Positions 1-64,000 of a stretch of DNA of 64,000 bases are shown here, in pieces. Made by a program: the position numbers and the translations under genes. The stretch's first letter is position 1. The number at the start of each line of letters is the position of its first letter. Source of the DNA: Thermogutta terrifontis (GTDB taxonomy: Bacteria; Planctomycetota; Planctomycetia; Pirellulales; Thermoguttaceae); assembly GCF_002277955.1 (NCBI RefSeq), contig NZ_CP018477.1, positions 248,001 to 312,000 on the forward strand, read 5' to 3'. The notes under the pieces were generated by a model. That model saw nothing but the letters and a program-made list of their open reading frames with translations, was not told where the DNA came from and made no database searches.

Positions 1-79
1 AATTGCTCCTCCAGGTGATGGGGCGCCCTATTCCCCGTCGCGCCACCCCCGAGACCTGATGAGAGGGACCGCCAGATGA
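1..79 (+). CDS. Possible 3' end of an upstream gene
   Basis: The window opens just ahead of the flippase gene. Two frames stay open from the left edge. One ends in TGA at 57-59 (last residues RRATPET). The other ends in TGA at 77-79 and would overlap the flippase ATG as ATGA. Either could be the tail of an upstream gene in the same operon. The fragment is too short to identify, or to decide between the frames. Confidence 0.25.
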   Translation, partial: IAPPGDGAPYSPSRHPRDLMRGTAR

Positions 80-1599
80 CGCGGGATGACCCGTCGCTGC
101 GATCGCTGGGAGGGAAATCACTTTCCCGCGCGGTGCAGCGGGGAAGCACCGCCATCTTTCTCGCCCAGCTCGTTTCCCAGATTCTTTCTCTGGTCGCGCT
201 TGGGATTCTTTTGCGAAGGCTGGGCCTGGAACCGTATGGCTTGCTGGGTATGGTGTTACCGCTTTTGGCATTTGTTCGAATCTTTGTGTATTCCGGCCTG
301 GATGTGGCGGCCATCCAGCACACGGAGCTCAGCGACGAGCAGGCCTCGGCGCTTTTCTGGACGCAGCAAATCCTGGGTATTGCGGGGGCCATCTTCATCG
401 CCTGTGCCGCACCGTGGATTGCCCGATTCTACGGTCGGCCCGAGTTGCTCACATTAACGCTGGCCCTGTCGGGAACCACGCTGGCCACCACTCTCGGCGC
501 CCAGCACCAGGCCATGCTCCAGCGAAAGATGGCTTTACCCACACTGTCCGCAATTCGTGTCCTTTCCCAGTTGGTGGGCGCTGGAGTCGCCGTGGTGGCG
601 GCTCTCCTGGGGGCGGGTGTGTGGACCCTCATCATTCAGCAATATGCGGAGCCACTGGCCAGTACCTTCCTCGCATGGGGAGTCACCGGATGGCGACCGA
701 AATGGATCCTGCGGCGAACCGGCAGCCGCGAGCTTCTCCGCTTCGGGGGACATTACACGCTCAGCAGTCTCCTTCTCTTTCTTGTCAGTAATGTTGACAA
801 AATCCTGGTGGGACGGTTTCTGGGAACGCAGGCCATGGCCCTTTACGGTCAGGCCTTCAATCTCGCCCAGAAGCCAGTGAGCCTGGTGGTTTCACCCCTG
901 ACGGGAATCATGCTGCCGGCGCTGGCCCATGCTCGTTCTCATCCAGAAGAGTACCGTGCCTACGCGGCAGGGTTTTTTCGGTTTCTCGCCTGGAGTATGC
1001 TCCCCTGCGGGATCGGGCTGGCGCTTGTCGGGCGGGAAACGATGATCGTGCTGGGGGGACCGCAGTGGGAGTCTGCGGGACCTGTCCTCCAGATCCTCGC
1101 CCTTCTTATTCCCGCTCAGGCCATCTTCAACGTGATGGGGAGCCTCTACTCCTCCGTCGGTCGCGCTGACCAGATGGCCCAGGCCTGCATCCCGGTGGCG
1201 GCTGTGACTTCCCTGTCCTTTTTGGTGGCGGTTCTTGCCTCCCCGGGAGAACTCAACGGGGTAATCCTCCTTGCGTGGGTGTATCTGATCGTCTTTGGTT
1301 TGCTGGTTGTGCCGGCCTACGTTGCGTGGGCGTTTCGCTGTGCAGGCCTGCCCCTGGGCTTGCTTGTGACTGCGGCCCGGCCGGCGATCGGTGGTTCCCT
1401 CCTGATGGCCGTGGCCGTCATGGCAGCCGACGTTGGCCTTCGCTATTGGGGAATCTCCTCACCCTGGATCACCTTGCCGGTGAAGATCGTCCTCGGTTGC
1501 AGCGTGTACTTCCTCGCCACGCGGAGAGAACTGCTGTACTATGCGAAAGGGGCCATCGGGGGTATTCGGCCCCTCCGTGAACAGCAGCAATCCCCATGA
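76..1599 (+). CDS. Polysaccharide flippase of the MOP/Wzx type
   Basis: An integral membrane protein of 507 residues, probably moving lipid-linked polysaccharide repeat units across the cytoplasmic membrane. After a short basic N-terminus the chain alternates hydrophobic helices and short loops through its whole length, with about 12-14 predicted spans. Early loops carry RRLGLEPYG, close to the [RK]-LGxxxYG pattern seen near the start of Wzx/MATE-like exporters. A central loop reads SNVDKILVGRFLG, also typical of the family. The start ATG at 76 has a GAGAGGGA ribosome-binding sequence just upstream. The length fits the WzxC/polysaccharide_synt_3 branch. The substrate cannot be told from sequence, and no glycosyltransferases lie downstream, so it is probably the last gene of a cluster to the left. 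folP follows in the same direction. Confidence 0.85.
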   Translation: MTRDDPSLRSLGGKSLSRAVQRGSTAIFLAQLVSQILSLVALGILLRRLGLEPYGLLGMVLPLLAFVRIFVYSGLDVAAIQHTELSDEQASALFWTQQILGIAGAIFIACAAPWIARFYGRPELLTLTLALSGTTLATTLGAQHQAMLQRKMALPTLSAIRVLSQLVGAGVAVVAALLGAGVWTLIIQQYAEPLASTFLAWGVTGWRPKWILRRTGSRELLRFGGHYTLSSLLLFLVSNVDKILVGRFLGTQAMALYGQAFNLAQKPVSLVVSPLTGIMLPALAHARSHPEEYRAYAAGFFRFLAWSMLPCGIGLALVGRETMIVLGGPQWESAGPVLQILALLIPAQAIFNVMGSLYSSVGRADQMAQACIPVAAVTSLSFLVAVLASPGELNGVILLAWVYLIVFGLLVVPAYVAWAFRCAGLPLGLLVTAARPAIGGSLLMAVAVMAADVGLRYWGISSPWITLPVKIVLGCSVYFLATRRELLYYAKGAIGGIRPLREQQQSP

Positions 1600-1740
1600 A
1601 TTTTGCGGGAAATCGCGGGAGGCTTTTTCTGCAAGGACTTCCGGTCAGGCGAGGATCATCCAGAACCACGAGGGAAATTAAAACGGTGGAAAAGATTGGC
1701 TGCATTTCAGCCTTGCATCCAGTTTTGTGTGAAAGCGCCT

Positions 1741-2592
1741 ATGGCTGACATTTGGTCGTTGCGGAGTACGACACTGTCGCTCGCCCGTCGGCCGCTTCTG
1801 ATGGGCATTCTCAACGTCACGCCGGACAGTTTTTCGGACGGCGGACTGTACCTGGAACCGTCGGCGGCAATTGAGCGCGGCCTCCAACTGGCGGAAGAGG
1901 GGGCCGACATCATCGACGTGGGTGGAGAGAGCACCCGTCCCGGCGCTCAGCCCGTTTCGTTAAAGGAAGAACTCCGTCGCGTCCTGCCGGTCATCACAGC
2001 ACTGGTGGAACGCGTGTCGGTTCCCCTCTCCATCGACACCTCCAAGGCGGTGGTGGCGAGAGAAGCTCTGGCAGCGGGCGTGCAAATCGTCAACGATGTG
2101 ACCGCTCTTCGTGGCGACCCCACGATGCTGGAGGTGGTGACCGAATTTCAGCCGGGCGTCTGCTTGATGCACATGCGGGGCACGCCGCAGACCATGCAGC
2201 AGCAAGCCGTTTATCAGGATGTGGTAGAGGAAGTACGGGGATTCCTCCGGGAGCGATGCGAGGCCCTCAAAAAGGCCGGGATTCCCGAAGAGAAGCTGGC
2301 CATTGATCCGGGGCTGGGATTTGCCAAAACTCCCCAGCACAACTGGCAGATTATTGGGAGTATTCAGCGGTTTCGAGAATTGGGATATCCGCTTGTGGTG
2401 GGCCATTCCCGGAAGCGCTTCATTCGCGAGATCACAGGCGCGGAAGCTCGCAAAGTGATAGAGGGGACTTTGGGCGTTTCCCTATTGCTGGCCGCGGCAG
2501 GGGTGGACATCCTGCGGATTCATGACGTGGGAATCACCCGCCGGTTACTGGACTGGCTGTGGAAAGAGTCCAAGCCCGAGCCAGATGTCTGA
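1741..2592 (+). CDS. folP: Dihydropteroate synthase
   Basis: Condenses 7,8-dihydropterin pyrophosphate with p-aminobenzoate to form dihydropteroate in cytosolic folate synthesis. Hallmarks are MGILNVTPDSFSDGG near the N-terminus, DVGGESTRPGA, SIDTSKAVVA, INDVTAL, a central LMHMRGTPQTM, then DPGLGFAKT and VGHSRKRFI, which is the full pterin and pABA site in order. The frame is open back to a TTG at 1603, but the first 46 codons show no family similarity. ATG at 1741 gives 283 residues, the usual DHPS length, so I place the start there. The gene lies 140 bases after the flippase, and repeats follow it. No other folate gene is in the window. Confidence 0.95.
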   Translation: MADIWSLRSTTLSLARRPLLMGILNVTPDSFSDGGLYLEPSAAIERGLQLAEEGADIIDVGGESTRPGAQPVSLKEELRRVLPVITALVERVSVPLSIDTSKAVVAREALAAGVQIVNDVTALRGDPTMLEVVTEFQPGVCLMHMRGTPQTMQQQAVYQDVVEEVRGFLRERCEALKKAGIPEEKLAIDPGLGFAKTPQHNWQIIGSIQRFRELGYPLVVGHSRKRFIREITGAEARKVIEGTLGVSLLLAAAGVDILRIHDVGITRRLLDWLWKESKPEPDV

Positions 2593-2620
2593 GGTTCGCA
2601 GATCGCAGCCGGATTTTTTC

Positions 2621-2850
2621 GGAGGGGCACGCTTGTCGTGCCCGGCGACGAGGGATGGGTTATCAAATGGATGTCGGTCGGACCCGACAAGCGGGTCCCT
2701 CCGAGAAATTGTTTGGAGGGGCGCGCTTGTCGTGCCCGGTGACGGGGGAATGGATCATCGATCGGTGTTCATTGGACCTGACAAGCAGGTCCCTCCGGAA
2801 TTTTTTCGGACCGGAAAAGCGGACGTGACAAGCACGTCCCACCGGGCTGA
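2621..2850. repeat. Cluster of A-type paired-hairpin repeats
   Basis: Two complete units and one degenerate unit lie in tandem. Each has a GGAGGG-edged hairpin of the type GGGCACG/CGTGCCC or GGACCTG/CAGGTCC with a CTTGT/ACAAG loop, a 30-40 base spacer containing a GGATnATCC-like core, and an inverted partner ending CCTCCG. Units run 2621-2703, 2715-2798 and about 2810-2850. The cluster fills the spacer between folP and the moa operon. Confidence 0.85.
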
Positions 2851-2933
2851 ACCCCGGTCCCACGCGAGTCCGTGGAGACGCCCGCGTTTCTATCGGCGCG
2901 GGAAAAGTGCGGATGTGTCAGCATCGAAAGCGA

Positions 2934-2962
2934 TTGACGCGGACCGAAAACGGACGTAGAGT
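2934..2962 (+). promoter_or_regulatory. Candidate sigma-70-type promoter of the moa operon
   Basis: TTGACG at 2934-2939 and TAGAGT at 2957-2962 are separated by exactly 17 bases. It is the best housekeeping-type match in the gap before moaA and would leave a leader of about 210 bases. This is a sequence match only. Whether the long leader holds an RNA switch could not be judged. Confidence 0.45.
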
Positions 2963-3177
2963 AGCAATTGTGTCAAGCAAAATGGATAGAATTGACGTCT
3001 TGCGAAAAAACAGGTGCGCTGGTTGGGGAGCGTGCCAAGCGCTCGGTGGGGAGTATTGAGCCGAAGTGAGTCGGGGCTGATGGGGTTACCACCCGGGCTT
3101 TTCCGGCGGCCAATTCGGGAGGACACCCGTGGGCGAAGATTCATGGCCCGAGCCGGAATGCGGTGTTGGTGAAGGTA

Positions 3178-4158
3178 ATGGTGCTGGAAGATCGCTGGGG
3201 ACGCCAGATACGTTATTTGCGCCTTTCCGTCACCTCTCGGTGCGGAATGCGGTGTCTCTATTGCCGTCCTCCGGGCACGATCCTTCCCCAGGCATCCCAT
3301 GCCGACACTCTGCTGACACTTGGCGAGATCCGCCAGCTTGTCGGTCATCTGGTGGCCCGGCATGGCGTGGAGAAGGTCCGCATCACGGGAGGTGAGCCCA
3401 CCCTCCGGGCGGATATTGTGGAGATCGTCCGTGAGGTAGCGAGTGTTCCGGGGCTTGCTGATCTGGGGCTGACGACCAACGGTCTCCGATTGGAAGCGCT
3501 TGCGGAAAGCCTTGCGGCCGCGGGCCTCCGCCGGATCAATGTCAGTCTGGATACTCTTGATCCTGGGCGATTTCGCCAGATTACCGGAGTCGATGGTTTG
3601 GACGAAGTACTTCGTGGACTTGAGGCCGCGCGTCGGGCGGGACTTCTCCCCATTCGGGTGAACTGTGTCGTCATGCGGGGCATCAACGATGATGAATTGG
3701 ACGAACTCCTTCAGTGGGGATTGGCGAACGGCTGGGAAGTCCGCTTCATCGAGCTGATGCCCATCGGACCTTTAAGTGCCCGATGGAACGAGCTGTTCGT
3801 TCCCGTCCAGGAAATGATTTCCCGGCTGACGAGTGTGCGTGAATTTCACGCTGTTTCCGAGAGGAAAGGCGTGGCGCGACTCTATGAGGTGATCCTCCAG
3901 GATGGACATACCGGCAGGGTCGGCTTCATCACGCCGATGTCGGAACACTTTTGTGGTCAGTGCGATCGCATTCGTATCACGGCAGAGGGCCGTCTCCACG
4001 CGTGTTTGATGACGGACCAACCCGTGGACTTGCTCCCCGCCTTGCGACCGAGGTTTGATTCCGCCCGCTTGGATCTGCTGATAGAACAGGCGCTCCGGCG
4101 CAAACAGCCGGTTCACCCAGGCTACGGGATGACGATGATGACTGTGCTGGGTGGGTAG
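3178..4158 (+). CDS. moaA: GTP 3',8-cyclase MoaA
   Basis: Radical-SAM enzyme that, with MoaC, converts GTP to cyclic pyranopterin monophosphate in the first step of Moco synthesis. The N-terminal Fe-S site is CGMRCLYC (C22, C26, C29 from the ATG at 3178). ITGGEPTLR is the SAM-binding GGEP motif. The second, substrate-side cluster is C259-x2-C262 and C276 in CGQCDRIRITAEGRLHACL. The chain ends in Gly-Gly, the C-terminal tail needed for activity in this family. GTG at 3163 would add five residues. ATG at 3178 has GTGAAGG five bases upstream and gives 326 residues. It heads a Moco operon on the same strand, separated from moaD by 162 bases. Confidence 0.95.
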   Translation: MVLEDRWGRQIRYLRLSVTSRCGMRCLYCRPPGTILPQASHADTLLTLGEIRQLVGHLVARHGVEKVRITGGEPTLRADIVEIVREVASVPGLADLGLTTNGLRLEALAESLAAAGLRRINVSLDTLDPGRFRQITGVDGLDEVLRGLEAARRAGLLPIRVNCVVMRGINDDELDELLQWGLANGWEVRFIELMPIGPLSARWNELFVPVQEMISRLTSVREFHAVSERKGVARLYEVILQDGHTGRVGFITPMSEHFCGQCDRIRITAEGRLHACLMTDQPVDLLPALRPRFDSARLDLLIEQALRRKQPVHPGYGMTMMTVLGG

Positions 4159-4320
4159 CGGCACGCTGCGAAAGTGCGGTCCTTATTCCCAGCAGCAGGG
4201 ATCGCGTGAGGAAGACTCGGGTGTTTCAGTACGGCGAACCTCGGGACCCCGTTGACGGCAAGGATATTCCCTGCAATCTTTCTTTTGGCAAATTGGCGAA
4301 TCCAGGTTGGGAAGCGTTCC

Positions 4321-4605
4321 ATGGACCAGGTCGATCAAATTAAACAGGGAACGTCGGGGTCGCTCCGGGTGCTTCTGTTTGGGGCCGAAGCGACTCTCCT
4401 GGGGACCAGCGAGATTTCTGTGCCGGCCGAAGAGGGGATTCGGACGGTCCGCGACTTGCGGAATTGGCTGGCCTATCGTCATGGGAAGTTGGGGCCACTC
4501 ATGAACCAGATTCGGGTGGCCGTTAATCACCGATTTGCCGCCGATGATACGCCCCTTGGACCGGATGACGAGATCGCGCTCATTGGAAAGGTGTCGGGAG
4601 GATGA
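4321..4605 (+). CDS. moaD: Molybdopterin synthase small subunit (sulfur carrier)
   Basis: Ubiquitin-fold sulfur carrier whose C-terminal glycine is thiocarboxylated and donates sulfur to precursor Z inside MoaE. The sequence gives a 94-residue beta-grasp protein ending KVSGG, with DDEIALIGKVSGG as the usual MoaD tail. An in-frame start exists at 4252, but it adds residues unlike the family. ATG at 4321 matches the expected size. Its stop overlaps the moaE start in an ATGA (4602-4605), so the two synthase subunits are translationally coupled. No moeB-type activating enzyme is in the window and it must be encoded elsewhere. Confidence 0.9.
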   Translation: MDQVDQIKQGTSGSLRVLLFGAEATLLGTSEISVPAEEGIRTVRDLRNWLAYRHGKLGPLMNQIRVAVNHRFAADDTPLGPDDEIALIGKVSGG

Positions 4606-5009
4606 CAGTTCGGGTAGCGATTTGTGACGGTCCACTGGCTGAGACAGCTCGCATTCAGACCACAGGCGATGACGGAGCCGTGGTGGTCTTTGAAGGGATC
4701 GTCCGCCGGCTGGAAGAGGGGCGGCCAATTTCGGGGCTGACTTACGAGGTCTACTCTCCCATGGCAGAAAACCTCCTCAAGGAGCTCGCCCAGTCATTGA
4801 TCCGTGATTTCGGTGTCACGACGGTGGTCGTGGAACACAGCCGGGGATTTGTGCCGGTGGGGCAGTGCTCTTTTCGGCTTGTGGTGAGCGGGTGCCATCG
4901 ACAGGAGGTATTTCGTGCCAGCCAGTGGTTTATCGATCGGCTTAAGGAAGATGTTCCCATTTGGAAAAAACCTGTCCCAGAAGACACGACGGCCGATGAG
5001 GCAGGTTGA
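4602..5009 (+). CDS. moaE: Molybdopterin synthase catalytic subunit
   Basis: Large subunit of molybdopterin synthase, which puts the dithiolene sulfurs into cyclic pyranopterin. The 135-residue chain carries GAVVVFEGIVR, LTYEVYSPMA, EHSRGFVPVG and the C-terminal IDRLKEDVPIWKK. The last contains the catalytic lysines of the family, here K115 and K122 or K123. It starts inside the moaD stop codon (ATGA overlap). The last ten residues after WKKP are unconserved. moeA follows after about 100 bases. Confidence 0.95.
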   Translation: MTVRVAICDGPLAETARIQTTGDDGAVVVFEGIVRRLEEGRPISGLTYEVYSPMAENLLKELAQSLIRDFGVTTVVVEHSRGFVPVGQCSFRLVVSGCHRQEVFRASQWFIDRLKEDVPIWKKPVPEDTTADEAG

Positions 5010-5107
5010 GGGGACATTGTTCATCGCGCAGGGAAGTGATCTCCCGTTTCTGATCTGAAGAAAATCAGATTTTGGGTACCGACATCGAGGCGAATGAAAG
5101 ACGACCT

Positions 5108-6325
5108 ATGAGCACCAACAGGGAACGAACAGACACAGCGAGTCCGGGGGAGACGGTAGCGCGGTGGGCCGATTCACTTTCTCCCGTCGAGGCTGAAGAA
5201 GTGGAACTTTCTGAGGCAGTGGGACGTGTGCTGGCGGTGCCGCTGGTCGCCGATCGCGATAGCCCGCCGCTCGATGTCAGCGCCATGGACGGTTATGCCG
5301 TACGTTGGGAGGACCTGCAGAATCGTCCGGCTGTGTTGCCGGTGATCGGCGAGGCGCGGATCGGTCAGCCCCCGTTAGAGCTTGCGCCGCACTCCGCGAT
5401 TCGAATCGTGACCGGCGCGCCCGTCCCCAAAGGAGCGGATACGGTGCTTCGTCGCGAGTGGGTCCGGGAACACGGGACGCACATTGAGGTTCCCGCCGAA
5501 CTGGGCGTTTCGCGGGGACAGGACATCCGGTTTCAGGGAGAGAACATCTCCGCTGGGCAAACCGTGGTCCCGGAAGGAACGCTCGTGACGGCACCCATTC
5601 TGGGGGCGTGCGCGGGCTTCGGGCACAGCCGGGTGCGGGTGTTTCGGCGGGTCAGAGTGGCCCTCTTGGTCACCGGGAATGAGCTGGTGGCCGTCGATGA
5701 CACAGTCCAACCGTGGCAGCTTCACGACAGCAATTCGTGGTCGCTGCGGGGATTGCTGAGCATGGTGCCTTTCCTGGAATTGCGGCTGCTCCAGCATATC
5801 CCGGACGATTTGGACCAAATGGTCGCGGCCCTGACGGGAGCCCTCGATCAGGTGGATTTGGTGTTGATGACGGGCGGCGTTTCGATGGGAGATACGGACT
5901 TCGTTCGGCCCGCGCTGGAAAAAATTGGCGCGACGATTGTCTTCCACAAGTTGCCCATCCGTCCCGGAAAACCTCTCCTGGGGGCGATGTGCCACGACAG
6001 GCCGGTGATGGGGCTTCCCGGCAACCCCGTCTCCGTTTTGGTCACCGCCTGTCGCTTCGCCGGCATGGTGCTGCGACGTTTGGGTGGGATTTCCCGCTGG
6101 CAGCCGCGTCCCACCCTGGTGGAGGTGAATGATCCCGAGGTGAGCAACCCCACGCTGTGGCTGTATCGGCCGGTACGCCTTGTGGAACAGGCCGTCGCGG
6201 AATTCCTGCCGACGCGGGGCTCGGGAGACCTTGTGTCTGCTGCCAGGTCTGATGGCTTTGTGGAAATTCCGCCGAATACGGTAGGAACAGGTCTTCGCCA
6301 TTATTTTCCCTGGAGCCTGCTATGA
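5108..6325 (+). CDS. moeA: Molybdopterin molybdenumtransferase MoeA
   Basis: Inserts molybdate into adenylylated molybdopterin. The 405-residue chain has the MoeA domain order. The N-terminal part contains LDVSAMDGYAVRW and IVTGAPVPKGADTVLRRE. The MoCF-binding domain contains TGNELV and VLMTGGVSMGDTDFV, then KLPIRPGKPLL and GLPGNPVSVLV. A C-terminal beta domain follows. A TTG at 5072 would give 12 more residues, but ATG at 5108 matches the family start better. Its final codons overlap the moaC start (ATGA, 6322-6325). Confidence 0.95.
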   Translation: MSTNRERTDTASPGETVARWADSLSPVEAEEVELSEAVGRVLAVPLVADRDSPPLDVSAMDGYAVRWEDLQNRPAVLPVIGEARIGQPPLELAPHSAIRIVTGAPVPKGADTVLRREWVREHGTHIEVPAELGVSRGQDIRFQGENISAGQTVVPEGTLVTAPILGACAGFGHSRVRVFRRVRVALLVTGNELVAVDDTVQPWQLHDSNSWSLRGLLSMVPFLELRLLQHIPDDLDQMVAALTGALDQVDLVLMTGGVSMGDTDFVRPALEKIGATIVFHKLPIRPGKPLLGAMCHDRPVMGLPGNPVSVLVTACRFAGMVLRRLGGISRWQPRPTLVEVNDPEVSNPTLWLYRPVRLVEQAVAEFLPTRGSGDLVSAARSDGFVEIPPNTVGTGLRHYFPWSLL

Positions 6326-6855
6326 CCGGTGACTCGTCGGTTCAGAGAGAGAATCTTGAATCGCAGAAGAGGCCAAGCCACTGGGCGGACGGCCGGGCGA
6401 ACATGGTCAACGTGAGCCACAAGCCCGAGTCCCTTCGTCGCGCCTTGGCTGAGGCCCGCGTCCGTGTTTCGCCGGAGCTTGCCGCAATCATTCAGTCGCA
6501 GTCGCTGTTCAAGGGCGACCTGTTCACCGTCGCGTCGCTCGCTGGGATTCAAGCCGCCAAACGTACCGGCGAATTGATCCCGCTCTGTCACAACCTCCCC
6601 CTGGACTGGGTCGATGTCCGGGTGGAACTTCGGGACCTGACTGTGGTCATCGAAGCAGAAGTCCACACGACGGGTCGCACGGGAGTGGAAATGGAGGCGC
6701 TCACGGCCGCCGCGGTGGCGGCCCTCGCCGTCATTGACATGGGCAAGAGTGTGGACCGGGGAATGGTCATCGAATCCGTGCGGCTTCTGGAAAAGAGTGG
6801 GGGCCAGCACGGGGACTACCGGGCACCCGATCGACGGGAAGAAGACGCAAAATGA
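6322..6855 (+). CDS. moaC: Cyclic pyranopterin monophosphate synthase MoaC
   Basis: Converts the MoaA product to cyclic pyranopterin monophosphate. The core is intact: KGDLFTVASLAGIQAAKRT, the substrate-site LCHNLPL (LCHPLPL in most homologues), TGRTGVEMEALTAAAVAAL, DMGKSVDRGMVI and a KSGG near the C-terminus. The Pro to Asn change in LCHxLPL is a mild oddity. It is 177 residues with a slightly extended N-terminus. It is coupled on both sides by ATGA overlaps, to moeA (6322) and to mog (6852). Confidence 0.95.
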   Translation: MTGDSSVQRENLESQKRPSHWADGRANMVNVSHKPESLRRALAEARVRVSPELAAIIQSQSLFKGDLFTVASLAGIQAAKRTGELIPLCHNLPLDWVDVRVELRDLTVVIEAEVHTTGRTGVEMEALTAAAVAALAVIDMGKSVDRGMVIESVRLLEKSGGQHGDYRAPDRREEDAK

Positions 6856-7370
6856 TCACGCCGTTTCGCGTTGCCGTCCTCACCTGCAGTGATCGTTGTT
6901 CTCGGGGTGAAAGCGAGGATCGCAGCGGTCCCGCCCTGGTGCAGTTTGTTCGAGAGAAGTGGTCGGCGGAAGTCCTCGCGGCGGCCTGTCTCCCGGATGA
7001 CGCTGATCTGATCTGCCGACAGATTTTAACCTGGGCCGAAGGCGCACCACCCCCGGACCTCATTCTGACCACGGGGGGAACCGGCCTTGGGCCGCGGGAT
7101 GTCACACCTGAAGCGACTCGCCGCATCCTGGATCGTCCCTGGCCGGCCATCCTGGAACTTGCCCGACTGCGCTGCCTTCCGCAAACGCCTCTGGCCTATT
7201 TATCGCGGGGGGAGGCCGGTGTGGTCCGACGATCTCTGGTGATTAACCTTCCCGGTTCTCCCCGGGGCGCGCTCGAGACCCTTGCCGCCATTGCCGATGT
7301 TATTCCCCATGCCATTGCCATGCTTCACGGTGAAGGGCATGAACAACGCGCCCACGGCGATCCTCGGTAA
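6852..7370 (+). CDS. mog: Molybdopterin adenylyltransferase, MogA/MoaB family
   Basis: Activates molybdopterin by adenylylation before MoeA inserts molybdenum. The 172-residue single MoCF-binding domain shows VLTCSDRCSRGESEDRSGP at the start, LTTGGTGLGPRDVTPEAT in the middle, LSRGEAGV and INLPGSPRGALE. These are the standard Mog/MoaB substrate-binding loops. It overlaps moaC by ATGA at 6852. mobA follows after 34 bases. MogA and MoaB are hard to separate by eye, but the neighbouring moeA makes the adenylyltransferase role likely. Confidence 0.9.
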   Translation: MITPFRVAVLTCSDRCSRGESEDRSGPALVQFVREKWSAEVLAAACLPDDADLICRQILTWAEGAPPPDLILTTGGTGLGPRDVTPEATRRILDRPWPAILELARLRCLPQTPLAYLSRGEAGVVRRSLVINLPGSPRGALETLAAIADVIPHAIAMLHGEGHEQRAHGDPR

Positions 7371-7404
7371 GTTTCACGAAGGTACGGCCGGATTGTGAAT
7401 ATTT

Positions 7405-7998
7405 ATGGTCGATCGAATTCCCGTCTATATTCTGGCCGGTGGTAAGAGCAGGCGATTCGGCAGTGATAAAGCCCTGGCGACTCTCGCTGGTGAGCCTCTC
7501 CTGGTTCGGCTGGCGCGAATGGTGACACCGTTTGCAACTTCAGTGACCGTGGTGGCTGACAGGCCGGGCAAGTATTCCTCGCTGGGACTGCGGACGATCG
7601 GGGATCTATCTCCCGGTCAAGGGCCGTTGGGCGGTCTGATCACCGCCCTGGATGATCTCCGCGAACCCTGGATGCTTCTGTTGTCGTGCGACCTGGTGCT
7701 TGTGAAGGCCTCGTGGATTGACCGACTGATGAGCGCGCGTCGCGCCAACTCGCTTGCCGTGGCTTTTCACCACGACGTATGGGAGCCGCTCTGCGCACTT
7801 TATTCCCGGGATATTCGTCCTCGTGTGCAGGAGGCAATAACGGCCGGGCGTTGGAGTCTTCAAGAACTCCTCGCGGCGGTGCCCGCGGTGTCGGTGGCCC
7901 TTCCGCCAGATTGGCCGCCGATCGTGCAAATCAACACGCCGGACGATTTCCGCCGCGCTGAAGAGTGGTTGAAGATGGCGCGCCAACCGGAAGCGTGA
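7405..7998 (+). CDS. mobA: Molybdenum cofactor guanylyltransferase
   Basis: Transfers GMP from GTP to Mo-molybdopterin to give the guanine dinucleotide cofactor used by DMSO-reductase-family enzymes. The nucleotide-binding signature ILAGGKSRRFGSDKAL sits at residues 9-24. It is followed by GQGPLGGLITAL, LLSCDLV (the metal-binding Asp region) and a late INTPDDF. At 197 residues it has the normal length. It is the last gene of the Moco operon, and its presence suggests the host uses bis-MGD-type molybdoenzymes, none of which is in the window. Confidence 0.92.
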   Translation: MVDRIPVYILAGGKSRRFGSDKALATLAGEPLLVRLARMVTPFATSVTVVADRPGKYSSLGLRTIGDLSPGQGPLGGLITALDDLREPWMLLLSCDLVLVKASWIDRLMSARRANSLAVAFHHDVWEPLCALYSRDIRPRVQEAITAGRWSLQELLAAVPAVSVALPPDWPPIVQINTPDDFRRAEEWLKMARQPEA

Positions 7999-8120
7999 GT
8001 CTCGGGCAGTCTTTGTGTTTTATCTATCTTGCCTTGTTCCCCGTCCCCGCCGTCTCGCTCGTTCCCACGTTCTTTCTAAAGGGGACGCGGACCCCACCAT
8101 GGGTTCGGGAGATTCAACCC

Positions 8121-8358
8121 GGCGGGACCTGCTCATCAGGTCCACTTTCGGAGGGACCCGCTTGTCGGGTCCGATGAACACCGACTGATGACCCATTCCC
8201 CTTCACCGGGCACGACAAGCGTGCCCCTCCGAGAAAATCCCGGAGGGACCTGCTTGTCAGGTCCGATGAACACCGATCATTGATCCATTCCCCGGTCACC
8301 GGGCACGACAGGCGTGCCCCTCCGAAAAAATTCCGGAGGGACCTGCTTGTCAGGTCCG
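8121..8358. repeat. Cluster of A-type paired-hairpin repeats
   Basis: Alternating GGACCTG/CAGGTCC (or GGACCCG/CGGGTCC) and GGGCACG/CGTGCCC hairpins, each edged by GGAGGG or CCTCCG and joined by near-identical spacers containing GATGAACACCGA. There are two full units plus half units at both ends. They lie just past the Moco operon. Confidence 0.85.
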
Positions 8359-8416
8359 CATGTTAACCTTGGATGATCGCCCCCAATTCACTCGCATTCT
8401 GGTAGAGGCAAATCAT

Positions 8417-8444
8417 GTACGGGCAATTCATGAATTGCCCCTAC
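8417..8444. repeat. B-type palindrome
   Basis: A 28-base near-perfect palindrome with centre AATTCATGAATT and outer arms related to GTAGGGGC/GCCCCTAC. One base of the left arm (C for G) is changed. Further copies lie at 20991, 30968, 36245 and 42267. Confidence 0.8.
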
Positions 8445-8732
8445 AACGCATTGTGCCGTTACACGTAGCTGCTCTTTAAAAAGTGGGGAGGCGTCAGCCC
8501 TGCAGTGGGTTGAGAAAAACGACAGAGCAGCTCGCCGCATATCCCGCTCTTCATATCCTTCATATCGTTCGGCATTGAGACTACTACGAGACTGTTATTA
8601 GCAACATAGTCACATTTAATTTCCCTGCCGGTATCTATGAAATTTTTTGTTATGGACATCGCGACCACAGCGTAAAAGACGGATGGAAAACAACAAGTTC
8701 CCACGAAGAGTCGCAAGAACGTGGAGTCGCGT
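8445..8732. other. Spacer without a supported gene
   Basis: Short open frames on the minus strand (up to 97 codons) overlap here, but none has a ribosome-binding site, a recognisable motif or a domain. I see nothing else beyond the leader of the following secreted-protein gene. Confidence 0.5.
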
Positions 8733-10043
8733 ATGACACTCGGCCATCTCACAAACCGTTTCGTGCGTTTGGGGCTGCTTGTCGCTGTTTTGATCGGGGC
8801 AATCCATCAGAAGGCCAACGCGCAGGCTGTCGCAGTGGCCCCATCGGTGGAAGTCACGTCACCGCTCGATTTGGATCTGCCGGCTGTCATCCACAACATT
8901 CCTTCTCTCACCGATCGCCGTGAAGACTGGATCCGTGCCACTTTGGAACAACGCAACCCCATTGCAGAAGAGATCGGCGAAGAAGGTGCTCGCGCCTATG
9001 CGAAAAGCAGGGGTTATGAGCCGATTTTCGATGGCGTCGGACGAACCATCCCTCAAGGTCTGGACCAGGTCTATCGTGATCCCAGGACGGGTGAAATCGT
9101 GGTCATCGAGGCCAAAGGCGGGACGTCTCCGTTGGGTCGGGCATATGGCTATGAGCAGGGCACCGGTCAATGGGCTGTCAAGTCGGCCGAGCGAATGGCC
9201 ATCAATCCCAAAGCATCAGCGGTTGAGCGGAAGGCCGCGGAAGAGGTACTCAAGGCAGGTTTGAATAATAACCTTCGCGTTGAGGTGGTCCGCACCGAGC
9301 ACGTGCTGGGCCGACCTGGTCGGGTGATCCTGGAGTCCGTGCACAGGAACTCGGAATGTGCTGAAGAGGTCCGTGCGCTGGCACAGGCGGCCATGGAGCG
9401 TTTGCGCCTGACAGGACCCACGGTTGAGGAACTTCCGCGGCGGACAATGGTTTCTCGTGAGAACTCAGAAAAAGTGGGCAGTGTCGCCCGGGGCATGGAA
9501 ACGCTGACCAAGGCGCTCCCGGAGGCCGGTGAAGAGATTAAGCAGGCTGGTCGCGTGGGGCGAGGTGCGGTGGCGGCTGAGGAAGGGGCCCTGCAAGCGA
9601 CACGCGGAACTGCCCGGGCAGCGGAAGCCGTGGAAGTGGCGGCGACGGCCTCCAAGGCAGAACGTGCGATGACGGGCCTGGGAAAGGCGGCCAAGGTGGC
9701 GGGGCCTGTGGCGGTGGCGGTGGACGTGGGAGTCAGGATTTACCGTTCGCACGAAGTGGAAGAAGCCTATCAGAAGGGCGAAATCACCCGAGAGCAACGC
9801 AACCTGGAGCACGCCAAAAATGTGACAGGTTGCGTGGGCGGCTGGGCTGGTGCGTTGGCCGGTGCCGAAGCAGGAGGGAGCATTGGGGCCGCTATCGGCA
9901 CGGCAATCTGCCCCGGAGTGGGAACCGTCATCGGTGGTGCAGTCGGCGGAATCGCCGGGGCCATCGGGGGTTACTGGGCTGGTGAAAAGGCGGCCGAGGC
10001 CGGTACGGAAGCGGTCCTTGGCTCTTCAACAACCTCACGTTAA
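8733..10043 (+). CDS. Secreted protein with nuclease-like core and glycine-zipper tail
   Basis: A 436-residue protein of no family I can name with certainty. Residues 1-32 form a signal peptide: basic start, hydrophobic LGLLVAVLIGA, then a possible cleavage site at ANAQA. Residues about 60-165 hold a fold-suggestive core. GLDQVYR (D111), then GEIVVIEAKGG (E126, K128), then GYEQGTGQW match the D...ExK arrangement of restriction-endonuclease-fold toxins. A helical, Ala-rich middle follows. Residues about 365-420 are a glycine zipper (repeated GxxxG) that could insert in or associate with membranes. ATG at 8733 has GTGGAG upstream and puts the signal peptide at the start. GTG at 8721 is the alternative. 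A 43-codon membrane-protein gene follows after 14 bases. A role as exported nuclease toxin or DNA-uptake nuclease is inference. Confidence 0.7.
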   Translation: MTLGHLTNRFVRLGLLVAVLIGAIHQKANAQAVAVAPSVEVTSPLDLDLPAVIHNIPSLTDRREDWIRATLEQRNPIAEEIGEEGARAYAKSRGYEPIFDGVGRTIPQGLDQVYRDPRTGEIVVIEAKGGTSPLGRAYGYEQGTGQWAVKSAERMAINPKASAVERKAAEEVLKAGLNNNLRVEVVRTEHVLGRPGRVILESVHRNSECAEEVRALAQAAMERLRLTGPTVEELPRRTMVSRENSEKVGSVARGMETLTKALPEAGEEIKQAGRVGRGAVAAEEGALQATRGTARAAEAVEVAATASKAERAMTGLGKAAKVAGPVAVAVDVGVRIYRSHEVEEAYQKGEITREQRNLEHAKNVTGCVGGWAGALAGAEAGGSIGAAIGTAICPGVGTVIGGAVGGIAGAIGGYWAGEKAAEAGTEAVLGSSTTSR

Positions 10044-10057
10044 GGATCATACATGCC

Positions 10058-10189
10058 ATGGAACCAAATGGGATTGACTTGCTTTTTGCTCTGCTTTGGG
10101 TCGCCGTGATCTTTTTCAGCAACGATGTTTTGGGACTTCTCGTTGGTTGTATCTTTCTCTACTTTCTGGAATGGGTGACACGGCGCTGA
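10058..10189 (+). CDS. 43-residue two-helix membrane protein
   Basis: A small gene placed 14 bases after the secreted nuclease-like protein. The product starts MEPNGIDLLFALLWVAVIFF, turns at SND, and continues with LGLLVGCIFLYFLEWV before a basic end TRR. This is a compact helical hairpin predicted to lie in the membrane. AAGGA lies 11 bases upstream of the ATG at 10058. Another ATG at 10053 opens only an 18-codon frame. Position and hairpin shape resemble small immunity or holin-like partners, but no homologue is recognised and the pairing is inference. Confidence 0.5.
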   Translation: MEPNGIDLLFALLWVAVIFFSNDVLGLLVGCIFLYFLEWVTRR

Positions 10190-10257
10190 CTCATCCCCAC
10201 ACTTTTTATACCGACGCGGACCTCCACATCGGTTCGGGTAGGAGCGAGATTCAACCC

Positions 10258-10375
10258 GGAGGGACCTGCTTGTCGGGTCCGATGAACACCGACTGATGAC
10301 CCATTCCCCTTCACCGGGCACGACAGGCGTGCCCCTCCGATCCGGCGGTACGGCCAATTCATGACTTGCCCCTAC
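10258..10375. repeat. A-type repeat unit followed by a degenerate B palindrome
   Basis: One complete A unit (10258-10339) nearly identical to the 8121-8358 copies, including the GATGAACACCGACTGATGACCC spacer. A diverged B palindrome follows at 10347-10375, with centre AATTCATGACTT. Together they occupy the gap between the mini-membrane protein and the coiled-coil gene. Confidence 0.8.
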
Positions 10376-10524
10376 AACACTGTGCCGTGGCACGTCGCCG
10401 GTCTTTGCAAAAAAGTGGGGAGGGGGCAGGCTACCGCGTACTTGACGAGGTCTTTGCGAACGTTATATTGAAGGCGGCACTTTTCAGGATGGCCACACTC
10501 GGCGGTAAAACTGCCCATTGAAAT

Positions 10525-11055
10525 ATGATTCATGCGAAGGATCATTTGCACCAAGGGGACGTCTATTTTGACCAACAGAAGCGGGCAGCCGGATTTGTCC
10601 GCGGGAATAAACTGTCTATCGCCCTGCGGTACTCATCTCATGCAGAGTATGAGCAGGACTCGCCAAGCCGCACGGTGGCAGAGTTCGACGAGAGGTTGCG
10701 GGAATTCTTTCCCTGGACGCCTCCCACTAAAAAATCCACACCAAATATGAAGATGCCAGACGAATGGGAGGAATTAACGGCTATCAATGCGGACCTGCCC
10801 AAGCGTGTCGCTGCCCTTGAAGAAATTATTCGTCAGTATGAGCAGCAGGAAGCCGAGACGTTATTACAAATGCAGTATTTGCAGGACCAAGTAGCGGAAT
10901 TAACGAGACACATCGAGCAGTGGCATGTAAAAGCAGAAGATTTAATCCGAGAACAAAAGTACTGGAAACGAATAATCGCAGCCTCCAGCAGGAAATGGAA
11001 AAGCTGGGGCAGGCATTCGCGGAAGCCAAACGGCGCTGGTGGCGAAAGCTCTTAG
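10525..11055 (+). CDS. Coiled-coil protein, apparently frameshifted near its end
   Basis: No family is recognised. The first 70 residues are mixed. From about residue 75 the chain is a charged heptad-rich coiled coil (ADLPKRVAALEEIIRQYEQQ, then VAELTRHIEQW). After residue 143 the reading frame turns into an unlikely Arg/Lys/Trp/Ser tail. The neighbouring frame from 10959 continues the coiled coil as VLETNNRSLQQEMEKLGQAF, then ends in a basic RRWWRKLLGLPAC with a stop at 11070-11072. The switch falls on an A4 run at 10955-10958. One more A would restore a protein of about 182 residues. This may be a deletion, a sequencing error or slippage. It lies just upstream of the Cmr locus. Confidence 0.5.
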   Translation: MIHAKDHLHQGDVYFDQQKRAAGFVRGNKLSIALRYSSHAEYEQDSPSRTVAEFDERLREFFPWTPPTKKSTPNMKMPDEWEELTAINADLPKRVAALEEIIRQYEQQEAETLLQMQYLQDQVAELTRHIEQWHVKAEDLIREQKYWKRIIAASSRKWKSWGRHSRKPNGAGGESS

Positions 11056-11158
11056 GCCTGCCTGCTTGTTAGCCACAGGCATTAAGACTCGTAATAAATA
11101 AAAGAGCAGCGTTGATCACAGTCGTGCATGGATGAATCAGTTATAGAAAGGATCTTTT

Positions 11159-11563
11159 ATGCCGGGATTATGGATTCTCAATTTCAGTCACCCTTTGACA
11201 CCGGAACAGAAGAAGCAAATTCGTGCGCTCACGGGTCAGCGGATCAGCAAGGTGATTGATCTGAAATGTCAGTTCGATCCACAGCAGCCGTTTGTTGACC
11301 AGATGCGCGCGTTGCTGGACCAAATTGAACTCACGTATGAACAATGGCAAACCTTGCCCATCGTGGTGAATCCGCCCTCTTTCGCTCCCATCGCCTGCCT
11401 GTTTCTGGCGGAGCTGCATGGAAGGGTGGGGCATTTTCCGGCCATCATGCGTCTGCGCCCCACGAGCGACGTTCCGCCCCAGTTTGAAGTGGCGGAAATC
11501 ATCAACCTGCAACAGGTGCGCGATCAGGCCAGGGAACGACGCATGAAAGAGACCGCCAGTTGA
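11159..11563 (+). CDS. csx15: Csx15-like CRISPR-associated protein
   Basis: A 134-residue soluble protein that resembles the Csx15 family attached to type III loci. Recognisable stretches are LNFSHPLTPEQ near the N-terminus, a central EQWQTLPIVVNPPSFAPIA, LAELHGRVGHFPAIMRLRP, and a C-terminal FEVAEIINLQQVRDQARERR. AAAGGA precedes the ATG by eight bases. The gene stands 170 bases before cmr2, ahead of the candidate cmr promoter, so it may be its own unit. The biochemical role of Csx15 is not established. The assignment rests on remembered family consensus and location. Confidence 0.65.
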   Translation: MPGLWILNFSHPLTPEQKKQIRALTGQRISKVIDLKCQFDPQQPFVDQMRALLDQIELTYEQWQTLPIVVNPPSFAPIACLFLAELHGRVGHFPAIMRLRPTSDVPPQFEVAEIINLQQVRDQARERRMKETAS

Positions 11564-11574
11564 GTGGCGACGGC

Positions 11575-11603
11575 TTGACATGATGGAGTCAATATGCCAG
11601 AAT
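11575..11603 (+). promoter_or_regulatory. Candidate promoter of the cmr operon
   Basis: A perfect TTGACA at 11575-11580 lies 17 bases before CAGAAT (11598-11603). It is just downstream of the csx15-like stop codon and about 130 bases before the cmr2 start, with no closer gene in between. Confidence 0.5.
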
Positions 11604-11734
11604 CACTGGCCAAACGAAGGGAAACATCTGCGGGGTAACAGGAATGACTCATCGACCATCGGCGGGCAGTCGTTTTCGAGGGCAGGTTCTTGAACGAGCC
11701 TGGGCTTTCCGTGCCGCTAAGCGAGGATAACACC

Positions 11735-13684
11735 ATGGATGATCGTGCGTTCATTGTTTTTTCCGTCGGGCCGGTCCAGTCCTTCATTTCTGCCGCGCGG
11801 ACACTGCGGGATCTGTGGACCGGCAGTTTCCTGCTGGCCTGGCTAACCCGTAAGGCCATGGAACCGATCTATTCAAAACACGGGGCGGCGGCTTTTATCG
11901 AGCCCGATATGAGCCGCGATCCCATGTCCCCGCAGAACCTGCGCAAGGAGCTTCGCTCCCCCTGCTTGCCGAACCGGTTCCTCGCTGAGGTTCCGGCCAA
12001 CGAGGCAGAGGCGCTCGCTCAGGCCTGCCGGGATGCTTTCGATAATGCGTGGCAAACTATTGCGGACAATGTGCGCCAGGCATTGCAGACGGAAATCGCC
12101 AAACTGAAGGGCGACGGAGCCGTGGAATGGGAGAGTTCAGTCGAGCGTTTGTGGAATGCCCAGGTTGACTCGTTCTTCGACGTGCGGGTGAGCGTTGTGC
12201 CCCGGGGAGCGATTCCAGGCGACGCGGTCAGGTCATTGCTCGGTGAGCGGGGAGAGTCAGGAGGCACCTGGGCCCACGCGTCAGCAGAAGACAGGCTGTG
12301 GACGGACCAGGCGGAACTGGCCGCCCGCGTCCACGCCACGCACAAGGTGATCAGAAAGGTCACCCGATATTCGCCGACACCGGACGCCCAGGGGATGTAT
12401 CCCGGCAAGTGCTCTCTGCTCGGAACTTACGAATATCTGGGACCTGCCGAGCTGACAAAGGCCGCCGCGTTCTGGCAGGTTCTCAGCGGCAAGAACGGGG
12501 TGAGTATTGGCGGGGTACGAATCCGCCCGGGCGAACGCCTCTGTGCGGTGAGCTTTGTCAAACGGTTTGCCTGGCCGGCCTATTTTGTGAACGAACTCGC
12601 GGTTGATCCCCGAAAGATGCGGTTGGAAGACCTGGCAACCGTCGCCGCTGCCGAATGGCTCAGCCACGAGCCGGAGCTTTCTCCCCAAACAGTCCGGGAC
12701 CAGCATGGCGTTTGGAGTGGCGAATGGCTCCACTGGGAGCGCCCCGAGCAGGATGAGGAGGAAGGGGCCTGTCCTCCGGATGTCTGGAAGCAGATTAAAA
12801 AGAAACGGGATAACCAGGGCAAGGCACCGGCCTATTATGCCGTGCTGATGATGGATGGCGACCGCATGGGCAAGCATCTTCGGGCAAAGCCCGGCCGCGA
12901 GCATCCCCGAACCATCAGTAAGGCCCTGATGACGTTTGCACTCAATCACGCTCCGAAAATTGTGGAAGACAATCACGGCGTTCTTGTGTACTGCGGTGGG
13001 GACGATGTGCTGGCGCTGCTTCCCACAACGAAGGTGATCTCCTGCGCCAGGGAACTCAACAAGGCCTTTCGGGAAGTGTGGGCTCGCGAGGTCCTAAAAG
13101 GACAGCCAGGAGACACCGCCACGCTCAGTGCCGGCATCGCCGTCGTCCACTACAAGGAAGACCTCCGCTTTGCCCTGGAAACTGCAAGGCAGGCTGAAAA
13201 GCATGCCAAAAACAACGGTCGGGATTTGGTCGCCATCACCGTCTGTCGCCGGTCGGGTGAACACACCGTAGCGCTTTGTCCCTGGCCCTTTCTGGACATC
13301 CTTCAGGGGTGGATCTCCGCCTTCACACCCAGCCAAGAGAGTCCGGCGGGGGCATCCGACCGCTGGGCACGCCATCTGTACCGTGACCTGCCTGTTTTGA
13401 AGGGGCTTCCCGTCGATGCGATGAAGGCCGAGATCCGTCGGCAGGTGGATCGCGCCGAAGAGTCGACGCGAAAGCGACTGTCACCCGAGGCACCCAAAAA
13501 GGCGGGGGCCAAAATCGTGGAACAACTGGAGCTTTTCGGCAGTTTGTGGGACCAGCGCTCACGGTCGCTTCCAAAAGCGGGGGCCACACCGGGCGCATCC
13601 GCCGGCCGAAATGGTCAACTTCTGGAAAACTTCCTCACCTTGTGCCAGACGGCATCGTTTTTGGCGAGAAGGAGGGATGAATGA
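11735..13684 (+). CDS. cmr2: Cas10/Cmr2, type III-B, lacking the HD domain
   Basis: Large subunit of the Cmr effector complex. It starts directly with the Cmr2 N-terminal segment (VFSVGPVQSFISAARTLRDLW), followed by a helical region. The palm/cyclase core has MDGDRMG at about 372-378 and YCGGDD with GGDD at 421-424, so synthesis of cyclic oligoadenylate on target-RNA binding is expected. A C-terminal helical domain follows. At 649 residues it is some 200 shorter than Cmr2 proteins that carry an N-terminal HD nuclease, and no HD motif is seen. Single-strand DNase activity is therefore probably absent. ATG at 11735 has GAGG nine bases upstream and starts at the family motif. Its stop overlaps cmr3 in ATGA. 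Confidence 0.93.
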   Translation: MDDRAFIVFSVGPVQSFISAARTLRDLWTGSFLLAWLTRKAMEPIYSKHGAAAFIEPDMSRDPMSPQNLRKELRSPCLPNRFLAEVPANEAEALAQACRDAFDNAWQTIADNVRQALQTEIAKLKGDGAVEWESSVERLWNAQVDSFFDVRVSVVPRGAIPGDAVRSLLGERGESGGTWAHASAEDRLWTDQAELAARVHATHKVIRKVTRYSPTPDAQGMYPGKCSLLGTYEYLGPAELTKAAAFWQVLSGKNGVSIGGVRIRPGERLCAVSFVKRFAWPAYFVNELAVDPRKMRLEDLATVAAAEWLSHEPELSPQTVRDQHGVWSGEWLHWERPEQDEEEGACPPDVWKQIKKKRDNQGKAPAYYAVLMMDGDRMGKHLRAKPGREHPRTISKALMTFALNHAPKIVEDNHGVLVYCGGDDVLALLPTTKVISCARELNKAFREVWAREVLKGQPGDTATLSAGIAVVHYKEDLRFALETARQAEKHAKNNGRDLVAITVCRRSGEHTVALCPWPFLDILQGWISAFTPSQESPAGASDRWARHLYRDLPVLKGLPVDAMKAEIRRQVDRAEESTRKRLSPEAPKKAGAKIVEQLELFGSLWDQRSRSLPKAGATPGASAGRNGQLLENFLTLCQTASFLARRRDE

Positions 13685-14880
13685 GTCGGCAACTCAAACA
13701 TTTGGGGGCCCTGCTCGAGCCGCTGGACGTCCTCTTTTTCCGTGATGGTCGCCCATTTGCAGCGGCGACGCGTGGCTCCTCGGGCTTGCCTACCCCTCAA
13801 ACCACGGCGGGGGCCATCTGGGCGAGTCTCCTTCGGGCCATGGGCTGCAATTTCGACAAAATACGTGATGTTTACATTCGCGCAGCCGAAAATCATCGCC
13901 TGGAAGAAAGCGACTATCAGGCGGTGTGGCGCCAGGGCCTCCAGGAAGCCGGAGCACCTGAGTGGTTCTTTTCCATGACCATTCGGGGTCCGTGGTTGGT
14001 CAGGAGGCGTGGCGGGGATAGGAAAGACCCTTCGGACGATAAGCCCGATCCTGCGCACTGGGAACTCCTGTTTCCCATGCCGGCCACTGTGTTCTCGTTC
14101 AAAAAGAGTGAGCTGGCAGAACGGCCGGAAATCTGGTTGGGGCAACCGCTTTCCCGGAATCAGACCCTGCCCGGCTGGAAGCCTCCTCGGGCCGGCATGC
14201 GGCCGATCTGGGTGAGCACTCGAGAAGATGTGGAGACCTGCAAGGGGTTTCTCACCGCGGCCGGGATGCAGAAGTTTCTTCAGAGCAAACCGTCCCAGAA
14301 CTTCAACAAAGAGGACTTCGTCTCGGAGAGCGAGTTGTTCGGTCACGACAATCGCACCGGAATTGGAATCAATCCTCAGCGACTCACTTCCGAGGAACAC
14401 CAGATCTACGCGGCGAGCTTCCTCGCTTTGAAACAGGAGGTGGCCTTTTACGTGGAGCTGCATCTGCCGCCCGAGGGCGAATCGGTGTGGAAATCGGTGA
14501 GTTTTCTCCGCTGGGGCGGGGAAGGCAAACAGGTGGCGGTCAAGCATTTCGACAAACCGCTCGAATTTCCCAGGGCCGTTCCTCAAAACGGGCAAAAACC
14601 CCTGCTCGTGCTGACGACACCTGGAATCTTCGAGGACGGATGGTATCCCCGGTGCCTGGCGGGGGAACTGGTGGCGGCCGCTGTGCCGGGTGAGGTGGCC
14701 GTCTCCGGCTGGGACCTCGTGCGCCGGGGACCCAAGCCCACACGTTTTGCCGCCTCGGCCGGTTCCGTGTATTTCCTCGAACGCCTTCCGGAAACACTTT
14801 CGGATCCGTTGTCTGATAAGCCTTTGGACCAGCAACAGGGTTGGGGCTGCTTTTTACAAGGAGTTTGGAACGATGTCTGA
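13681..14880 (+). CDS. cmr3: Cmr3, crRNA 5'-handle-binding subunit
   Basis: RAMP-superfamily subunit that pairs with Cmr2 and caps the crRNA 5' tag in the Cmr complex. The opening LGALLEPLDVLFFRDGRPFAA is the characteristic Cmr3 start (EPLDvLFFRDGrPF). It is followed by LPTPQTTAGAIWASLL and, later, LLVLTTPGIFEDGW. The 399-residue length is normal. It begins inside the cmr2 stop codon with GGAGGG upstream, and overlaps the start of cmr4. The C-terminal end reads LDQQQGWGCFLQGVW, the glycine-containing finish typical of Cmr3. Confidence 0.92.
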   Translation: MSRQLKHLGALLEPLDVLFFRDGRPFAAATRGSSGLPTPQTTAGAIWASLLRAMGCNFDKIRDVYIRAAENHRLEESDYQAVWRQGLQEAGAPEWFFSMTIRGPWLVRRRGGDRKDPSDDKPDPAHWELLFPMPATVFSFKKSELAERPEIWLGQPLSRNQTLPGWKPPRAGMRPIWVSTREDVETCKGFLTAAGMQKFLQSKPSQNFNKEDFVSESELFGHDNRTGIGINPQRLTSEEHQIYAASFLALKQEVAFYVELHLPPEGESVWKSVSFLRWGGEGKQVAVKHFDKPLEFPRAVPQNGQKPLLVLTTPGIFEDGWYPRCLAGELVAAAVPGEVAVSGWDLVRRGPKPTRFAASAGSVYFLERLPETLSDPLSDKPLDQQQGWGCFLQGVWNDV

Positions 14881-15823
14881 CGCGACAAAAACCACCACAC
14901 AGGGCGCACTGTTGTTCATCCATGCCCAGACGGCGTTGCATCCCGGCTCGGGAACGGCCCTGGGTACTGTCGATCTTCCCGTCCAACGGGAACGGCACAC
15001 CGGCTGGCCGAACATCGCGGGCTCAGCCCTCAAGGGTGTCCTCCGCGATGCCTGCCGTGAGAAGATTCATCAGGCCACCGGGCAGCCACGCAAGGTGGTC
15101 AACGAGGAACATCCGGACATCGTCACCATCTTTGGACCGGGCAAAGTGGACGAGAGCAGCGCCCACGCAGGCGCCCTCACCGTCAGCGATGCCCGCATTC
15201 TCGCCTATCCCGTGCGTTCGCTCCGTGGGGTGTTTGCCTGGGTGACGTGCCGCGGCGTTCTGGAGCGTTTGTGCCGCGACCTGGCCCTGATCGGCATGCC
15301 GCTTCCGTCGCTTCCCACAACCTGGCCGGCCGAACACAAGGCCCTCGTTCCCACGAACTCACCGCTCATGGTGGGGCAGTCGAATCAGGCGACTGTGGTC
15401 CTCGAGGAGTTTGATTACAAAGTGATTGGCCCAAGCGACGGCGTGGCCGAATGGCTGGCGAATCATGCGGTGGCTGACAAGTTTGCCCAAGAGCGTATGA
15501 AGAGCCACCTTGTCGTGCTCTCTGACGATGATTTCACCCATTTTGTCCGTAACGCCACGGAGATCGTTGCCCGAATCGCCCTCGATTACGAACGGAAAAC
15601 GGTTAAGGAGGGCGCCCTGTTTTATCAGGAATTTCTCCCGGCCGAGACCCTCATGTACTCTGTGCTGCTGGCCAATTCCAGCCGGAACGAAAGAGCTTCC
15701 ATGGATGCTGCGGAGGTGCTCGGCAAAGTTCGGCAGTGCCTGGAAGATGTCCGCGTGTTGCAGATCGGGGGTGACGAAACCACGGGAAAAGGCCTCTGTG
15801 CGGTGCATGTTCTGCAGCAGTGA
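14873..15823 (+). CDS. cmr4: Cmr4, backbone RAMP with target-RNA nuclease site
   Basis: Repeating backbone subunit (Cas7 family) that measures and cuts target RNA at 6-nt intervals. The N-terminal LHPGSGTALGTVDLPVQRE contains the catalytic aspartate at D34, in the thumb-loop position of known Cmr4 proteins. HTGWPNIAGSALKGVLRD is the RAMP glycine-rich loop. The C-terminal IGGDETTGKGLCAV matches the family G-rich motif. The frame is open 183 bases further upstream inside cmr3, but ATG at 14873 has GGAG upstream and gives 316 residues, the usual size. The overlap with cmr3 is 8 bases. Confidence 0.94.
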   Translation: MSDATKTTTQGALLFIHAQTALHPGSGTALGTVDLPVQRERHTGWPNIAGSALKGVLRDACREKIHQATGQPRKVVNEEHPDIVTIFGPGKVDESSAHAGALTVSDARILAYPVRSLRGVFAWVTCRGVLERLCRDLALIGMPLPSLPTTWPAEHKALVPTNSPLMVGQSNQATVVLEEFDYKVIGPSDGVAEWLANHAVADKFAQERMKSHLVVLSDDDFTHFVRNATEIVARIALDYERKTVKEGALFYQEFLPAETLMYSVLLANSSRNERASMDAAEVLGKVRQCLEDVRVLQIGGDETTGKGLCAVHVLQQ

Positions 15824-15875
15824 ACCGCTTCACTTATCAGTCAGGCCTATGGAACAAAAAAAGGAGTCAGGGGAT

Positions 15876-16310
15876 ATGGCGAACGCAACAAAACCCGAGA
15901 AAAAAACGCTCGATCAACGTCGGGCAGAACATGCATGGCAGGCCGTTCAGGCGGTGAATCCGAATAAAAAAGATCAAGAGGCGAAAAAGAAGTTTGAAGA
16001 GTTTTGTAGGCAGGCCAAAAAGTTGCCGGTGCGGATCATTGCCTCCGGATTGGGACAGGCCCTGGCGTTTTTGAAAGCAAAAAACTACGCGCCGAAGCTG
16101 CTCGTGGCCCTGGGAGATTGGGTGCTCGATAAACGCATCAACCCGGATAGCAAGAAACCAGAACCAGACGACATGGCCCTCTTGAAAGCCGTTGTCGAAG
16201 GTGATGCCGAGTTCCTCCGTTGGGCCACCGACGAAGTCCTGGCCTATCTCCAGTGGTTAGTCCGATTCGCGGATGCAGAAGGATCCGAGGGCAGCGCAAC
16301 GACCGACTGA
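15876..16310 (+). CDS. cmr5: Cmr5, small subunit
   Basis: Small alpha-helical subunit (Cas11 type) lining the inner filament of the Cmr complex. The 144-residue chain opens with KKTLDQRRAEHAWQAVQ, the Cmr5 signature around an RAxxAW core. It continues with KLPVRIIASGLGQALAFLKAK, and ends in an unconserved acidic tail. ATG at 15876 has AGGAG nine bases upstream. ATG at 15849 would add nine residues. The fusion gene follows after 12 bases. Confidence 0.92.
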   Translation: MANATKPEKKTLDQRRAEHAWQAVQAVNPNKKDQEAKKKFEEFCRQAKKLPVRIIASGLGQALAFLKAKNYAPKLLVALGDWVLDKRINPDSKKPEPDDMALLKAVVEGDAEFLRWATDEVLAYLQWLVRFADAEGSEGSATTD

Positions 16311-16322
16311 GGAGAAAATCCT

Positions 16323-18677
16323 ATGGCGATGATCGTTCCCCTCCCCAAATCTGTTCGAGACCTGGTGCGTGAGAACACCCACCTGGGGTTACAGCTCGAC
16401 AAATACGTCCAGTCATGGAATGAGGAGCTGTTCTCAAAACCTGGGGACGACACCGGGAAGCTCTCGGAGCGGGTCCAAAAGCCTACCGTTGAACTGATCG
16501 CCCGCAAGTCCAGAACCGAGCCACCGGGATTAAACTACGCTGGTTTATTCGCGCGGTGGCAGGCCGTCGCGGCGGCGAGGGGAGCAATGACCTTCAAAGC
16601 TAAAACCGTCGGGCCGTTGACACTCCATCTCGCCCGGGCATCGGCGCTCGAAAACGCCGGCATTTGTTTGCATCCGATTTATGGGTTTGTCTACTTACCA
16701 GGAACCGGCCTCAAAGGAATGGCCCGCGCGTTTGCCGAAACGGTCTGGCTGCCCACGCAAACCGATCAGAAAAAGGCGTGGCAACAGATCGAGGACGTCT
16801 TCGGCTGGGCTCCGAATCCCGACCGCGTCAAACAGATCAGGGATCCCCATCATCCTGCCGAAGTCCGCCACGATCCGAGCGACCCCAGAACAGAGATCAC
16901 AGCCTCGTCAGGACAGATTGTCTTTCTGGACGCCTGGCCCGAGAAATGGACGCCGTTAGTCGTTGATATATTGAATAACCACCATTTCAGTTATTACCAG
17001 AATCAGGAACCACCGGGAGACTGGGATTCGCCCCGTCCGGTGTATTTCCTGGCGGTTTCTGCCGGTCACACGTTCTGTTTCGCACTGGCCAAACGCCGGG
17101 CGGATGTCCCGGATGAACTCCTTCAACTGGCGACCGAATGGTTGGTGGGCGCCCTTGAGTACGAAGGGGCCGGTGCAAAAACGGCCTCCGGGTATGGATC
17201 GTTCAAGCTAACCGAGACGCCAAAGCTGTTCTCCTCGGATAACATCGATAAAACCTGGAAAGGGGCCCTGGCCAAGCAAAAACGGGCAGAATTCACCTGC
17301 ACGCTGGAACTCGTCACGCCGGCGTTTCTGGCGGGACCCTTGCAAAAGGAGGAGGACTGCGAACTCCGGCCGGCAACGCTGCGGGGCATGCTCCGCTGGT
17401 GGTGGCGGACCATGCACGCCGCCCACGTGGACGCCGCCACTCTCTATCGGATGGAATCCGCGATTTGGGGCGATACAAATTCCTGCGGCGCCGTCCGCGT
17501 TACGGTGGAGCCGTTAGACAACGTAAAGCCTGTTTTATTCGATAAAAACAAGGTAAGAGACGAAAATAAACTGCCTGCTCCGCCGAATAAAAGGACTACG
17601 CAAGGGCTTAATTATTTCACTTTCGGCATGGATGACATGCGCAGGGAGAATGGCCAGCGCCAGCGTTATCAGCGCTATTATATAATGCCGGGTGCAAAAT
17701 GGCGGGTGACGATGAGAGTTCGTCCGAAGATATATGAAATAAAAAATGATAAAGGCATCGTTATTGAAAAATGGGACCTATCAGTTTCTGATGTCCTGCC
17801 CCAGGCTCAGGCGGCGTTGTGGTTGCTCTGTTACTACGGAGGGGTTGGCTCCAAGTCGCGGAAGGGTTTTGGTTGTTTCGATGTGCCCGCCGAACTTTCC
17901 AGTTGGAACCTGGAAAAATGTAAAGAAGTCGCCGCGAAGTTTCGCAAGGCATGCAACCGGTCAACTCAAAAAGGGTGCGACGCACCGACTCTGGAAACGA
18001 TGATTTCGGGTGAGGAGCTCCCGGTTGGCTGGAAAAATGTCTGGTGGATCCTGGACCGTATCGGTGCCGCCGCTCAAGCTTTTGCCCAACAGTACGCGAA
18101 AAATGCTCAAAAACTGGCGTTGGGACTGCCGAGAAATGTACGCGGCCGATTTAACCTAGGCGAACACGTTGCAAAGACGAACCGTCACGCATCGCCGCTC
18201 ATCTTTCATGTGGGACGTCAAAATGGGAATTATGTTGTGCGCTGTGTCGGGTTTCCTTCCCCAGAGTTACCGGCCGATCGCACGCGAAAGGCAAGCCAGA
18301 ATTTTCTTACTCAGGCGATACAAACAATAACTGCCAATCTGAAAAGTGCGTTTTCGAACTCACAGGGGGCCGCCATGCAGCCGGCGCGGTTCCCCACTGG
18401 TCAGCCTGGCCAAAGTCCAGGGGCTGGGGCTCGGCCCACCAGCGCCCCCGCTCCTTCTCTCCCTACTTTGAAAAGTGGCGACGAAGTGGAAGTCACAATC
18501 GTGGAAGATCCCAAAGGCAAAGGCAGATTGTTCGCAAAACACGAGGCTACAGGTCTCGTCGGAAATATCATTGATCCGAATAATGTGCCCGATAAAACAA
18601 TTGGAGCAAAAATACACGTGTTTATTCACTCGATCAACATGAAGCAAAAACAGATTCAATTCAAAGCTAAAAAATAG
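16323..18677 (+). CDS. Cmr6-Cmr1 fusion with a C-terminal OB-like domain
   Basis: A single 784-residue chain joining two Cmr subunits normally made separately. Residues about 60-300 are Cmr6-like: ALENAGICLHPIYGFVYLPG leads into GTGLKGMARAFAE (about 127-139), and the domain closes with GAGAKTASGYGSFKL. Residues about 320-560 are Cmr1-like: LVTPAFLAG, then ELRPATLRGMLRWWWRTM (about 346-363), and GGVGSKSRKGFGCF (about 505-518). A helical region and a Pro/Ala/Gly linker follow (about 680-715). Residues 716-784 resemble an S1/OB fold (GDEVEVTIVEDPKGKGRLF through VFIHSI). No separate cmr1 or cmr6 is nearby, which fits the fusion serving both roles: Cmr6 in the backbone and Cmr1 at the crRNA 3' end. 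It is the last gene of the tight cmr2-3-4-5 run. Confidence 0.9.
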   Translation: MAMIVPLPKSVRDLVRENTHLGLQLDKYVQSWNEELFSKPGDDTGKLSERVQKPTVELIARKSRTEPPGLNYAGLFARWQAVAAARGAMTFKAKTVGPLTLHLARASALENAGICLHPIYGFVYLPGTGLKGMARAFAETVWLPTQTDQKKAWQQIEDVFGWAPNPDRVKQIRDPHHPAEVRHDPSDPRTEITASSGQIVFLDAWPEKWTPLVVDILNNHHFSYYQNQEPPGDWDSPRPVYFLAVSAGHTFCFALAKRRADVPDELLQLATEWLVGALEYEGAGAKTASGYGSFKLTETPKLFSSDNIDKTWKGALAKQKRAEFTCTLELVTPAFLAGPLQKEEDCELRPATLRGMLRWWWRTMHAAHVDAATLYRMESAIWGDTNSCGAVRVTVEPLDNVKPVLFDKNKVRDENKLPAPPNKRTTQGLNYFTFGMDDMRRENGQRQRYQRYYIMPGAKWRVTMRVRPKIYEIKNDKGIVIEKWDLSVSDVLPQAQAALWLLCYYGGVGSKSRKGFGCFDVPAELSSWNLEKCKEVAAKFRKACNRSTQKGCDAPTLETMISGEELPVGWKNVWWILDRIGAAAQAFAQQYAKNAQKLALGLPRNVRGRFNLGEHVAKTNRHASPLIFHVGRQNGNYVVRCVGFPSPELPADRTRKASQNFLTQAIQTITANLKSAFSNSQGAAMQPARFPTGQPGQSPGAGARPTSAPAPSLPTLKSGDEVEVTIVEDPKGKGRLFAKHEATGLVGNIIDPNNVPDKTIGAKIHVFIHSINMKQKQIQFKAKK

Positions 18678-18876
18678 AAAGCCTGTAACATTTCGGAAAA
18701 ATGTCCATTCCTTTAAAGCCTGTGAAGAACGTGCGATGTTCGTAAAGCCAAGGCGTTGGCACGAATTGGCGGCTAGGGCTGCGGCGTCCGCCTGTTTCGG
18801 TTTGCCCTGGCCGTCTTGTCTGTTAAAGCGACCGAGTATCAAGTTTTTGCAGGGTTCCAGATCGGGCGCATAGGGT

Positions 18877-20334
18877 ATGCAACAGCTACCCAATGCTATG
18901 GTCGTCCTCTCCAGTGAACAGCTCTGGCCGAATATCCTCGGTTTGGTCCATTGGCATAAACATGAGGGCGGCGTCAAGGATTTATGCATTTATTACACGA
19001 ACAATCCTGTCAGATCAAAGCAGCCCGCCGAACGCTTTGCGGCATTTGCCAAAAAGGTTTTTCCACCGATCCATGTTCATCTTCCAGAAGCTCCCGGCGG
19101 CACGTTGCCACAGGATGTGTTGGGCCAGATCCTCGCCTGGCAAAAGCAGCTTCCGGCAAGGCGGTGGATCATCAATGCCACGGGCGGACTCAAGCTCATG
19201 TTCTATGGAGCCGTTCAGGCCAAGGAGTTGCCGAATACGGAAGTCGTTTACGGAGAGCTTTCCGGTGAATGGTTCCGCTGGAGAAAAACCGCCCACGGTG
19301 AACAACTGGAATCGTTGTCAATAGATCGTGCGGAAACCGACTATATTCCCGTCAGATATCTCGTGCAGGCGCAGTCGGGAGTGGCCTTCAACCGTACATG
19401 GCAGTGTCAAAAGCCCGAACCACTGCCTGTCGCACAAGTTGTTCAGGACGGAATCGAGACGGGCTGGGACTGGCCTCGGATGTTCGCCAGGATTGGCCGG
19501 CCGAATGAGGGTCAGGCAGGATTTCTCTTCGAAAAATTCGTCGCTGCCGTGCTTCTCGAAATGGGTATCCCGCAGGTAGACGTTAATGCGAAGCTCGGCG
19601 AAGGCAATGGTCAATCCGTGCAGGAAATAGACGTGATCGCGAACTATCGTGGCCGAATTTTAATCTTCGATTGCAAGCTCCGCGTGGAAAGCGAGGAAGG
19701 CCGCCGGGTGGAGCCCCTTGCCGTCCAGATTCGTCAGGCGGCCGCCATCCGCCGCGATATCGGGGGAATCGGGGCGATGCTCCTGATGATCAGGCCGGGT
19801 CGAGCATTCCGTGAGCAGGAAAAATTGCTGGCGAGGGAACTGGGAGTGGATATACTCGACAGCGCCGCAACATTGAATTTCTTTCGCGAATTGGCCCGTT
19901 TTTGTGGATTGCCAGGAGAACTTCCCGCGTCCTTGCAAAAGGCCCAGGATTTACTCGACGGAGCGAAGTCCCAGGGCTATCAGGAGGCATTGGCAAAATC
20001 CAGCTTTTTAGGCGCTACCCCCGGTGCGGAGCCGCGGGGTGTGTTGATCCGCTTGGAAAGTCACCTCAACAAATACATGGAGGAGACAGCTCAGGATTGG
20101 GCCGTCTATCAGATGGGACGTCACATCTATTTATACTACAAAATTCCTCCAAACGTTCCCGCCGCGGTATGCCTCAATCGGTGGCAGCAAATCTGCGATG
20201 AAGTGGCTGAAATCAAACCTCTCTGGACGGCAAAAGGGGGCAAAGTGGCGCTCGCCAGACTTATTCCCAAGGTCGATACTGACCAACTGAGAATGTTTTT
20301 GGGACGCCACCGAGGTCAGAAACTTCTCCAGTAG
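18877..20334 (+). CDS. Card1/Can2-like CARF-domain nuclease
   Basis: A candidate cyclic-oligoadenylate-activated effector of the type III system. The N-terminal 150 residues form a CARF-like Rossmann domain, with INATGGLKLMFYGA at about 99-112 matching the NxTGGxKxM ligand loop of the DUF1887/Card1 group. From about 215 a PD-(D/E)xK nuclease domain follows: GFLFEKFVAAVLLEMG with E219, QEIDVIANYRGRILIFDCKL with D252 and D265-C-K267. The usual ExK Glu is Asp here. A C-terminal region of about 120 residues is extra. It stands 199 bases after the Cmr6-Cmr1 gene. Card1/Can2 proteins cut DNA and RNA when cA4 binds. Ligand and substrate are inferred from that family. Confidence 0.8.
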   Translation: MQQLPNAMVVLSSEQLWPNILGLVHWHKHEGGVKDLCIYYTNNPVRSKQPAERFAAFAKKVFPPIHVHLPEAPGGTLPQDVLGQILAWQKQLPARRWIINATGGLKLMFYGAVQAKELPNTEVVYGELSGEWFRWRKTAHGEQLESLSIDRAETDYIPVRYLVQAQSGVAFNRTWQCQKPEPLPVAQVVQDGIETGWDWPRMFARIGRPNEGQAGFLFEKFVAAVLLEMGIPQVDVNAKLGEGNGQSVQEIDVIANYRGRILIFDCKLRVESEEGRRVEPLAVQIRQAAAIRRDIGGIGAMLLMIRPGRAFREQEKLLARELGVDILDSAATLNFFRELARFCGLPGELPASLQKAQDLLDGAKSQGYQEALAKSSFLGATPGAEPRGVLIRLESHLNKYMEETAQDWAVYQMGRHIYLYYKIPPNVPAAVCLNRWQQICDEVAEIKPLWTAKGGKVALARLIPKVDTDQLRMFLGRHRGQKLLQ

Positions 20335-20469
20335 CCCCTCCATTACGCTGCACAATATCGGAATAACAGACGTTTCATTGTGTTATCATATTGAGTATAT
20401 TCGAATAAGCCCCGACCATGGCTACTCTAACGGGCAAATGGCGTGGCGCAACGCGCCGGGCAAAATCAT

Positions 20470-20960
20470 TCAAGGCGGTTTCTTTTCGGAGCTGAACACG
20501 GCCAATTCGGCCAGACCCACGTTTTGGGTTCCAGGTTTGGTTGCCGTGACTAAAAAGGCCAGCCATTTGACCTCGCCCGGCGGAAAGACGATTCCCCCAC
20601 CTTGACGCGCATTGTCGAGAAGTTCGGGCGTCTCGATCGTGGTGCCATCGCTGAAAATCAAGAGCCTCCTTGGAATCTGGTCAAGTGAGTTTGGGCGATC
20701 GAAGAGCCAGACGCGGTCCACCGCTACTGGTTCGGCCACGGGCGGCAAATAAACGCAGTATCACCTTCTTCGGAAGATGCCCAGGCCCTGGCTGGGCTTT
20801 GAGGAAAGCCCGCCACGACGCTGTTGCAGGCGGCCTCGCAGCGGTAGCCTGGATAGCTTGAACTCGCCGCCCCGGATGCTGGCCTGGCGAGGTTGTGCCG
20901 GGCGGAGAGCGGAGAATCTGGGCATACGCCTCCAGGAGAAAAGCCGTATTTCTGCAACAC
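20470..20960 (-). pseudogene. Decayed discoidin-like carbohydrate-binding domain
   Basis: Two neighbouring minus-strand frames together spell one beta-sandwich domain. From 20960 down to 20724 one frame reads NLARPASGAASSSYPGYRCE to EEGDTAFICRPWPNQ-stop. From about 20735 down to 20470 another continues EPVAVDRVWLFDRPNSLDQI, FSDGTTIETPELL, and VTATKPGTQNVGLAELAVF. This is the layout of the discoidin-like domain found at the C-terminus of planctomycete and actinobacterial PIG-L deacetylases and glycosidases. One missing base around 20731-20737 causes the TAG stop. No catalytic domain remains. It is probably the remnant of a larger gene. Confidence 0.55.
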
Positions 20961-20990
20961 ATGGCACCACGGCCAAATCGATTGAATCGC

Positions 20991-21020
20991 GGTAGGGGCA
21001 ATTCATGAATTGCCCCTACC
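20991..21020. repeat. B-type palindrome, perfect 30 bp
   Basis: The half site GGTAGGGGCAATTCA is followed by its exact reverse complement, with no loop. It stands between the decayed domain and an A-type repeat cluster. Confidence 0.9.
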
Positions 21021-21092
21021 TGGATCTGAATGTGTTGTACGCCCGGCTCATCAATTGTTGTAAGTGCCACATGTCCAGGTGTGTTCGGACTT

Positions 21093-21272
21093 CGGAGGGA
21101 CCCGCTCGTCGGGTCTGTTTTTTCGGAGGGACCCGCTCGTCGGGTCCGCGTAATTGCAAGGACCCGCTTGTCGGGTCCGGTAAACACCGATCGACGGCCC
21201 ATTCCCTTTCCCCGGGCACGACGAGCGTGCCCCTCCGGAATAATCTCGGAGGGACCCGCTTGTCAGGTCCAT
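21093..21272. repeat. Cluster of A-type paired-hairpin repeats
   Basis: Four GGACCCG/CGGGTCC-type hairpins, one with GGACCCG/CAGGTCC arms, and one inverted GGGCACG/CGTGCCC partner. They are edged by GGAGGG and CCTCCG. The first two copies stand head to tail only about 30 bases apart, unlike the alternating order elsewhere. Confidence 0.85.
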
Positions 21273-21354
21273 TCCAGGTTCTATGCGAGGTTTTCGAGGT
21301 TTTCCCTTCTAACCGGCATGCAACGTTTTTCTTCCAGAACAGTGTGGCGAAATC

Positions 21355-21401
21355 AAAAACCCCGTGAAATCCAGCACTTACGTGGGAAATCACGGGGTTT
21401 T
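21355..21401 (-). terminator. Rho-independent terminator after the tRNA
   Basis: Arms AAAACCCCGTGA and TCACGGGGTTTT form a 12-bp stem. On the minus strand the stem is followed by five T's, 20 bases beyond the tRNA 3' end. The A/T-rich stem ends make it workable in either direction. Confidence 0.75.
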
Positions 21402-21418
21402 CTGATCTTCTGTGGTAT

Positions 21419-21491
<73 letters not shown>

Positions 21492-22366
21492 ATCATGCGC
21501 CGGAGGGAGTGTTCTCCGGCTTTGGAGGTATTCAGGAATTCTCTCTGCCCTGTTCCTCCTGTTATACCCCCTCCCGCCTGTTATTCTGGTTCCTATATTT
21601 TCCCAATACCACCGCGCAGGGTTATGGGAGCGGCCCAGCATCTTGCCGCCATAGCATCTACGTCAGCACAACAAGTGGTGGGTGCCTTGTGGCGTCTGGG
21701 TAATTCTGTGCTGTAGTGCTAATTGGCCTTTGTGCCCGCGCCTATCATTTCACACCAAACTCAATGAGGTGCGGGTAGTCGCATCATATTCCGTTGCCGC
21801 AAACTGCATCCATGCGTTCCATAGTTTCTTGAAAACTTTGGGCAACCAGCCGAGGCCCGCGTCGGAAACATGGGTTTGTCGTTTCCGACGACGGGTTGTT
21901 TCCGGTTTGCGTGCCATCCGGGCGGATTGTGTGTTTGTACGCTTCAGCACCCCGGTCGCGGTGGCTTGACTGTCGTCTCGGTGATCCGGTCCAAAGTGAG
22001 CCACCGCTCCTTTTGGCGTTGCCTTCGCGCACTTCTTATTATAACGGGTGTTCCGGGGGCTCACGACACCAGGTGGACGATGGTCGGGCGTGCTCCGCGG
22101 TGTGCTGTCAGCGCGTGCACATCCAGGACCGGAACGTCGCATCTCGGGACCCTTGCAGGACATCCAGGCAGGTGGAGGGGTTCCCACCCGACCACAAAGT
22201 TCGGGCGTTTCTTGGCAGCCTTGTTGGAGGTGTGGGGACCACGCTGTTTAATAGAGGAATTGTCATCGAATGGAGCGGTCGCGGGGGACTGATTCGGAAC
22301 TTGGTGCGTGGAAAACGTGAAGAAAACCGCGCGGCAACCACACATTTCCAACGGAAAGGCGAGGGT
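21492..22366. other. Long spacer upstream of the MBL-fold gene
   Basis: It holds no gene I can support firmly. On the plus strand the frame of the MBL gene stays open back to 21896, but the extra residues look random. The one weak candidate is the 55-codon minus-strand frame listed separately. A TATAAC-like box at 22040-22045 has no good -35 partner. Confidence 0.5.
21750..21917 (-). CDS. Possible 55-residue basic small protein
   Basis: A weak candidate. From the ATG at 21917 the product starts MARKPETTRRRKRQTHVSDA and continues WLPKVFKKLWNAWMQFA, a basic head followed by a plausible amphipathic helix. No Shine-Dalgarno sequence is seen, and the frame remains open further upstream with less protein-like residues. 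It may be chance. Confidence 0.25.
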   Translation of the reverse strand: MARKPETTRRRKRQTHVSDAGLGWLPKVFKKLWNAWMQFAATEYDATTRTSLSLV

Positions 22367-23128
22367 ATGCGGCTGATTGTGCTTGGCAGCGGTGGTTATC
22401 ACCCTAGTGAACGGCGTCATACGCTGTGTCACGTGATTCCTGAGGCGGGTGTGATCCTGGATGCAGGAACGGGATTCTTCCGCGTGGGCCGATTTCTGGA
22501 CGAACAGCCGTGGCACATTTTTCTGACGCATGCCCATCTGGATCACATCATCGGGTTGACCTACTACTGGAGCGTCTCACGGGATCGGTCGCTTGGTCCG
22601 ATCACGGTTTGGGGAAGTGACAAGACCATCGAAGCGGTGAAACGGCACCTGTTCTCGGAGCCGTTGTTCCCCAAAATGCCGCCGTACGAGTTCGCGCTCA
22701 TCTTGCCGGGGGAAAAGGTAACGGTGCCGAGCGAGCGGGAATCGGGAGAATTTACTGTGACGAGTTTTCCCCTCAGTCACCCCGGGGGTGCACAGGGCTA
22801 CCGATTTGATTTTCAGGACCGGTCGGTGGCCTACGTGACGGATACCACAGCGGCCGCCCGGCCAACCTACGTCCAGAAGATCATGTGTGTGGATGTGCTC
22901 ATCCACGAGGCCTATTTTCCACCGGGTTATGAAGATCTGGCTTTGCAGACGGGCCATGTGTCGTCCGTACAGGCCGCCGAGGTAGCACGGGAGTGTCAAG
23001 CCAAAAGGCTACTTCTCGTGCACGTAAATCCCCTGAGCGAAGATTCCGACCCCCTCAGGATTATGGAAGTACGGGCGGTGTTTCCGAATGTTACTGTGGC
23101 AGAAGACGGGATGAGTCTAGCGTTCTAA
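22367..23128 (+). CDS. MBL-fold metallohydrolase (RNase Z / PqqB-like)
   Basis: A cytosolic metal-dependent hydrolase of 253 residues with the metallo-beta-lactamase fold. VLGSGG opens the domain. LTHAHLDHIIG is the HxHxDH metal motif. SFPLSHPGG, YVTDTT and IHEAYF followed by TGHVSSVQAAEVA supply the remaining metal ligands, as in RNase Z-like and cyclic-phosphodiesterase-like members. The start is ATG at 22367, preceded by GAAAGGCGAGGG. The open frame further upstream is not conserved-looking. The substrate cannot be told. It could act on RNA, a cyclic nucleotide or a small ester. Confidence 0.85.
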   Translation: MRLIVLGSGGYHPSERRHTLCHVIPEAGVILDAGTGFFRVGRFLDEQPWHIFLTHAHLDHIIGLTYYWSVSRDRSLGPITVWGSDKTIEAVKRHLFSEPLFPKMPPYEFALILPGEKVTVPSERESGEFTVTSFPLSHPGGAQGYRFDFQDRSVAYVTDTTAAARPTYVQKIMCVDVLIHEAYFPPGYEDLALQTGHVSSVQAAEVARECQAKRLLLVHVNPLSEDSDPLRIMEVRAVFPNVTVAEDGMSLAF

Positions 23129-23247
23129 TCGGGCGGGCTGAAGTAACCCTTTATTGGGGGATGATGGTTGGTTGACCGGCGGGTCGCTTTTTAGGTACAA
23201 TTCGGCCAGACTAATATGGCTTAACCTCAAACCGAGGAGGCCCGCCG

Positions 23248-26200
23248 ATGCTGCCCGCCTCGTGCTTTCTGTTTCCCACGTCGTGGTGTTCTGGGGCCGA
23301 TCATGGCGTACGGGGGTCGCCCGACCAAGCCCGTTGCGGTGCGACGGAGCGAGGCGGCCGTTGTTCCGGGAGTAGTGGAACACGTTTTGGTGCAATTGGG
23401 CTAGCGCTCAAGGGAGTTCTTCTCTGTGGAATGCTTCTGTTCGTGAATAATCGCCTGTGGGGCCGTGACGCCGCGACGGTGGATTTCGATCGCCAGGTGC
23501 GGCCGATTCTTTCGGATAACTGTTTCACCTGTCACGGTCCGGATGCCGCGGCTCGTCAGGCGGATCTCCGGCTGGACCTGCCCGAGGGCGTTTTCGGTTC
23601 GGCCGAGTCGCCCGGGGTAGTGATTCCGGGGAAAAAAGAGGAAAGCGAGCTGTATTTGCGGATTTCGGCGGAAGACCCCGAGGAGCGGATGCCGCCCCCG
23701 AGTAGCGGGAAAGAGCTGACGCGGGAACAGATCGAGCTCATCGGTCGGTGGATTGATAGCGGCGCCAAGTGGCAACCGCACTGGGCGTTTGTGACGCCCC
23801 AGCGACCGCCTCTTCCGGATGTTTCGCGCCCGGAGTGGTGTCGAAATCCCATTGACCGGTTTATCCTTGCACGATTGGAGAAAGAGGGGCTTGCTCCCTC
23901 TGAAGAAGCCGACAAGGTAACGCTTCTCCGCAGAGCGACGTACGATCTGACAGGTCTCCCGCCCACGCCGGATGAGGTAGACCGGTTCCTGCAGGACGAT
24001 TCCCCCGATGCCTACGAAAAAGTTGTCGATCGTCTTCTGGCATCACCGCATTTCGGAGAGCATCGGGCACGCTACTGGTTGGATGTTGCCCGGTATGGCG
24101 ATACGCATGGGCTCCATCTGGATAATTACCGTTCCATGTGGCCGTATCGGGATTGGGTCATCCAGGCCTTCAACGAAAACAAACCCTATGACCAGTTTAT
24201 TATTGAGCAACTGGCGGGGGACTTACTTCCCAACGCAACGCTGGATCAAAAAGTGGCGTCGGGGTTCAATCGCTGCAACGTGACGACCAGTGAGGGCGGG
24301 GCCATCGACGCGGAATTTCTCGTCCGATATGCCGTGGACCGCACAAGCACGATGGGCACGGCGTTCATGGGGCTGACGGTGGGCTGCGCGGTCTGCCATG
24401 ATCATAAGTATGATCCCATCACTCAAAAAGACTTTTACCGCATGTACGCGTATTTTTACAGCATGGCGGACCCGGCGATGGACGGAAATAGCGACCGGAC
24501 GCCACCCATCGTGAGTCTCCCCACACCAGAGCAGGCAACCAAGAAGGCGGCCCTCGAGGAAGAACGGGCAGCCATCGAAAAGCAGATTCGGGAGGAGTTG
24601 GATAAGGTCGATTACCGCGATCCCGATGAGGAAGAAACCGGTCCTGCACCGAGCCCGAGGGAGATCGTGTGGATTGACGATGAGGTGCCCGCGGGCGCTG
24701 CGTTGTCGGCGGATGGGCACCCCTGGGAATTTGTGGAAGCCGGTGATCCAGCGGCGTTTTCGGGCAAAAAAGTCATGCGGCGAAAGGCCGAGGGCCTCGC
24801 GCAGCACTATTTCACTAAGGCCACCCAGCCACTGGTCGTGGGGGATGACGACACGCTATTCGTCCACGTTTATCTGGATCCCCAGAACCCGCCGCGGGAA
24901 ATCATGCTCCAGTGGAACGACGGGTCGTGGGAGCACCGGGCATTCTGGGGTGAGGACCTCATTGAGTGGGGGCAGAGTGGCAGCCCCAGCCGAAAACGAA
25001 TCGGCGATCTGCCGGCCGCCGGACAGTGGGTACGGCTCGAAGTCTCGGCAAAGGATGTCGGTCTGGAGGCGGGTAAACAGATCAACGGCTGGGCGTTCAC
25101 CCAGTATGGAGGAACGGTTTACTGGGACGCCACGGGTATCGTGACGACGGCCATTCAACCAGGTGAGAAGTTTCGCAGTCTGAAACGCTGGGAAGCAGTC
25201 GTGAAGGGGGGCAAACCGGACACCTGGCCAAAGCCGGTGGCTGAAATCCTCAAGAAGTCGGCGGACAAGCGGACCCAGGAAGAGCAGGCCAAACTGCGTG
25301 ATTACTTTGTGGAGTTTGTCTACGAGGACACGCGGGCGATATTTGATCCGCTCCATGCCCGGCGGGACGAAGTGGACAAGCAGCTCAGGGAACTGGAGAG
25401 CCAGATCGCGGTGAGCTTGGTGTCGGCCGACCTGCCGCAACCCCGAGAGGCGTTTGTGCTGGAACGGGGCGACTACGAAAAGCCGCGGGAGAAAGTGGAG
25501 CCGGGTGTCCCCAGTGTGCTGCCGCCGCTGCCTCCTGATGCACCACCGAATCGACTCGGCCTGGCGCGTTGGCTTGTCCAGCCCAATCATCCATTGACGG
25601 CGCGGGTGGCAGTCAACCGCTTCTGGCAGGAAATATTTGGCACGGGATTGGTGAAGACCTCTGAGGATTTTGGCACGCAGGGTGAACGCCCCAGCCATCC
25701 GGAACTTCTGGACTGGCTGGCGGTGGAGTTCATGGAAAGCGGCTGGAATGTGAAACATCTCTTCCGGTTGATAGTGACCTCGGCCACCTATCGGCAGAGT
25801 GCGAGGGTCCGTCCTGAGTTGCTGGCGAAGGATCCTGAAAATCGGCTGCTTGCCCGTGGTCCACGGTTCCGGCTGGATGCAGAGGAAATCCGCGATACCG
25901 CTTTGTTTGTGTCGGGATTGCTTGTGGACAAAATCGGTGGACCGAGTGTCAAGCCATACCAGCCGGAAGGGCTCTGGGAAGCAGTGGGCTACACGACGAG
26001 CAATACCGCGAAGTTCGTCCAGGATCACGGCGAAAAACTTTATCGCCGCAGCCTGTACACGTTCTGGAAAAGAACATCACCTCCACCCGGACTGGTACTG
26101 TTTGACGCGCCCAGTCGGGAAGCCTGCGTGATGCGGCGTGCCCGCACGAACACGCCGCTCCAGGCCCTCAACTTGATGAACGATGTCCAGTATGTGGAGG

Positions 26201-26499
26201 CCGCGCGAAAAATGGCGGAACGTCTCCTCCAGAAAGGATTCAGCGATCCTGGCGACACCGCGAAGTACGGTTTTAAGCTGGTGACGTGTCGCGAGCCTAA
26301 ACCGAGCGAACTGGCTGTGCTTCTGGAGCTTTACCGGTGGCAGCGTGATTACTTCGAGAAGAACCCACCGGCTGCGGAACAGCTACTCCAGGTGGGAGAA
26401 TCACCTCGCGATGAACAACTTCCCGCGCGAGAACTGGCCGCCTGGACGATGGTGTGCAACGCGCTACTGAATTTGGACGAAACCATCACCAAGCCGTAG
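23248..26499 (+). CDS. PSCyt1/PSCyt2/PSD1 (DUF1549-DUF1553) planctomycete cytochrome-like protein
   Basis: A 1083-residue exported protein of a family greatly expanded in planctomycetes, usually paired with a DUF1501 protein. It has a hydrophobic export segment at about 50-70 and a PSCyt1 domain with the haem-c-type site CFTCH (C92, C95, H96) and MPPP. PSCyt2/DUF1549 follows, with [33 protein letters not shown] and [12 protein letters not shown] at about 380-391. A concanavalin-like insert spans about 480-640. PSD1/DUF1553 contains [20 protein letters not shown] and [24 protein letters not shown] lies eight bases before the ATG at 23248. Still, the first 45 residues look random, so a later start close to residue 46 is possible. 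Its exact biochemical role is unknown. Involvement in polysaccharide breakdown is often proposed. Confidence 0.92.
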
Positions 26500-26554
26500 C
26501 AGCCGGCTTGGCATAGTGTTGTAAACACGGTCTCTTTTGGCCGGAGAGAACGCC

Positions 26555-28030
26555 ATGGATCCCTTCGAAGAATATCGGCTCCTGGAAACACGACGGCAGT
26601 TTTTCGGGCGGTTGGCGCGGGGGCTGGGACCGATCGCGCTGGCTTCTTTGCTCAATGAAAACCTGTTTTCGTCAGTCGCGGGAGCGGTTCCGGAGCGTCA
26701 GCCCGGTCGGTCCGGAGTGCTGGAGAAACTCCATTATCCACCGCGGGCCAAACGGGTCATCTACATGGTGATGAACGGGGCCCCGTCGCAACTTGATCTC
26801 TTTGACTACAAACCCAAACTGCTTGAAATGTTCGACGCCGATTTGCCCGAGTCGGTCCGAATGGGTCAGCGTTTGACGACCATGACGTCGGGCCAAAAAC
26901 GGTTTCCGCTGGCTCCGTCGATCTACAAGTTTGCGCAGTACGGGCAGTCGGGAGCGTGGATCAGTGAACTGCTCCCTCACCTGGCCACCGTGGTGGATGA
27001 AATTGCCATCATCAAGAGTATGCACACGGAGGCCATCAATCATGACCCGGCGATCACATATCTCTTAACGGGTTCGCAGATACCGGGGCGTCCCAGTCTG
27101 GGGGCATGGTTGTCGTACGGATTGGGGTCCCTCAACCGCGATCTACCGACGTTCGTCGTGCTCCATTCCACGTGGAGCGCGAAGCGAGATGCCCAGGCAA
27201 TCTACGAGCGATTGTGGGGGGCGGGTTTCCTGCCGTCGTACCACCAGGGCGTGAGCTTTCGATCGAAGGGGGATCCCGTGCTCTATCTGAGTAATCCCCC
27301 CGGTGTGTCGCCCGAGTCGCGAGAAAAAACCGTTCAGGCGGTCGTCGAGCTCAATCGTGAACTCTACAACGCGCTGGGAGACCCCGAGATCCAGACCCGT
27401 ATCAGCCAGTATGAGATGGCGTTCCGTATGCAGTTTTCTGTGCCGGAGCTCACCGATCTCTCCCAGGAGCCAGAAGAGACGTTCGAATTGTACGGGGAGG
27501 ATGCCCGGAAACCCGGCACTTTTGCGGCCAACTGTCTGCTTGCACGGCGGCTTGTGGAACGGGATGTGCGATTCGTCCAGATTTTCCATCGCGGTTGGGA
27601 CCACCACTACGACCTGCCGCGGGACCTTCCGCTTCAGTGCCGCGATGTGGATCAGGCCTGCCGGGCCCTCATCATTGACCTGAAGCGCCGGGGATTACTG
27701 GAAGACACGCTCCTGGTCTGGGGCGGTGAATTCGGCCGGACGGTGTACTGCCAGGGAACTCTCACCAAAACCAACTACGGCCGCGACCACCATCCGAGGT
27801 GCTTTACGATGTGGCTGGCGGGCGGAGGTGTTAAACCGGGCATTGTGTACGGAGAAACCGACGATTTCAGCTATAACATCATCAAGGACCCGGTGCACAT
27901 CCACGATCTGAACGCTACGATTCTCTATCTCTTGGGGATCGATCACACGAAATTGACGTATCGGTTCCAGGGCCGGGAGTTCCGGCTCACCGACGTCGCC
28001 GGAAACGTGGTGAAGGGAATCCTCGCCTGA
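26555..28030 (+). CDS. DUF1501 sulfatase-like protein with Tat-type signal
   Basis: A 491-residue alkaline-phosphatase/sulfatase-superfamily relative, the standard partner of the preceding PSCyt1 protein. The N-terminal [14 protein letters not shown] is a twin-arginine export signal. The body shows [34 protein letters not shown], a [11 protein letters not shown] segment, [31 protein letters not shown] and [14 protein letters not shown], all typical of DUF1501. A TTG at 26537 would add six residues. ATG at 26555 is preceded by GGAGAG and starts at the usual place. It lies 55 bases after the PSCyt1 gene and converges with the next gene with only 16 bases between stops. Confidence 0.93.
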
Positions 28031-28046
28031 CGCCGCTGGTTTCTGG

Positions 28047-30560
28047 TTACGGTCCGCGGAGGAGCTTCTCCAGGAATTGGAGCGTCTCCTCGGGGAGTTT
28101 GCGGTCTGCGTGCGGCGTGATCGTGTGGAGCCAGAGCGCTTTTTCCGCTGCTTTTTGGGCCCCATCGCGATCTCCCAGTGTTCGCAGGAGCTCGGCAAGC
28201 CCGGCGTGATACCGAGCCTGGTGGGGATAAAGGTCGATGGCCCGGCGGGCGAAGGTAACGGCTTTCGCGAGGGCTCGCCGGTCGTTCGTTTCCTGGAACA
28301 ATTGTTGGTAGGCAAGAGCGAGAACCCAGGAAGCGGCATGGTGATTGGCAGCCCGTGGGATAAGTTCAGCGGCGTAGGTGTCAAGCTCCTTCGCCCGCTC
28401 CTGAGGAGACGACGGTCTGGGTTTCCGCAGGACGGCGGTGAGGTCAGCCGCATCGGGTTTGCTGAGCAACGATTCCGCGGGCTTTTTCTGGGGATCGGGA
28501 CCCTCCGCCTGCCACAATTCCACCAGCCGCATCCAGGGCTCGAACGCCCAGGGATCGGCCTCGGCAGCCAGCCGACAGAATTGTTTGGCACGATCGATCG
28601 AAAACCGTCGCGCGGCACTGGCCTGAGCGAGAAGGCTGCGGGCCTGAAGCACAGGCGAATAGGCCGTGGTGTAAAACGCCGCGATCAGCAAGCCGAAAAA
28701 CATCAGGGTGGCAAATCCTGCCCAGGTGGGAAGCGGCACGGAAAGGCCCTGAGGGGAAGCGAGTTGACGAAGTCGCTGCGACCAGCCGCCGGACGCTTGG
28801 TTCTCTGATAAGGATTGTCCCGTGAAGTGCCCCGTTGGAACATCGGTCGCCAGCACCCAGAGCAACCAGAAGCTGCCAGCCACACCGGGGAACGTGAGTC
28901 CGCCTGCTGCCAGCCAGTTAACGCCAATGGCAACAAGCGCCGCGGCGAGGATTCCAGGGGCCAACGTGCCCGCCTGAATCCACGGCCAGAGTCCCACCCC
29001 GATGAGAACAGCCACGGGAAGTCCCACCAGTAAGAACGTCAGGTCCTGGGGGGCCGAGCTGAGCAGTCCCAGCCAATAGCTTGCCGGCCAGGCCAGCAAC
29101 CATCCCAGTGCAATCGGCCACAGTTGCTCACGGCTGTGAAGAGCTGTCCTTTGCGACGCACCCACGAGTGCTCCCGCCGAGGATGGCCGGGGGCCCGCCG
29201 ACGAGTTGGTGGTCGAGTCTGATCGCGCGCCCTTGAGGTTCCAGAAAGTGAGCCCAATTGCCAAGAGGAAAAGCACCCCGGCGGGAATGCCTCCCGTGGC
29301 GGTCACTTCCAGAAGAAAATTGTGCGGGTCGGAGATCTCCTCGCTCGCTTCGGGAAGTTTGTATCGGGTGTATGCGTAGCGGAAATTTCCCGGCCCACAA
29401 CCCAACAGGGGCTGATCGGCGATCATGTTTATGGTGGCCCGCCAGTATTGCCAGCGATAACCGAGAGATTTCGTGGCCTCGGATAGGACCTGCCAGTCGA
29501 TCCCCCGCGTGGTGATGGCCACTGCAAGGGCCAGCGCCAGCAAAACCATCACGGCCATAAGCACTCGGCGTGCCACTGTGCCGCGGAGCGAGGTTCCCAA
29601 AGCCAGAAGAATCGCCATGCCACAGACGAGCGCGACGTACGCCGAACGGCTTTTGGTGAGAACCAGGCAGCACAAAAGACCGGCCAGCCCCAGAATGCAT
29701 AATGCCAGAGCTGCCCAAACCAAGCCGCGCGTGGGTCCCCCCAGAGATCCGTCCCGGGAAGTGTTGTGGGTGCGCGACGGCGAGGTGCCGGAAGCGGTCT
29801 CGATGCTGGTGTCAAAAAGAAGTTTCACATTGCCAACAACTGCCGCAAGAAGGACAAGACACCAGGGCAGAAGAAAACCGGCCAGCGAGTTGGTCAGCGC
29901 AAACGTGGCCAGGGGTTCCCGACTGAAGAGCCGATTCTCGAACTGTGCCAGACCGACCGGATCCTCGAGCAGGTCGTCCCAGCCAAGCTCCCGGAGGAGT
30001 TCGGTGCGGCGAGTCTGGTAAGCCGTCCGTAAATGCGGTAATTCCACGAGATACTGGTACAGCCCGTAAAAGGCCACGCCCACGGCAAGGGCGGCCATTC
30101 CCGCCAAAACCGCGCGGCGTTGCCGATCGGTGAGGTTCAACTGCCGAAGAAGCTGCCACAGCACATAGTACCCCACCCACACCCAAAGCATGTTGATCGC
30201 GGGGCGGGCCGTCCCTGAGTAAACAGCGCGAAGCGCGGCCAGCACCAGCCACACAACGGTCGCCAGGAAGGCCAGGTCCACACGCTGGAGTTTCACTCGC
30301 CACCCAGATCGGCCGAGATTGAACACGATTCCGATGAGGACAGCACCGAAAAGCAACATGGTGGGGGCGACGTCATCGCCCAGATCGGCGCCCTCGCTGG
30401 GAAAGAGCGGCCGGGCGACGAGGAGGAGCGTGACCATCGCAAGCAAAAACGCTCGCACACCAGAAGAGGAACGTCTCTCCTGGTTATGCGGCTCGGCAGC
30501 TTTCTCGCCCGAATCCTGACTGGGTGTCTCGCGCCTGTGAGGAATCCGCTGTTTGGCCAT
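28047..30560 (-). CDS. O-antigen-ligase-like membrane protein with C-terminal TPR region
   Basis: An 837-residue integral membrane protein of the Wzy/WaaL polymerase-ligase superfamily, which joins surface polysaccharide units or attaches them to lipid carriers. After a polar 35-residue head there are about a dozen hydrophobic spans. The periplasmic loop carries GYRWQYWRATINMIADQPLLG, then GCGPGNFRYAYTRYKLPEAS and SDPHNFLLEVTATGG, the conserved R...H of this family. Further spans follow, and then a soluble C-terminal region with TPR-like helices (RAIDLYPHQARYHAGLAELL, then DGAQKAAEKALWL). Such TPR-tailed members are common in planctomycetes. No other polysaccharide gene is adjacent, so its substrate is unknown. 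Confidence 0.82.
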   Translation of the reverse strand: MAKQRIPHRRETPSQDSGEKAAEPHNQERRSSSGVRAFLLAMVTLLLVARPLFPSEGADLGDDVAPTMLLFGAVLIGIVFNLGRSGWRVKLQRVDLAFLATVVWLVLAALRAVYSGTARPAINMLWVWVGYYVLWQLLRQLNLTDRQRRAVLAGMAALAVGVAFYGLYQYLVELPHLRTAYQTRRTELLRELGWDDLLEDPVGLAQFENRLFSREPLATFALTNSLAGFLLPWCLVLLAAVVGNVKLLFDTSIETASGTSPSRTHNTSRDGSLGGPTRGLVWAALALCILGLAGLLCCLVLTKSRSAYVALVCGMAILLALGTSLRGTVARRVLMAVMVLLALALAVAITTRGIDWQVLSEATKSLGYRWQYWRATINMIADQPLLGCGPGNFRYAYTRYKLPEASEEISDPHNFLLEVTATGGIPAGVLFLLAIGLTFWNLKGARSDSTTNSSAGPRPSSAGALVGASQRTALHSREQLWPIALGWLLAWPASYWLGLLSSAPQDLTFLLVGLPVAVLIGVGLWPWIQAGTLAPGILAAALVAIGVNWLAAGGLTFPGVAGSFWLLWVLATDVPTGHFTGQSLSENQASGGWSQRLRQLASPQGLSVPLPTWAGFATLMFFGLLIAAFYTTAYSPVLQARSLLAQASAARRFSIDRAKQFCRLAAEADPWAFEPWMRLVELWQAEGPDPQKKPAESLLSKPDAADLTAVLRKPRPSSPQERAKELDTYAAELIPRAANHHAASWVLALAYQQLFQETNDRRALAKAVTFARRAIDLYPHQARYHAGLAELLRTLGDRDGAQKAAEKALWLHTITPHADRKLPEETLQFLEKLLRGP

Positions 30561-30730
30561 CGTGAAGGATGCTGAAAAATGGCAAGAGGATGCAATATTT
30601 CAGGGCGAGGTGCCCTCTTGCCTCATGGTACACCGACCGGGCAAAAACCCAAAGCGTCTGACCCATCCCCACTTTTCCTCTGCCAACGGGAACCTTCACA
30701 GGGGTTCAAATGGGAGCGAGATTCAACCCG

Positions 30731-31105
30731 GCGGGACCTGCAGAATTTTTCGGAGGGGCACGCTTGTCGTGCCCGATGACGGCGCAATGGATGATCCAAC
30801 GTCAAACGGCGGACCTGACAGGCAGGTCCCTCCGAGAAATCGTCCGGAGGGGCACGCTTGTCGTGCCCGGCGCAGGCAAATGGAATACCGAACGTTGGTA
30901 AACGGACTCCGGGATTTTTCAGAGGGGCACGCTGGTCGTGCCCGATGGCCCTTCCCGCTGCGGCGTCGATAGGGGCGATTCATGAATCGCCCCTATCTAA
31001 AACCCACGTGAATTGACAGTGGATTATCCAGGGTCGATAAGCGGACGTGACAGGCAGGTCCCTCCGAGAAATTGTCCGGAGGGGCGCGCTTGTCGTGCCG
31101 GTTCG
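30731..31105. repeat. Cluster of A-type repeats enclosing a B palindrome
   Basis: It starts with a half hairpin at 30731 and continues with GGGCACG/CGTGCCC and GGACCTG/CAGGTCC copies in both orientations to 31105. A perfect 30-bp B variant, half site GATAGGGGCGATTCA, sits at 30968-30997. This fills most of the gap between the ligase-like gene and ilvN. Confidence 0.85.
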
Positions 31106-31253
31106 GTTCTCGCTCAGCGTTCTGCCAAACCGGCTCGCAGGGCACCCGTCTGGACGGAACGGGTAAAAGCGAACCCGAACCTGGTTTTGGGTGTCCGTCA
31201 TCCATGCCGTGTGCTGGACACCGGCCGGATGGTCTGGCCGGGCTCCCCATCAC

Positions 31254-31282
31254 TTGTCGCAATCTCCCCCCAAGGTTAGGAT
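31254..31282 (+). promoter_or_regulatory. Candidate promoter of ilvN-ilvC
   Basis: TTGTCG (31254-31259), a 17-base spacer and TAGGAT (31277-31282) place a start site near 31289, about 26 bases ahead of the ilvN ATG. Confidence 0.45.
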
Positions 31283-31314
31283 AGCGCTTTTACGGACATA
31301 CGGACGAGGATGCT

Positions 31315-31863
31315 ATGCGGCACATATTATCGGCTTTAGTGCAGAACGTACCGGGCGTACTCTCCCATATTGCGGGAATGCTCGCCTCACGCGGGTACAA
31401 TATCGACAGCCTGGCCGTCGGCGAGACAGAAGATCCGCGGCTTTCGCGGATGACTTTCGTCGTGGTCGGGGACGATGCCGTGATCGAGCAGGTCCGAAAA
31501 CAACTGGAGAAGATCGTCACCGTCGTCCGGGTGGATGACATCAGTTCGCGAGATTATGTGGAGCGCGACCTGATGCTCATCAAGGTGTCGGCCCCGCCGG
31601 ACCGGCGTGGAGAAATCCGCGAACTGGTGGAAATCTTCCGCGGACGCATTGTCGATGTCGCGCCGGAAAGTATGATAATCGAGATTTCCGGTCAGGAGAA
31701 AAAGGTCGAGTCCTTCATCGAGCTGATGCGGCCGTTCGGAATTCTGGAGTTGGCGCGGACCGGGCGCATCGCAATGGTGCGAGGGAGTTCGTCGCTCAGG
31801 AATTCTGACAACCACGACGATCAAGCGTTGGCAAATTCTCGTTGCCCCAGTGGTTCCGGTTGA
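31315..31863 (+). CDS. ilvN: Acetolactate synthase small (regulatory) subunit
   Basis: Regulatory subunit of acetohydroxyacid synthase, which mediates valine feedback in branched-chain amino acid synthesis. The N-terminal ACT domain begins RHILSALVQNVPGVLSHIAG and continues LASRGYNIDSLAVGETED, the valine-site region. The second half, with ERDLMLIKVSAPPDRRGEI, IVDVAPESMIIEISGQEKKV and a late FGILELARTGRIAM, is the usual C-terminal domain. The last 22 residues are unconserved. The catalytic ilvB/ilvI gene is not in the window. ilvC follows after 54 bases on the same strand. Confidence 0.95.
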   Translation: MRHILSALVQNVPGVLSHIAGMLASRGYNIDSLAVGETEDPRLSRMTFVVVGDDAVIEQVRKQLEKIVTVVRVDDISSRDYVERDLMLIKVSAPPDRRGEIRELVEIFRGRIVDVAPESMIIEISGQEKKVESFIELMRPFGILELARTGRIAMVRGSSSLRNSDNHDDQALANSRCPSGSG

Positions 31864-31917
31864 TGGGGACCATGGTGCCTGAGGGGCATAGTCCGGGTTT
31901 GAATCAGGAGCAAAACC

Positions 31918-32922
<1,005 letters not shown>

Positions 32923-32983
32923 CGCGTGCTTGGTAATCCCGCGCGTTGAAGATTGAATTTCAGGGGATGTTGCGGGCTTGTTT

Positions 32984-33541
32984 CACCGGGCACGACAGGC
33001 GTGCATTTGCGAACGATTTCTTGGTAGGACCCGCTTGTCGGGTCCGCCTTTCCGGAGGGACCTGCTCGTCAGGTTCGCGTCCCAATTTTGGATGATCCAT
33101 CCCAATTCACCGGGCACGACAAGCGTGCCCCTCCGACCCCACGGAGGGACCTGCTTGTCAGGTCCGTCGTTCAACGTTTGATCATCCATTGCCTTTTTCC
33201 GGTGACTGAAGTCTCGCGCTCCATATGGAGTGCGGCGATTTATCGCCGCTTTCTGGTGAAGGCTTTAGCCTTCACAACGTTGTCGTCGGGCAGGATAGAA
33301 ACGGAGTGCCGGTCGGGGTGGGACCGAACCTTGCAATCCGTGCAATGTAAGGACGCTTTCCACGGTCCGCTTTTCCGACGTTGGATAAACCATGCTTCCT
33401 CACCGGGCACGACAAGCGTGCCCCTCCGACCCCTCGGAGGGACGTGCTTGTCACGTCCGTCGTTTGACGTTGGATCATCCACTGGCGTTTACCGGGGACT
33501 GAAGTCCCGCGCGGAAAGCGGTGCTAAAGCCTCGCACTCCA
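32984..33541. repeat. Mixed A- and C-type repeat island
   Basis: A-type hairpins at 32984-33166 and 33403-33466 alternate orientation. A C-type element at 33201-33275 strings four palindromes together: GACTGAAGTC, CTCCATATGGAG, GCGGCGATTTATCGCCGC and GTGAAGGCTTTAGCCTTCAC. A partial C element (GGGGACTGAAGTCCC and following) lies at 33492-33541. The island fills the ilvC-hypE gap. Confidence 0.85.
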
Positions 33542-33584
33542 CATTCGGCGTTAGCCGGGGATGCGGTCTGAGAAGCCCAAGCCG

Positions 33585-33590
33585 TATAAT
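33585..33590 (+). promoter_or_regulatory. Possible -10 box ahead of hypE
   Basis: A perfect TATAAT lies about 107 bases before the hypE start. The matching -35 position (around 33562-33567) is poor, so the call is weak. Confidence 0.3.
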
Positions 33591-33696
33591 GACAAAGCGG
33601 CCGAACCACCTGCGTTTTGAGCAAAGGTGGACGCGCGAAAGGCAAGACGGCACACGCGACAATCAAAATATCTTTTCCAAAAGAGGTGAATGTGCC

Positions 33697-34782
33697 ATGG
33701 CGGAGGGCTCTTTCAGCGGGAGTGGCTTTCAGTGTCCGTTGCCGCTCAGCTCATCGGACACCATTCAGCTTGCCCACGGCGGGGGCGGCCGACTCATGCG
33801 GCAATTGATCACCGAGTTGTTTCTGCCCCAATTTCGGCACACCGGCGAGACCAGCGAGGGCCTTCGCGAGCCGCCGCATGACAGCGCGGAGATCCGCCTC
33901 GGCGATGGAACACGGATGGCCTTCACCACCGATTCGTTTGTGGTCAGTCCGCTATTTTTCCCCGGCGGAGACATCGGCAAGCTGGCTGTCTTCGGCACGG
34001 TGAACGACCTGGCGATGTCGGGCGCCAAACCGCTGTGGCTGAGTGCCGGATTCATTCTTGAAGAGGGACTGCCCCTGGACACGCTTCGCCGGGTGGTGCA
34101 GTCCATGCGCCAGGCCGCCGAGGAGGCAGGGGTCCGCATCATCACGGGTGACACCAAGGTGGTCGATCGGGGAAAAGGGGACGGCATTTACATCAACACG
34201 ACGGGGCTGGGCTGGATCCCCGAAAACGTGCACATTTCCCCGTCCCGGATTCGGCCGGGGGACAAGATTCTGCTGTCGGGAGACGTCGGCCGCCACGGTA
34301 TCGCCATCATGTCAGTCCGCGAAGGCTTGCAGTTCGACAATGCCCTGCCGAGTGATTGTGCGCCGCTTCACCGGGTGGTTCGGGCAATGGTGAAGCGCGC
34401 CGCCGATGCCATTCATTGCTTGCGGGATTTGACGCGCGGTGGGCTGGCTTCTGCACTCAACGAGCTGGCCATGGACGCCCATGTGGCGATGGTCATCAAC
34501 GAGCAGGCGATTCCGGTGGAACCTGCGGTGGCGGCCGCCTGTGAACTGCTTGGGCTGGACCCCTATTACGTGGCGAATGAAGGGCGGTTTGTGGCGGTGG
34601 TCAGGGCCGACGCGGCTGAGGAACTTCTGGCGGTTTTGCGCGAGCAGGCCGGATGTACCAGCGCCCAGATCATCGGCGAAGTCCAGCCTGCCCCGGCCGG
34701 TGTGGTGGAGCTGCGGACGGCCTTAGGGGGTTCACGCGTGCTGGATCTCCTTTCAGGAGAGCAAATGCCGAGGATCTGTTGA
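33697..34782 (+). CDS. hypE: Hydrogenase maturation factor HypE
   Basis: Dehydrates the carbamoylated C-terminal cysteine to a thiocyanate and hands the cyanide to HypC/HypD for the Ni-Fe site. The 361-residue chain of the PurM/SelD fold shows IQLAHGGGGRLMRQLI, AFTTDSFVVSPLFFPGGDIG, NDLAMSGAKPLWLS, ITGDTKVVDRG, DLTRGGLASALNELA and a C-terminal PRIC ending in the active cysteine. The frame is open much further upstream through repeats. ATG at 33697 with AAGAGGTG upstream is the real start. No other hyp gene or hydrogenase is nearby, so this is an isolated copy. Confidence 0.95.
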   Translation: MAEGSFSGSGFQCPLPLSSSDTIQLAHGGGGRLMRQLITELFLPQFRHTGETSEGLREPPHDSAEIRLGDGTRMAFTTDSFVVSPLFFPGGDIGKLAVFGTVNDLAMSGAKPLWLSAGFILEEGLPLDTLRRVVQSMRQAAEEAGVRIITGDTKVVDRGKGDGIYINTTGLGWIPENVHISPSRIRPGDKILLSGDVGRHGIAIMSVREGLQFDNALPSDCAPLHRVVRAMVKRAADAIHCLRDLTRGGLASALNELAMDAHVAMVINEQAIPVEPAVAAACELLGLDPYYVANEGRFVAVVRADAAEELLAVLREQAGCTSAQIIGEVQPAPAGVVELRTALGGSRVLDLLSGEQMPRIC

Positions 34783-34923
34783 AAGCGACATCGCATGCGT
34801 GCTGACCCGTGTGGCTTTTCTTAAAGGCAGGCAGTTGCCAAAATAAGGTGGCGATTGTGATCTTGCTTCATTGATGGCGACGATTGCTGGGCGTGTTGCT
34901 GTTTGTCGAAAGGAGCTCATCCG

Positions 34924-35559
34924 ATGCGCGCCTGGGTGTTTGGTGTCCTCGGTTTAGCCGGCCTCATGGCAATGGCGGGTACGCAGGTGGCCCGCGGTGA
35001 AGGCGGTGACGTGATCTTTGCAGATCGATTTGAAGGAAAGCTGGCTGACGGATGGAAGTGGCTTCGGGAGGAGCCAGGAGCATGGCGGATTCGGGAGGGT
35101 GGCCTGGAAATCCGTGCCCTGCCCGGCGATGCCAACACGGTCAAAAACGCGCTTCTCCGACCGGCGCCGGACCGTTCGGCCGGTGCGTTCGCGGTGGAAG
35201 TGACGGTTTCCAATCTGACGCCGCCGACCGTCCAGTATGAACAACTGGGAATCACCTGGTACGTGGACGGCAAACCCGTCTTCAAGCTCGTTAAGGAACG
35301 GATCGACGGGGGTATTTACATCATTCCTGGACGTAAACCGGTGGAGAACGTGCCCATCCGCCTGCGGCTGATTGTGAAAGGGGACCACTGGATCGCGCAG
35401 TATCGCCCGGCGGGAGAGAAAGAATTCCTCACCGCAGCCGAGGGGACCCTTCCCCAACCCAACAATGACGAGGTCAGCCTCCAGTGTTACCATGGGCCGG
35501 AAAAGGAAGAGCACTGGATGCGGTTTGAAGACTTCCGCATCGTGCGTTGGCCCCAATAG
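34924..35559 (+). CDS. Secreted concanavalin-like protein of unknown role
   Basis: A 211-residue exported protein. Residues 1-26 are a clear signal peptide (MRAWVFGVLGLAGLMAMAGT, then a site near VARGE). The mature part looks like an all-beta lectin/glucanase-like sandwich: VIFADRFEGKLADGWKWLRE, WRIREGGLEIRA, VQYEQLGITWYVDGK, IRLRLIVKGDHWIAQYRPAG, and a closing WMRFEDFRIVRW. This resembles DUF1349/3-keto-disaccharide-hydrolase-type domains. AAGGAG eight bases before the ATG at 34924 supports this start over one 21 bases upstream. It is flanked by hypE and a repeat-rich gap, with no operon partner. Confidence 0.75.
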   Translation: MRAWVFGVLGLAGLMAMAGTQVARGEGGDVIFADRFEGKLADGWKWLREEPGAWRIREGGLEIRALPGDANTVKNALLRPAPDRSAGAFAVEVTVSNLTPPTVQYEQLGITWYVDGKPVFKLVKERIDGGIYIIPGRKPVENVPIRLRLIVKGDHWIAQYRPAGEKEFLTAAEGTLPQPNNDEVSLQCYHGPEKEEHWMRFEDFRIVRWPQ

Positions 35560-36244
35560 GGTTAAAACAGGAGAAAGTAAGTAAGCTGCTCCAGTCGGGT
35601 TTCGCAGAAAGGTCGCATAACCTGATCGCGTCGTACGGAATTGAATGGCCTCTCTATGCACGGAGAGGGGGTGAGCGAGAAAAATTTCTTGCTGGGCCGA
35701 CTTGCAAAGGGCCGTCCGGCGTGTACACTATCAGCAGATTTTTCGTTTTGGCCGCGGAGCCATTGCCTGCCTGATTCGAGACGGAGCTGGACTGGCGATC
35801 ACGGTTAGGATCGCAGGGACAGGACACCGTCACGGTCGTCGGTGCGAAATGGGGCTTCGGGTGAGAGGCACGAGGCTTCCCGCTCGGGCACGCAGAGGGC
35901 GATCTAACAGAAAAAGCAGTGTTGGCACATTGAACGGCCGCGGGGCACCGATGCGTCAGCCTGGAGCATCTGGGATGTGGTTCGCCGAGTCTTCCCCACG
36001 TAGGATATGCACCTTTGAACTAGGCTGACCGCGGTTTGTCCTCAGGGAAACACCAGGGTTTAGGCGGTAGCACGGCAAGCTCGTCTTCGTCCGTGCGCTG
36101 ACCCTGCCGCCCAACCCGCTGAGTCGGCAGCTTTGAGTCACCCTTGAGGCGCCCCCGGCCGTCTTATTCTCATCGGCAAGCGCTGTCGCGTTTTTTCTCC
36201 CCCGGACTGGCGCGCTGCCCGGTGACAGTGAAACGGTCAATGTC
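35560..36244. other. Spacer without a supported gene
   Basis: Only short frames without ribosome-binding sites or motifs are open on either strand. I see no repeat, RNA or promoter here that I can support. Confidence 0.5.
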
Positions 36245-36503
36245 GGTAGGGGCAATTCATGAATTGCCCCCTACCAGGGAGCAGCTTTCGTGATTGCGGC
36301 AAAACAACACTCACCGCCAAGGTGGTGAAGGCTAAAGCCTTCACCAAAAAGCGGCGATAAATCGCTGCACTCCATATGGAGCGCGGGACTTCAGTCCCCG
36401 GTGAAAGAGAATGGATGATCGAACGTTGCACGGCGGACCTGACAAGCAGATCGCTCCGGAAGAGGTTCCTTCGGCTCGGAGGGGCACGCTTGTCATGCCC
36501 GGT
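36245..36503. repeat. B palindrome, C four-hairpin string and A repeat in a row
   Basis: The B copy (36245-36275) carries one extra C in its right arm. The C element (36324-36401) is an inverted copy of the one at 33201: GGTGAAGGCTAAAGCCTTCACC-type hairpin, GCGGCGATAAATCGCTGC, CTCCATATGGAG, then GGGACTTCAGTCCC. An A unit follows at 36436-36503. The island lies behind the ffh stop. Confidence 0.85.
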
Positions 36504-36576
36504 GAAACTTTTGGGAGACTGCGTGAACCTCAGCGCAATCGCTTGGGGCGAAGCTGCGCGGCGTTGCGCGAAAGTG

Positions 36577-38055
36577 TTATCGGCCGCGTTTCTCCTTGCG
36601 GCGCCGCTTAAGTTCTTTTTCGCGGAGTTTGCGGAGCTTGGCCTTCTCTTCGGGACGGAGCCGCTTCCCCGTACTGCCTTTCACGCCGCGGAAGATGACG
36701 CCGGGGTCTTTCGCTGCCTGGGTCATGAGTTGGTACATCATCTGCATTCGACCGCGGAGCCCCTGGCTGGCCATTTCCCGCATGATCTGTGAGATCGGCT
36801 CAAACAGGCGCACGAGCTCGGCGACCTCCTGGGGTTTGACACCCGCCCCAGCAGCGATGCGGCGACGGCGGCTGAGATCGATGATCTCCGGCTTGCGTCG
36901 CTCTTCGGGAGTCATGGAGTCGATAATACCGCAGAGTCGGCGGAAAGCGCGGTCCGTGTCCACCTCATCGCCCATGTCTTGGAGCAACTGGGACATGCCC
37001 GGCACGAGCTGAATCACCTGGTTGAGTGGCCCCAGTCGGGTGGTTTGCTCCAACAGGCGACGAAAATCTTCGAGAGTGAATTCCCCTTTTTGCAGCCGTT
37101 CCTGCTGCCGGAGGGCTTCTTCCTGATCGATTTTCTGCCGGGCCTGTTCGATGAGCGTCATCAAATCGCCCTGGCCGAGGATTCGGCTGGCAATCCGTTC
37201 GGGATGGAACTCCTCGAGGGCGTCGGTCCCTTCGCCTGTTCCGATGAATTTGATTGGGACCCCGGTGACGTATTTCACAGAAAGGGCGGCGCCACCTCGC
37301 GCGTCGCCATCCAGTTTGGTGAGGATGACACCGTTGAGCGTGAGGGCTTCGTGGAACGCCCGGGCGCTGTTCACGGCGTCCTGGCCCGTCATGGCGTCCA
37401 CAACCAGATAGACCTGGTCCGGCTGGATGAGGCGGTCGATGGCAGCCAGTTGATTCATGAGGGCCTGATCCACGTGCAGTCGGCCGGCGGTATCCAGAAT
37501 GGCCACGTTTGCTCCGAGGGCGGGCATCTGTCGGAGGGCGTTGCGGCAGACCACGAGAGGATCGGTGGCGCCTTTTTCGACGTACACCGGCGCACCGATT
37601 TTTTCGCCAAGAATCTGAAGTTGTTCGATAGCGGCGGGGCGCTGGAGGTCGGCCGCCACCAGCATCGGTTTGTAACCCCGTTGCTGGAGGTAACGTCCCA
37701 GCTTGGCCGCCGTGGTCGTCTTCCCAGATCCCTGAAGACCGCACAACATAATCGTGGACCCCGAGGGCTTGAGATGAAGGTCGTGGTCCACGGGGCCCAT
37801 CAGGGCAACAAGCTGTTCATAAACAATGGTGAGGAGTTGCTGGGTGGGACGCAGGGACCGCATGACCCGCTCGCCCAGGGCCTCCTGCGAAACTTTTTCG
37901 ATGAAGGCCTTGACGACCGGCAGGCTCACGTCGGCTTCGAGAAGGGCCTGCTGAACAAGGCGCAGCCCTTCCCGCATGTTGGACTCCGTGAGCTTGCCCT
38001 GACCGGCCAGGGTGCGGATCGCTTCGTACAGACCAGCCTGGAGTTTTTCAAACAT
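36577..38055 (-). CDS. ffh: Signal recognition particle protein Ffh
   Basis: The GTPase that binds signal sequences together with 4.5S RNA and delivers ribosomes to FtsY at the membrane. Order in the 492 residues: N domain (LRLVQQALLEADVSLPVVKAF), G domain with GLQGSGKTTTAAKL, DLQRPAAIEQL, DTAGRLHVDQ, TKLDGDARGGAALS and GTGEG, then a methionine-rich M domain (MTLIEQ, IQLVPGMSQLLQDMG, SMTPEERRKPEII, SRRRRIAAGAG, MMYQLM). It ends in a basic KRRRKEKRGR tail. The length is normal. It stands alone on the minus strand, flanked by repeat-rich spacers. Confidence 0.97.
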   Translation of the reverse strand: MFEKLQAGLYEAIRTLAGQGKLTESNMREGLRLVQQALLEADVSLPVVKAFIEKVSQEALGERVMRSLRPTQQLLTIVYEQLVALMGPVDHDLHLKPSGSTIMLCGLQGSGKTTTAAKLGRYLQQRGYKPMLVAADLQRPAAIEQLQILGEKIGAPVYVEKGATDPLVVCRNALRQMPALGANVAILDTAGRLHVDQALMNQLAAIDRLIQPDQVYLVVDAMTGQDAVNSARAFHEALTLNGVILTKLDGDARGGAALSVKYVTGVPIKFIGTGEGTDALEEFHPERIASRILGQGDLMTLIEQARQKIDQEEALRQQERLQKGEFTLEDFRRLLEQTTRLGPLNQVIQLVPGMSQLLQDMGDEVDTDRAFRRLCGIIDSMTPEERRKPEIIDLSRRRRIAAGAGVKPQEVAELVRLFEPISQIMREMASQGLRGRMQMMYQLMTQAAKDPGVIFRGVKGSTGKRLRPEEKAKLRKLREKELKRRRKEKRGR

Positions 38056-38720
38056 AAACCCGAATCCTCACCAGTGTGCCCCTCAAAAAACAGATGGAGA
38101 AAACCCTGCTCGAGTGATGCGGCCCGACGGGGTGAAAGCGGTCGATCGCCCTTCAGGTCTAGGGGATTCCTTCGCTGCGCGACACGACCACCCCGGGTGC
38201 CCCGGTTTGGGATGGTCCCACCGCGTCAACCGCGCACATTCTCAGTTTAAGCTCATCATACTCGGGGCAGGGCCAGGCTGACAATTGGCAAAATGGCTGT
38301 CACGCGTGACTTTCATCGGAACCTTTGAATCCGCCACTTTTACATGCTGGATTCTCCCCGTTGTGCGAGAGCGAACCAAATTGGGATTGTCCAAGGTTGG
38401 ATCGCGGACCTGACAGAGAAATTGGAGGGGCCCGCCTGTCGTGCCCGCTAACCGTAAGTTCAGTCGAAGATCAGTGGGGGTGATTTGTGAATTGCCCCCG
38501 ACATGAATCCAAACGAATAGCATTGTGCCGCGCGAGTCGCCGTGAAGTGGCGGAGTTGGCAAGCAGGTCCCTGCGGAGCGGGGAGTGGCGATTCATGAAT
38601 CGCCAATGGATCGCAGGGTGATACGGCCTTTTTTGCCTGCTCTGATGGGACCATCACGAATGGTCCCTACTGACAGGGTATCGACTGGGGGCGCAATCAG
38701 AGATTCTCGCCCGACAACGC
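38056..38720. other. Spacer with degenerate repeat remnants
   Basis: No gene is supported. There are worn A-type remnants near 38400-38455, a short B core GGCGATTCATGAATCGCC (38587-38604), and an imperfect palindrome at 38647-38669 (GGGACCATCACGAATGGTCCC). Confidence 0.55.
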
Positions 38721-38749
38721 TTGATTAGGCCTGTATTCCAGCGTAAGAT
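38721..38749 (+). promoter_or_regulatory. Candidate feo promoter
   Basis: TTGATT (38721-38726), 17 bases, then TAAGAT (38744-38749). The predicted start near 38756 falls at the edge of the Fur-like box. Confidence 0.45.
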
Positions 38750-38758
38750 AATGGCAGG

Positions 38759-38777
38759 GTAAATGAGAATTAATCTC
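38759..38777. promoter_or_regulatory. Fur-like operator ahead of feoA
   Basis: The sequence gtaaatgagaattaatctc matches 13 of 19 positions of the classical Fur consensus and contains the palindrome TGAGA-ATTAA-TCTCA. It overlaps the predicted transcription start of the ferrous-iron uptake operon, the right place for iron-dependent repression. Confidence 0.5.
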
Positions 38778-38936
38778 AACAACTAGACTTTATTGAGACA
38801 TTAACGGTAATGGGGTGCTGAATTGCTGGAATGATTGCGGCGGGCTTGATTTGAGTCGGATATCGGCGTTTGCCGTGTTGCGGAACCGCAATTTTTAAGC
38901 CGTCTCCCGTGGCAACAAGTGAATCACGAGGCCGCC

Positions 38937-39353
38937 ATGATTGGATTTGCGTGGAGGAGAGGAAAATTTTGGGGGGATGTTGCCCAGGCTGGTGAGACAT
39001 TGCTGGCTGACTTGCAGGCCGGGCAGTCCGCGCGCATTACAGCCTTGGACGGGCCTCCGGAGGTAGTTCATCGCTTGCAGGAGTTGGGGCTTCGGCCGGG
39101 GACGGTGGTGCGTGTTTTTCGGCCGGGAAATCCGTGTATCGTGTGGCTGGGAGGGAGTAAGCTGGGCGTTCGCATGGACGACGACGTGCGAATCCTCGTG
39201 GAAGCATTGCCGGGACATCACGGGCATCCTCACCGGCATCGCCACGGGTGGGGATCGGATCCATCCTCGCAGATGGAATCGGTTGCAACGGCTCCGAAGG
39301 CAACTCCCGAGAATTCTTCGGCCGGCACGGCCGGAGAATCGCAGACGCGCTGA
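38937..39353 (+). CDS. feoA: FeoA-domain protein
   Basis: Small SH3-like accessory protein of ferrous-iron uptake, thought to act on the cytosolic side of FeoB. The core LQAGQSARITALDGPPEVVH to LQELGLRPGTVVRVFRPG and SKLGVRMDDDVRILVE is a complete FeoA domain (residues about 24-92). A His-rich stretch (HHGHPHRHRHG) and a low-complexity tail of about 40 residues follow. The His run could bind metal. ATG at 38937 is chosen. GTG at 38919 is an alternative adding six residues. feoB follows after 139 bases. Confidence 0.88.
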   Translation: MIGFAWRRGKFWGDVAQAGETLLADLQAGQSARITALDGPPEVVHRLQELGLRPGTVVRVFRPGNPCIVWLGGSKLGVRMDDDVRILVEALPGHHGHPHRHRHGWGSDPSSQMESVATAPKATPENSSAGTAGESQTR

Positions 39354-39492
39354 CCTTCCGACCCGATGCCGGCGGGAAGCCGCGGCATGCCTGTCTCTCC
39401 ATGGGTGTAGCGTGTTTGCGATTTGATGCCCGTGGCGAAAAAATCTAACCGAGAAATCCCTGCGAAGTCTGCTCGAGGCCGGTTGGCCTGCC

Positions 39493-41799
39493 ATGACACG
39501 CGTGACCGCACCCAAAAAGTGTGTTTCGGTTGCCCTGGTCGGGAATCCCAACACGGGAAAATCCACGCTTTTCAGCGCGCTGGTTGGGGTGTACCAACGG
39601 GTGGGGAACTATCCCGGCGTGACGGTGGAAAAGCGGACTGGCCGATTCGAGTTCCAAAATCAAACATTCGAGGTTATCGATCTTCCCGGCCTCTACAGTC
39701 TTTCTCCCCGCTCTCGGGATGAATTGGTGGCGGTCAATGTGTTGCTTGGCCGAGAGCCGGGCGTGGAGCCCGTCGACGTAATTGTCTGCGTGGTGGATGC
39801 CTCCAATCTGGAGCGCAATCTTTACCTGGTAAGCCAGCTTTTGGAGTTGGGGTTGCCCATGGTGGTGGCCCTGACGATGGTCGACGTAGCGGAACGCCAG
39901 GGCATTCAGATCGACGTGGAGGAGTTGAGCCGCCGCCTTGGTGTGCCGGTGGTTCCTGTTCAAGCTCATCGCGGAATCGGCGTGGGACGGGTTCGGCAGG
40001 TCCTTCACGGATTGATTGAGAAGGGAATACCGCCGTCTCCGCGGTCACCGCTTCCCCGGGAAGTCCAGTTGGAGATTGAACGGATCTTCGAAGATTTGGA
40101 GAGTCGTGGCCTGCTTGCCCGAATTTTCGAGCCAGCCAGTGAAGACAGTCGGGCGTCACACTCTCATCGCAGTCCCGCCATTCTCCGGTTCTGGCTGGAG
40201 CGGCTCCTTTTGGACGCGGGCGGATTTCTCCGTCAGAATGTCTTGGATGGCAAGCATCCGGATGTGCTGAAACTTTTGGTTGAATCGCAGCAGCGGTTGG
40301 AACAGGCGGGCTTCGCCGTTCCGGAAGACGAGACGCATTTCCGCTATGAATGGGTCCGTCAATTGCTTGAGGGAGTCGTCAAAGCACCGGAGCAGCCCCG
40401 CATAACGTTGACGGACCGCCTGGACGCCGTGCTCACCCATCGTGTTTGGGGGCTGATGATTTTTGCCGCCGTCATGCTGCTCATGTTCCAGGCGGTGTTT
40501 CGGCTGGCAGAGCCGTTCAATCGGGTCATTGATTTCGGGGTGCAAAGCTGCGCTGCTCTGGTAAGATCGCAGCTCCAGCCGGGGGCTTTCCGGGATCTGC
40601 TGGTGGACGGGGTCATCAGTGGGGTGGGAGCGGTGCTCACCTTCATCCCTCAAATTGCGATCCTGTTTATCTTTATTGCCATCCTGGAGGATTGCGGTTA
40701 CGTGGCGCGGGCGGCGGTACTCATGGACCGTTTCATGTCCCGCATCGGCCTGAGCGGCAAATCGTTCATCCCAATGCTTTCCAGCTTTGCATGTGCGGTG
40801 CCCGGCATCATGGCCACGCGGACCATCGATAACGAGCGCGACCGCCTGACGACGATTCTCGTCACGCCGCTTTTGACGTGTTCTGCTCGATTGCCGGTGT
40901 ATGCCCTGTTGATAGCCGTCTTTATTCCGGATTATCGATATCTGGGTGGTGTCGTGGGTTTGCAGGGGCTGGTTCTGGCGAGCCTGTACGTGCTGGGGGT
41001 GGCGACTGCGGTGACAGTGGCTCTGCTCCTTAAGCGAACAATCTTCCGCGGTCGGTCGCCCACCTTCGTGATCGAACTTCCCAGCTATAAATGGCCGTCT
41101 CCGCGGACGGTTATTTTGCGGGTATGGGAGCGGGTGGTCGTCTTCCTGCGCAATGCCGGGACGATCATCGCGGCGATTTCGGTGCTGGTTTGGGCAGCGC
41201 TGTATTACCCGCATGATTCCGCAAGTATCGATAGGAATCTGCTCAACCGCCAGGCTGAATTGCGGGTCTTGATCGAGACGCTTCCCCCGGAATCACCACA
41301 ACGTGAGGCCTGGGAGAAGGAACTCGATCAAGTCGGTGCGGAAATCGCGGCAGCCTACCAGCGCAATAGCATCCTGGGACGAATGGGACGGGCGATTGAG
41401 CCGATCTTCCGTCCGTTGGGTTGGGACTGGCGAATTGGGACGGCGGTTCTGGCCTCGTTTCCCGCCAGGGAAGTGGTGGTTGCGACTTTGGGGGTGATGT
41501 TTAATTTGGGAGATATTTCCTCGGACGATGTCACGTCCAGCCAGGAACTCCATGCTCGGCTGCGCTCCGCTACTCGGGAGGGAAGCAATGAGCCGGTATT
41601 CAATATCCCTGTGGCCCTGTCCCTGATGGTCTTTTACGCTTTGTGTGCCCAGTGTGCTGCCACTTTGGCGGTTATCCGCCGGGAAACGAATAGCTGGCGC
41701 TGGCCGGTTTTCACATTTGCCTACATGACCACGCTGGCCTATCTCGGAGCACTTGTCACATATCAATTGGCCAGTAGAATTTTAACAGGTGGAGCCTGA
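39493..41799 (+). CDS. feoB: Ferrous iron transporter FeoB
   Basis: GTPase-coupled Fe2+ importer in the cytoplasmic membrane. The N-terminal G domain has GNPNTGKST (17-25), YPGVTVEK in switch I, DLPGLYSL (63-70), and the G4 motif as TMVD (128-131), where most FeoB proteins have NMxD. A helical spacer domain follows. The membrane part contains GVGAVLTFIPQIAILFIFIA and EDCGYVARAAVLMDR (first Gate), then SFACAVPGIMATRTI, LLTCSARLPVYALLI and a second gate region with FPAREVVVATLGVMF. At 768 residues it is full length. It is followed after 41 bases by the small Cys-rich peptide gene. Confidence 0.95.
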   Translation: MTRVTAPKKCVSVALVGNPNTGKSTLFSALVGVYQRVGNYPGVTVEKRTGRFEFQNQTFEVIDLPGLYSLSPRSRDELVAVNVLLGREPGVEPVDVIVCVVDASNLERNLYLVSQLLELGLPMVVALTMVDVAERQGIQIDVEELSRRLGVPVVPVQAHRGIGVGRVRQVLHGLIEKGIPPSPRSPLPREVQLEIERIFEDLESRGLLARIFEPASEDSRASHSHRSPAILRFWLERLLLDAGGFLRQNVLDGKHPDVLKLLVESQQRLEQAGFAVPEDETHFRYEWVRQLLEGVVKAPEQPRITLTDRLDAVLTHRVWGLMIFAAVMLLMFQAVFRLAEPFNRVIDFGVQSCAALVRSQLQPGAFRDLLVDGVISGVGAVLTFIPQIAILFIFIAILEDCGYVARAAVLMDRFMSRIGLSGKSFIPMLSSFACAVPGIMATRTIDNERDRLTTILVTPLLTCSARLPVYALLIAVFIPDYRYLGGVVGLQGLVLASLYVLGVATAVTVALLLKRTIFRGRSPTFVIELPSYKWPSPRTVILRVWERVVVFLRNAGTIIAAISVLVWAALYYPHDSASIDRNLLNRQAELRVLIETLPPESPQREAWEKELDQVGAEIAAAYQRNSILGRMGRAIEPIFRPLGWDWRIGTAVLASFPAREVVVATLGVMFNLGDISSDDVTSSQELHARLRSATREGSNEPVFNIPVALSLMVFYALCAQCAATLAVIRRETNSWRWPVFTFAYMTTLAYLGALVTYQLASRILTGGA

Positions 41800-41840
41800 C
41801 AAATTTGCGGCATCCTCCTTTGCGGTGGAGGTCCCGAATT

Positions 41841-42014
41841 GTGAGCGAGTTGGGTACTCATCTGAACATCATGTGGCAGGACGTGGCGGCCTGGCTGACG
41901 GTCGTCGTGGCGGCTGTGTATGTCATTTGGTATTTCCGCCGCGGCGAAGGTGGCCATTCAGTGGGGTGCAGCGGTTGCAGCCACTGCCCGATGCTGAGCG
42001 AGATCCAGCGCTGA
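41841..42014 (+). CDS. FeoB-associated Cys-rich membrane peptide
   Basis: A 57-residue protein of the type often found next to feoB. A single membrane span (VAAWLTVVVAAVYVIWYF) is followed by a cytosolic or periplasmic tail with CSGCSHCP. The start is GTG at 41841, eight bases after a GGAGGT ribosome-binding site. The frame is open 36 bases further up but without a signal. Its position 41 bases after feoB, the span and the Cys cluster all match PF12669-like FeoB-associated proteins. The role, perhaps iron handling, is not proven. Confidence 0.75.
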   Translation: MSELGTHLNIMWQDVAAWLTVVVAAVYVIWYFRRGEGGHSVGCSGCSHCPMLSEIQR

Positions 42015-42075
42015 GCGCGCTGAAGCGAGCTTGTCTTCGATGCCAGCGAAGCCTCTTTGGTTGCTTCTCCCATTC

Positions 42076-42440
42076 GGAGGGACCCGCCTGTCTCCGTTTT
42101 TCGACGTTGGATCATCTATTCCCTTGCACCGGGCACGACAAGCGTGCCCCTCCGTTCCGAAGGAACGTCATTCGGAGGGACCTGCTTGTCAGGTCCGGTT
42201 CCCAAGCTTGGATCATCCGCTTGACCAATCAAGCCCCGACGGCTCAGTTCGGTTGCGGGTTAAACGGTAGGGGCAATTCATGAATTGCCCCTACGATCTC
42301 GGAGGGACCTTTTCCGGAGGGACCCGCTTGTCGGGTCCGTTTTTCGACGTTGGATCATCCATTTCCTTGCCTCGGGCACGACAAGCGTGTTCCTCCGACC
42401 TTTCGGAGGAACCTGCCTGTCGCGTCCGCCTGGTGCGAGA
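42076..42440. repeat. A-type repeats with a perfect B palindrome
   Basis: A units at 42076-42197 and 42300-42430 flank a perfect 28-bp B palindrome at 42267-42294. One A unit here contains the clearest spacer, CGACGTTGGATCATCCAT, with an internal GGATCATCC palindrome-like core. Confidence 0.85.
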
Positions 42441-42626
42441 GCCGGCTGGCGGATGTGTGATCTGTACGGAATTTGCGGAGGCGGCGAGCCTTTCCTTTTC
42501 GCGGAACAAGGCCAATGAAGCAGCATGGGCAGGCAGGATGTTCTAAACTCTTTTGGATCGCCTTCCCGCACGGGGGAGGGACACAAACCAACCAGCGGAA
42601 CTGGCCCGAGGTCTGCCTGAAGCCGA

Positions 42627-44318
42627 ATGCATCCTCCGTGGGAAAAAACTTTTGATTGGCTGGGAACGACTGGAAACCGCGCGGCGGTTGAGCTCCTCCT
42701 TCGCGCACTGAAGTCCGAAACCCTGGGGATCCGCCGGGCGGCTCTGCTGGCCCTGATGCGCAGGCCCGAGAAAGACGCCCACCTCGTGGTGCTCCAGGAG
42801 ATCGACCGCACCGACGACGGCTGGCGGGATTGTTTCAAGACGCTTCCCAGCGCTTTCCAGGAATTCCTCCGCGACCAACTGGTTCACGGAGATCCCAATC
42901 GGCGGCGAGAAGTCTGCCAGTTTCTCGTGGATACAGATCAATTTGACTTCGTCCCGCTACTCGCTCATCTGCTCGAAAACCGCAAGGTGGAGCCACGGGA
43001 TGCACTTGCCAGCACACTTCACGCCCTGTGCCGCAAACTGGGGACGCTGGTGGAAACCTCGCCGGCGGGGAATGAAGCAACGCACATCATGCGGACCGCC
43101 GAGCAGGTTCGTCGGGCTCTCAATATTGCGGCGGATCGCTATGCCAAGCATGAAGCCCCCGAAATCCTGGAGAGTTTGCTCTTGCTTTCGACGGGCTATT
43201 CTCGCCTGTTTTTGGAAATCATTCGGCAGCCGGGCCATGCCGCGCGGGGTGTGTTACTGCATCTGCTGACGACCGACACGTCCTCGGCAACGCTGAAAGT
43301 GCTGTGCGATTTTCTCAACCAGCCGGACGCCCCCCAGGAAGTATTGCGGATTATTTCGCGGCGGGCAGATCTGCCGTTCCTCCGCCATTGGCTCCACACG
43401 GTAAGCAGACCTTTGCCCGCCACAGTTCGACGGCACCTGAAGTCTTTGCGGTCTTTGAAGTTGCTGGAAAACCTGGAGGGCTTGCTGCCAATTCTTGACG
43501 AAACGGAGCAGAGTGCGCTGGTGGAAATAGTCGTCCATTCTGGAGTGTCGCGACAGGAGGCCCTTCGCGTTGTTGGCAAGGTTTTGACCGAGGGCCTGCC
43601 AGGGGCACGTCGCGCCGCGGCCGAGGCGCTGGCGGATTTCCACGGTGCCGAGGCCAATGAACTGGCATTGCGGGCGATGTCAGATCCCGATCCGCTGGTG
43701 CAGGCGGCCATTCTGCCTCAGTTGCGCCAGCGCGGGGTGGTGGGGGCTTTGCCGCACATCATTCGGCTTCTGGAAAGTCCGCACCCTGCCGTTAGGAAGG
43801 CCGCCCGAAAATGTCTCCGCGAATTCAGCTTCTCGCGATTTCTTCAGGTCTGGGACCTTCTGCCTGCCGATATTCGGCAGAACACGGGGATGCTGGTGAA
43901 GCGGGTGGACGGCCGAACCTCGCTCCTGTTGAGGGCGGAGTTGCTTTCGCCGTTCCGGTTGCGGCGGTTGCGGGCGCTTTCTGTCGCCCAGGAACTCAAT
44001 TTGGTGCCGCGGGTGGAGTCTGCGATCATCCCGCTGCTGAAAGACGAGGACCACGCCGTGCGGGCGGAGGCAGCGGCTGCCCTCGCCCAAAGCGACTCCG
44101 TTTGGAGTTACCAAGCCCTGGTGGATGCCCTAGAGGACCCCAATGCGGTGGTTCGGGCAATCGCTCAGCGGAGCCTGGAGCTGCGGCGACAGCGACAGGA
44201 ATCGGCAGAGCGGTCTGCCAAGGAAACGGAAAAACCCTCCCCTTCTCAACCCACGGCGACAGCTCCCTCCTCAATGGATGCCGCCAGAGTTGCCCCGGAG
44301 AACGCTCCCAGTCCATAG
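42627..44318 (+). CDS. HEAT-repeat protein
   Basis: A 563-residue all-helical repeat protein, probably a cytosolic scaffold. HEAT-like pairs recur along the whole length: AVELLLRALKSETLGIRRAA near the start, ALRAMSDPDPLVQAAILPQL and LPHIIRLLESPHPAVRKAAR at about 345-395, then AIIPLLKDEDHAVRAEAAAA and ALVDALEDPNAVVRAIAQRS at about 470-520. A polar low-complexity tail rich in Ser, Pro and Ala ends the chain. The start at 42627 lacks a strong Shine-Dalgarno, so it could be slightly later. The next gene begins 10 bases after the stop, so the two are probably co-transcribed. The binding partner is unknown. Confidence 0.75.
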   Translation: MHPPWEKTFDWLGTTGNRAAVELLLRALKSETLGIRRAALLALMRRPEKDAHLVVLQEIDRTDDGWRDCFKTLPSAFQEFLRDQLVHGDPNRRREVCQFLVDTDQFDFVPLLAHLLENRKVEPRDALASTLHALCRKLGTLVETSPAGNEATHIMRTAEQVRRALNIAADRYAKHEAPEILESLLLLSTGYSRLFLEIIRQPGHAARGVLLHLLTTDTSSATLKVLCDFLNQPDAPQEVLRIISRRADLPFLRHWLHTVSRPLPATVRRHLKSLRSLKLLENLEGLLPILDETEQSALVEIVVHSGVSRQEALRVVGKVLTEGLPGARRAAAEALADFHGAEANELALRAMSDPDPLVQAAILPQLRQRGVVGALPHIIRLLESPHPAVRKAARKCLREFSFSRFLQVWDLLPADIRQNTGMLVKRVDGRTSLLLRAELLSPFRLRRLRALSVAQELNLVPRVESAIIPLLKDEDHAVRAEAAAALAQSDSVWSYQALVDALEDPNAVVRAIAQRSLELRRQRQESAERSAKETEKPSPSQPTATAPSSMDAARVAPENAPSP

Positions 44319-44328
44319 GGTGGTCACC

Positions 44329-44940
44329 ATGTTGTGGAAGCACAAACTCTTGTCATCGAGAATTTGCCGCCTGAATAGCGTGATGCGGCGCTGTGCTGCT
44401 CTCCTGTGGCATGGCGTTTTAGCGCTTCTTTGCGCACTCTGGGTGTTTGAACCCGCTGCGTGGGGTCAACGGACGGCCCCCCTGGAATTCCTGCGGCGGG
44501 AGTTCCAGCGGCGGCAAACGGGAGAGGTGCTGCCCACAAGCCATTGGAGATGGTACATCCTGGGAGCTCTGGCGTTGGTTGCCGTGCTGGGTGTTGCCGT
44601 GTGGATGGTGGAGCGGTTTCGCAGTCGCCGCCCCTACACCAGCCGCTGGCTCCTCTTTCTGGAACTTTGCTGGGTTCACCGATTGCGATGGCGCGAGATT
44701 TGGGAGTTGTGGGGTTGGATTCGGCGGGAAAAAATCCATCCTCCCGCCCGAATTTTCTGTGAACCCGAACTGTGGGAGGACCGTGTCGATTTTATGACCC
44801 TGGCCGCTGGTGGTCGGGATGGTTCCCCGTGGACGGCGCTCTACGAGCGGTGTTTTGGGCGGCTTACCCCGACGGCGCGAACTCTTGCCCAGGCCAGCCC
44901 GGGCAGCGCGGAACCACCGCCGAGGACTGAGGGAAACTGA
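44329..44940 (+). CDS. Membrane protein of unknown function
   Basis: A 203-residue protein I do not recognise. A basic head precedes a first hydrophobic segment (LLWHGVLALLCALWVF) that ends in AAWGQ, possibly a signal peptide. A polar stretch and a second clear span (WYILGALALVAVLGVAVWMV) follow. The C-terminal 110 residues are soluble and rich in Trp and Arg (SRWLLFLELCWVHRLRWREI). ATG at 44329 is used. ATG at 44383 would start nearer the hydrophobic segment. It follows the HEAT-repeat gene by 10 bases, suggesting a shared role. Confidence 0.6.
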   Translation: MLWKHKLLSSRICRLNSVMRRCAALLWHGVLALLCALWVFEPAAWGQRTAPLEFLRREFQRRQTGEVLPTSHWRWYILGALALVAVLGVAVWMVERFRSRRPYTSRWLLFLELCWVHRLRWREIWELWGWIRREKIHPPARIFCEPELWEDRVDFMTLAAGGRDGSPWTALYERCFGRLTPTARTLAQASPGSAEPPPRTEGN

Positions 44941-44994
44941 GCGCGCAGGTGCAGGTCCAGCTCCCGCAGGACGCGCGGCAATCCAGGGACGATG

Positions 44995-46320
44995 TTAAAA
45001 GGCTTTCGTCTGGCCAGGCATCGCGCAGGGATAGATCCCATCTGGCCCTGGTTTGGGTTGGGGCACGCTGTCCCACGTGTAGCCGGACGGTGACAGATCC
45101 ACCTTTGAATTGATCGCCTCGTCCCAGGTGACGATCTGGCCGGAGTACGTCGCCATGCGCCCCAGGATGGCGGTCATGGTTCCCAGGACGGTGTGATCCA
45201 CTTCGTTGTAGGGCTGTCCCGCTTGAAATGCGGCGAGAAAGTCGTCCCATTCCAATTGATGTCCATCTGGCCCGCGCTCCACTCTCACAGGTTCCTTGCC
45301 TTCCACGTGGATGATGGCGTGGCCGTGGCCTTCAATACTGACGTAACCCTTCGTGCCGTGAGCGTGCTCGGAGAAGCTGTCCCAGCAGCCGGGAATGTGG
45401 CGGCAGTAACTGTAGGCGCGGGTGCCGTCTTCATAGGTGAATTCGACGGCGTGATGATCGTAGATTTCGCCGTAATCTTTCCCGATTCGGAACTGGCGGC
45501 CGCCCATCCCCTGCGCCGAGACTGGATGCTTGTTGCCCATCATCCAGTTGAGGACGTCCAGATCATGGACATGCTGTTCCACGATGTGGTCACCGGAGAG
45601 CCAGGTGAAGTAGTACCAGTTGTTGACCTGGTACTGCATCTCGGTCTGCCCTGGTTTGCGTGGGCGCACCCAGACACCGCTGGAGTTGAAGTAGGCCCGC
45701 ATGTACTTGATGCGTCCGATTTCGCCATCCCAGATACGGCGGATCATTTCCTTGTGTTTGATTTCGTGTCGGAGGTGGTGTCCCACTGCCACGCGGAGAC
45801 CTTTTTTCTTGGCTTCTTCGTTGGTGGCGATGATGCGGCGGACTCCCGGGGCATCCACCGCCAGGGGCTTTTCCATGAACACATGTTTTCCGGCCTTAAC
45901 GGCGGCCTCGTAATGCATCGGCCGAAATCCCGGCGGACTGCACAGAAGGACGATGTCGGCATCGGTTTCCATGAGCTTTTGATAGCCGTCCAGGTCGGTG
46001 AAGCGGCGCTCGGGTGGGACATCGACCCGATCGCCGAACCGGCCTTTGAGGGCCTGATAGCTCGCTTCCAGGCGTTCGGGAAAGGCGTCATGGAGGGCGA
46101 TCAGCCGCACCTGGACGCCCACTTTGTTCGACATCGCGTCCGCCGCCGCGCCTGTTCCTCGGCCGCCGCATCCGGAGAGGGCAATCTTGATCACATCGCT
46201 CCCCGCGGCATGAACCGCCGGTATGTGCTGCGATAACAAAACCAAACCCGTGGCAAGCGAGCCCTTCTTCAGAAAATTCCGCCGCGTGTCGTGTTTGCCC
46301 AGGGTGGGAAACTCGTTCAT
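44995..46320 (-). CDS. Tat-exported Gfo/Idh/MocA-family oxidoreductase
   Basis: NAD(P)-dependent dehydrogenase of the glucose-fructose oxidoreductase/inositol dehydrogenase superfamily, with an export signal as is common in planctomycetes. TRRNFLKKGSLATGLVL (residues 12-28) is a twin-arginine signal with cleavage near VHAAG. The Rossmann site IALSGCGGRGTGAAAD follows. DADIVLLCSPPGFRPMHYEA, then GKHVFMEKPLAVDAPGV give the EKP motif with the catalytic-site lysine. A second domain contains DHIVEQHVHDLDVLNW (active-site His). The length of 441 fits. The sugar substrate is unknown. The gene stands alone. Confidence 0.93.
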   Translation of the reverse strand: MNEFPTLGKHDTRRNFLKKGSLATGLVLLSQHIPAVHAAGSDVIKIALSGCGGRGTGAAADAMSNKVGVQVRLIALHDAFPERLEASYQALKGRFGDRVDVPPERRFTDLDGYQKLMETDADIVLLCSPPGFRPMHYEAAVKAGKHVFMEKPLAVDAPGVRRIIATNEEAKKKGLRVAVGHHLRHEIKHKEMIRRIWDGEIGRIKYMRAYFNSSGVWVRPRKPGQTEMQYQVNNWYYFTWLSGDHIVEQHVHDLDVLNWMMGNKHPVSAQGMGGRQFRIGKDYGEIYDHHAVEFTYEDGTRAYSYCRHIPGCWDSFSEHAHGTKGYVSIEGHGHAIIHVEGKEPVRVERGPDGHQLEWDDFLAAFQAGQPYNEVDHTVLGTMTAILGRMATYSGQIVTWDEAINSKVDLSPSGYTWDSVPQPKPGPDGIYPCAMPGQTKAF

Positions 46321-46774
46321 GGGTACGCCTCCTCAACATGTTGGAAACGGTGGGTCATAAGGCTGGCACAGCACAGGATGTGCTGGTAGTTTTAACACTC
46401 CCACGGGAGAAAATCAAACGGCCCGCATTTGCCGTGCCATCTTTTGTGACCTAGATTACTCATAGCGAGTGGTGCGGTCCTCGAATTTATGGGGAACCAA
46501 AAACCCGCACGCGGATCCCGCATGTTCGATGCGAATATGATCCCTTCAATTTGCCGGGTTTGCCGTGGCATTTTGAGCGCGACCCGTTAGGACTGCGCCT
46601 GAGAGAAAGCTGAGGGTTAGCAACAATTCGGCCGAAAGGTCTTTTCCAACGGGAGGTTGCAGCGACCGGGTAGTCACACAGTTCTGTCCATTGTGGCCAT
46701 CCTGAAGGCCAGAACAGATGGCGTCCAATTCCCTCAAGCGGTTTCGCCACCTGTAAAACAACGTCCGATTTCCC
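46321..46774. other. Spacer between divergent genes
   Basis: It separates the minus-strand oxidoreductase from the plus-strand coiled-coil gene. No gene, repeat or clear promoter is seen. Confidence 0.5.
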
Positions 46775-47659
46775 ATGGAATCCCCTCGGCACACCCCTGG
46801 CAGCATGGAGCCCCGCGAGGCGGTGGACCGCTGGCTCAACGAAATGCTCGCCGGCCAGCGGGAGCTCCAAACCGTCCTGGAGGACGCCTTTCGAGAACTG
46901 GGGACAGCGGTCGAGGACTGGCTGAAAATCCAGGCGGCGTGCGACGCAGAGCTGCGGGACCGCGAATCGGCACTGGTTCGCCGGGAGCAAGAACTTGCGG
47001 CGGCGCTGGCACGTCACCGGGAAACAGAGGAGCAACTTGCGCGTCTGCGGGAGCAGATTGAAAGTCGGGCGGCCGAAGTCGATCGCCGTGCCCGGGAATT
47101 GCAGGCGCGGGAGGAAGAGTGGCAGCGGCGTCTCGCCCAGTCCGAGGACCGCGACAAGGAACTTGCCAGGCTCCGCGAGTTGATCGGCGAGCTCCGCGCT
47201 TCCCTACAACCGGTGACCACCACGTCCTCCTCCGAACAAACAGTCTCGCGGCAGGAACTGGTTCACTGGCAGCAGAGAGCGGAAGATCTTGAAAACCAAC
47301 TGGCCGAGGCCGAGCGTCAGAAAGAGCTTTTGGAGGCAGAGGTCAACGTCCTCCGGCATCGCGCGATGGAGTGGCTGGAGATGCTGGCCGATCAGCGGCG
47401 TCAGCTTCTTGAAGAACGAAACCGCTGGGCCGGTGAGATCCGTCAGTTCCGTCGCCTCATCGAACTGCTGCTCGACCGTCACCTGGAGCCCGTGCCGGAG
47501 GGACACGATGAACACGAGTCCACGACACCACGGGTCATTCCCTACGAACCGCTGGAGGCCCGTTTAACAGGGACCGGCGACGCCTTTCTGGATTCCCTTT
47601 CCGCACAATTTGAGCAGCTTCGCAAGGAGTTTGATCACCGTCGCGGAAAAGAGGGGTGA
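46775..47659 (+). CDS. Coiled-coil protein of unknown function
   Basis: A 294-residue protein dominated by long charged heptad stretches. From about residue 20 to 150 it reads as continuous coiled coil (ESALVRREQELAAALARHRE, EEQLARLREQIESRAAEVDR). A Ser/Thr break at 148-156 is followed by a second coil (WQQRAEDLENQLAEAERQKE to LIELLLDRHLEPV). The tail contains DAFLDSLSAQFEQLRKEFDH. No enzyme motif is present. ATG at 46775 is used. ATG at 46805 is possible. It converges on scpB with 33 bases between the stop codons. A structural or division-related role is possible but unproven. Confidence 0.65.
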   Translation: MESPRHTPGSMEPREAVDRWLNEMLAGQRELQTVLEDAFRELGTAVEDWLKIQAACDAELRDRESALVRREQELAAALARHRETEEQLARLREQIESRAAEVDRRARELQAREEEWQRRLAQSEDRDKELARLRELIGELRASLQPVTTTSSSEQTVSRQELVHWQQRAEDLENQLAEAERQKELLEAEVNVLRHRAMEWLEMLADQRRQLLEERNRWAGEIRQFRRLIELLLDRHLEPVPEGHDEHESTTPRVIPYEPLEARLTGTGDAFLDSLSAQFEQLRKEFDHRRGKEG

Positions 47660-47692
47660 CGCGTCGTCGCGGGAGGGTGCGGCAGACGACGG

Positions 47693-48460
47693 TCATTCAC
47701 GGCTTTCCCCGCCTGACCAGTCGGCCTCTCCAAGTTGCGGCAAGTCTTCCAGGCTCTGCAGTTTGAAAAGCTCCAGAAACCGCTGCGTGGTGCGGTACTG
47801 CGCGGTGCTTTTTCGGGCATCGCCGTCGGGATAGGTGACGGAAATGAGATCCCGCCGGACAAGCTGCGCGAGGATCGCTCCGCTCGGTTTTCCCCGCAGC
47901 CGGTTCACCTCTTTCACGGTGATTGGCTGACGATAGGCCACGATCGCCAGAACTTCCAGGGCTTGCTGAGAAAGTCGGACCTGCCGAACTTTGCAGAAAA
48001 AACCCTCCCGCAGGCCGTCGAACTCTGGCAGAAGCTTCATTCGGTAACCGCTCTGCTCGAAGACGATTCGATAGGGCCGACCACTCGCCTCGTACTGGGC
48101 ATTGAGCTCAGAAACAAGGCGTGCGATCTCATCGGGGCGGACACCGCGCATGATTTCAGCGGCCTGGGCGGGGGACAGCGGCTCGTTACGCGGATGGCCC
48201 ACGAAAAGGAGGGCTTCCAGAATGCTTTTGGGATTGACCGGAATGGAGGACGGGGCCGGTGCGCCGACCGATTGGTCGTCGGAAGGCGTGGACGCGGATT
48301 CGGTATGAGGAGGACCAGCTTCGGCAGATGGAGATTGGTTGCTCAGAGGCTGGCCGGTGGCCTCGGCGAACGCCCGAGCGAGGTCCTCCAGCGTCACCGC
48401 TTCTTCCGGAAGGGATTCGTCGGAGGGAGGATGAAAATCGCCCGCCTGTGCCACCACCAA
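47693..48460 (-). CDS. scpB: Segregation and condensation protein B
   Basis: Kleisin-binding subunit of the bacterial SMC-ScpAB condensin used in chromosome segregation. After an 80-residue Ser/Pro/Glu-rich N-terminal extension, the two winged-helix domains begin at SILEALLFVGHPRNEPLSPA. They include QVRLSQQALEVLAIVAYRQP, ITVKEVNRLRG, the highly conserved centre of the family, and YRTTQRFLELFKLQSLEDLP at the end. The 255 residues are longer than the usual 180-200 because of the disordered head, which is common in planctomycetes. scpA and smc are not in the window. Confidence 0.93.
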   Translation of the reverse strand: MVVAQAGDFHPPSDESLPEEAVTLEDLARAFAEATGQPLSNQSPSAEAGPPHTESASTPSDDQSVGAPAPSSIPVNPKSILEALLFVGHPRNEPLSPAQAAEIMRGVRPDEIARLVSELNAQYEASGRPYRIVFEQSGYRMKLLPEFDGLREGFFCKVRQVRLSQQALEVLAIVAYRQPITVKEVNRLRGKPSGAILAQLVRRDLISVTYPDGDARKSTAQYRTTQRFLELFKLQSLEDLPQLGEADWSGGESRE

Positions 48461-48500
48461 TCGGCCTCCTTTCCCTTGCAGCCCATCAGGGTGCGGTCTG

Positions 48501-51500
48501 CTATTCGATAATTCGCTTGATCAACAGCCCCTGATCGACGTTGAGGTCGTAGCCCCGGCGGAAACCGACCGGGATCGAACGGTCAAAGAGGAAGAACCCG
48601 CGATGCCGTTTGATGTCCCCGGTGTCACTGCCCAGCTCCTGACCTAGCATGTAACCGTCAGGATAGATGTCGAGGATCTCCTGCGGGGACAGGCTCACAC
48701 CATTCACCAGGAAGTTGCCCGGTGTCTGTGGATCCGGTTGCATGACCTCAGCCACCGGTTGCACTTCGAAGTAACCGATGGTTACCCAAATGGCATACAC
48801 ATTGGATCGCGTGGTCACAAGGTTGCCGAGTCGCATGAGGTCTCGATAGCGGAAGAAGGGGTTGCGATTGATGTCGCAGTACTCGTATTCATGATTTTGC
48901 GAGGGATTCTGCGGATTGGTACTGGGTGCCTGGAAAAGGGGCACGTGGGTAAACTCCATCTGTCCCGTGTTGGGATTTGGGACGACCTTTTCACGCAGCA
49001 GGGTGGCGTTGACCTCCCGGCCGATAACGTCCTGAAGAGTGGGGTTGGTGGGATTAACCGGGCTTGTGGGCGGGACGTTACTGAACCCACCGAAGCTGCG
49101 GAAGGGATTGCCAAACCGCGTTGGATAGTCTGGATTGTTCACCAGAAGTCGGGTGTACGAGTCAGGCAGGAGGGGCGGGGTATTGGGCACCGTGGGGGGC
49201 AGGCTGGGGAAGCCCTGATTGGGCGGCACATAGAATCCCCGACGGCTGTCCAGAAATTCGTGCCACAGTGCCACATAGGGATTGGTGGTGTCAAACCAGT
49301 TGGCAGGTGGATTGAGGATAAGCTCGGGTCGGTTCATCAGCCCCGCCCAAACCTGGGGCGCATAGATGGTGTTCAAGTTGATTCGACCCGGCTCACGGAA
49401 GTACGAAATCATGTGGTTGGGCGGAGTGAAACGGTGCGGCGGGGAACCCGGCGGGGCCGGAGGCGAGATGCGCTGCGCGGTCTCTGGATTCAACTGCAGT
49501 TCCGTATCCACAAACGGGGACGGCACCCGCACAAATTCCAGAACGCGGTGGAACTCAGGGGCCGTCGGACTGTTGCCCGCTCCCGCACCAACAGACCAGA
49601 AGTAATTGGTCAGGTGGGGATAGGGTTCGACTTTGTTCGGCTCAAAATACTGGTCCGGTTGATCAGATCGATCGGGCTCGTACGGGTTGGGTTCTGGTTC
49701 ACTCGCTGTCGGATCGGTGAGGGGCACGCGGTAGTACTTGTAGTAATTGTTGGCATCGTAAGCGAGCAATCGCGAACTGGGCAATGCCGGTACCAGGAGA
49801 AGTTCTGTCGCGCTGGTGTACGGCCGGTTCAGCCACGTGAGCCACGGGAAGGGACGCTGTGGATCACCGTTATACGGCACCGGGCCTTGCCGTGGTGCGC
49901 CGAAAGGTTCACTCAGGTAACCCAGCGTATGCTTGAGTCTGCGGTTGAAGATCCCCACAGGCACCGTGGCCCCGTCATTCTGCACCGGTTTGTCGAGCGG
50001 TTCCTGTTTCCAAAGAATGACGTCGTGGTAGGTGTCCTGGATAACCGCGTTATTGCTGTTGTCCAGGGCAGGCGGATCATCGTTTCGCTCGCCACGCTGC
50101 CGCGTGTGGAACATGATGGGATCGGTATGGCTGATCTGGGCCTGGCCATCGGCGGTGAAGTCTTCCTTATTGGTTCGGCTGTTGAAGCAGGTCAGATCCA
50201 CCGGGGCGGAATCCACCGTCCGGTACGGGTTGAGAATCGGATCATAGGGCTGCGTGGGGTCGGCCAGCCGCTGCAGGTGAATGATGCGAAACCGTGTCCG
50301 CGTTGTGTTATGCCCGAAGAGGTGGTCCCAGTCTTCGTCGGCTTGGAGGTCCGTCCGCTGGGCATCGAGGGGCTTGTCGATAACCTGGGGCGATCCCGGA
50401 GGATTCTCGTACCGCCCGGTGGCAGGATTGTACTTGATGGCTTGACCGGCCTCGTCGGTTTGTGTGGCTTCCAGCTCATCGTAGCCGGTCGCGGGTTCGG
50501 AGACGCTCAGCCGCATTTCCTTGTCGCCGGCCAGAGTGCCGATTGTCACATAACCGCGATCGATGCGAATGCCCACAGGAGGGTTGATTCCCGTCGGCAG
50601 GGTGTCGAGGTTCTTATCGACGATCACCTGGTTTCTCAAGATGCGGATGTAACGATCGGTATTTGGATCACCCTGATCAAGTTGGAAGCCGATGTACGTG
50701 ATGTCACCATCAGGTTGGCCGGCCGGACCGATGACCGCATAGCGGCCGGGCAGGATCTTGTCGATCTCCCCGGCGTACGTATTGCTGGGATAATAGCTGA
50801 CCGGAATGTTGGCCTCTTCGGGGAAGCCATTGGCTGGACGCGGGACGAAGTAAACAGCCCGTTCAATCTGCGGGCGTTTGGCAGGATCAGGATTATCGGG
50901 GTCTTTGGCCAGACCCGGTTGATCGGGATCGGCTTCCGCCCGAGTGACGATGATTCGCCAGATCGGCTGCCCGGCAGGATTCAATTTCGCCAGATCGACC
51001 CCTGGCCGGGGTTCCGGCTGAGTCTTGGTGGGATCGTCAAATTCACCGGCGCTCGGTTCATTTTCAAACCAGGGGTTGTACAACTCAACGAAGAGGGAAC
51101 CCTGTGGTCGATAACGCTGATCCAGGTCTCTAATCCCTTGCCCCTGGCTTGGATAATCTTCCTCTTTGGGATCGTTGGTGTTCGGTGGATAGGCATAACC
51201 GTAGGCCGACAGGTCCTCCGTTCGCCGGTCATGGAAGGCGAGCGTCTCGGTGATGAGGAGTTCGGGCCGTTCACAGCCCCACACCGTATGCTGCGGGTCG
51301 GGAGTGGGGTTCCAGCCGTCGAAGGGATTCTCGTCGAAGACGAAGCGCGTCATGATCGAATCGCGATCGCGGAAATCAACCGTATTGACGGCCCACTGGG
51401 CGATCATCCGGGCGGTGTTCAGACGGCTGCCGGTGACAGTATCGAGGAAATTCAAATCAGCCACCGACATCATGAGGACATAAAGATGCCTGGCCAGGGC

Positions 51501-53948
51501 CTGATGGGGATCTTCGGTGGCCCCGGGGAGACCATCGCCGTCGTAATCAAAGGGGATTGCGCTGGTCGTACCAGTGGCCGTGCGATAGGCCCATTGATCC
51601 TGACCGGAGAGGGCCTCGCCAGGTTCATCGACGACACCGTTATTGTTGTTATCAAGACCATCACCCAGCGGCCGATTAATGTTGAGTCGCAAACCGGCCA
51701 GGACGTCCGGCGGGAAAAGCACCCACAGGTCCTGCGGTGCGGTCAGATTGAACCGCTGAACGATGCTCTGAAGGAGCTGGTTTCCCAGTTGCTGGCGCCA
51801 GCGATAACTTCCGGCAACGGCGGCGACCGGGAGGTCCCAGCTCTCCGTCGTGATCATGTGCCGCACACGTACCAAGTCGGGAATGAGCTTGCGGAGTCGC
51901 TGCGGGAGATCCCAGCTGTCGCGGTCGAAGGGGCGCAGGATCGCTTCCAGTTCGGCCGGTGTGAACGGGGCATCTACCGCATCCTGTTGGCCGGATTGAA
52001 TGAGGCCCTTTCCCCCACGGCGAGTCAGTTTGACCTTGTAGGGGTTGTCCGTGACGGCCGCCGTCCAGAGGTTCTGCGGCTGTACATAAATCGGTCGGCC
52101 GCGCAGATCAAGACCGACACACAGGGCGCCCATCATGTCAGGAGGACTGCCGTAGATCGTGGGATTGCCTGGACCGAACGGCTGAGGAAGTGTGGTCCGC
52201 CAGTCGATTGGATAGGTAAATAATTTGTTGGCCAGCAGTGCGTCGGGTTGTCCGGCCAGTCCTGCTGCCGGAAGAGGCGGTGGGGACACTAGACGGGTTC
52301 GCTCTCCATAACGGCCCATAATGGGGCCCAGGAGCGGATCGGTCCTTCCCACAAGCAGCATATCGTAGAGGTTCTGCCAGGGCCCGGGGGAGCCGCCACT
52401 ATTGGTGAGCAATTCGAAAAGCGGCCCGAGGTTGATCTCCGCCGGGCCAAAGCCAAGGCCACGGAACCAGTGCCGTAGTGCGTTAGGCGCTAGGGCGGGA
52501 TTAGGAAACAGCACGCTAGGATTTTCGCCATCCGGGAACGCGTCGCCGTTGGTGTCCGCACCCGCTGCGAGGATCCAGTTTGCTCCCAGCGGAGCGCCGT
52601 CAACGTTGAGCGTGTCCTGCTGATAATACCGCGGGTCGGCCTGGACCAGCGAGCCATGGGCGTTGAGATTCAGTCGGCCGTCCAGGTCCACGCAGAGGAT
52701 GGCCGCCAGGGGCTTATAACGCCTTCCATCGGGCAGTTGACGGACAGGCAGACCCAGGTCCACCCAGATACTGTCGGGTGTCCCGTCCCCGTCATTATCC
52801 ACATCCCAGCGCCACGAGTTGGGATTGATGCTCAAGAGAGAATCCGGTTGACCGTCGTTGTTGGTGTCGTCGAATCCCGGCTGGTAGGTCGGATTACTAC
52901 CGTCGAAATTGGGGTGGAACACGCGAAGGGGCCGGAGAATGAATTTCCGCTCGAACAGGGCCACTTGACGCCTCACCTGGGGGTCGGGGATTGTTTCTGG
53001 ACGCAGAAGGTAATTGAACCGCACGGCCGGATCGCTGATCGAGCCCCAGTTGATGATGTTGCCGTTGATCGCCTGGTTGAACCAGTAGGCGATGAGCGAC
53101 ACCCGGTGGAACGAGGGCTCCGGCACAAGCGTCTCTCCGGTGGCAGGATGCGGCAGCACCATTGCCAGAAACATATTCTGGTAGTCGGCCGCATCGTAAT
53201 CTTCGTTGGCAGAAAGCAGTCCATCGTCTGCGGTGCCGGGCACGCCATCAGGTCCGGCATATTGCAGGAGAAACTCTCTCACCGCGGCATTCGGTGTCAG
53301 TGCGTACGGCATTCCCTGGGGATCAGTGGCGGCCAGCCGATCCGTGTTATTAAATCCCACCCCCGTGCCCGAGAACGCCCGACCATCGATGAGGTAATTG
53401 ATGGCCTGGCCACTTTGCAGTTTGTTCTGGACGGCGGCAAGGGAAACGCTCTCGGGGGCCACCACGAGAAACCGATTGTTTACGGCATCGTAGTCCACGA
53501 TTCGCGTCGTGATCCCCGCTACTGGAGGCGTGAGGAAGGTGAGCGGACAACCGACCCATCGTTCGGGATTCGGGAAATTGGGGGGAAAACCCCAGATCTG
53601 TCCGCCAGCCACGGGAACAAGGGTGGGAGGAGCCGGCGGGGAGAAGGGCGGGATCGCTCCCGCCACCCATTTCTCTCCGTAAACGTCCTCCAGAAGGCTG
53701 TGACACCAGATGGAGGAGTGGGGGTTATTGGAGCCGCGGATCACTTCCAATGCCACCTGCATGACCGTCTGGTCGGGCGGATCGTACTGCTCCTGGAAGC
53801 GTTTGGCGGCCTCCGCTCCCCGCCGGGTGTGTCCCGTCAGGACCACATACGCCAGCACAATCAGCCCAAACACCGAGAGGATCGCCAGCGTCAAGAGCAG
53901 GACAACGCCTTTTCGTGGGGTCGATTTTGCCTGGATCCTCATGTTCAT
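48501..53948 (-). CDS. Giant GspK/PilX-like pilin-cluster protein
   Basis: A very large (1815 residues) exported protein at the end of the pilin operon. The N-terminus RKGVVLLLTLAILSVFGLIV is a type III prepilin-like signal with no Glu at position 5, as in GspK/PilX minor pseudopilins. The rest is a mostly beta, Pro/Asn/Asp-rich extracellular region. It carries several DxDxDG-type calcium-binding loops (TNNDGQPDS, DVDNDGDGTPDS, DNNNNGVVDEPGE, DYDGDGLPGATED), also seen in thrombospondin type 3 and dockerin-like repeats. ATG at 53948 has GAGG just upstream. TTG at 53957 is the alternative. Its size is several times that of GspK. It may be a pilus-tip or adhesin component. Confidence 0.7.
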   Translation of the reverse strand: MNMRIQAKSTPRKGVVLLLTLAILSVFGLIVLAYVVLTGHTRRGAEAAKRFQEQYDPPDQTVMQVALEVIRGSNNPHSSIWCHSLLEDVYGEKWVAGAIPPFSPPAPPTLVPVAGGQIWGFPPNFPNPERWVGCPLTFLTPPVAGITTRIVDYDAVNNRFLVVAPESVSLAAVQNKLQSGQAINYLIDGRAFSGTGVGFNNTDRLAATDPQGMPYALTPNAAVREFLLQYAGPDGVPGTADDGLLSANEDYDAADYQNMFLAMVLPHPATGETLVPEPSFHRVSLIAYWFNQAINGNIINWGSISDPAVRFNYLLRPETIPDPQVRRQVALFERKFILRPLRVFHPNFDGSNPTYQPGFDDTNNDGQPDSLLSINPNSWRWDVDNDGDGTPDSIWVDLGLPVRQLPDGRRYKPLAAILCVDLDGRLNLNAHGSLVQADPRYYQQDTLNVDGAPLGANWILAAGADTNGDAFPDGENPSVLFPNPALAPNALRHWFRGLGFGPAEINLGPLFELLTNSGGSPGPWQNLYDMLLVGRTDPLLGPIMGRYGERTRLVSPPPLPAAGLAGQPDALLANKLFTYPIDWRTTLPQPFGPGNPTIYGSPPDMMGALCVGLDLRGRPIYVQPQNLWTAAVTDNPYKVKLTRRGGKGLIQSGQQDAVDAPFTPAELEAILRPFDRDSWDLPQRLRKLIPDLVRVRHMITTESWDLPVAAVAGSYRWRQQLGNQLLQSIVQRFNLTAPQDLWVLFPPDVLAGLRLNINRPLGDGLDNNNNGVVDEPGEALSGQDQWAYRTATGTTSAIPFDYDGDGLPGATEDPHQALARHLYVLMMSVADLNFLDTVTGSRLNTARMIAQWAVNTVDFRDRDSIMTRFVFDENPFDGWNPTPDPQHTVWGCERPELLITETLAFHDRRTEDLSAYGYAYPPNTNDPKEEDYPSQGQGIRDLDQRYRPQGSLFVELYNPWFENEPSAGEFDDPTKTQPEPRPGVDLAKLNPAGQPIWRIIVTRAEADPDQPGLAKDPDNPDPAKRPQIERAVYFVPRPANGFPEEANIPVSYYPSNTYAGEIDKILPGRYAVIGPAGQPDGDITYIGFQLDQGDPNTDRYIRILRNQVIVDKNLDTLPTGINPPVGIRIDRGYVTIGTLAGDKEMRLSVSEPATGYDELEATQTDEAGQAIKYNPATGRYENPPGSPQVIDKPLDAQRTDLQADEDWDHLFGHNTTRTRFRIIHLQRLADPTQPYDPILNPYRTVDSAPVDLTCFNSRTNKEDFTADGQAQISHTDPIMFHTRQRGERNDDPPALDNSNNAVIQDTYHDVILWKQEPLDKPVQNDGATVPVGIFNRRLKHTLGYLSEPFGAPRQGPVPYNGDPQRPFPWLTWLNRPYTSATELLLVPALPSSRLLAYDANNYYKYYRVPLTDPTASEPEPNPYEPDRSDQPDQYFEPNKVEPYPHLTNYFWSVGAGAGNSPTAPEFHRVLEFVRVPSPFVDTELQLNPETAQRISPPAPPGSPPHRFTPPNHMISYFREPGRINLNTIYAPQVWAGLMNRPELILNPPANWFDTTNPYVALWHEFLDSRRGFYVPPNQGFPSLPPTVPNTPPLLPDSYTRLLVNNPDYPTRFGNPFRSFGGFSNVPPTSPVNPTNPTLQDVIGREVNATLLREKVVPNPNTGQMEFTHVPLFQAPSTNPQNPSQNHEYEYCDINRNPFFRYRDLMRLGNLVTTRSNVYAIWVTIGYFEVQPVAEVMQPDPQTPGNFLVNGVSLSPQEILDIYPDGYMLGQELGSDTGDIKRHRGFFLFDRSIPVGFRRGYDLNVDQGLLIKRIIE

Positions 53949-54129
53949 GTACCTCAAATGTTGCTATCCGGTCCACCTGCCCTGGGCGACCGGGATCGCT
54001 GTCGTGCTATCGTTCAAACATCCGGGATGGGTTCGCCGTTTGACGTGCCCGTGCTGCTGTGCACGTTTTCCAGGTATTCTGACCGATGTCGTCCGGTCAT
54101 CTCGACGGGGACCCACCCGCCGGGACGCT

Positions 54130-55347
54130 TCATCGAGCCGGGAACGACGAGCGGCTCAGCACCTCAGGATCGATCACTTCGGTGTACACGCCGTACACGT
54201 TGGTGCACAGCACGGCCTGAGTTTCCACAGGCACGCCATCCCCATCGGTATCGTTATTGGTGCGAAGACACCAAGCGATGTTCCAGTCCGGTCCGGCCAC
54301 GGTGACTTCTCGGAAGTAATTCTGGTTCTGATTGATCACATCTCCCGCAGCCACCACGCGGTACCACAGAAACACGTTCTGCATCAGCGGCGGATTGTTG
54401 CTGATGACGGCACGCCCGGCCAGCAGAATGTACTGGCCTTCGGGGATCTTCAGGTATTCCTCGGCCTGAGCGGCATCCGTGACAAGGCTTGCGGGAATGG
54501 AGAGCCGCAGGTCGCCCCCGCCCAGGAAATTTGCCGTGGCCACTCGCTCTCCAGGGACTTCTGCTGTGGGATCATCGCGCCACAGGAAACTCCGATCGCG
54601 GAACACCACGGCAGAGACAAGATACTTTTGTGTCCCGGACGGGATTCTCGGCACCTGAGGCACCACCGTGACCATCCAGGAGTACATTCCCTGGTAATCG
54701 GCGTAGAGCGGGTTGCCGGACGCGGTGTCACCTGGCAACGTGGGCAGCGGGACCGCCGCCCCTGTGTCCGTTCGGAACAGCAACCGTGGGCGGGAGAGGC
54801 GGCTGGGATCGAACACCAGGTCGTCTTCTCCCACCACAAGACGCTGCCAGATCTGAGGGTTCATAAGGATCGCTTGGATGTTCGCCGGCAGTGCCGGATT
54901 GGCCGCAATGTTGACGCTGATCCGCACCATGCTCACAGCGGTACCGGGCGGATTGTAGGGGAATCGCCCCAGGTCTGCGGATCGGGCGTTCGGCACAGCT
55001 CCCTGCTGGTTGTTGATTTGGGCGATGTACAGGGGGTCGATGCAGAAGGCCTCGCCGAGCGGGAGGGGCTGGTCCCGACTGGAGACGACCGGTGCACCTT
55101 GAACGGTAAGCCAGCGCACCGGGTCCAGCCATTCGCGAACCCGGACTTCGGCAAGGGCGTTACGCCCGACGGTCGCCGTCCGATCTGCAATCAGCGCCCG
55201 CATCGCCGACATATTGCCGATCACCACCACGGCGGCAATCCCCAGCATCCCCACGGTAAGGATGAACATGGCGATGAGGACTTCCAGCAAACTGAAACCG
55301 CCCCGCTTCCCGGCAGGGGATAACCTCGGGCGGGTTACCGTTTGCAT
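54130..55347 (-). CDS. Prepilin, PilV/GspI-like
   Basis: Minor prepilin of a type IV pilus or type II-like secretion filament. The cleavage site is KRGG followed by FSLLEVLIAMFILTVGMLGI, with Glu at +5, matching PilV/GspI. The remaining roughly 370 residues form a large globular, mostly beta domain with a late DTDGDGVPVET calcium-type loop. ATG at 55347 gives a normal 15-17 residue leader. GTG at 55371 is possible and would abut the previous gene, whose stop is at 55373-55375. At about 405 residues it is larger than standard PilV. Confidence 0.8.
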   Translation of the reverse strand: MQTVTRPRLSPAGKRGGFSLLEVLIAMFILTVGMLGIAAVVVIGNMSAMRALIADRTATVGRNALAEVRVREWLDPVRWLTVQGAPVVSSRDQPLPLGEAFCIDPLYIAQINNQQGAVPNARSADLGRFPYNPPGTAVSMVRISVNIAANPALPANIQAILMNPQIWQRLVVGEDDLVFDPSRLSRPRLLFRTDTGAAVPLPTLPGDTASGNPLYADYQGMYSWMVTVVPQVPRIPSGTQKYLVSAVVFRDRSFLWRDDPTAEVPGERVATANFLGGGDLRLSIPASLVTDAAQAEEYLKIPEGQYILLAGRAVISNNPPLMQNVFLWYRVVAAGDVINQNQNYFREVTVAGPDWNIAWCLRTNNDTDGDGVPVETQAVLCTNVYGVYTEVIDPEVLSRSSFPAR

Positions 55348-55372
55348 CAGGGTTGTCCCAGGATGAATCACC

Positions 55373-56587
55373 TCAGCGTCCTCCCACGCCTTTCATCTGT
55401 CGGGCATCATTGCGAGCAGTGTACAGATCGTTGGGAACCTTGACGTTATTGACCAGCGTGGTGCCGCTCACCGGGGCCGTGACGGCCAGGCCGGTGTTGG
55501 GATTGACCACCAGCCAGTAATTCGTCATGTCCTGCCAGTTGTAGAGGCCGTCCTCAGCGAGGGAAGGCCCTCGCTGAGTTGGTGGACTGCTTGCCATGGC
55601 AGGCATCCGCTCCCAGCGACCGACGAGGAGATAGATCGGCTCTGTGACCGCGGATTGTGTGTTCTGATAGAACACGCGCTGGACACGACCATCCGGGGCA
55701 AAGAGCACGATGACGGGTGTTGGGTCCTCAATTTCGGGAGTGCTCGGGTTGTGGTCCACGGGGACGAAACCGCTGGGGTTTCCCATCAGGGCCATGCTGT
55801 CGGTTCCCGAGGAATAAAGATCAATCACCGTTCCTGTCGGCAATCGCACAGGGGCCGCCGCGGTCGATTCGGGGCGGCGATAAATCTGGAATGTCACCGG
55901 ACGCGAACCAATCCCGTTGGCAGGGTTTTCCGGCGGGAACGGGGCCGAGGGATTGTTCGTCACCGGCCAGGGTGTGTCCGCCACGTCCTCGAGTTTCACC
56001 AGAAGCACGGCGAATGGCGTGCTCTGAACCGGGAAGTTGGGATCACCGATGAGATTATCGGGATCCGCGTCGGGGTTACCATCTCCATTCAGATCCAGTC
56101 CTACAATCCGATAACGCACTCCCTGGGACTCGAACGTGATGACGTCTCCCACCGCCACCGGAAGCGTCTGGGTAAGCATGCTTGCGACCTCGGCTGTGTT
56201 GAGACGGACCTGAAAGAGCGGGCTGGTCCCCAGCCGCCGGACAATGGCCCGGGCACCGATCACATCTCCCGCGTAGGCCGGTGGTTCTTCTACCATCCGC
56301 AGAGTCACGGCGGCTTCGGGTTGGATTTTCAAACGTTCGATGGACACACCGACCGGCCGACCGATCTCCATCGCGCGATTGCGGGCGGCATAAAAGAACG
56401 CCGAAACCGTTCGCGATGCCTCACGAATTCGCCGCTGCTCCATCATCGGCCGCAGTCGCGGCACCATCACCGCAAGGAGAATCAGCAAAATCGTGATCAC
56501 GACGAGCAGTTCGATGAGCGTCACACCGCGTCGCTCGTCGGGAATCGGCTTTTTGTGCATAAAAACCCTCGCCCACCAGCCGGTCAT
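55373..56587 (-). CDS. Prepilin, GspH/FimT-like
   Basis: Prepilin with cleavage motif DERRG followed by VTLIELLVVITILLILLAVM, with Glu at +5 and Val rather than Phe at +1. The helix is followed by RRIREASRTVSAFFYAARNR and AMEIGRPVGVSI, which resembles GspH/FimT. The C-terminal 300 residues are a long beta-rich domain. The start at 56587 overlaps the stop of the preceding prepilin (ATGA). ATG at 56560 would leave an 11-residue leader. It belongs to the same operon as the neighbouring prepilins. Confidence 0.8.
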   Translation of the reverse strand: MTGWWARVFMHKKPIPDERRGVTLIELLVVITILLILLAVMVPRLRPMMEQRRIREASRTVSAFFYAARNRAMEIGRPVGVSIERLKIQPEAAVTLRMVEEPPAYAGDVIGARAIVRRLGTSPLFQVRLNTAEVASMLTQTLPVAVGDVITFESQGVRYRIVGLDLNGDGNPDADPDNLIGDPNFPVQSTPFAVLLVKLEDVADTPWPVTNNPSAPFPPENPANGIGSRPVTFQIYRRPESTAAAPVRLPTGTVIDLYSSGTDSMALMGNPSGFVPVDHNPSTPEIEDPTPVIVLFAPDGRVQRVFYQNTQSAVTEPIYLLVGRWERMPAMASSPPTQRGPSLAEDGLYNWQDMTNYWLVVNPNTGLAVTAPVSGTTLVNNVKVPNDLYTARNDARQMKGVGGR

Positions 56588-57744
56588 GGCATGGTCTCCG
56601 CACGGTGGTTGTGGATGTTGTCGAAATGCCCATTGGGGTAGTGCTCTGCCTCTTGGTCATCCAGCGGCGTGGCCCTGTATGGCGCCCCTGACAGGTTCCC
56701 GCCGGGAATAGTATTCAAGTTGAACCAGTCGTACTGGCGAAAGGCGGGTCCGAGCGCAGCCAGTTGCTCAATAGGCAGCACACGAGCTTTCCATTGCCGT
56801 GAAACTGCAAGAGAATAGTAATTGGCACTAAAGTCCTTATTGCCAAATGCGTCATACCCGGCACGTGACCCAAAAGACAGTCCGATGGCTCCATCAGGCC
56901 CGGGCGAAACAACGAGCGGAAACGTAGCGTAAGCATTCGGATCAACTCGAAGAGGATCGAAAGCGTCGTGATGATTTTCCGGGTCGGCGACCTGAATGTC
57001 CGAATCGGGGAATCCAACGGGACATCGGATGAAATAGATCGGATTTCCCCATCCATCCACGAAGACCGGAAGCTTAACAGTAATATCCTGCCCGTGTTGA
57101 TCCAAACCGGGAAACGGTAACCACGCTATTTCACTGTCCGCAAAAAGCTCACGGTTCTGAGGATCCGACGCGCACACGATCATGTACAGTAACACCGCAT
57201 TAAGCAATCTGCCATAACGATTGGCTTCCATGGGCGATAGTTGCCCTGAATGGATTTTCTGCGCGACTCCCTGCGCATTCAGACGGGCGAGAAAACGTCT
57301 GTACGTGTCCCATAACGCAGGCGCCCTGATTGTGCGGACGTACGTTTGGGAATTTTCCTCGATCTCCAAGGTGTAGGATGAAACAACTCCTGTGCTCGGA
57401 TCAATCTCATCCCATTGATCCGGCATCTCCCAGGCCATGATGCAACGAATCGCCCAGAGGCGAAATCTGGCCGCCACCAGAGGAGGCAAACCGCGGGTGT
57501 CGATGGGAACCCGGCGGGTGCGGTACGAGTCGTAGCGCTCCATGATGATCTGGTTGATTTTGGCGATGGTGGCCTTGGTTTTCGCCACGCGACCCTGCTG
57601 CCGCACCCGCAGAATCGCTCCCCAGGTGATTCCCATCAGGATGGTGATGATCACGATGGTGACGATCAGCTCGGCCAGCGTGAAGGACCGTCGCCTTCGC
57701 CCGAGGAGAGACCGGATTGGGTTAGTGTACGTCTTCCCCATCAT
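56584..57744 (-). CDS. Prepilin with Ser before the cleavage site
   Basis: A 386-residue prepilin of the pilus/T2SS-like cluster. Basic leader GRRRRS precedes FTLAELIVTIVIITILMGIT with Glu at +5. The residue before the cleavage point is Ser, where Gly is nearly invariant. The helix continues with TKATIAKINQIIMERYDSYR, a GspG-like pattern. A large C-terminal domain follows. It overlaps the previous prepilin's stop at 57741-57744 and the next gene's start at 56584-56587, each as ATGA, so the set is translationally coupled. Confidence 0.8.
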   Translation of the reverse strand: MMGKTYTNPIRSLLGRRRRSFTLAELIVTIVIITILMGITWGAILRVRQQGRVAKTKATIAKINQIIMERYDSYRTRRVPIDTRGLPPLVAARFRLWAIRCIMAWEMPDQWDEIDPSTGVVSSYTLEIEENSQTYVRTIRAPALWDTYRRFLARLNAQGVAQKIHSGQLSPMEANRYGRLLNAVLLYMIVCASDPQNRELFADSEIAWLPFPGLDQHGQDITVKLPVFVDGWGNPIYFIRCPVGFPDSDIQVADPENHHDAFDPLRVDPNAYATFPLVVSPGPDGAIGLSFGSRAGYDAFGNKDFSANYYSLAVSRQWKARVLPIEQLAALGPAFRQYDWFNLNTIPGGNLSGAPYRATPLDDQEAEHYPNGHFDNIHNHRAETMP

Positions 57745-58691
57745 TTGATTTCATTCTCCAGCCGGGTGGCGAAATTCGTGATGTTATCGTAGTCGCCCTT
57801 GGTGAAGTTGACCCCGTTGTCGCTGATTGGCCAGGTGGTTGGATCAGGCTGCCGCGGATCGCCGTAATCCCCATCCAGCCCTGGATGGATGAGTTGGAAC
57901 GAATCCGGATTCCGCCAGTTTTCGCTGGTGCTTACCCGATAGGGTACGCAGCCAAGAGGGATAAGATTGACTTTGGTTGCATATGTCCGGGTGCCGTCGG
58001 GGGCTCGCTCCGAGCGGAAATAGACTACACTCGGCGGCTGGTTGGAATCGGAGACGATGCGGGTGTCAGGAACGTAGGTCATGACGGAAATGGGTGATCC
58101 CGTCCAGGCGATTTTCGTTGGATCGAATTCGAAGAGGCTGCCTGTTCGCGGCTCGCCGCGCTGAACAGGATTGGCCTCATCCGCGTGGAATCCTACTGGC
58201 TTGTAGACGCTGCCCGGTTGCAGGAAGGGGTCGCCCGGCTTGATATCGGGCAAACCCCCCAGCCAGAAGACGAGGGCGCTTCGGGCGTCAAGAGCGTCCA
58301 GGTCGATGTTGTACTCGCTGGCGAGCCGGAGCTTCAGCGTGTCGTACAGCGGGGTGGGCGAATTGATGACGGAGGGATCCACCCTGAATCTCGGCCACCG
58401 CCGGCGGATGTGGCGCTCAATATCCAGATTACGGTTGGGGCCGGAAAAATCGGGTGGAAACTCACCGAACTGGTTCTTGTACTCCATCAGGGCGGTTTCC
58501 AGTTGTTTGATCTGGGTGTAGATGGCTGCCTCGCGGGCCCTGGCACGGGCAGTGATTGTGGCCGCCGAAATGAGCGCTATCAAAATCCCGATGATCACAA
58601 TGACCGTGAGCAACTCGACCAGGGTGAAACCCCTGTTTTTCCGCCGATGCTCCGGCCGAGGGGGGATCCTCACCATTTCTACACCGTTCAT
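57741..58691 (-). CDS. Prepilin, GspG/major-pilin-like
   Basis: First of the four coupled prepilins. KNRG followed by FTLVELLTVIVIIGILIALI is a canonical site. AAIYTQIKQLETALMEYKNQ and FGEFPPDF match the GspG helix and its following loop. A PGLDGDYGDP segment near the C-terminus recalls the calcium-binding end of GspG. ATG at 58691, with GGGAG upstream, gives 316 residues. An upstream frame to 58847 adds non-pilin-like sequence. Larger than ordinary GspG (about 140 residues). Confidence 0.83.
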   Translation of the reverse strand: MNGVEMVRIPPRPEHRRKNRGFTLVELLTVIVIIGILIALISAATITARARAREAAIYTQIKQLETALMEYKNQFGEFPPDFSGPNRNLDIERHIRRRWPRFRVDPSVINSPTPLYDTLKLRLASEYNIDLDALDARSALVFWLGGLPDIKPGDPFLQPGSVYKPVGFHADEANPVQRGEPRTGSLFEFDPTKIAWTGSPISVMTYVPDTRIVSDSNQPPSVVYFRSERAPDGTRTYATKVNLIPLGCVPYRVSTSENWRNPDSFQLIHPGLDGDYGDPRQPDPTTWPISDNGVNFTKGDYDNITNFATRLENEIK

Positions 58692-59048
58692 AACCGATCT
58701 CCCGAGTTGTGCCTTTGTCGTCTCCACGATCATTGTAAGGGACACTGCTTTTTCAGGCCGTCTATCTCTCCAAAAACGCGCGATCGCGAGGTGTGATTGC
58801 TCCGGCTCTTTCTTGAGCGATTGAACAAGCGCGTAACCGCTGAACAATTCTGGTGGGAAATCGTCCTGTTACCTCGTGGCGTTCGGCAGACGCCAGAACT
58901 TTTACCCGTGCACCAGCGAGATCGCCGTGTTGCAAAGTTGAACACAATCTCCCGACCTGAAAGGTGCCCTTGCCCCGGCACCATCGGTTGCTGGCTGGCC
59001 CGATGAGTCGTCCCTCCGTGCCGGTCTTCCTTGGGAAGACCCTGTTTC
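58692..59048. other. Spacer between pilC/gspF and the prepilin genes
   Basis: A minus-strand frame continues upstream of the GspG-like gene but is unlike a protein. No repeat or terminator is visible. A promoter for the prepilin genes probably lies here, but I could not identify one with confidence. Confidence 0.45.
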
Positions 59049-60383
59049 TCAACCGGACAGTTTCTGAATCAGTGCGATCAACGGCAGGAAGAGGGCGATC
59101 ACGATGAATCCCACCATGCATCCCAGCACGATGATCAGCACCGGTTCAAACAGGCTGAGGAGGCTTTCGGTGATGATCGCCACTTCCTCGTCGTAGTTGT
59201 CTGCAATTTTGTACAGCATTGTGTCGAGCTCACCGGTCTCCTCACCCACGTCCACCATGTTGATGGCGATATCCTCCATGATGGGGTTATTCCAGCGGGT
59301 GAGGTACAGGAGCAGGCCGATCGGTCCACCCAGGAAGAAAAAGAACCAGAACGCCGTAATGGGGTGGAAGCCAGGCCGCGCGTTGTCCTTCAGCGGCTTG
59401 GCAATGGTTTCTCCTTCCCGAATCGCGTCGAGCACCCGCTGGTACAACCGCTCAAACACCGCATTGGTGGCGGTGTCCCGGGTGATCGTCAGGGCCTCGA
59501 GGATGGGCACACCGCTGGCCACCAGGGTCCCCAGCGTTCGTGTGGTTCGCGCGATGATGTTCTTTTCCACAAGCTGACCGAAGATCGGCAGCCGCAATTT
59601 GAACAGGTCCCATCCGAAGCGACAGTACGGGAACATGTTCATCAGCTTGATAAATAACCAGATGCCGAGCGGAATCCCCGGCAGGAGGAACCACCAGTGG
59701 ATGACGGTCTGAGACACGTTGATCAAAATCTGCGTGGGAACAGGAAGATCGGTCTCGAATTCCTCGAAGATCTTCTGGAACTGAGGCACGATCTTGATCA
59801 TGATGAAGGTCAAAATGAGGCACGCGAACACGATCACGGCGATCGGGTACACGAGCGCGCCTTTGACCTTTCGCTTCAGCCAGAGTGAGCGTTCCTGAAA
59901 CTCCGCGAGACGGCGGAGAATGACTTCCAAAGCACCACCAGCCTCACCGGCCTTCACCATGTTGACGTACAGCCGGTCGAACGCCTTGGGAGCCTTGGCC
60001 ATGGCCTCGGAGAGCGTCGCCCCACCCTCGATCTCTTCGATGACGTCGATGAGGCAGTTTTTGAGGCTTCCAAAGAGGGAGGGCTTGGCCTGGGCCTCGA
60101 GAATCTTCAGACTTCGCAAAATCGGCAGGCCGGCGTCCTGAAGTACCGAAAGTTGCTTGGTGAACGTGGTCAGCGTCTTGGCATTGACCCGACCGATGGA
60201 GAACGTCTTGCGGGATTTGGCCTTGGCCGCCTTTTCCTTCTTTTCCTTCTGCGGGGCGATCCGCGTGATGTAATAGCCCATCTGGCGGATCGTCTGTTCG
60301 GCTTCCTCCTGGGTTGCCGCCTCGATGACGTCCCGGATCTCCTGTCCGGTGGCGTCCATTGCTTCGAACTGGAACTTCGGCAT
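59049..60383 (-). CDS. pilC: Inner-membrane platform protein PilC/GspF with an extra hydrophobic insert
   Basis: Polytopic platform protein that couples the assembly ATPase to the growing pilus. The N-terminal domain MPKFQFEAMDATGQEIRDVI is typical. Two GspF repeats follow: FTKQLSVLQDAGLPILRSLK to VNMVKAGEAGGALEVILRRL, and TLGTLVASGVPILEALTITR to MVDVGEETGELDTMLYKIAD. In the second repeat a segment of some 35-40 residues (GFHPITAFWFFFFLGGPIGL, then LLYLTRWNNP) lies between GETIAKPLKD and MVDVGEETG, where homologues have a short loop. ATG at 60383 has GAGGA upstream. The length is 444. Confidence 0.92.
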   Translation of the reverse strand: MPKFQFEAMDATGQEIRDVIEAATQEEAEQTIRQMGYYITRIAPQKEKKEKAAKAKSRKTFSIGRVNAKTLTTFTKQLSVLQDAGLPILRSLKILEAQAKPSLFGSLKNCLIDVIEEIEGGATLSEAMAKAPKAFDRLYVNMVKAGEAGGALEVILRRLAEFQERSLWLKRKVKGALVYPIAVIVFACLILTFIMIKIVPQFQKIFEEFETDLPVPTQILINVSQTVIHWWFLLPGIPLGIWLFIKLMNMFPYCRFGWDLFKLRLPIFGQLVEKNIIARTTRTLGTLVASGVPILEALTITRDTATNAVFERLYQRVLDAIREGETIAKPLKDNARPGFHPITAFWFFFFLGGPIGLLLYLTRWNNPIMEDIAINMVDVGEETGELDTMLYKIADNYDEEVAIITESLLSLFEPVLIIVLGCMVGFIVIALFLPLIALIQKLSG

Positions 60384-60526
60384 GGCCTGGTCCTCACACT
60401 GCAGGGCCGGGGACAAGCCGCCTGGCCCAACTCAGCCGATCCGACTCTTTCCCACTCGCGTGCCTTTCCTATTATTCGCTGCTGCTCGCTCAGATGATGC
60501 TCAAACCACAAAAAACCAATTTGCGA

Positions 60527-62242
60527 TCACGCTTCGATCGTCGTTTCCCGAACAACCTCTTCCACCGTGGTAATGCCCTGGTAAATCTTTTCCAAACCGT
60601 CCTGCCGCAGCGTCTTCATGCCTGCGCGGATGGCGGCGTCTCGCAACTCTTCCGTGGAGGCTCCCCGGTGGATGAGCTCGCGAATTTCCTCGGTAATGGG
60701 CATCAGCTCAAAAATACCCGTGCGGCCTTTAAACCCCGTGTTGTTGCAGTTGGCGCAGCCGCGACCGCGGTAAAACGTTTTTCCTACCACGTCCTCGGGC
60801 GTCATTTCCAGGTCCGCCAGGGCCTCCGTACTGGGCACGGTCAGTTCCCGGCATTCTGGACAAATCTTGCGGACCAACCGCTGGGCGAGAATGGCTTCCA
60901 CCGTGGCCGTGATGAGGAACGGCGGCACGCCCATGTCGCGGAGCCGGGCAATCGAACTGGGTGCGTCGTTGGTGTGCAGGGTGCTGAACACCATGTGCCC
61001 GGTCAACGCGGCCTGCACGGCAATCTCCGCCGTTTCCAGGTCCCGGATCTCACCCACCAGAATGATATCCGGATCGTGCCGCAAAATAGCGCGAAGCAGA
61101 TTGGCAAAGGTGTTTCCAATCTCCGGATCGATCGGAATTTGCACAAGGCCATCGATCGTGTATTCCACCGGGTCCTCGGTGGTGATGATCTTGTCTTCGA
61201 TGGTGTTCAGCTCGTTCAGCGCCGCGTAAAGCGTGGTTGTCTTTCCCGATCCGGTGGGGCCGGTCACCAGCACAATACCGTGCGGCCGGTGAATGACCTC
61301 CCGAAACTGGGCCAGCGTCGTCGGATCCATCCCCACCTGATTGAGGTCGAGCATCACCACGGATTTATCGAGAACCCGCAGCACGCAGCTCTCCCCAAAC
61401 ATGGTGGGCAGGACGCTCACCCGCAAATCGACGGGATGGCCACCCACTGTGAGACGGATTTTGCCGTCCTGCGGGAGGCGGCGTTCGGCAATGTCGAGGT
61501 TGGCCATCACTTTGATTCGCGTCGTGATGGCAAACGCCAAATGCCGGGGCGGGGGGACCATCTCGTAGAGCACGCCGTCGGAGCGGATGCGGATCCGGAA
61601 CTCGTTCTCGAACGGCTCAAAATGCAGGTCGCTGGCGTGCTCCTTGATGGCCATGAGGAGCACCATGTTGAGAAGTCGCCGAACCGGGGCACTCTCCGCG
61701 AGGGCCTCCACACTGCTCAGGTCGATGGGCCCGTCCTGTTCCAAACTCTGCGCCGCCTTGACCAACTCGGTATCTTTTTCCAGTTCCTCGATGATTCCTT
61801 CAATACTTTCCGTGCCGGAATAATAACGCTGAAGAGCCTGATTGATCTGACGCTCGGTGGTGACCACCGGCCGAATCTCATACCCCAAAAAGCTCCGCAA
61901 TTCGTCAATCACAGACAGCTTCTGGGGTTCGCACATTGCAATTGTCAATGTGTTGTCGTTAAAAGAGATAGGCACGATCTTGTAGAGCTGAGCCATCGGC
62001 TCGGTGATGCGGTTGAGGACCTCCGGAGGGATGGTGAGCTCGTTGAGCTGGACCACTGGCAGGTTGAACTGTTCCGCCAGCGCCTGGGCAAGCTGGTCCT
62101 CGTTAATCAGACCCATCCGAATGGCAATCTGACCGAGAAGTTCCCCTTTGTGCTGTTTTTGCTCCTCAAGGAGCATTTCTAGCTGGGACTCCGTGATGAA
62201 GCCCAGGTCCACGAGAATTTGACCGATCCGCCGAAGAGCCAT
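60527..62242 (-). CDS. pilB: Pilus assembly / type II secretion ATPase PilB/GspE
   Basis: Hexameric ATPase that powers filament assembly. The 571 residues show the N-terminal MshEN domain (GQILVDLGFITESQLEMLL), a PAS-like N2 region with ASDLHFEPF, Walker A GPTGSGKTTTLYAAL (about 325-339), the Asp box, [20 protein letters not shown] with Walker B and EIRDLETAEIAVQAALTGH, and the His box FSTLHTNDA. A zinc-type tetracysteine region follows (CPEC near 470, CANC near 508). It is preceded by pilT and followed by pilC. A second paralogue begins at the right edge of the window. Confidence 0.95.
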   Translation of the reverse strand: MALRRIGQILVDLGFITESQLEMLLEEQKQHKGELLGQIAIRMGLINEDQLAQALAEQFNLPVVQLNELTIPPEVLNRITEPMAQLYKIVPISFNDNTLTIAMCEPQKLSVIDELRSFLGYEIRPVVTTERQINQALQRYYSGTESIEGIIEELEKDTELVKAAQSLEQDGPIDLSSVEALAESAPVRRLLNMVLLMAIKEHASDLHFEPFENEFRIRIRSDGVLYEMVPPPRHLAFAITTRIKVMANLDIAERRLPQDGKIRLTVGGHPVDLRVSVLPTMFGESCVLRVLDKSVVMLDLNQVGMDPTTLAQFREVIHRPHGIVLVTGPTGSGKTTTLYAALNELNTIEDKIITTEDPVEYTIDGLVQIPIDPEIGNTFANLLRAILRHDPDIILVGEIRDLETAEIAVQAALTGHMVFSTLHTNDAPSSIARLRDMGVPPFLITATVEAILAQRLVRKICPECRELTVPSTEALADLEMTPEDVVGKTFYRGRGCANCNNTGFKGRTGIFELMPITEEIRELIHRGASTEELRDAAIRAGMKTLRQDGLEKIYQGITTVEEVVRETTIEA

Positions 62243-62387
62243 CCGCTTGTCCTGCTATCCTGCTATGCGTTTTCAGTTGACCAAATCGCCGACGAAGACA
62301 ATCCCTGATCGGCCGGAAAGACTTATCTTCCCGGTCCACACTCTATCTTAGCCAGCCGTCGGTATTTATCCAAATGCCGATAACTGC

Positions 62388-63527
62388 TTATTTTCGCCCG
62401 TTTTGGGCCATTTCCCGTTCCAGGCGCCGCCGGGCTTCCTCCTCGTCTTCGAGGATTCCCCGCTCGGCCGCCGCAATTCGCGCTGCCAGTTCATCCGGGC
62501 TGTTAGCCCGGAGGAGGACTTCTTTCTTCTCGCAGATTCCATCCCGCCACAGCCGGAAGAGGTGATCATCCAGAAGCTGCATCCCCAGCTTGTGGCCGGT
62601 TTGAATGGCCGAGTTGATTCGGTAAGTTTTATTCTCGCGGATGAGGTTTGCAATAGCGGGGGTCACCACGAGCATTTCGTAGGCCGCCACGCGTCCCCCA
62701 CCAATCCGCGGCAGCAACTGCTGGGACAAAATGCCGATGATGGACGTCGAAAGCTGGGTTCGGATCTGCTCCTGCTGGTTGGTGGGAAAGACGTCAATGA
62801 TTCGGTTGACCGTTCCCTGGGCCCCGGTCGTGTGCAAGGTGCCGAACACGATATGGCCTGTTTCGGCCGCTGTGATGGCGGCCTCGATGGTTTCCAGGTC
62901 ACGCATTTCACCCACGAGGATGATGTCCGGGTCCTGTCGCAACGCCCGGCGGATGGCCTCTGCAAAGCTCGGCACGTCCACCCCCACTTCCCGCTGGTTC
63001 ACCGTGCATCGCTTGTGGGTGTGATAAAACTCGATGGGGTCTTCGATGGTGATGATGTGGTGATCCACGTTGTTATTCAGATAGTCGATGGCCGCCGCAA
63101 GAGTCGTCGACTTACCGGAGCCGGTTGGGCCGGTCACCAGGATCAGGCCCCGCGGCCGCATGATAAGCTCCTTGAAGACCGGCGGCGTGCCCAACTCCTC
63201 AAAAGACATCAACCGGTTGGGGATCTGCCGAAGCACCATCCCCACATAGCCCTTTTGCTTAAAGACCGACACCCGGAACCGGCACTTATCGCCGAAGGCG
63301 AAGCCGAAGTCGGATCCTCCCACCTCCTGGAGTTCCCGCTGGCACCGTTCGGGGGTGATACTCTTCATGAGGGCGACCGTGTCCTCAGGTTCGAGGACCT
63401 TGGTTTCCAGCCGCACCAGTCGGCCGTCAATGCGAAGAACAGGCGGCTGCCCCACGGTAATGTGAAGGTCACTTGCCTTCCGAGTGACTACGGTGTTGAG
63501 AAGCTTGTCGATTTGAAGCTGTGACAT
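62388..63527 (-). CDS. pilT: Twitching motility/retraction ATPase PilT
   Basis: Retraction ATPase that depolymerises type IV pili. The 379 residues match Pil[41 protein letters not shown], Walker [15 protein letters not shown] (about 132-145), [20 protein letters not shown] with EMRDLETI, and [31 protein letters not shown] in the C-terminal region sits where family members have the AIRNLIRE-like segment. Its presence next to pilB and pilC favours a true type IV pilus over a type II secretion system. The tail ([13 protein letters not shown]) is charged. Confidence 0.95.
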
Positions 63528-63683
63528 ACCCCGCCTCGATTCTTAAAAGGTACCTGGTAATTTGACTGGCCCTGTTGAACCACAGCACCGACACAACCCT
63601 CCCCCGACGAATTATTCTGCCGCCCGATACCACAGAATGCGGTAACACTCCAAACCAGCGGCGCTGTGAGCGCTGATGGGAAA

Positions 63684-64000
63684 TCAGCGGAGTTCTTCCT
63701 CCGGACGAGCCACCGAGAGCAACTCTTCCAAGGTTGTCTTTCCCTTGAGAACTTTCTGGAGTCCGTCCATGTAGAGGGTCTTCATCCCCTCCTGGATGGC
63801 TACACGGCGGATTTCTGCTACGGGGGCGTTCTTAAACGTAAGTTCCCGAATCTTCGGGGACATGATCATCAATTCGAAGATGCCCATCCGACCGCGGTAG
63901 CCCGTGCCGTTACAGCGGCTGCATCCTTTGCCTCGGTAGAAGGTAGCGCCGGCCATCATTTCGGGGGTCACGCCAGCCATCTCCAGGACGGCATCGCTGG
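63684..64000 (-). CDS. Second GspE/PilB-type ATPase, C-terminal part only
   Basis: The gene runs off the right edge. The visible 105 residues correspond to the end of a PilB/GspE ATPase: YRGKGCSRCNGTGYRGRMGI (half of the tetracysteine zinc site), FELMIMSPKIRELTFKNAPV, AIQEGMKTLYMDGLQKVLKG and a closing TTLEELLSVARPEEELR. It resembles the end of the complete pilB in this window but is clearly divergent, so the cluster has two assembly-type ATPases with pilT between them. The frame is open to the last base. Confidence 0.9.
   Translation of the reverse strand, partial: SDAVLEMAGVTPEMMAGATFYRGKGCSRCNGTGYRGRMGIFELMIMSPKIRELTFKNAPVAEIRRVAIQEGMKTLYMDGLQKVLKGKTTLEELLSVARPEEELR

What the first reader, a model, noticed from the sequence alone, without database searches (positions are those of the whole stretch)
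16323..18677. Natural Cmr6-Cmr1 fusion with an added OB-like domain
The sequence shows a Cmr6-type GTGLKG loop and closing GAGAKTASGYGSF, then a Cmr1-type LRGMLRWWWR and GSKSRKGFG, then an S1/OB-like end, all in one frame with no stop. Cmr6 and Cmr1 sit next to each other at the crRNA 3' end of the complex, so a fusion would fix their 1:1 ratio. The OB domain could add RNA binding. I do not know of this three-part architecture being characterised.
Basis: partly seen in the sequence, partly recalled or inferred. Interest (0 to 1): 0.75.

Follow-up and report, generated by a model that had tools for sequence, protein, structure and literature searches.

The report
Fused end-cap of RNA-targeting CRISPR complex
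In this bacterium and in many unrelated ones, two usually separate parts that cap one end of an RNA-sensing CRISPR complex are made as one protein with an extra domain of a nucleic-acid-binding type; a fusion of the two parts is already in print for a cyanobacterium, so this looks like an overlooked, widespread variant and not a new kind of machine.

Summary
Window 16323-18677 (+) is one open 784-aa frame. Residues 99-295 match the Cmr6 model and 328-520 the Cmr1 model, both above NCBI's cut-offs. A confident AlphaFold model puts 3-295 on solved Cmr6 and 321-674 on solved Cmr1. Residues ~713-784 fold like an S1-type OB domain. The gene follows cas10-cmr3-cmr4-cmr5 and precedes a CARF-PDDEXK gene.

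It is no one-off. In 80 loci kept from a scan of 84,980 species, 64 ORFs join both halves, in 17 named phyla; 45 of the 57 not cut at the 3' end carry the OB tail. The Cmr1 halves form one clade, and so do nearly all Cmr6 halves. The same tail ends 4 of 28 Cmr6-only ORFs and 0 of 30 Cmr1-only ORFs, so Cmr1 was probably inserted between Cmr6 and its tail.

A Cmr1/Cmr6 fusion is in print for Microcystis, where the complex was purified (PMC11855584). 0 of 20 cyanobacterial fusions tested carry the tail. I found no description of the OB-tailed form, in an open-access library only.

Verdict: real; new variant of a known kind.

The parts
16323..18677 (+). cmr6-cmr1-OB fusion gene, 784 aa
16329..17207 (+). 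Cmr6 half (residues 3-295)
   Evidence: TIGR01898 8.7e-32 over 99-295; fold match 3x1l_H Z 15.6, 4.0 A over 223 residues
17208..17282 (+). linker between the halves (residues 296-320); no in-frame ATG around the junction
17283..18344 (+). Cmr1 half (residues 321-674)
   Evidence: TIGR01894 7.7e-13 over 328-520; fold match 9l7c_A Z 24.5, 3.6 A over 288 residues, and 4l6u_A Z 22.2
18345..18458 (+). stretch before the OB domain (residues 675-712; pLDDT under 50 at 694-712)
18459..18677 (+). S1-type OB domain (residues 713-784) and stop
   Evidence: blocks from 721 on at pLDDT 89-97; domain folded alone, pLDDT 85.9: Foldseek best 2k52 E 4.6e-4, VIA best Z 9.2
17517..18890 (+). segment that differs from Thermogutta sp. 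MAG-77 (L017) while both flanks are 84-89% identical
11159..11563 (+). csx15, 134 aa
   Evidence: NF040560 1.2e-53
11735..13684 (+). cas10/cmr2, 649 aa; GGDD at residue 421; no HD family among the Pfam hits
   Evidence: TIGR02577 1.1e-61; Pfam
13681..14880 (+). cmr3
   Evidence: TIGR01888 2e-39
14873..15823 (+). cmr4
   Evidence: TIGR02580 1.6e-75
15849..16310 (+). cmr5
   Evidence: TIGR01881 5.6e-17
18877..20334 (+). CARF-PDDEXK gene (Card1-like by label), 485 aa
   Evidence: PDLC01880 CARF4--CARF_PDDEXK 2.1e-14; Pfam CARF_Card1 only 0.33, below cut-off

Best explanation
The gene makes a single-polypeptide end cap for a type III-B (Cmr) CRISPR complex. Its N-terminal half is Cmr6, its middle is Cmr1, and it ends in an S1-type OB domain. 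It should replace the usual Cmr6-Cmr1 heterodimer at the crRNA 3' end, where pairing with target RNA begins. The OB domain, on a stretch of low predicted order, most likely touches single-stranded RNA there (the crRNA 3' tail or the incoming target). Target binding would then switch on Cas10, which here keeps the cyclase motif GGDD and shows no HD nuclease family, so cyclic oligoadenylate would activate the neighbouring CARF-PDDEXK nuclease. Shown: the fused frame, its family matches and predicted folds, its operon, its conservation, and the lack of a separate cmr1 or cmr6 beside it. Inferred: assembly, cap position, OB contact with RNA, and signalling. By descent, Cmr1 was probably inserted between Cmr6 and an OB tail that Cmr6 already had.
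For: Profiles: Cmr6 and Cmr1 models both above cut-off; both match 54 of 54 aligned fusions at E 0.001 or better. Structure: pLDDT 88.7, pTM 0.84; 321-674 = Cmr1 Z 24.5 and 3-295 = Cmr6 Z 15.6; tail like S1/OB. Context: cas10-cmr3-cmr4-cmr5-fusion-CARF order. Of 67 loci with a fused ORF, 65 have no other Cmr6- or Cmr1-like ORF (score over 25) in the DNA held; the other two hold pieces of broken fusion genes. Among the 64 scan loci with a fusion, 24 hold an array-like run of repeats; downstream gene clusters occur in 19, 19 and 9 loci, of which one member each was scanned and named CARF-HEPN, Cas1 and Cas6; a fourth, in 8 loci, looks like Cas2 by eye. GGDD in 50 of 50 complete Cas10 ORFs over 550 aa in fusion loci. 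Cap position, 1:1 ratio and need for target binding: PMC8376896 passages. A fused Cmr1-6 assembles with Cas10, Cmr3, Cmr4 and Cmr5 in E. coli: PMC11855584 section 8. The OB tail, by a profile trained on fusions only, ends 4 of 28 Cmr6-only ORFs and 0 of 30 Cmr1-only ORFs.
Against: No experiment on this protein. The OB profile was trained on 46 fusion tails, so the count 45 of 57 is partly circular. 12 of the 57 lack the tail in the same ORF: L070, L077 and L080 are broken or short (the second piece of L070 does carry it); L035, L048, L052, L056 and L061 end in other sequence; L037, L041, L058 and L082 have only 39-45 residues past residue 640. So the OB domain cannot be essential to every fusion. 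Its fold match is modest (Z 9.2 at best; unmatched models reach 7-8 by the tool's note) and Pfam gives only weak S1-type hits. Some of the 30 Cmr1-only ORFs are fragments, and near-duplicates are counted in both sets. No CRISPR array or cas1 lies in the window; cas2 and cas6 were not searched for there. Spread of a mobile OB domain would look much like insertion of Cmr1.
Confidence: 0.85

Rival explanations
1. The fused frame is cut by a protease, or an internal start also makes free Cmr1, so that the working complex holds separate Cmr6 and Cmr1.
For: The linker is short and variable (median 15 residues, range 4-79, n 65). Two Defluviicoccus-type loci keep a fusion-type cmr1 as a separate gene right after cmr6.
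Against: 52 of 65 fusions have no in-frame ATG near the junction, 1 of 65 has an ATG with a Shine-Dalgarno-like 4-mer, and the window has none (GTG and TTG starts were not counted). The tagged Microcystis Cmr1-6 was purified with four further bands, its partners.
Confidence: 0.06
2. The OB tail is not an RNA-binding part of the cap but a protein-protein or stabilising domain, or an exchangeable appendage under selection by phage inhibitors.
For: 12 of 57 fusions lack this tail in the same ORF. Window and L017 differ in the Cmr1 C-terminal part plus tail, with both flanks 84-89% identical. Some OB tails end in basic R/K-rich runs while others do not.
Against: Many of the best fold matches (ribosomal S1, NusA, eIF2alpha, RNase R) are RNA-handling proteins (that their S1 domains bind RNA is recalled). 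The tail is conserved in most members.
Confidence: 0.35
3. The window fusion and the cyanobacterial Cmr6-Cmr1 fusion descend from one fusion event, the cyanobacterial branch having lost the OB domain.
For: Same order of halves in Synechocystis and Nostoc; the AU test does not reject one clade of both on the Cmr6 half (p 0.33).
Against: Both cyanobacterial halves score better against the stand-alone profiles than against the fusion profiles (Cmr1 1.8e-15 against 2e-9; Cmr6 1.3e-29 against 8.7e-22), though the make-up of the sets affects such scores. The best Cmr6-half tree does not join them.
Confidence: 0.25
4. Sequencing or assembly artefact, or one duplicated RAMP family read as two.
For: None found.
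Against: Same single frame in dozens of independent genomes; two different families by profile and by fold.
Confidence: 0.01

Closest known systems
Microcystis aeruginosa FACHB-524 Cluster 4 'Cmr1-6' (Zeng 2025, PMC11855584)
   Same: Cmr1 and Cmr6 domains in one protein of a type III-B complex; purified from E. coli with Cas10, Cmr3, Cmr4 and Cmr5; anti-phage activity.
   Different: The sections I read mention no OB domain and no domain order. I did not have its sequence, so its lineage was not tested here.
Cyanobacterial Cmr6-Cmr1 fusions (Synechocystis pSYSA, Nostoc 7524; the name III-Bv for a Synechocystis system comes from the title of Behler 2018, seen in reference lists only; that it means this locus is recalled)
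   Same: Order Cmr6 then Cmr1 in one frame, in a III-B operon; 37 of 194 sampled genomes match the Nostoc protein, 19 of them over nearly its whole length.
   Different: 601-702 aa; 0 of 20 carry the OB tail (Synechocystis itself read by eye); distant in sequence.
Archaeoglobus/Pyrococcus Cmr6 and Cmr1 (3x1l, 9x25, 9l7c, 4l6u, 4w8x)
   Same: Fold of each half.
   Different: Separate proteins; none of the 10 PDB sequences matched covers both halves.
'CSD domain-containing protein Cmr6' (9arw, 9z7q) and 'Cmr1-MntA' (9z7q)
   Same: By their deposited names, caps with extra domains are already in solved complexes.
   Different: Two proteins; the Cmr6 match covers chain residues 88-375 of 376, so any extra domain would be N-terminal.
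Type III systems with Csx10 and an S1/OB domain (Makarova 2011, PMC3150331, passages)
   Same: An S1/OB domain fused in a type III effector system.
   Different: Another subtype; no Cmr6-Cmr1 fusion in the passages seen.
gRAMP/Cas7-11 (III-E) and III-D subunits
   Same: Weaker fold matches across both halves (7y81 Z 11.0, 6.6 A over 470; 8s9t Z 10.7, 5.2 A over 360). That these hold several Cas7-like units in one chain is recalled.
   Different: Not the Cmr6-Cmr1 cap.

Membership tests
Type III-B (Cmr) CRISPR system | Cas10/Cmr2 with palm GGDD, Cmr3, Cmr4 and the signature subunit Cmr5 in one operon | tested here: met
   All four above the NCBIfam cut-offs; GGDD at residue 421
Type III-B (Cmr) CRISPR system | Cmr6 and Cmr1 subunits | tested here: met
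   Both in the fusion
Type III-B (Cmr) CRISPR system | Own CRISPR array and adaptation genes nearby (not required of III-B; recalled) | tested here: not met
   No array by my k-mer scan of the window; both cas1 genes of the genome lie elsewhere, with arrays in L124, L125 and L126. cas2 and cas6 not searched
Cmr6 family | Above-cut-off match to TIGR01898 and the Cmr6 fold | tested here: met
   110.9 bits against 51.1; 3x1l_H Z 15.6
Cmr1 family | Above-cut-off match to TIGR01894 and the Cmr1 fold | tested here: met
   49 bits against 28.65; 9l7c_A Z 24.5. Pfam Cmr1_like_C only 15.1 against 27
Cmr1 family | Binds crRNA 3' end and target RNA | not testable with these tools
   No assay; the paper I wanted (PMC5737701) is not held
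S1/OB domain | Five-stranded OB barrel of S1 type | tested here: met
   Five strands; best Foldseek 4.6e-4, 4 matches at 0.001 or better; best VIA Z 9.2, 2.4 A over 68 residues. Top rows include eIF2alpha, NusA and ribosomal S1; that the matched part is their S1 domain is recalled
S1/OB domain | Sequence match to Pfam S1 or CSD above the curated cut-off | tested here: inconclusive
   Weak S1-type hits only, best 0.008, in a few of 49 members
Cyanobacterial Cmr6-Cmr1 fusion lineage | Shared descent of both halves | tested here: inconclusive
   Separate in the best Cmr6-half tree; AU p 0.33; profile scores favour separate origin; no Cmr1-half tree with cyanobacterial rows was built
Cyanobacterial Cmr6-Cmr1 fusion lineage | No OB tail | tested here: not met
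   The window has the tail; 0 of 20 cyanobacterial fusions do

The most novel reading that the evidence does not exclude
A widespread, unrecognised form of type III-B immunity in which the seed-end cap is one chain with Cmr1 nested inside a Cmr6-OB protein. The OB domain guides target RNA onto the exposed crRNA 3' end, and the Cmr1-OB part is swapped between lineages as a cassette, perhaps to escape phage inhibitors.
Probability: 0.3. Interest if true: 0.65.

Novelty: new variant of a known kind. Interest (0 to 1): 0.5.

Why it matters
Cmr1 and Cmr6 hold the crRNA end where target pairing starts (PMC8376896). A naturally tethered cap gives a five-protein complex that should be simpler for structure work and sensing tools, and a direct test of what the cap does. 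NCBI's Cmr6 model matches all 54 aligned members, so such proteins may be labelled 'Cmr6' and Cmr1 counted as missing; in Microcystis the PADLOC tool did not predict Cmr1 (PMC11855584, section 6). Surveys of III-B diversity may therefore undercount Cmr1.

Tried and rejected
Artefact or single-family reading: rejected. Internal ATG start for free Cmr1: not supported. Phage origin: no relative in phage records or viral contigs (39 pattern matches, none confirmed). Plasmids: 0 of 32 matching records cover 80% of the query; the 20 listed cover at most 36%. CRISPR array in the window: none by my scan; the largest repeat families are dispersed elements. My regex for the Cas10 HD motif found none in 50 of 50, including ~900-aa Cas10s that may well have HD, so it says nothing. 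The Cmr4 catalytic-loop regex matched 43 of 60 and was not pursued. The PDB search with the OB profile gave only chance-level hits. Literature: all ten searches cover an open-access library; Behler 2018 and PMC5737701 are not held. Trees: the careful Cmr6 tree used 18 fused rows that I picked for spread plus the window, left out L063, L086 and L109, and came from a set without L078 and L080 and the two plasmid cyanobacterial rows (8 cyanobacterial rows cut anew were used, Nostoc among them); in its groups I labelled L008, itself fused, as 'unfused' because of its Cmr6 type. L107 is the same sequence as L023. L083-L095 came from a scan aimed at the fusion and L098-L112 from hits I chose, so they are no census of stand-alone genes. 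In one search at most two candidates per genome were scored.

Full report
The observation. The window carries one ATG-started open frame at 16323-18677 (+), 784 aa, without an internal stop. The window is positions 248001-312000 of a one-contig genome of 4,810,751 bases. The nearest relative with a name is a Thermogutta MAG (L017), so the organism is a Thermogutta-like planctomycete; that name is inferred.

What the parts are. NCBIfam gives Cmr6 for residues 99-295 (8.7e-32) and Cmr1 for 328-520 (7.7e-13), both above the curated cut-offs; a PADLOC Cmr1 model extends to residue 639. PDB sequence matches agree, and none of the 10 matched PDB sequences covers both halves. An AlphaFold model from 54 aligned fusions has mean pLDDT 88.7 and pTM 0.84. 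It matches Archaeoglobus Cmr1 over 321-674 (Z 24.5, 3.6 A, 288 residues) and Cmr6 over 3-295 (Z 15.6, 4.0 A, 223 residues). The tail, folded alone (pLDDT 85.9), is closest to MJ1198 and to entries of eIF2alpha, NusA, ribosomal S1 and RNase R, which carry S1-type OB domains (recalled). The match is modest: best Foldseek E 4.6e-4, best Z 9.2, where unmatched models reach 7-8. Pfam gives the tail only weak S1-type hits.

The operon. Upstream lie csx15, cas10 (649 aa, GGDD, no HD family found), cmr3, cmr4 and cmr5; downstream is a CARF-PDDEXK gene. No array was seen in the window and the two cas1 genes lie elsewhere in the genome, as do arrays, so the crRNAs presumably come in trans.

How widespread. 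Of 60 genomes (own included), 11 match: 7 with one frame across both halves, 1 cut by a contig end inside the Cmr1 half, 2 with separate cmr6 and cmr1, and 1 fragment. Of 392 genomes of the phylum, 25 match, 3 of them (own included) with one match across both halves (at most two candidates per genome scored). A scan of 84,980 species kept the best 80 of 100 confirmed loci. In these, 64 ORFs match both halves: Planctomycetota 22, Pseudomonadota 7, Rhodothermota 6, Acidobacteriota 6, Bacillota 3, two each in Latescibacterota, Binatota and Bacteroidota, one each in nine more phyla, three Sericytochromatia and two unclassified. Most are MAG contigs, so single assignments may be wrong; seven ORFs are cut at the 3' end and L063, L070, L077 and L080 are broken or short. 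Of 67 loci with a fused ORF (adding Synechocystis and two fetched planctomycete stretches, one the same as L023), 65 have no other Cmr6- or Cmr1-like ORF in the DNA held, which at many contig ends is short. All 54 fusions aligned match both NCBIfam models at E 0.001 or better. 24 of the 64 loci hold an array-like run of repeats. Downstream gene clusters occur in 19 loci (one member scanned: CARF-HEPN), 19 (Cas1), 9 (Cas6) and 8 (Cas2 by eye, not scanned).

The tail. 45 of the 57 fusion ORFs not cut at the 3' end carry the OB tail; the profile was trained on 46 such tails. The 12 others: three broken or short, five ending in other sequence, four with hardly any tail. The same OB tail ends 4 of 28 Cmr6-only ORFs, none of them in the training set (L101 4e-32, L098 5e-22, L088 4e-21, L105 4e-7), and 0 of 30 Cmr1-only ORFs, some of which are fragments. 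The simplest story is that Cmr1 came to lie between Cmr6 and an OB tail that Cmr6 already had.

Trees. In the Cmr1-half tree 68 rows form one clade with SH-aLRT 100: 64 fused, two unfused Defluviicoccus-type genes, the fusion of G050, and L076, cut by a contig end. In the Cmr6-half tree a branch with SH-aLRT 95 sets 28 stand-alone rows and the fused L078 apart from the other 64 fused rows, half of one broken gene (L063) and two distant cyanobacterial rows. In a careful tree the 19 fused rows used form one clade at 99/98. The exceptions are informative. G050 (L008, L149) joins a stand-alone-type Cmr6 to a fusion-type Cmr1 in a cas10-cmr3-cmr4-cmr5 operon without another cmr1 in its 11.9-kb contig. 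L078 has a fusion-type Cmr1 with a Cmr6 half on a very long branch next to the stand-alone ones. Two Defluviicoccus-type loci (L079, L081) have cmr6 followed at once by an unfused fusion-type cmr1, plus another cmr1 ahead of cas10. So the Cmr1 part seems to move between systems.

A recent exchange. Window and L017 are 89% identical at 11491-17516 and 84% at 18891-20965, but between these points, from about residue 398 to the end of the gene, identity falls to 33-58% per 100 bases.

Mechanism. In Thermus Cmr a Cmr1/Cmr6 heterodimer caps the crRNA 3' end, one copy each, and target pairing starts there (PMC8376896, passages). In Microcystis a fused Cmr1-6 co-purifies with Cas10, Cmr3, Cmr4 and Cmr5, and the complex inhibits T4 in E. 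coli (PMC11855584, abstract and sections 6, 8, 10). By analogy the window protein is a one-piece cap; the OB domain probably touches RNA at that end. Both steps are inferred. An internal ATG start for free Cmr1 is not conserved.

Novelty. A protein with Cmr1 and Cmr6 domains is in print for Microcystis, and fusions are visible in Synechocystis and Nostoc, where a PADLOC 'Cmr6' model of 499 positions reaches across both halves. Of 194 genomes sampled from the phylum of a cyanobacterial locus, 37 match the Nostoc protein, 19 nearly full length; 0 of 20 (these 19 and Nostoc) carry the OB tail. Whether that lineage arose separately is open. Ten literature searches found no description of the OB-tailed form, in an open-access library only. 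Hence: new variant of a known kind, real and widespread, of moderate interest.

Noticed in passing
window 17517-18890 against L017: Probable allelic exchange inside the fusion gene: the Cmr1 C-terminal part plus OB tail differs while the flanks are 84-89% identical.
   Followed up: partly
L079 and L081: Defluviicoccus-type loci with two cmr1 genes: one of stand-alone type ahead of cas10, one of fusion type directly after cmr6, with a short non-OB tail.
   Followed up: partly
L123 (own genome, 1.54-1.56 Mb) and L124 (4.733-4.753 Mb): Two more type III loci in the same genome: one with a Csx11-like and a Cmr4 gene, one with Csx10-like, Csx7-like tandem RAMP and TIGR03986-like genes, Cas3 and an array (several of these hits below the curated cut-offs).
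   Followed up: no
window 2607-2845, 8109-8357, 10246-10378, 21091-21275, 30718-31105, 33020-33512, 36246-36504, 38384-38612, 42072-42432: Families of dispersed repeats (GGAGGGACCTGCTTGTCAGGTCC-like, with palindromic cores by eye) at many places in the window.
   Followed up: no
window 8721-10043 and 10525-11055: Two unassigned ORFs upstream of the operon: 440 aa with a glycine-rich C-terminal part, and 176 aa with weak coiled-coil-type hits.
   Followed up: no
L035, L048, L052, L056, L061: Fusions whose C-terminal tail is other, unrelated-looking sequence; the end of the protein may be a site of domain exchange.
   Followed up: no
L063 and L070: Fusion genes broken into two frames in the assembly; L063's neighbours are in pieces too. 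Decay or poor assembly not told apart.
   Followed up: no
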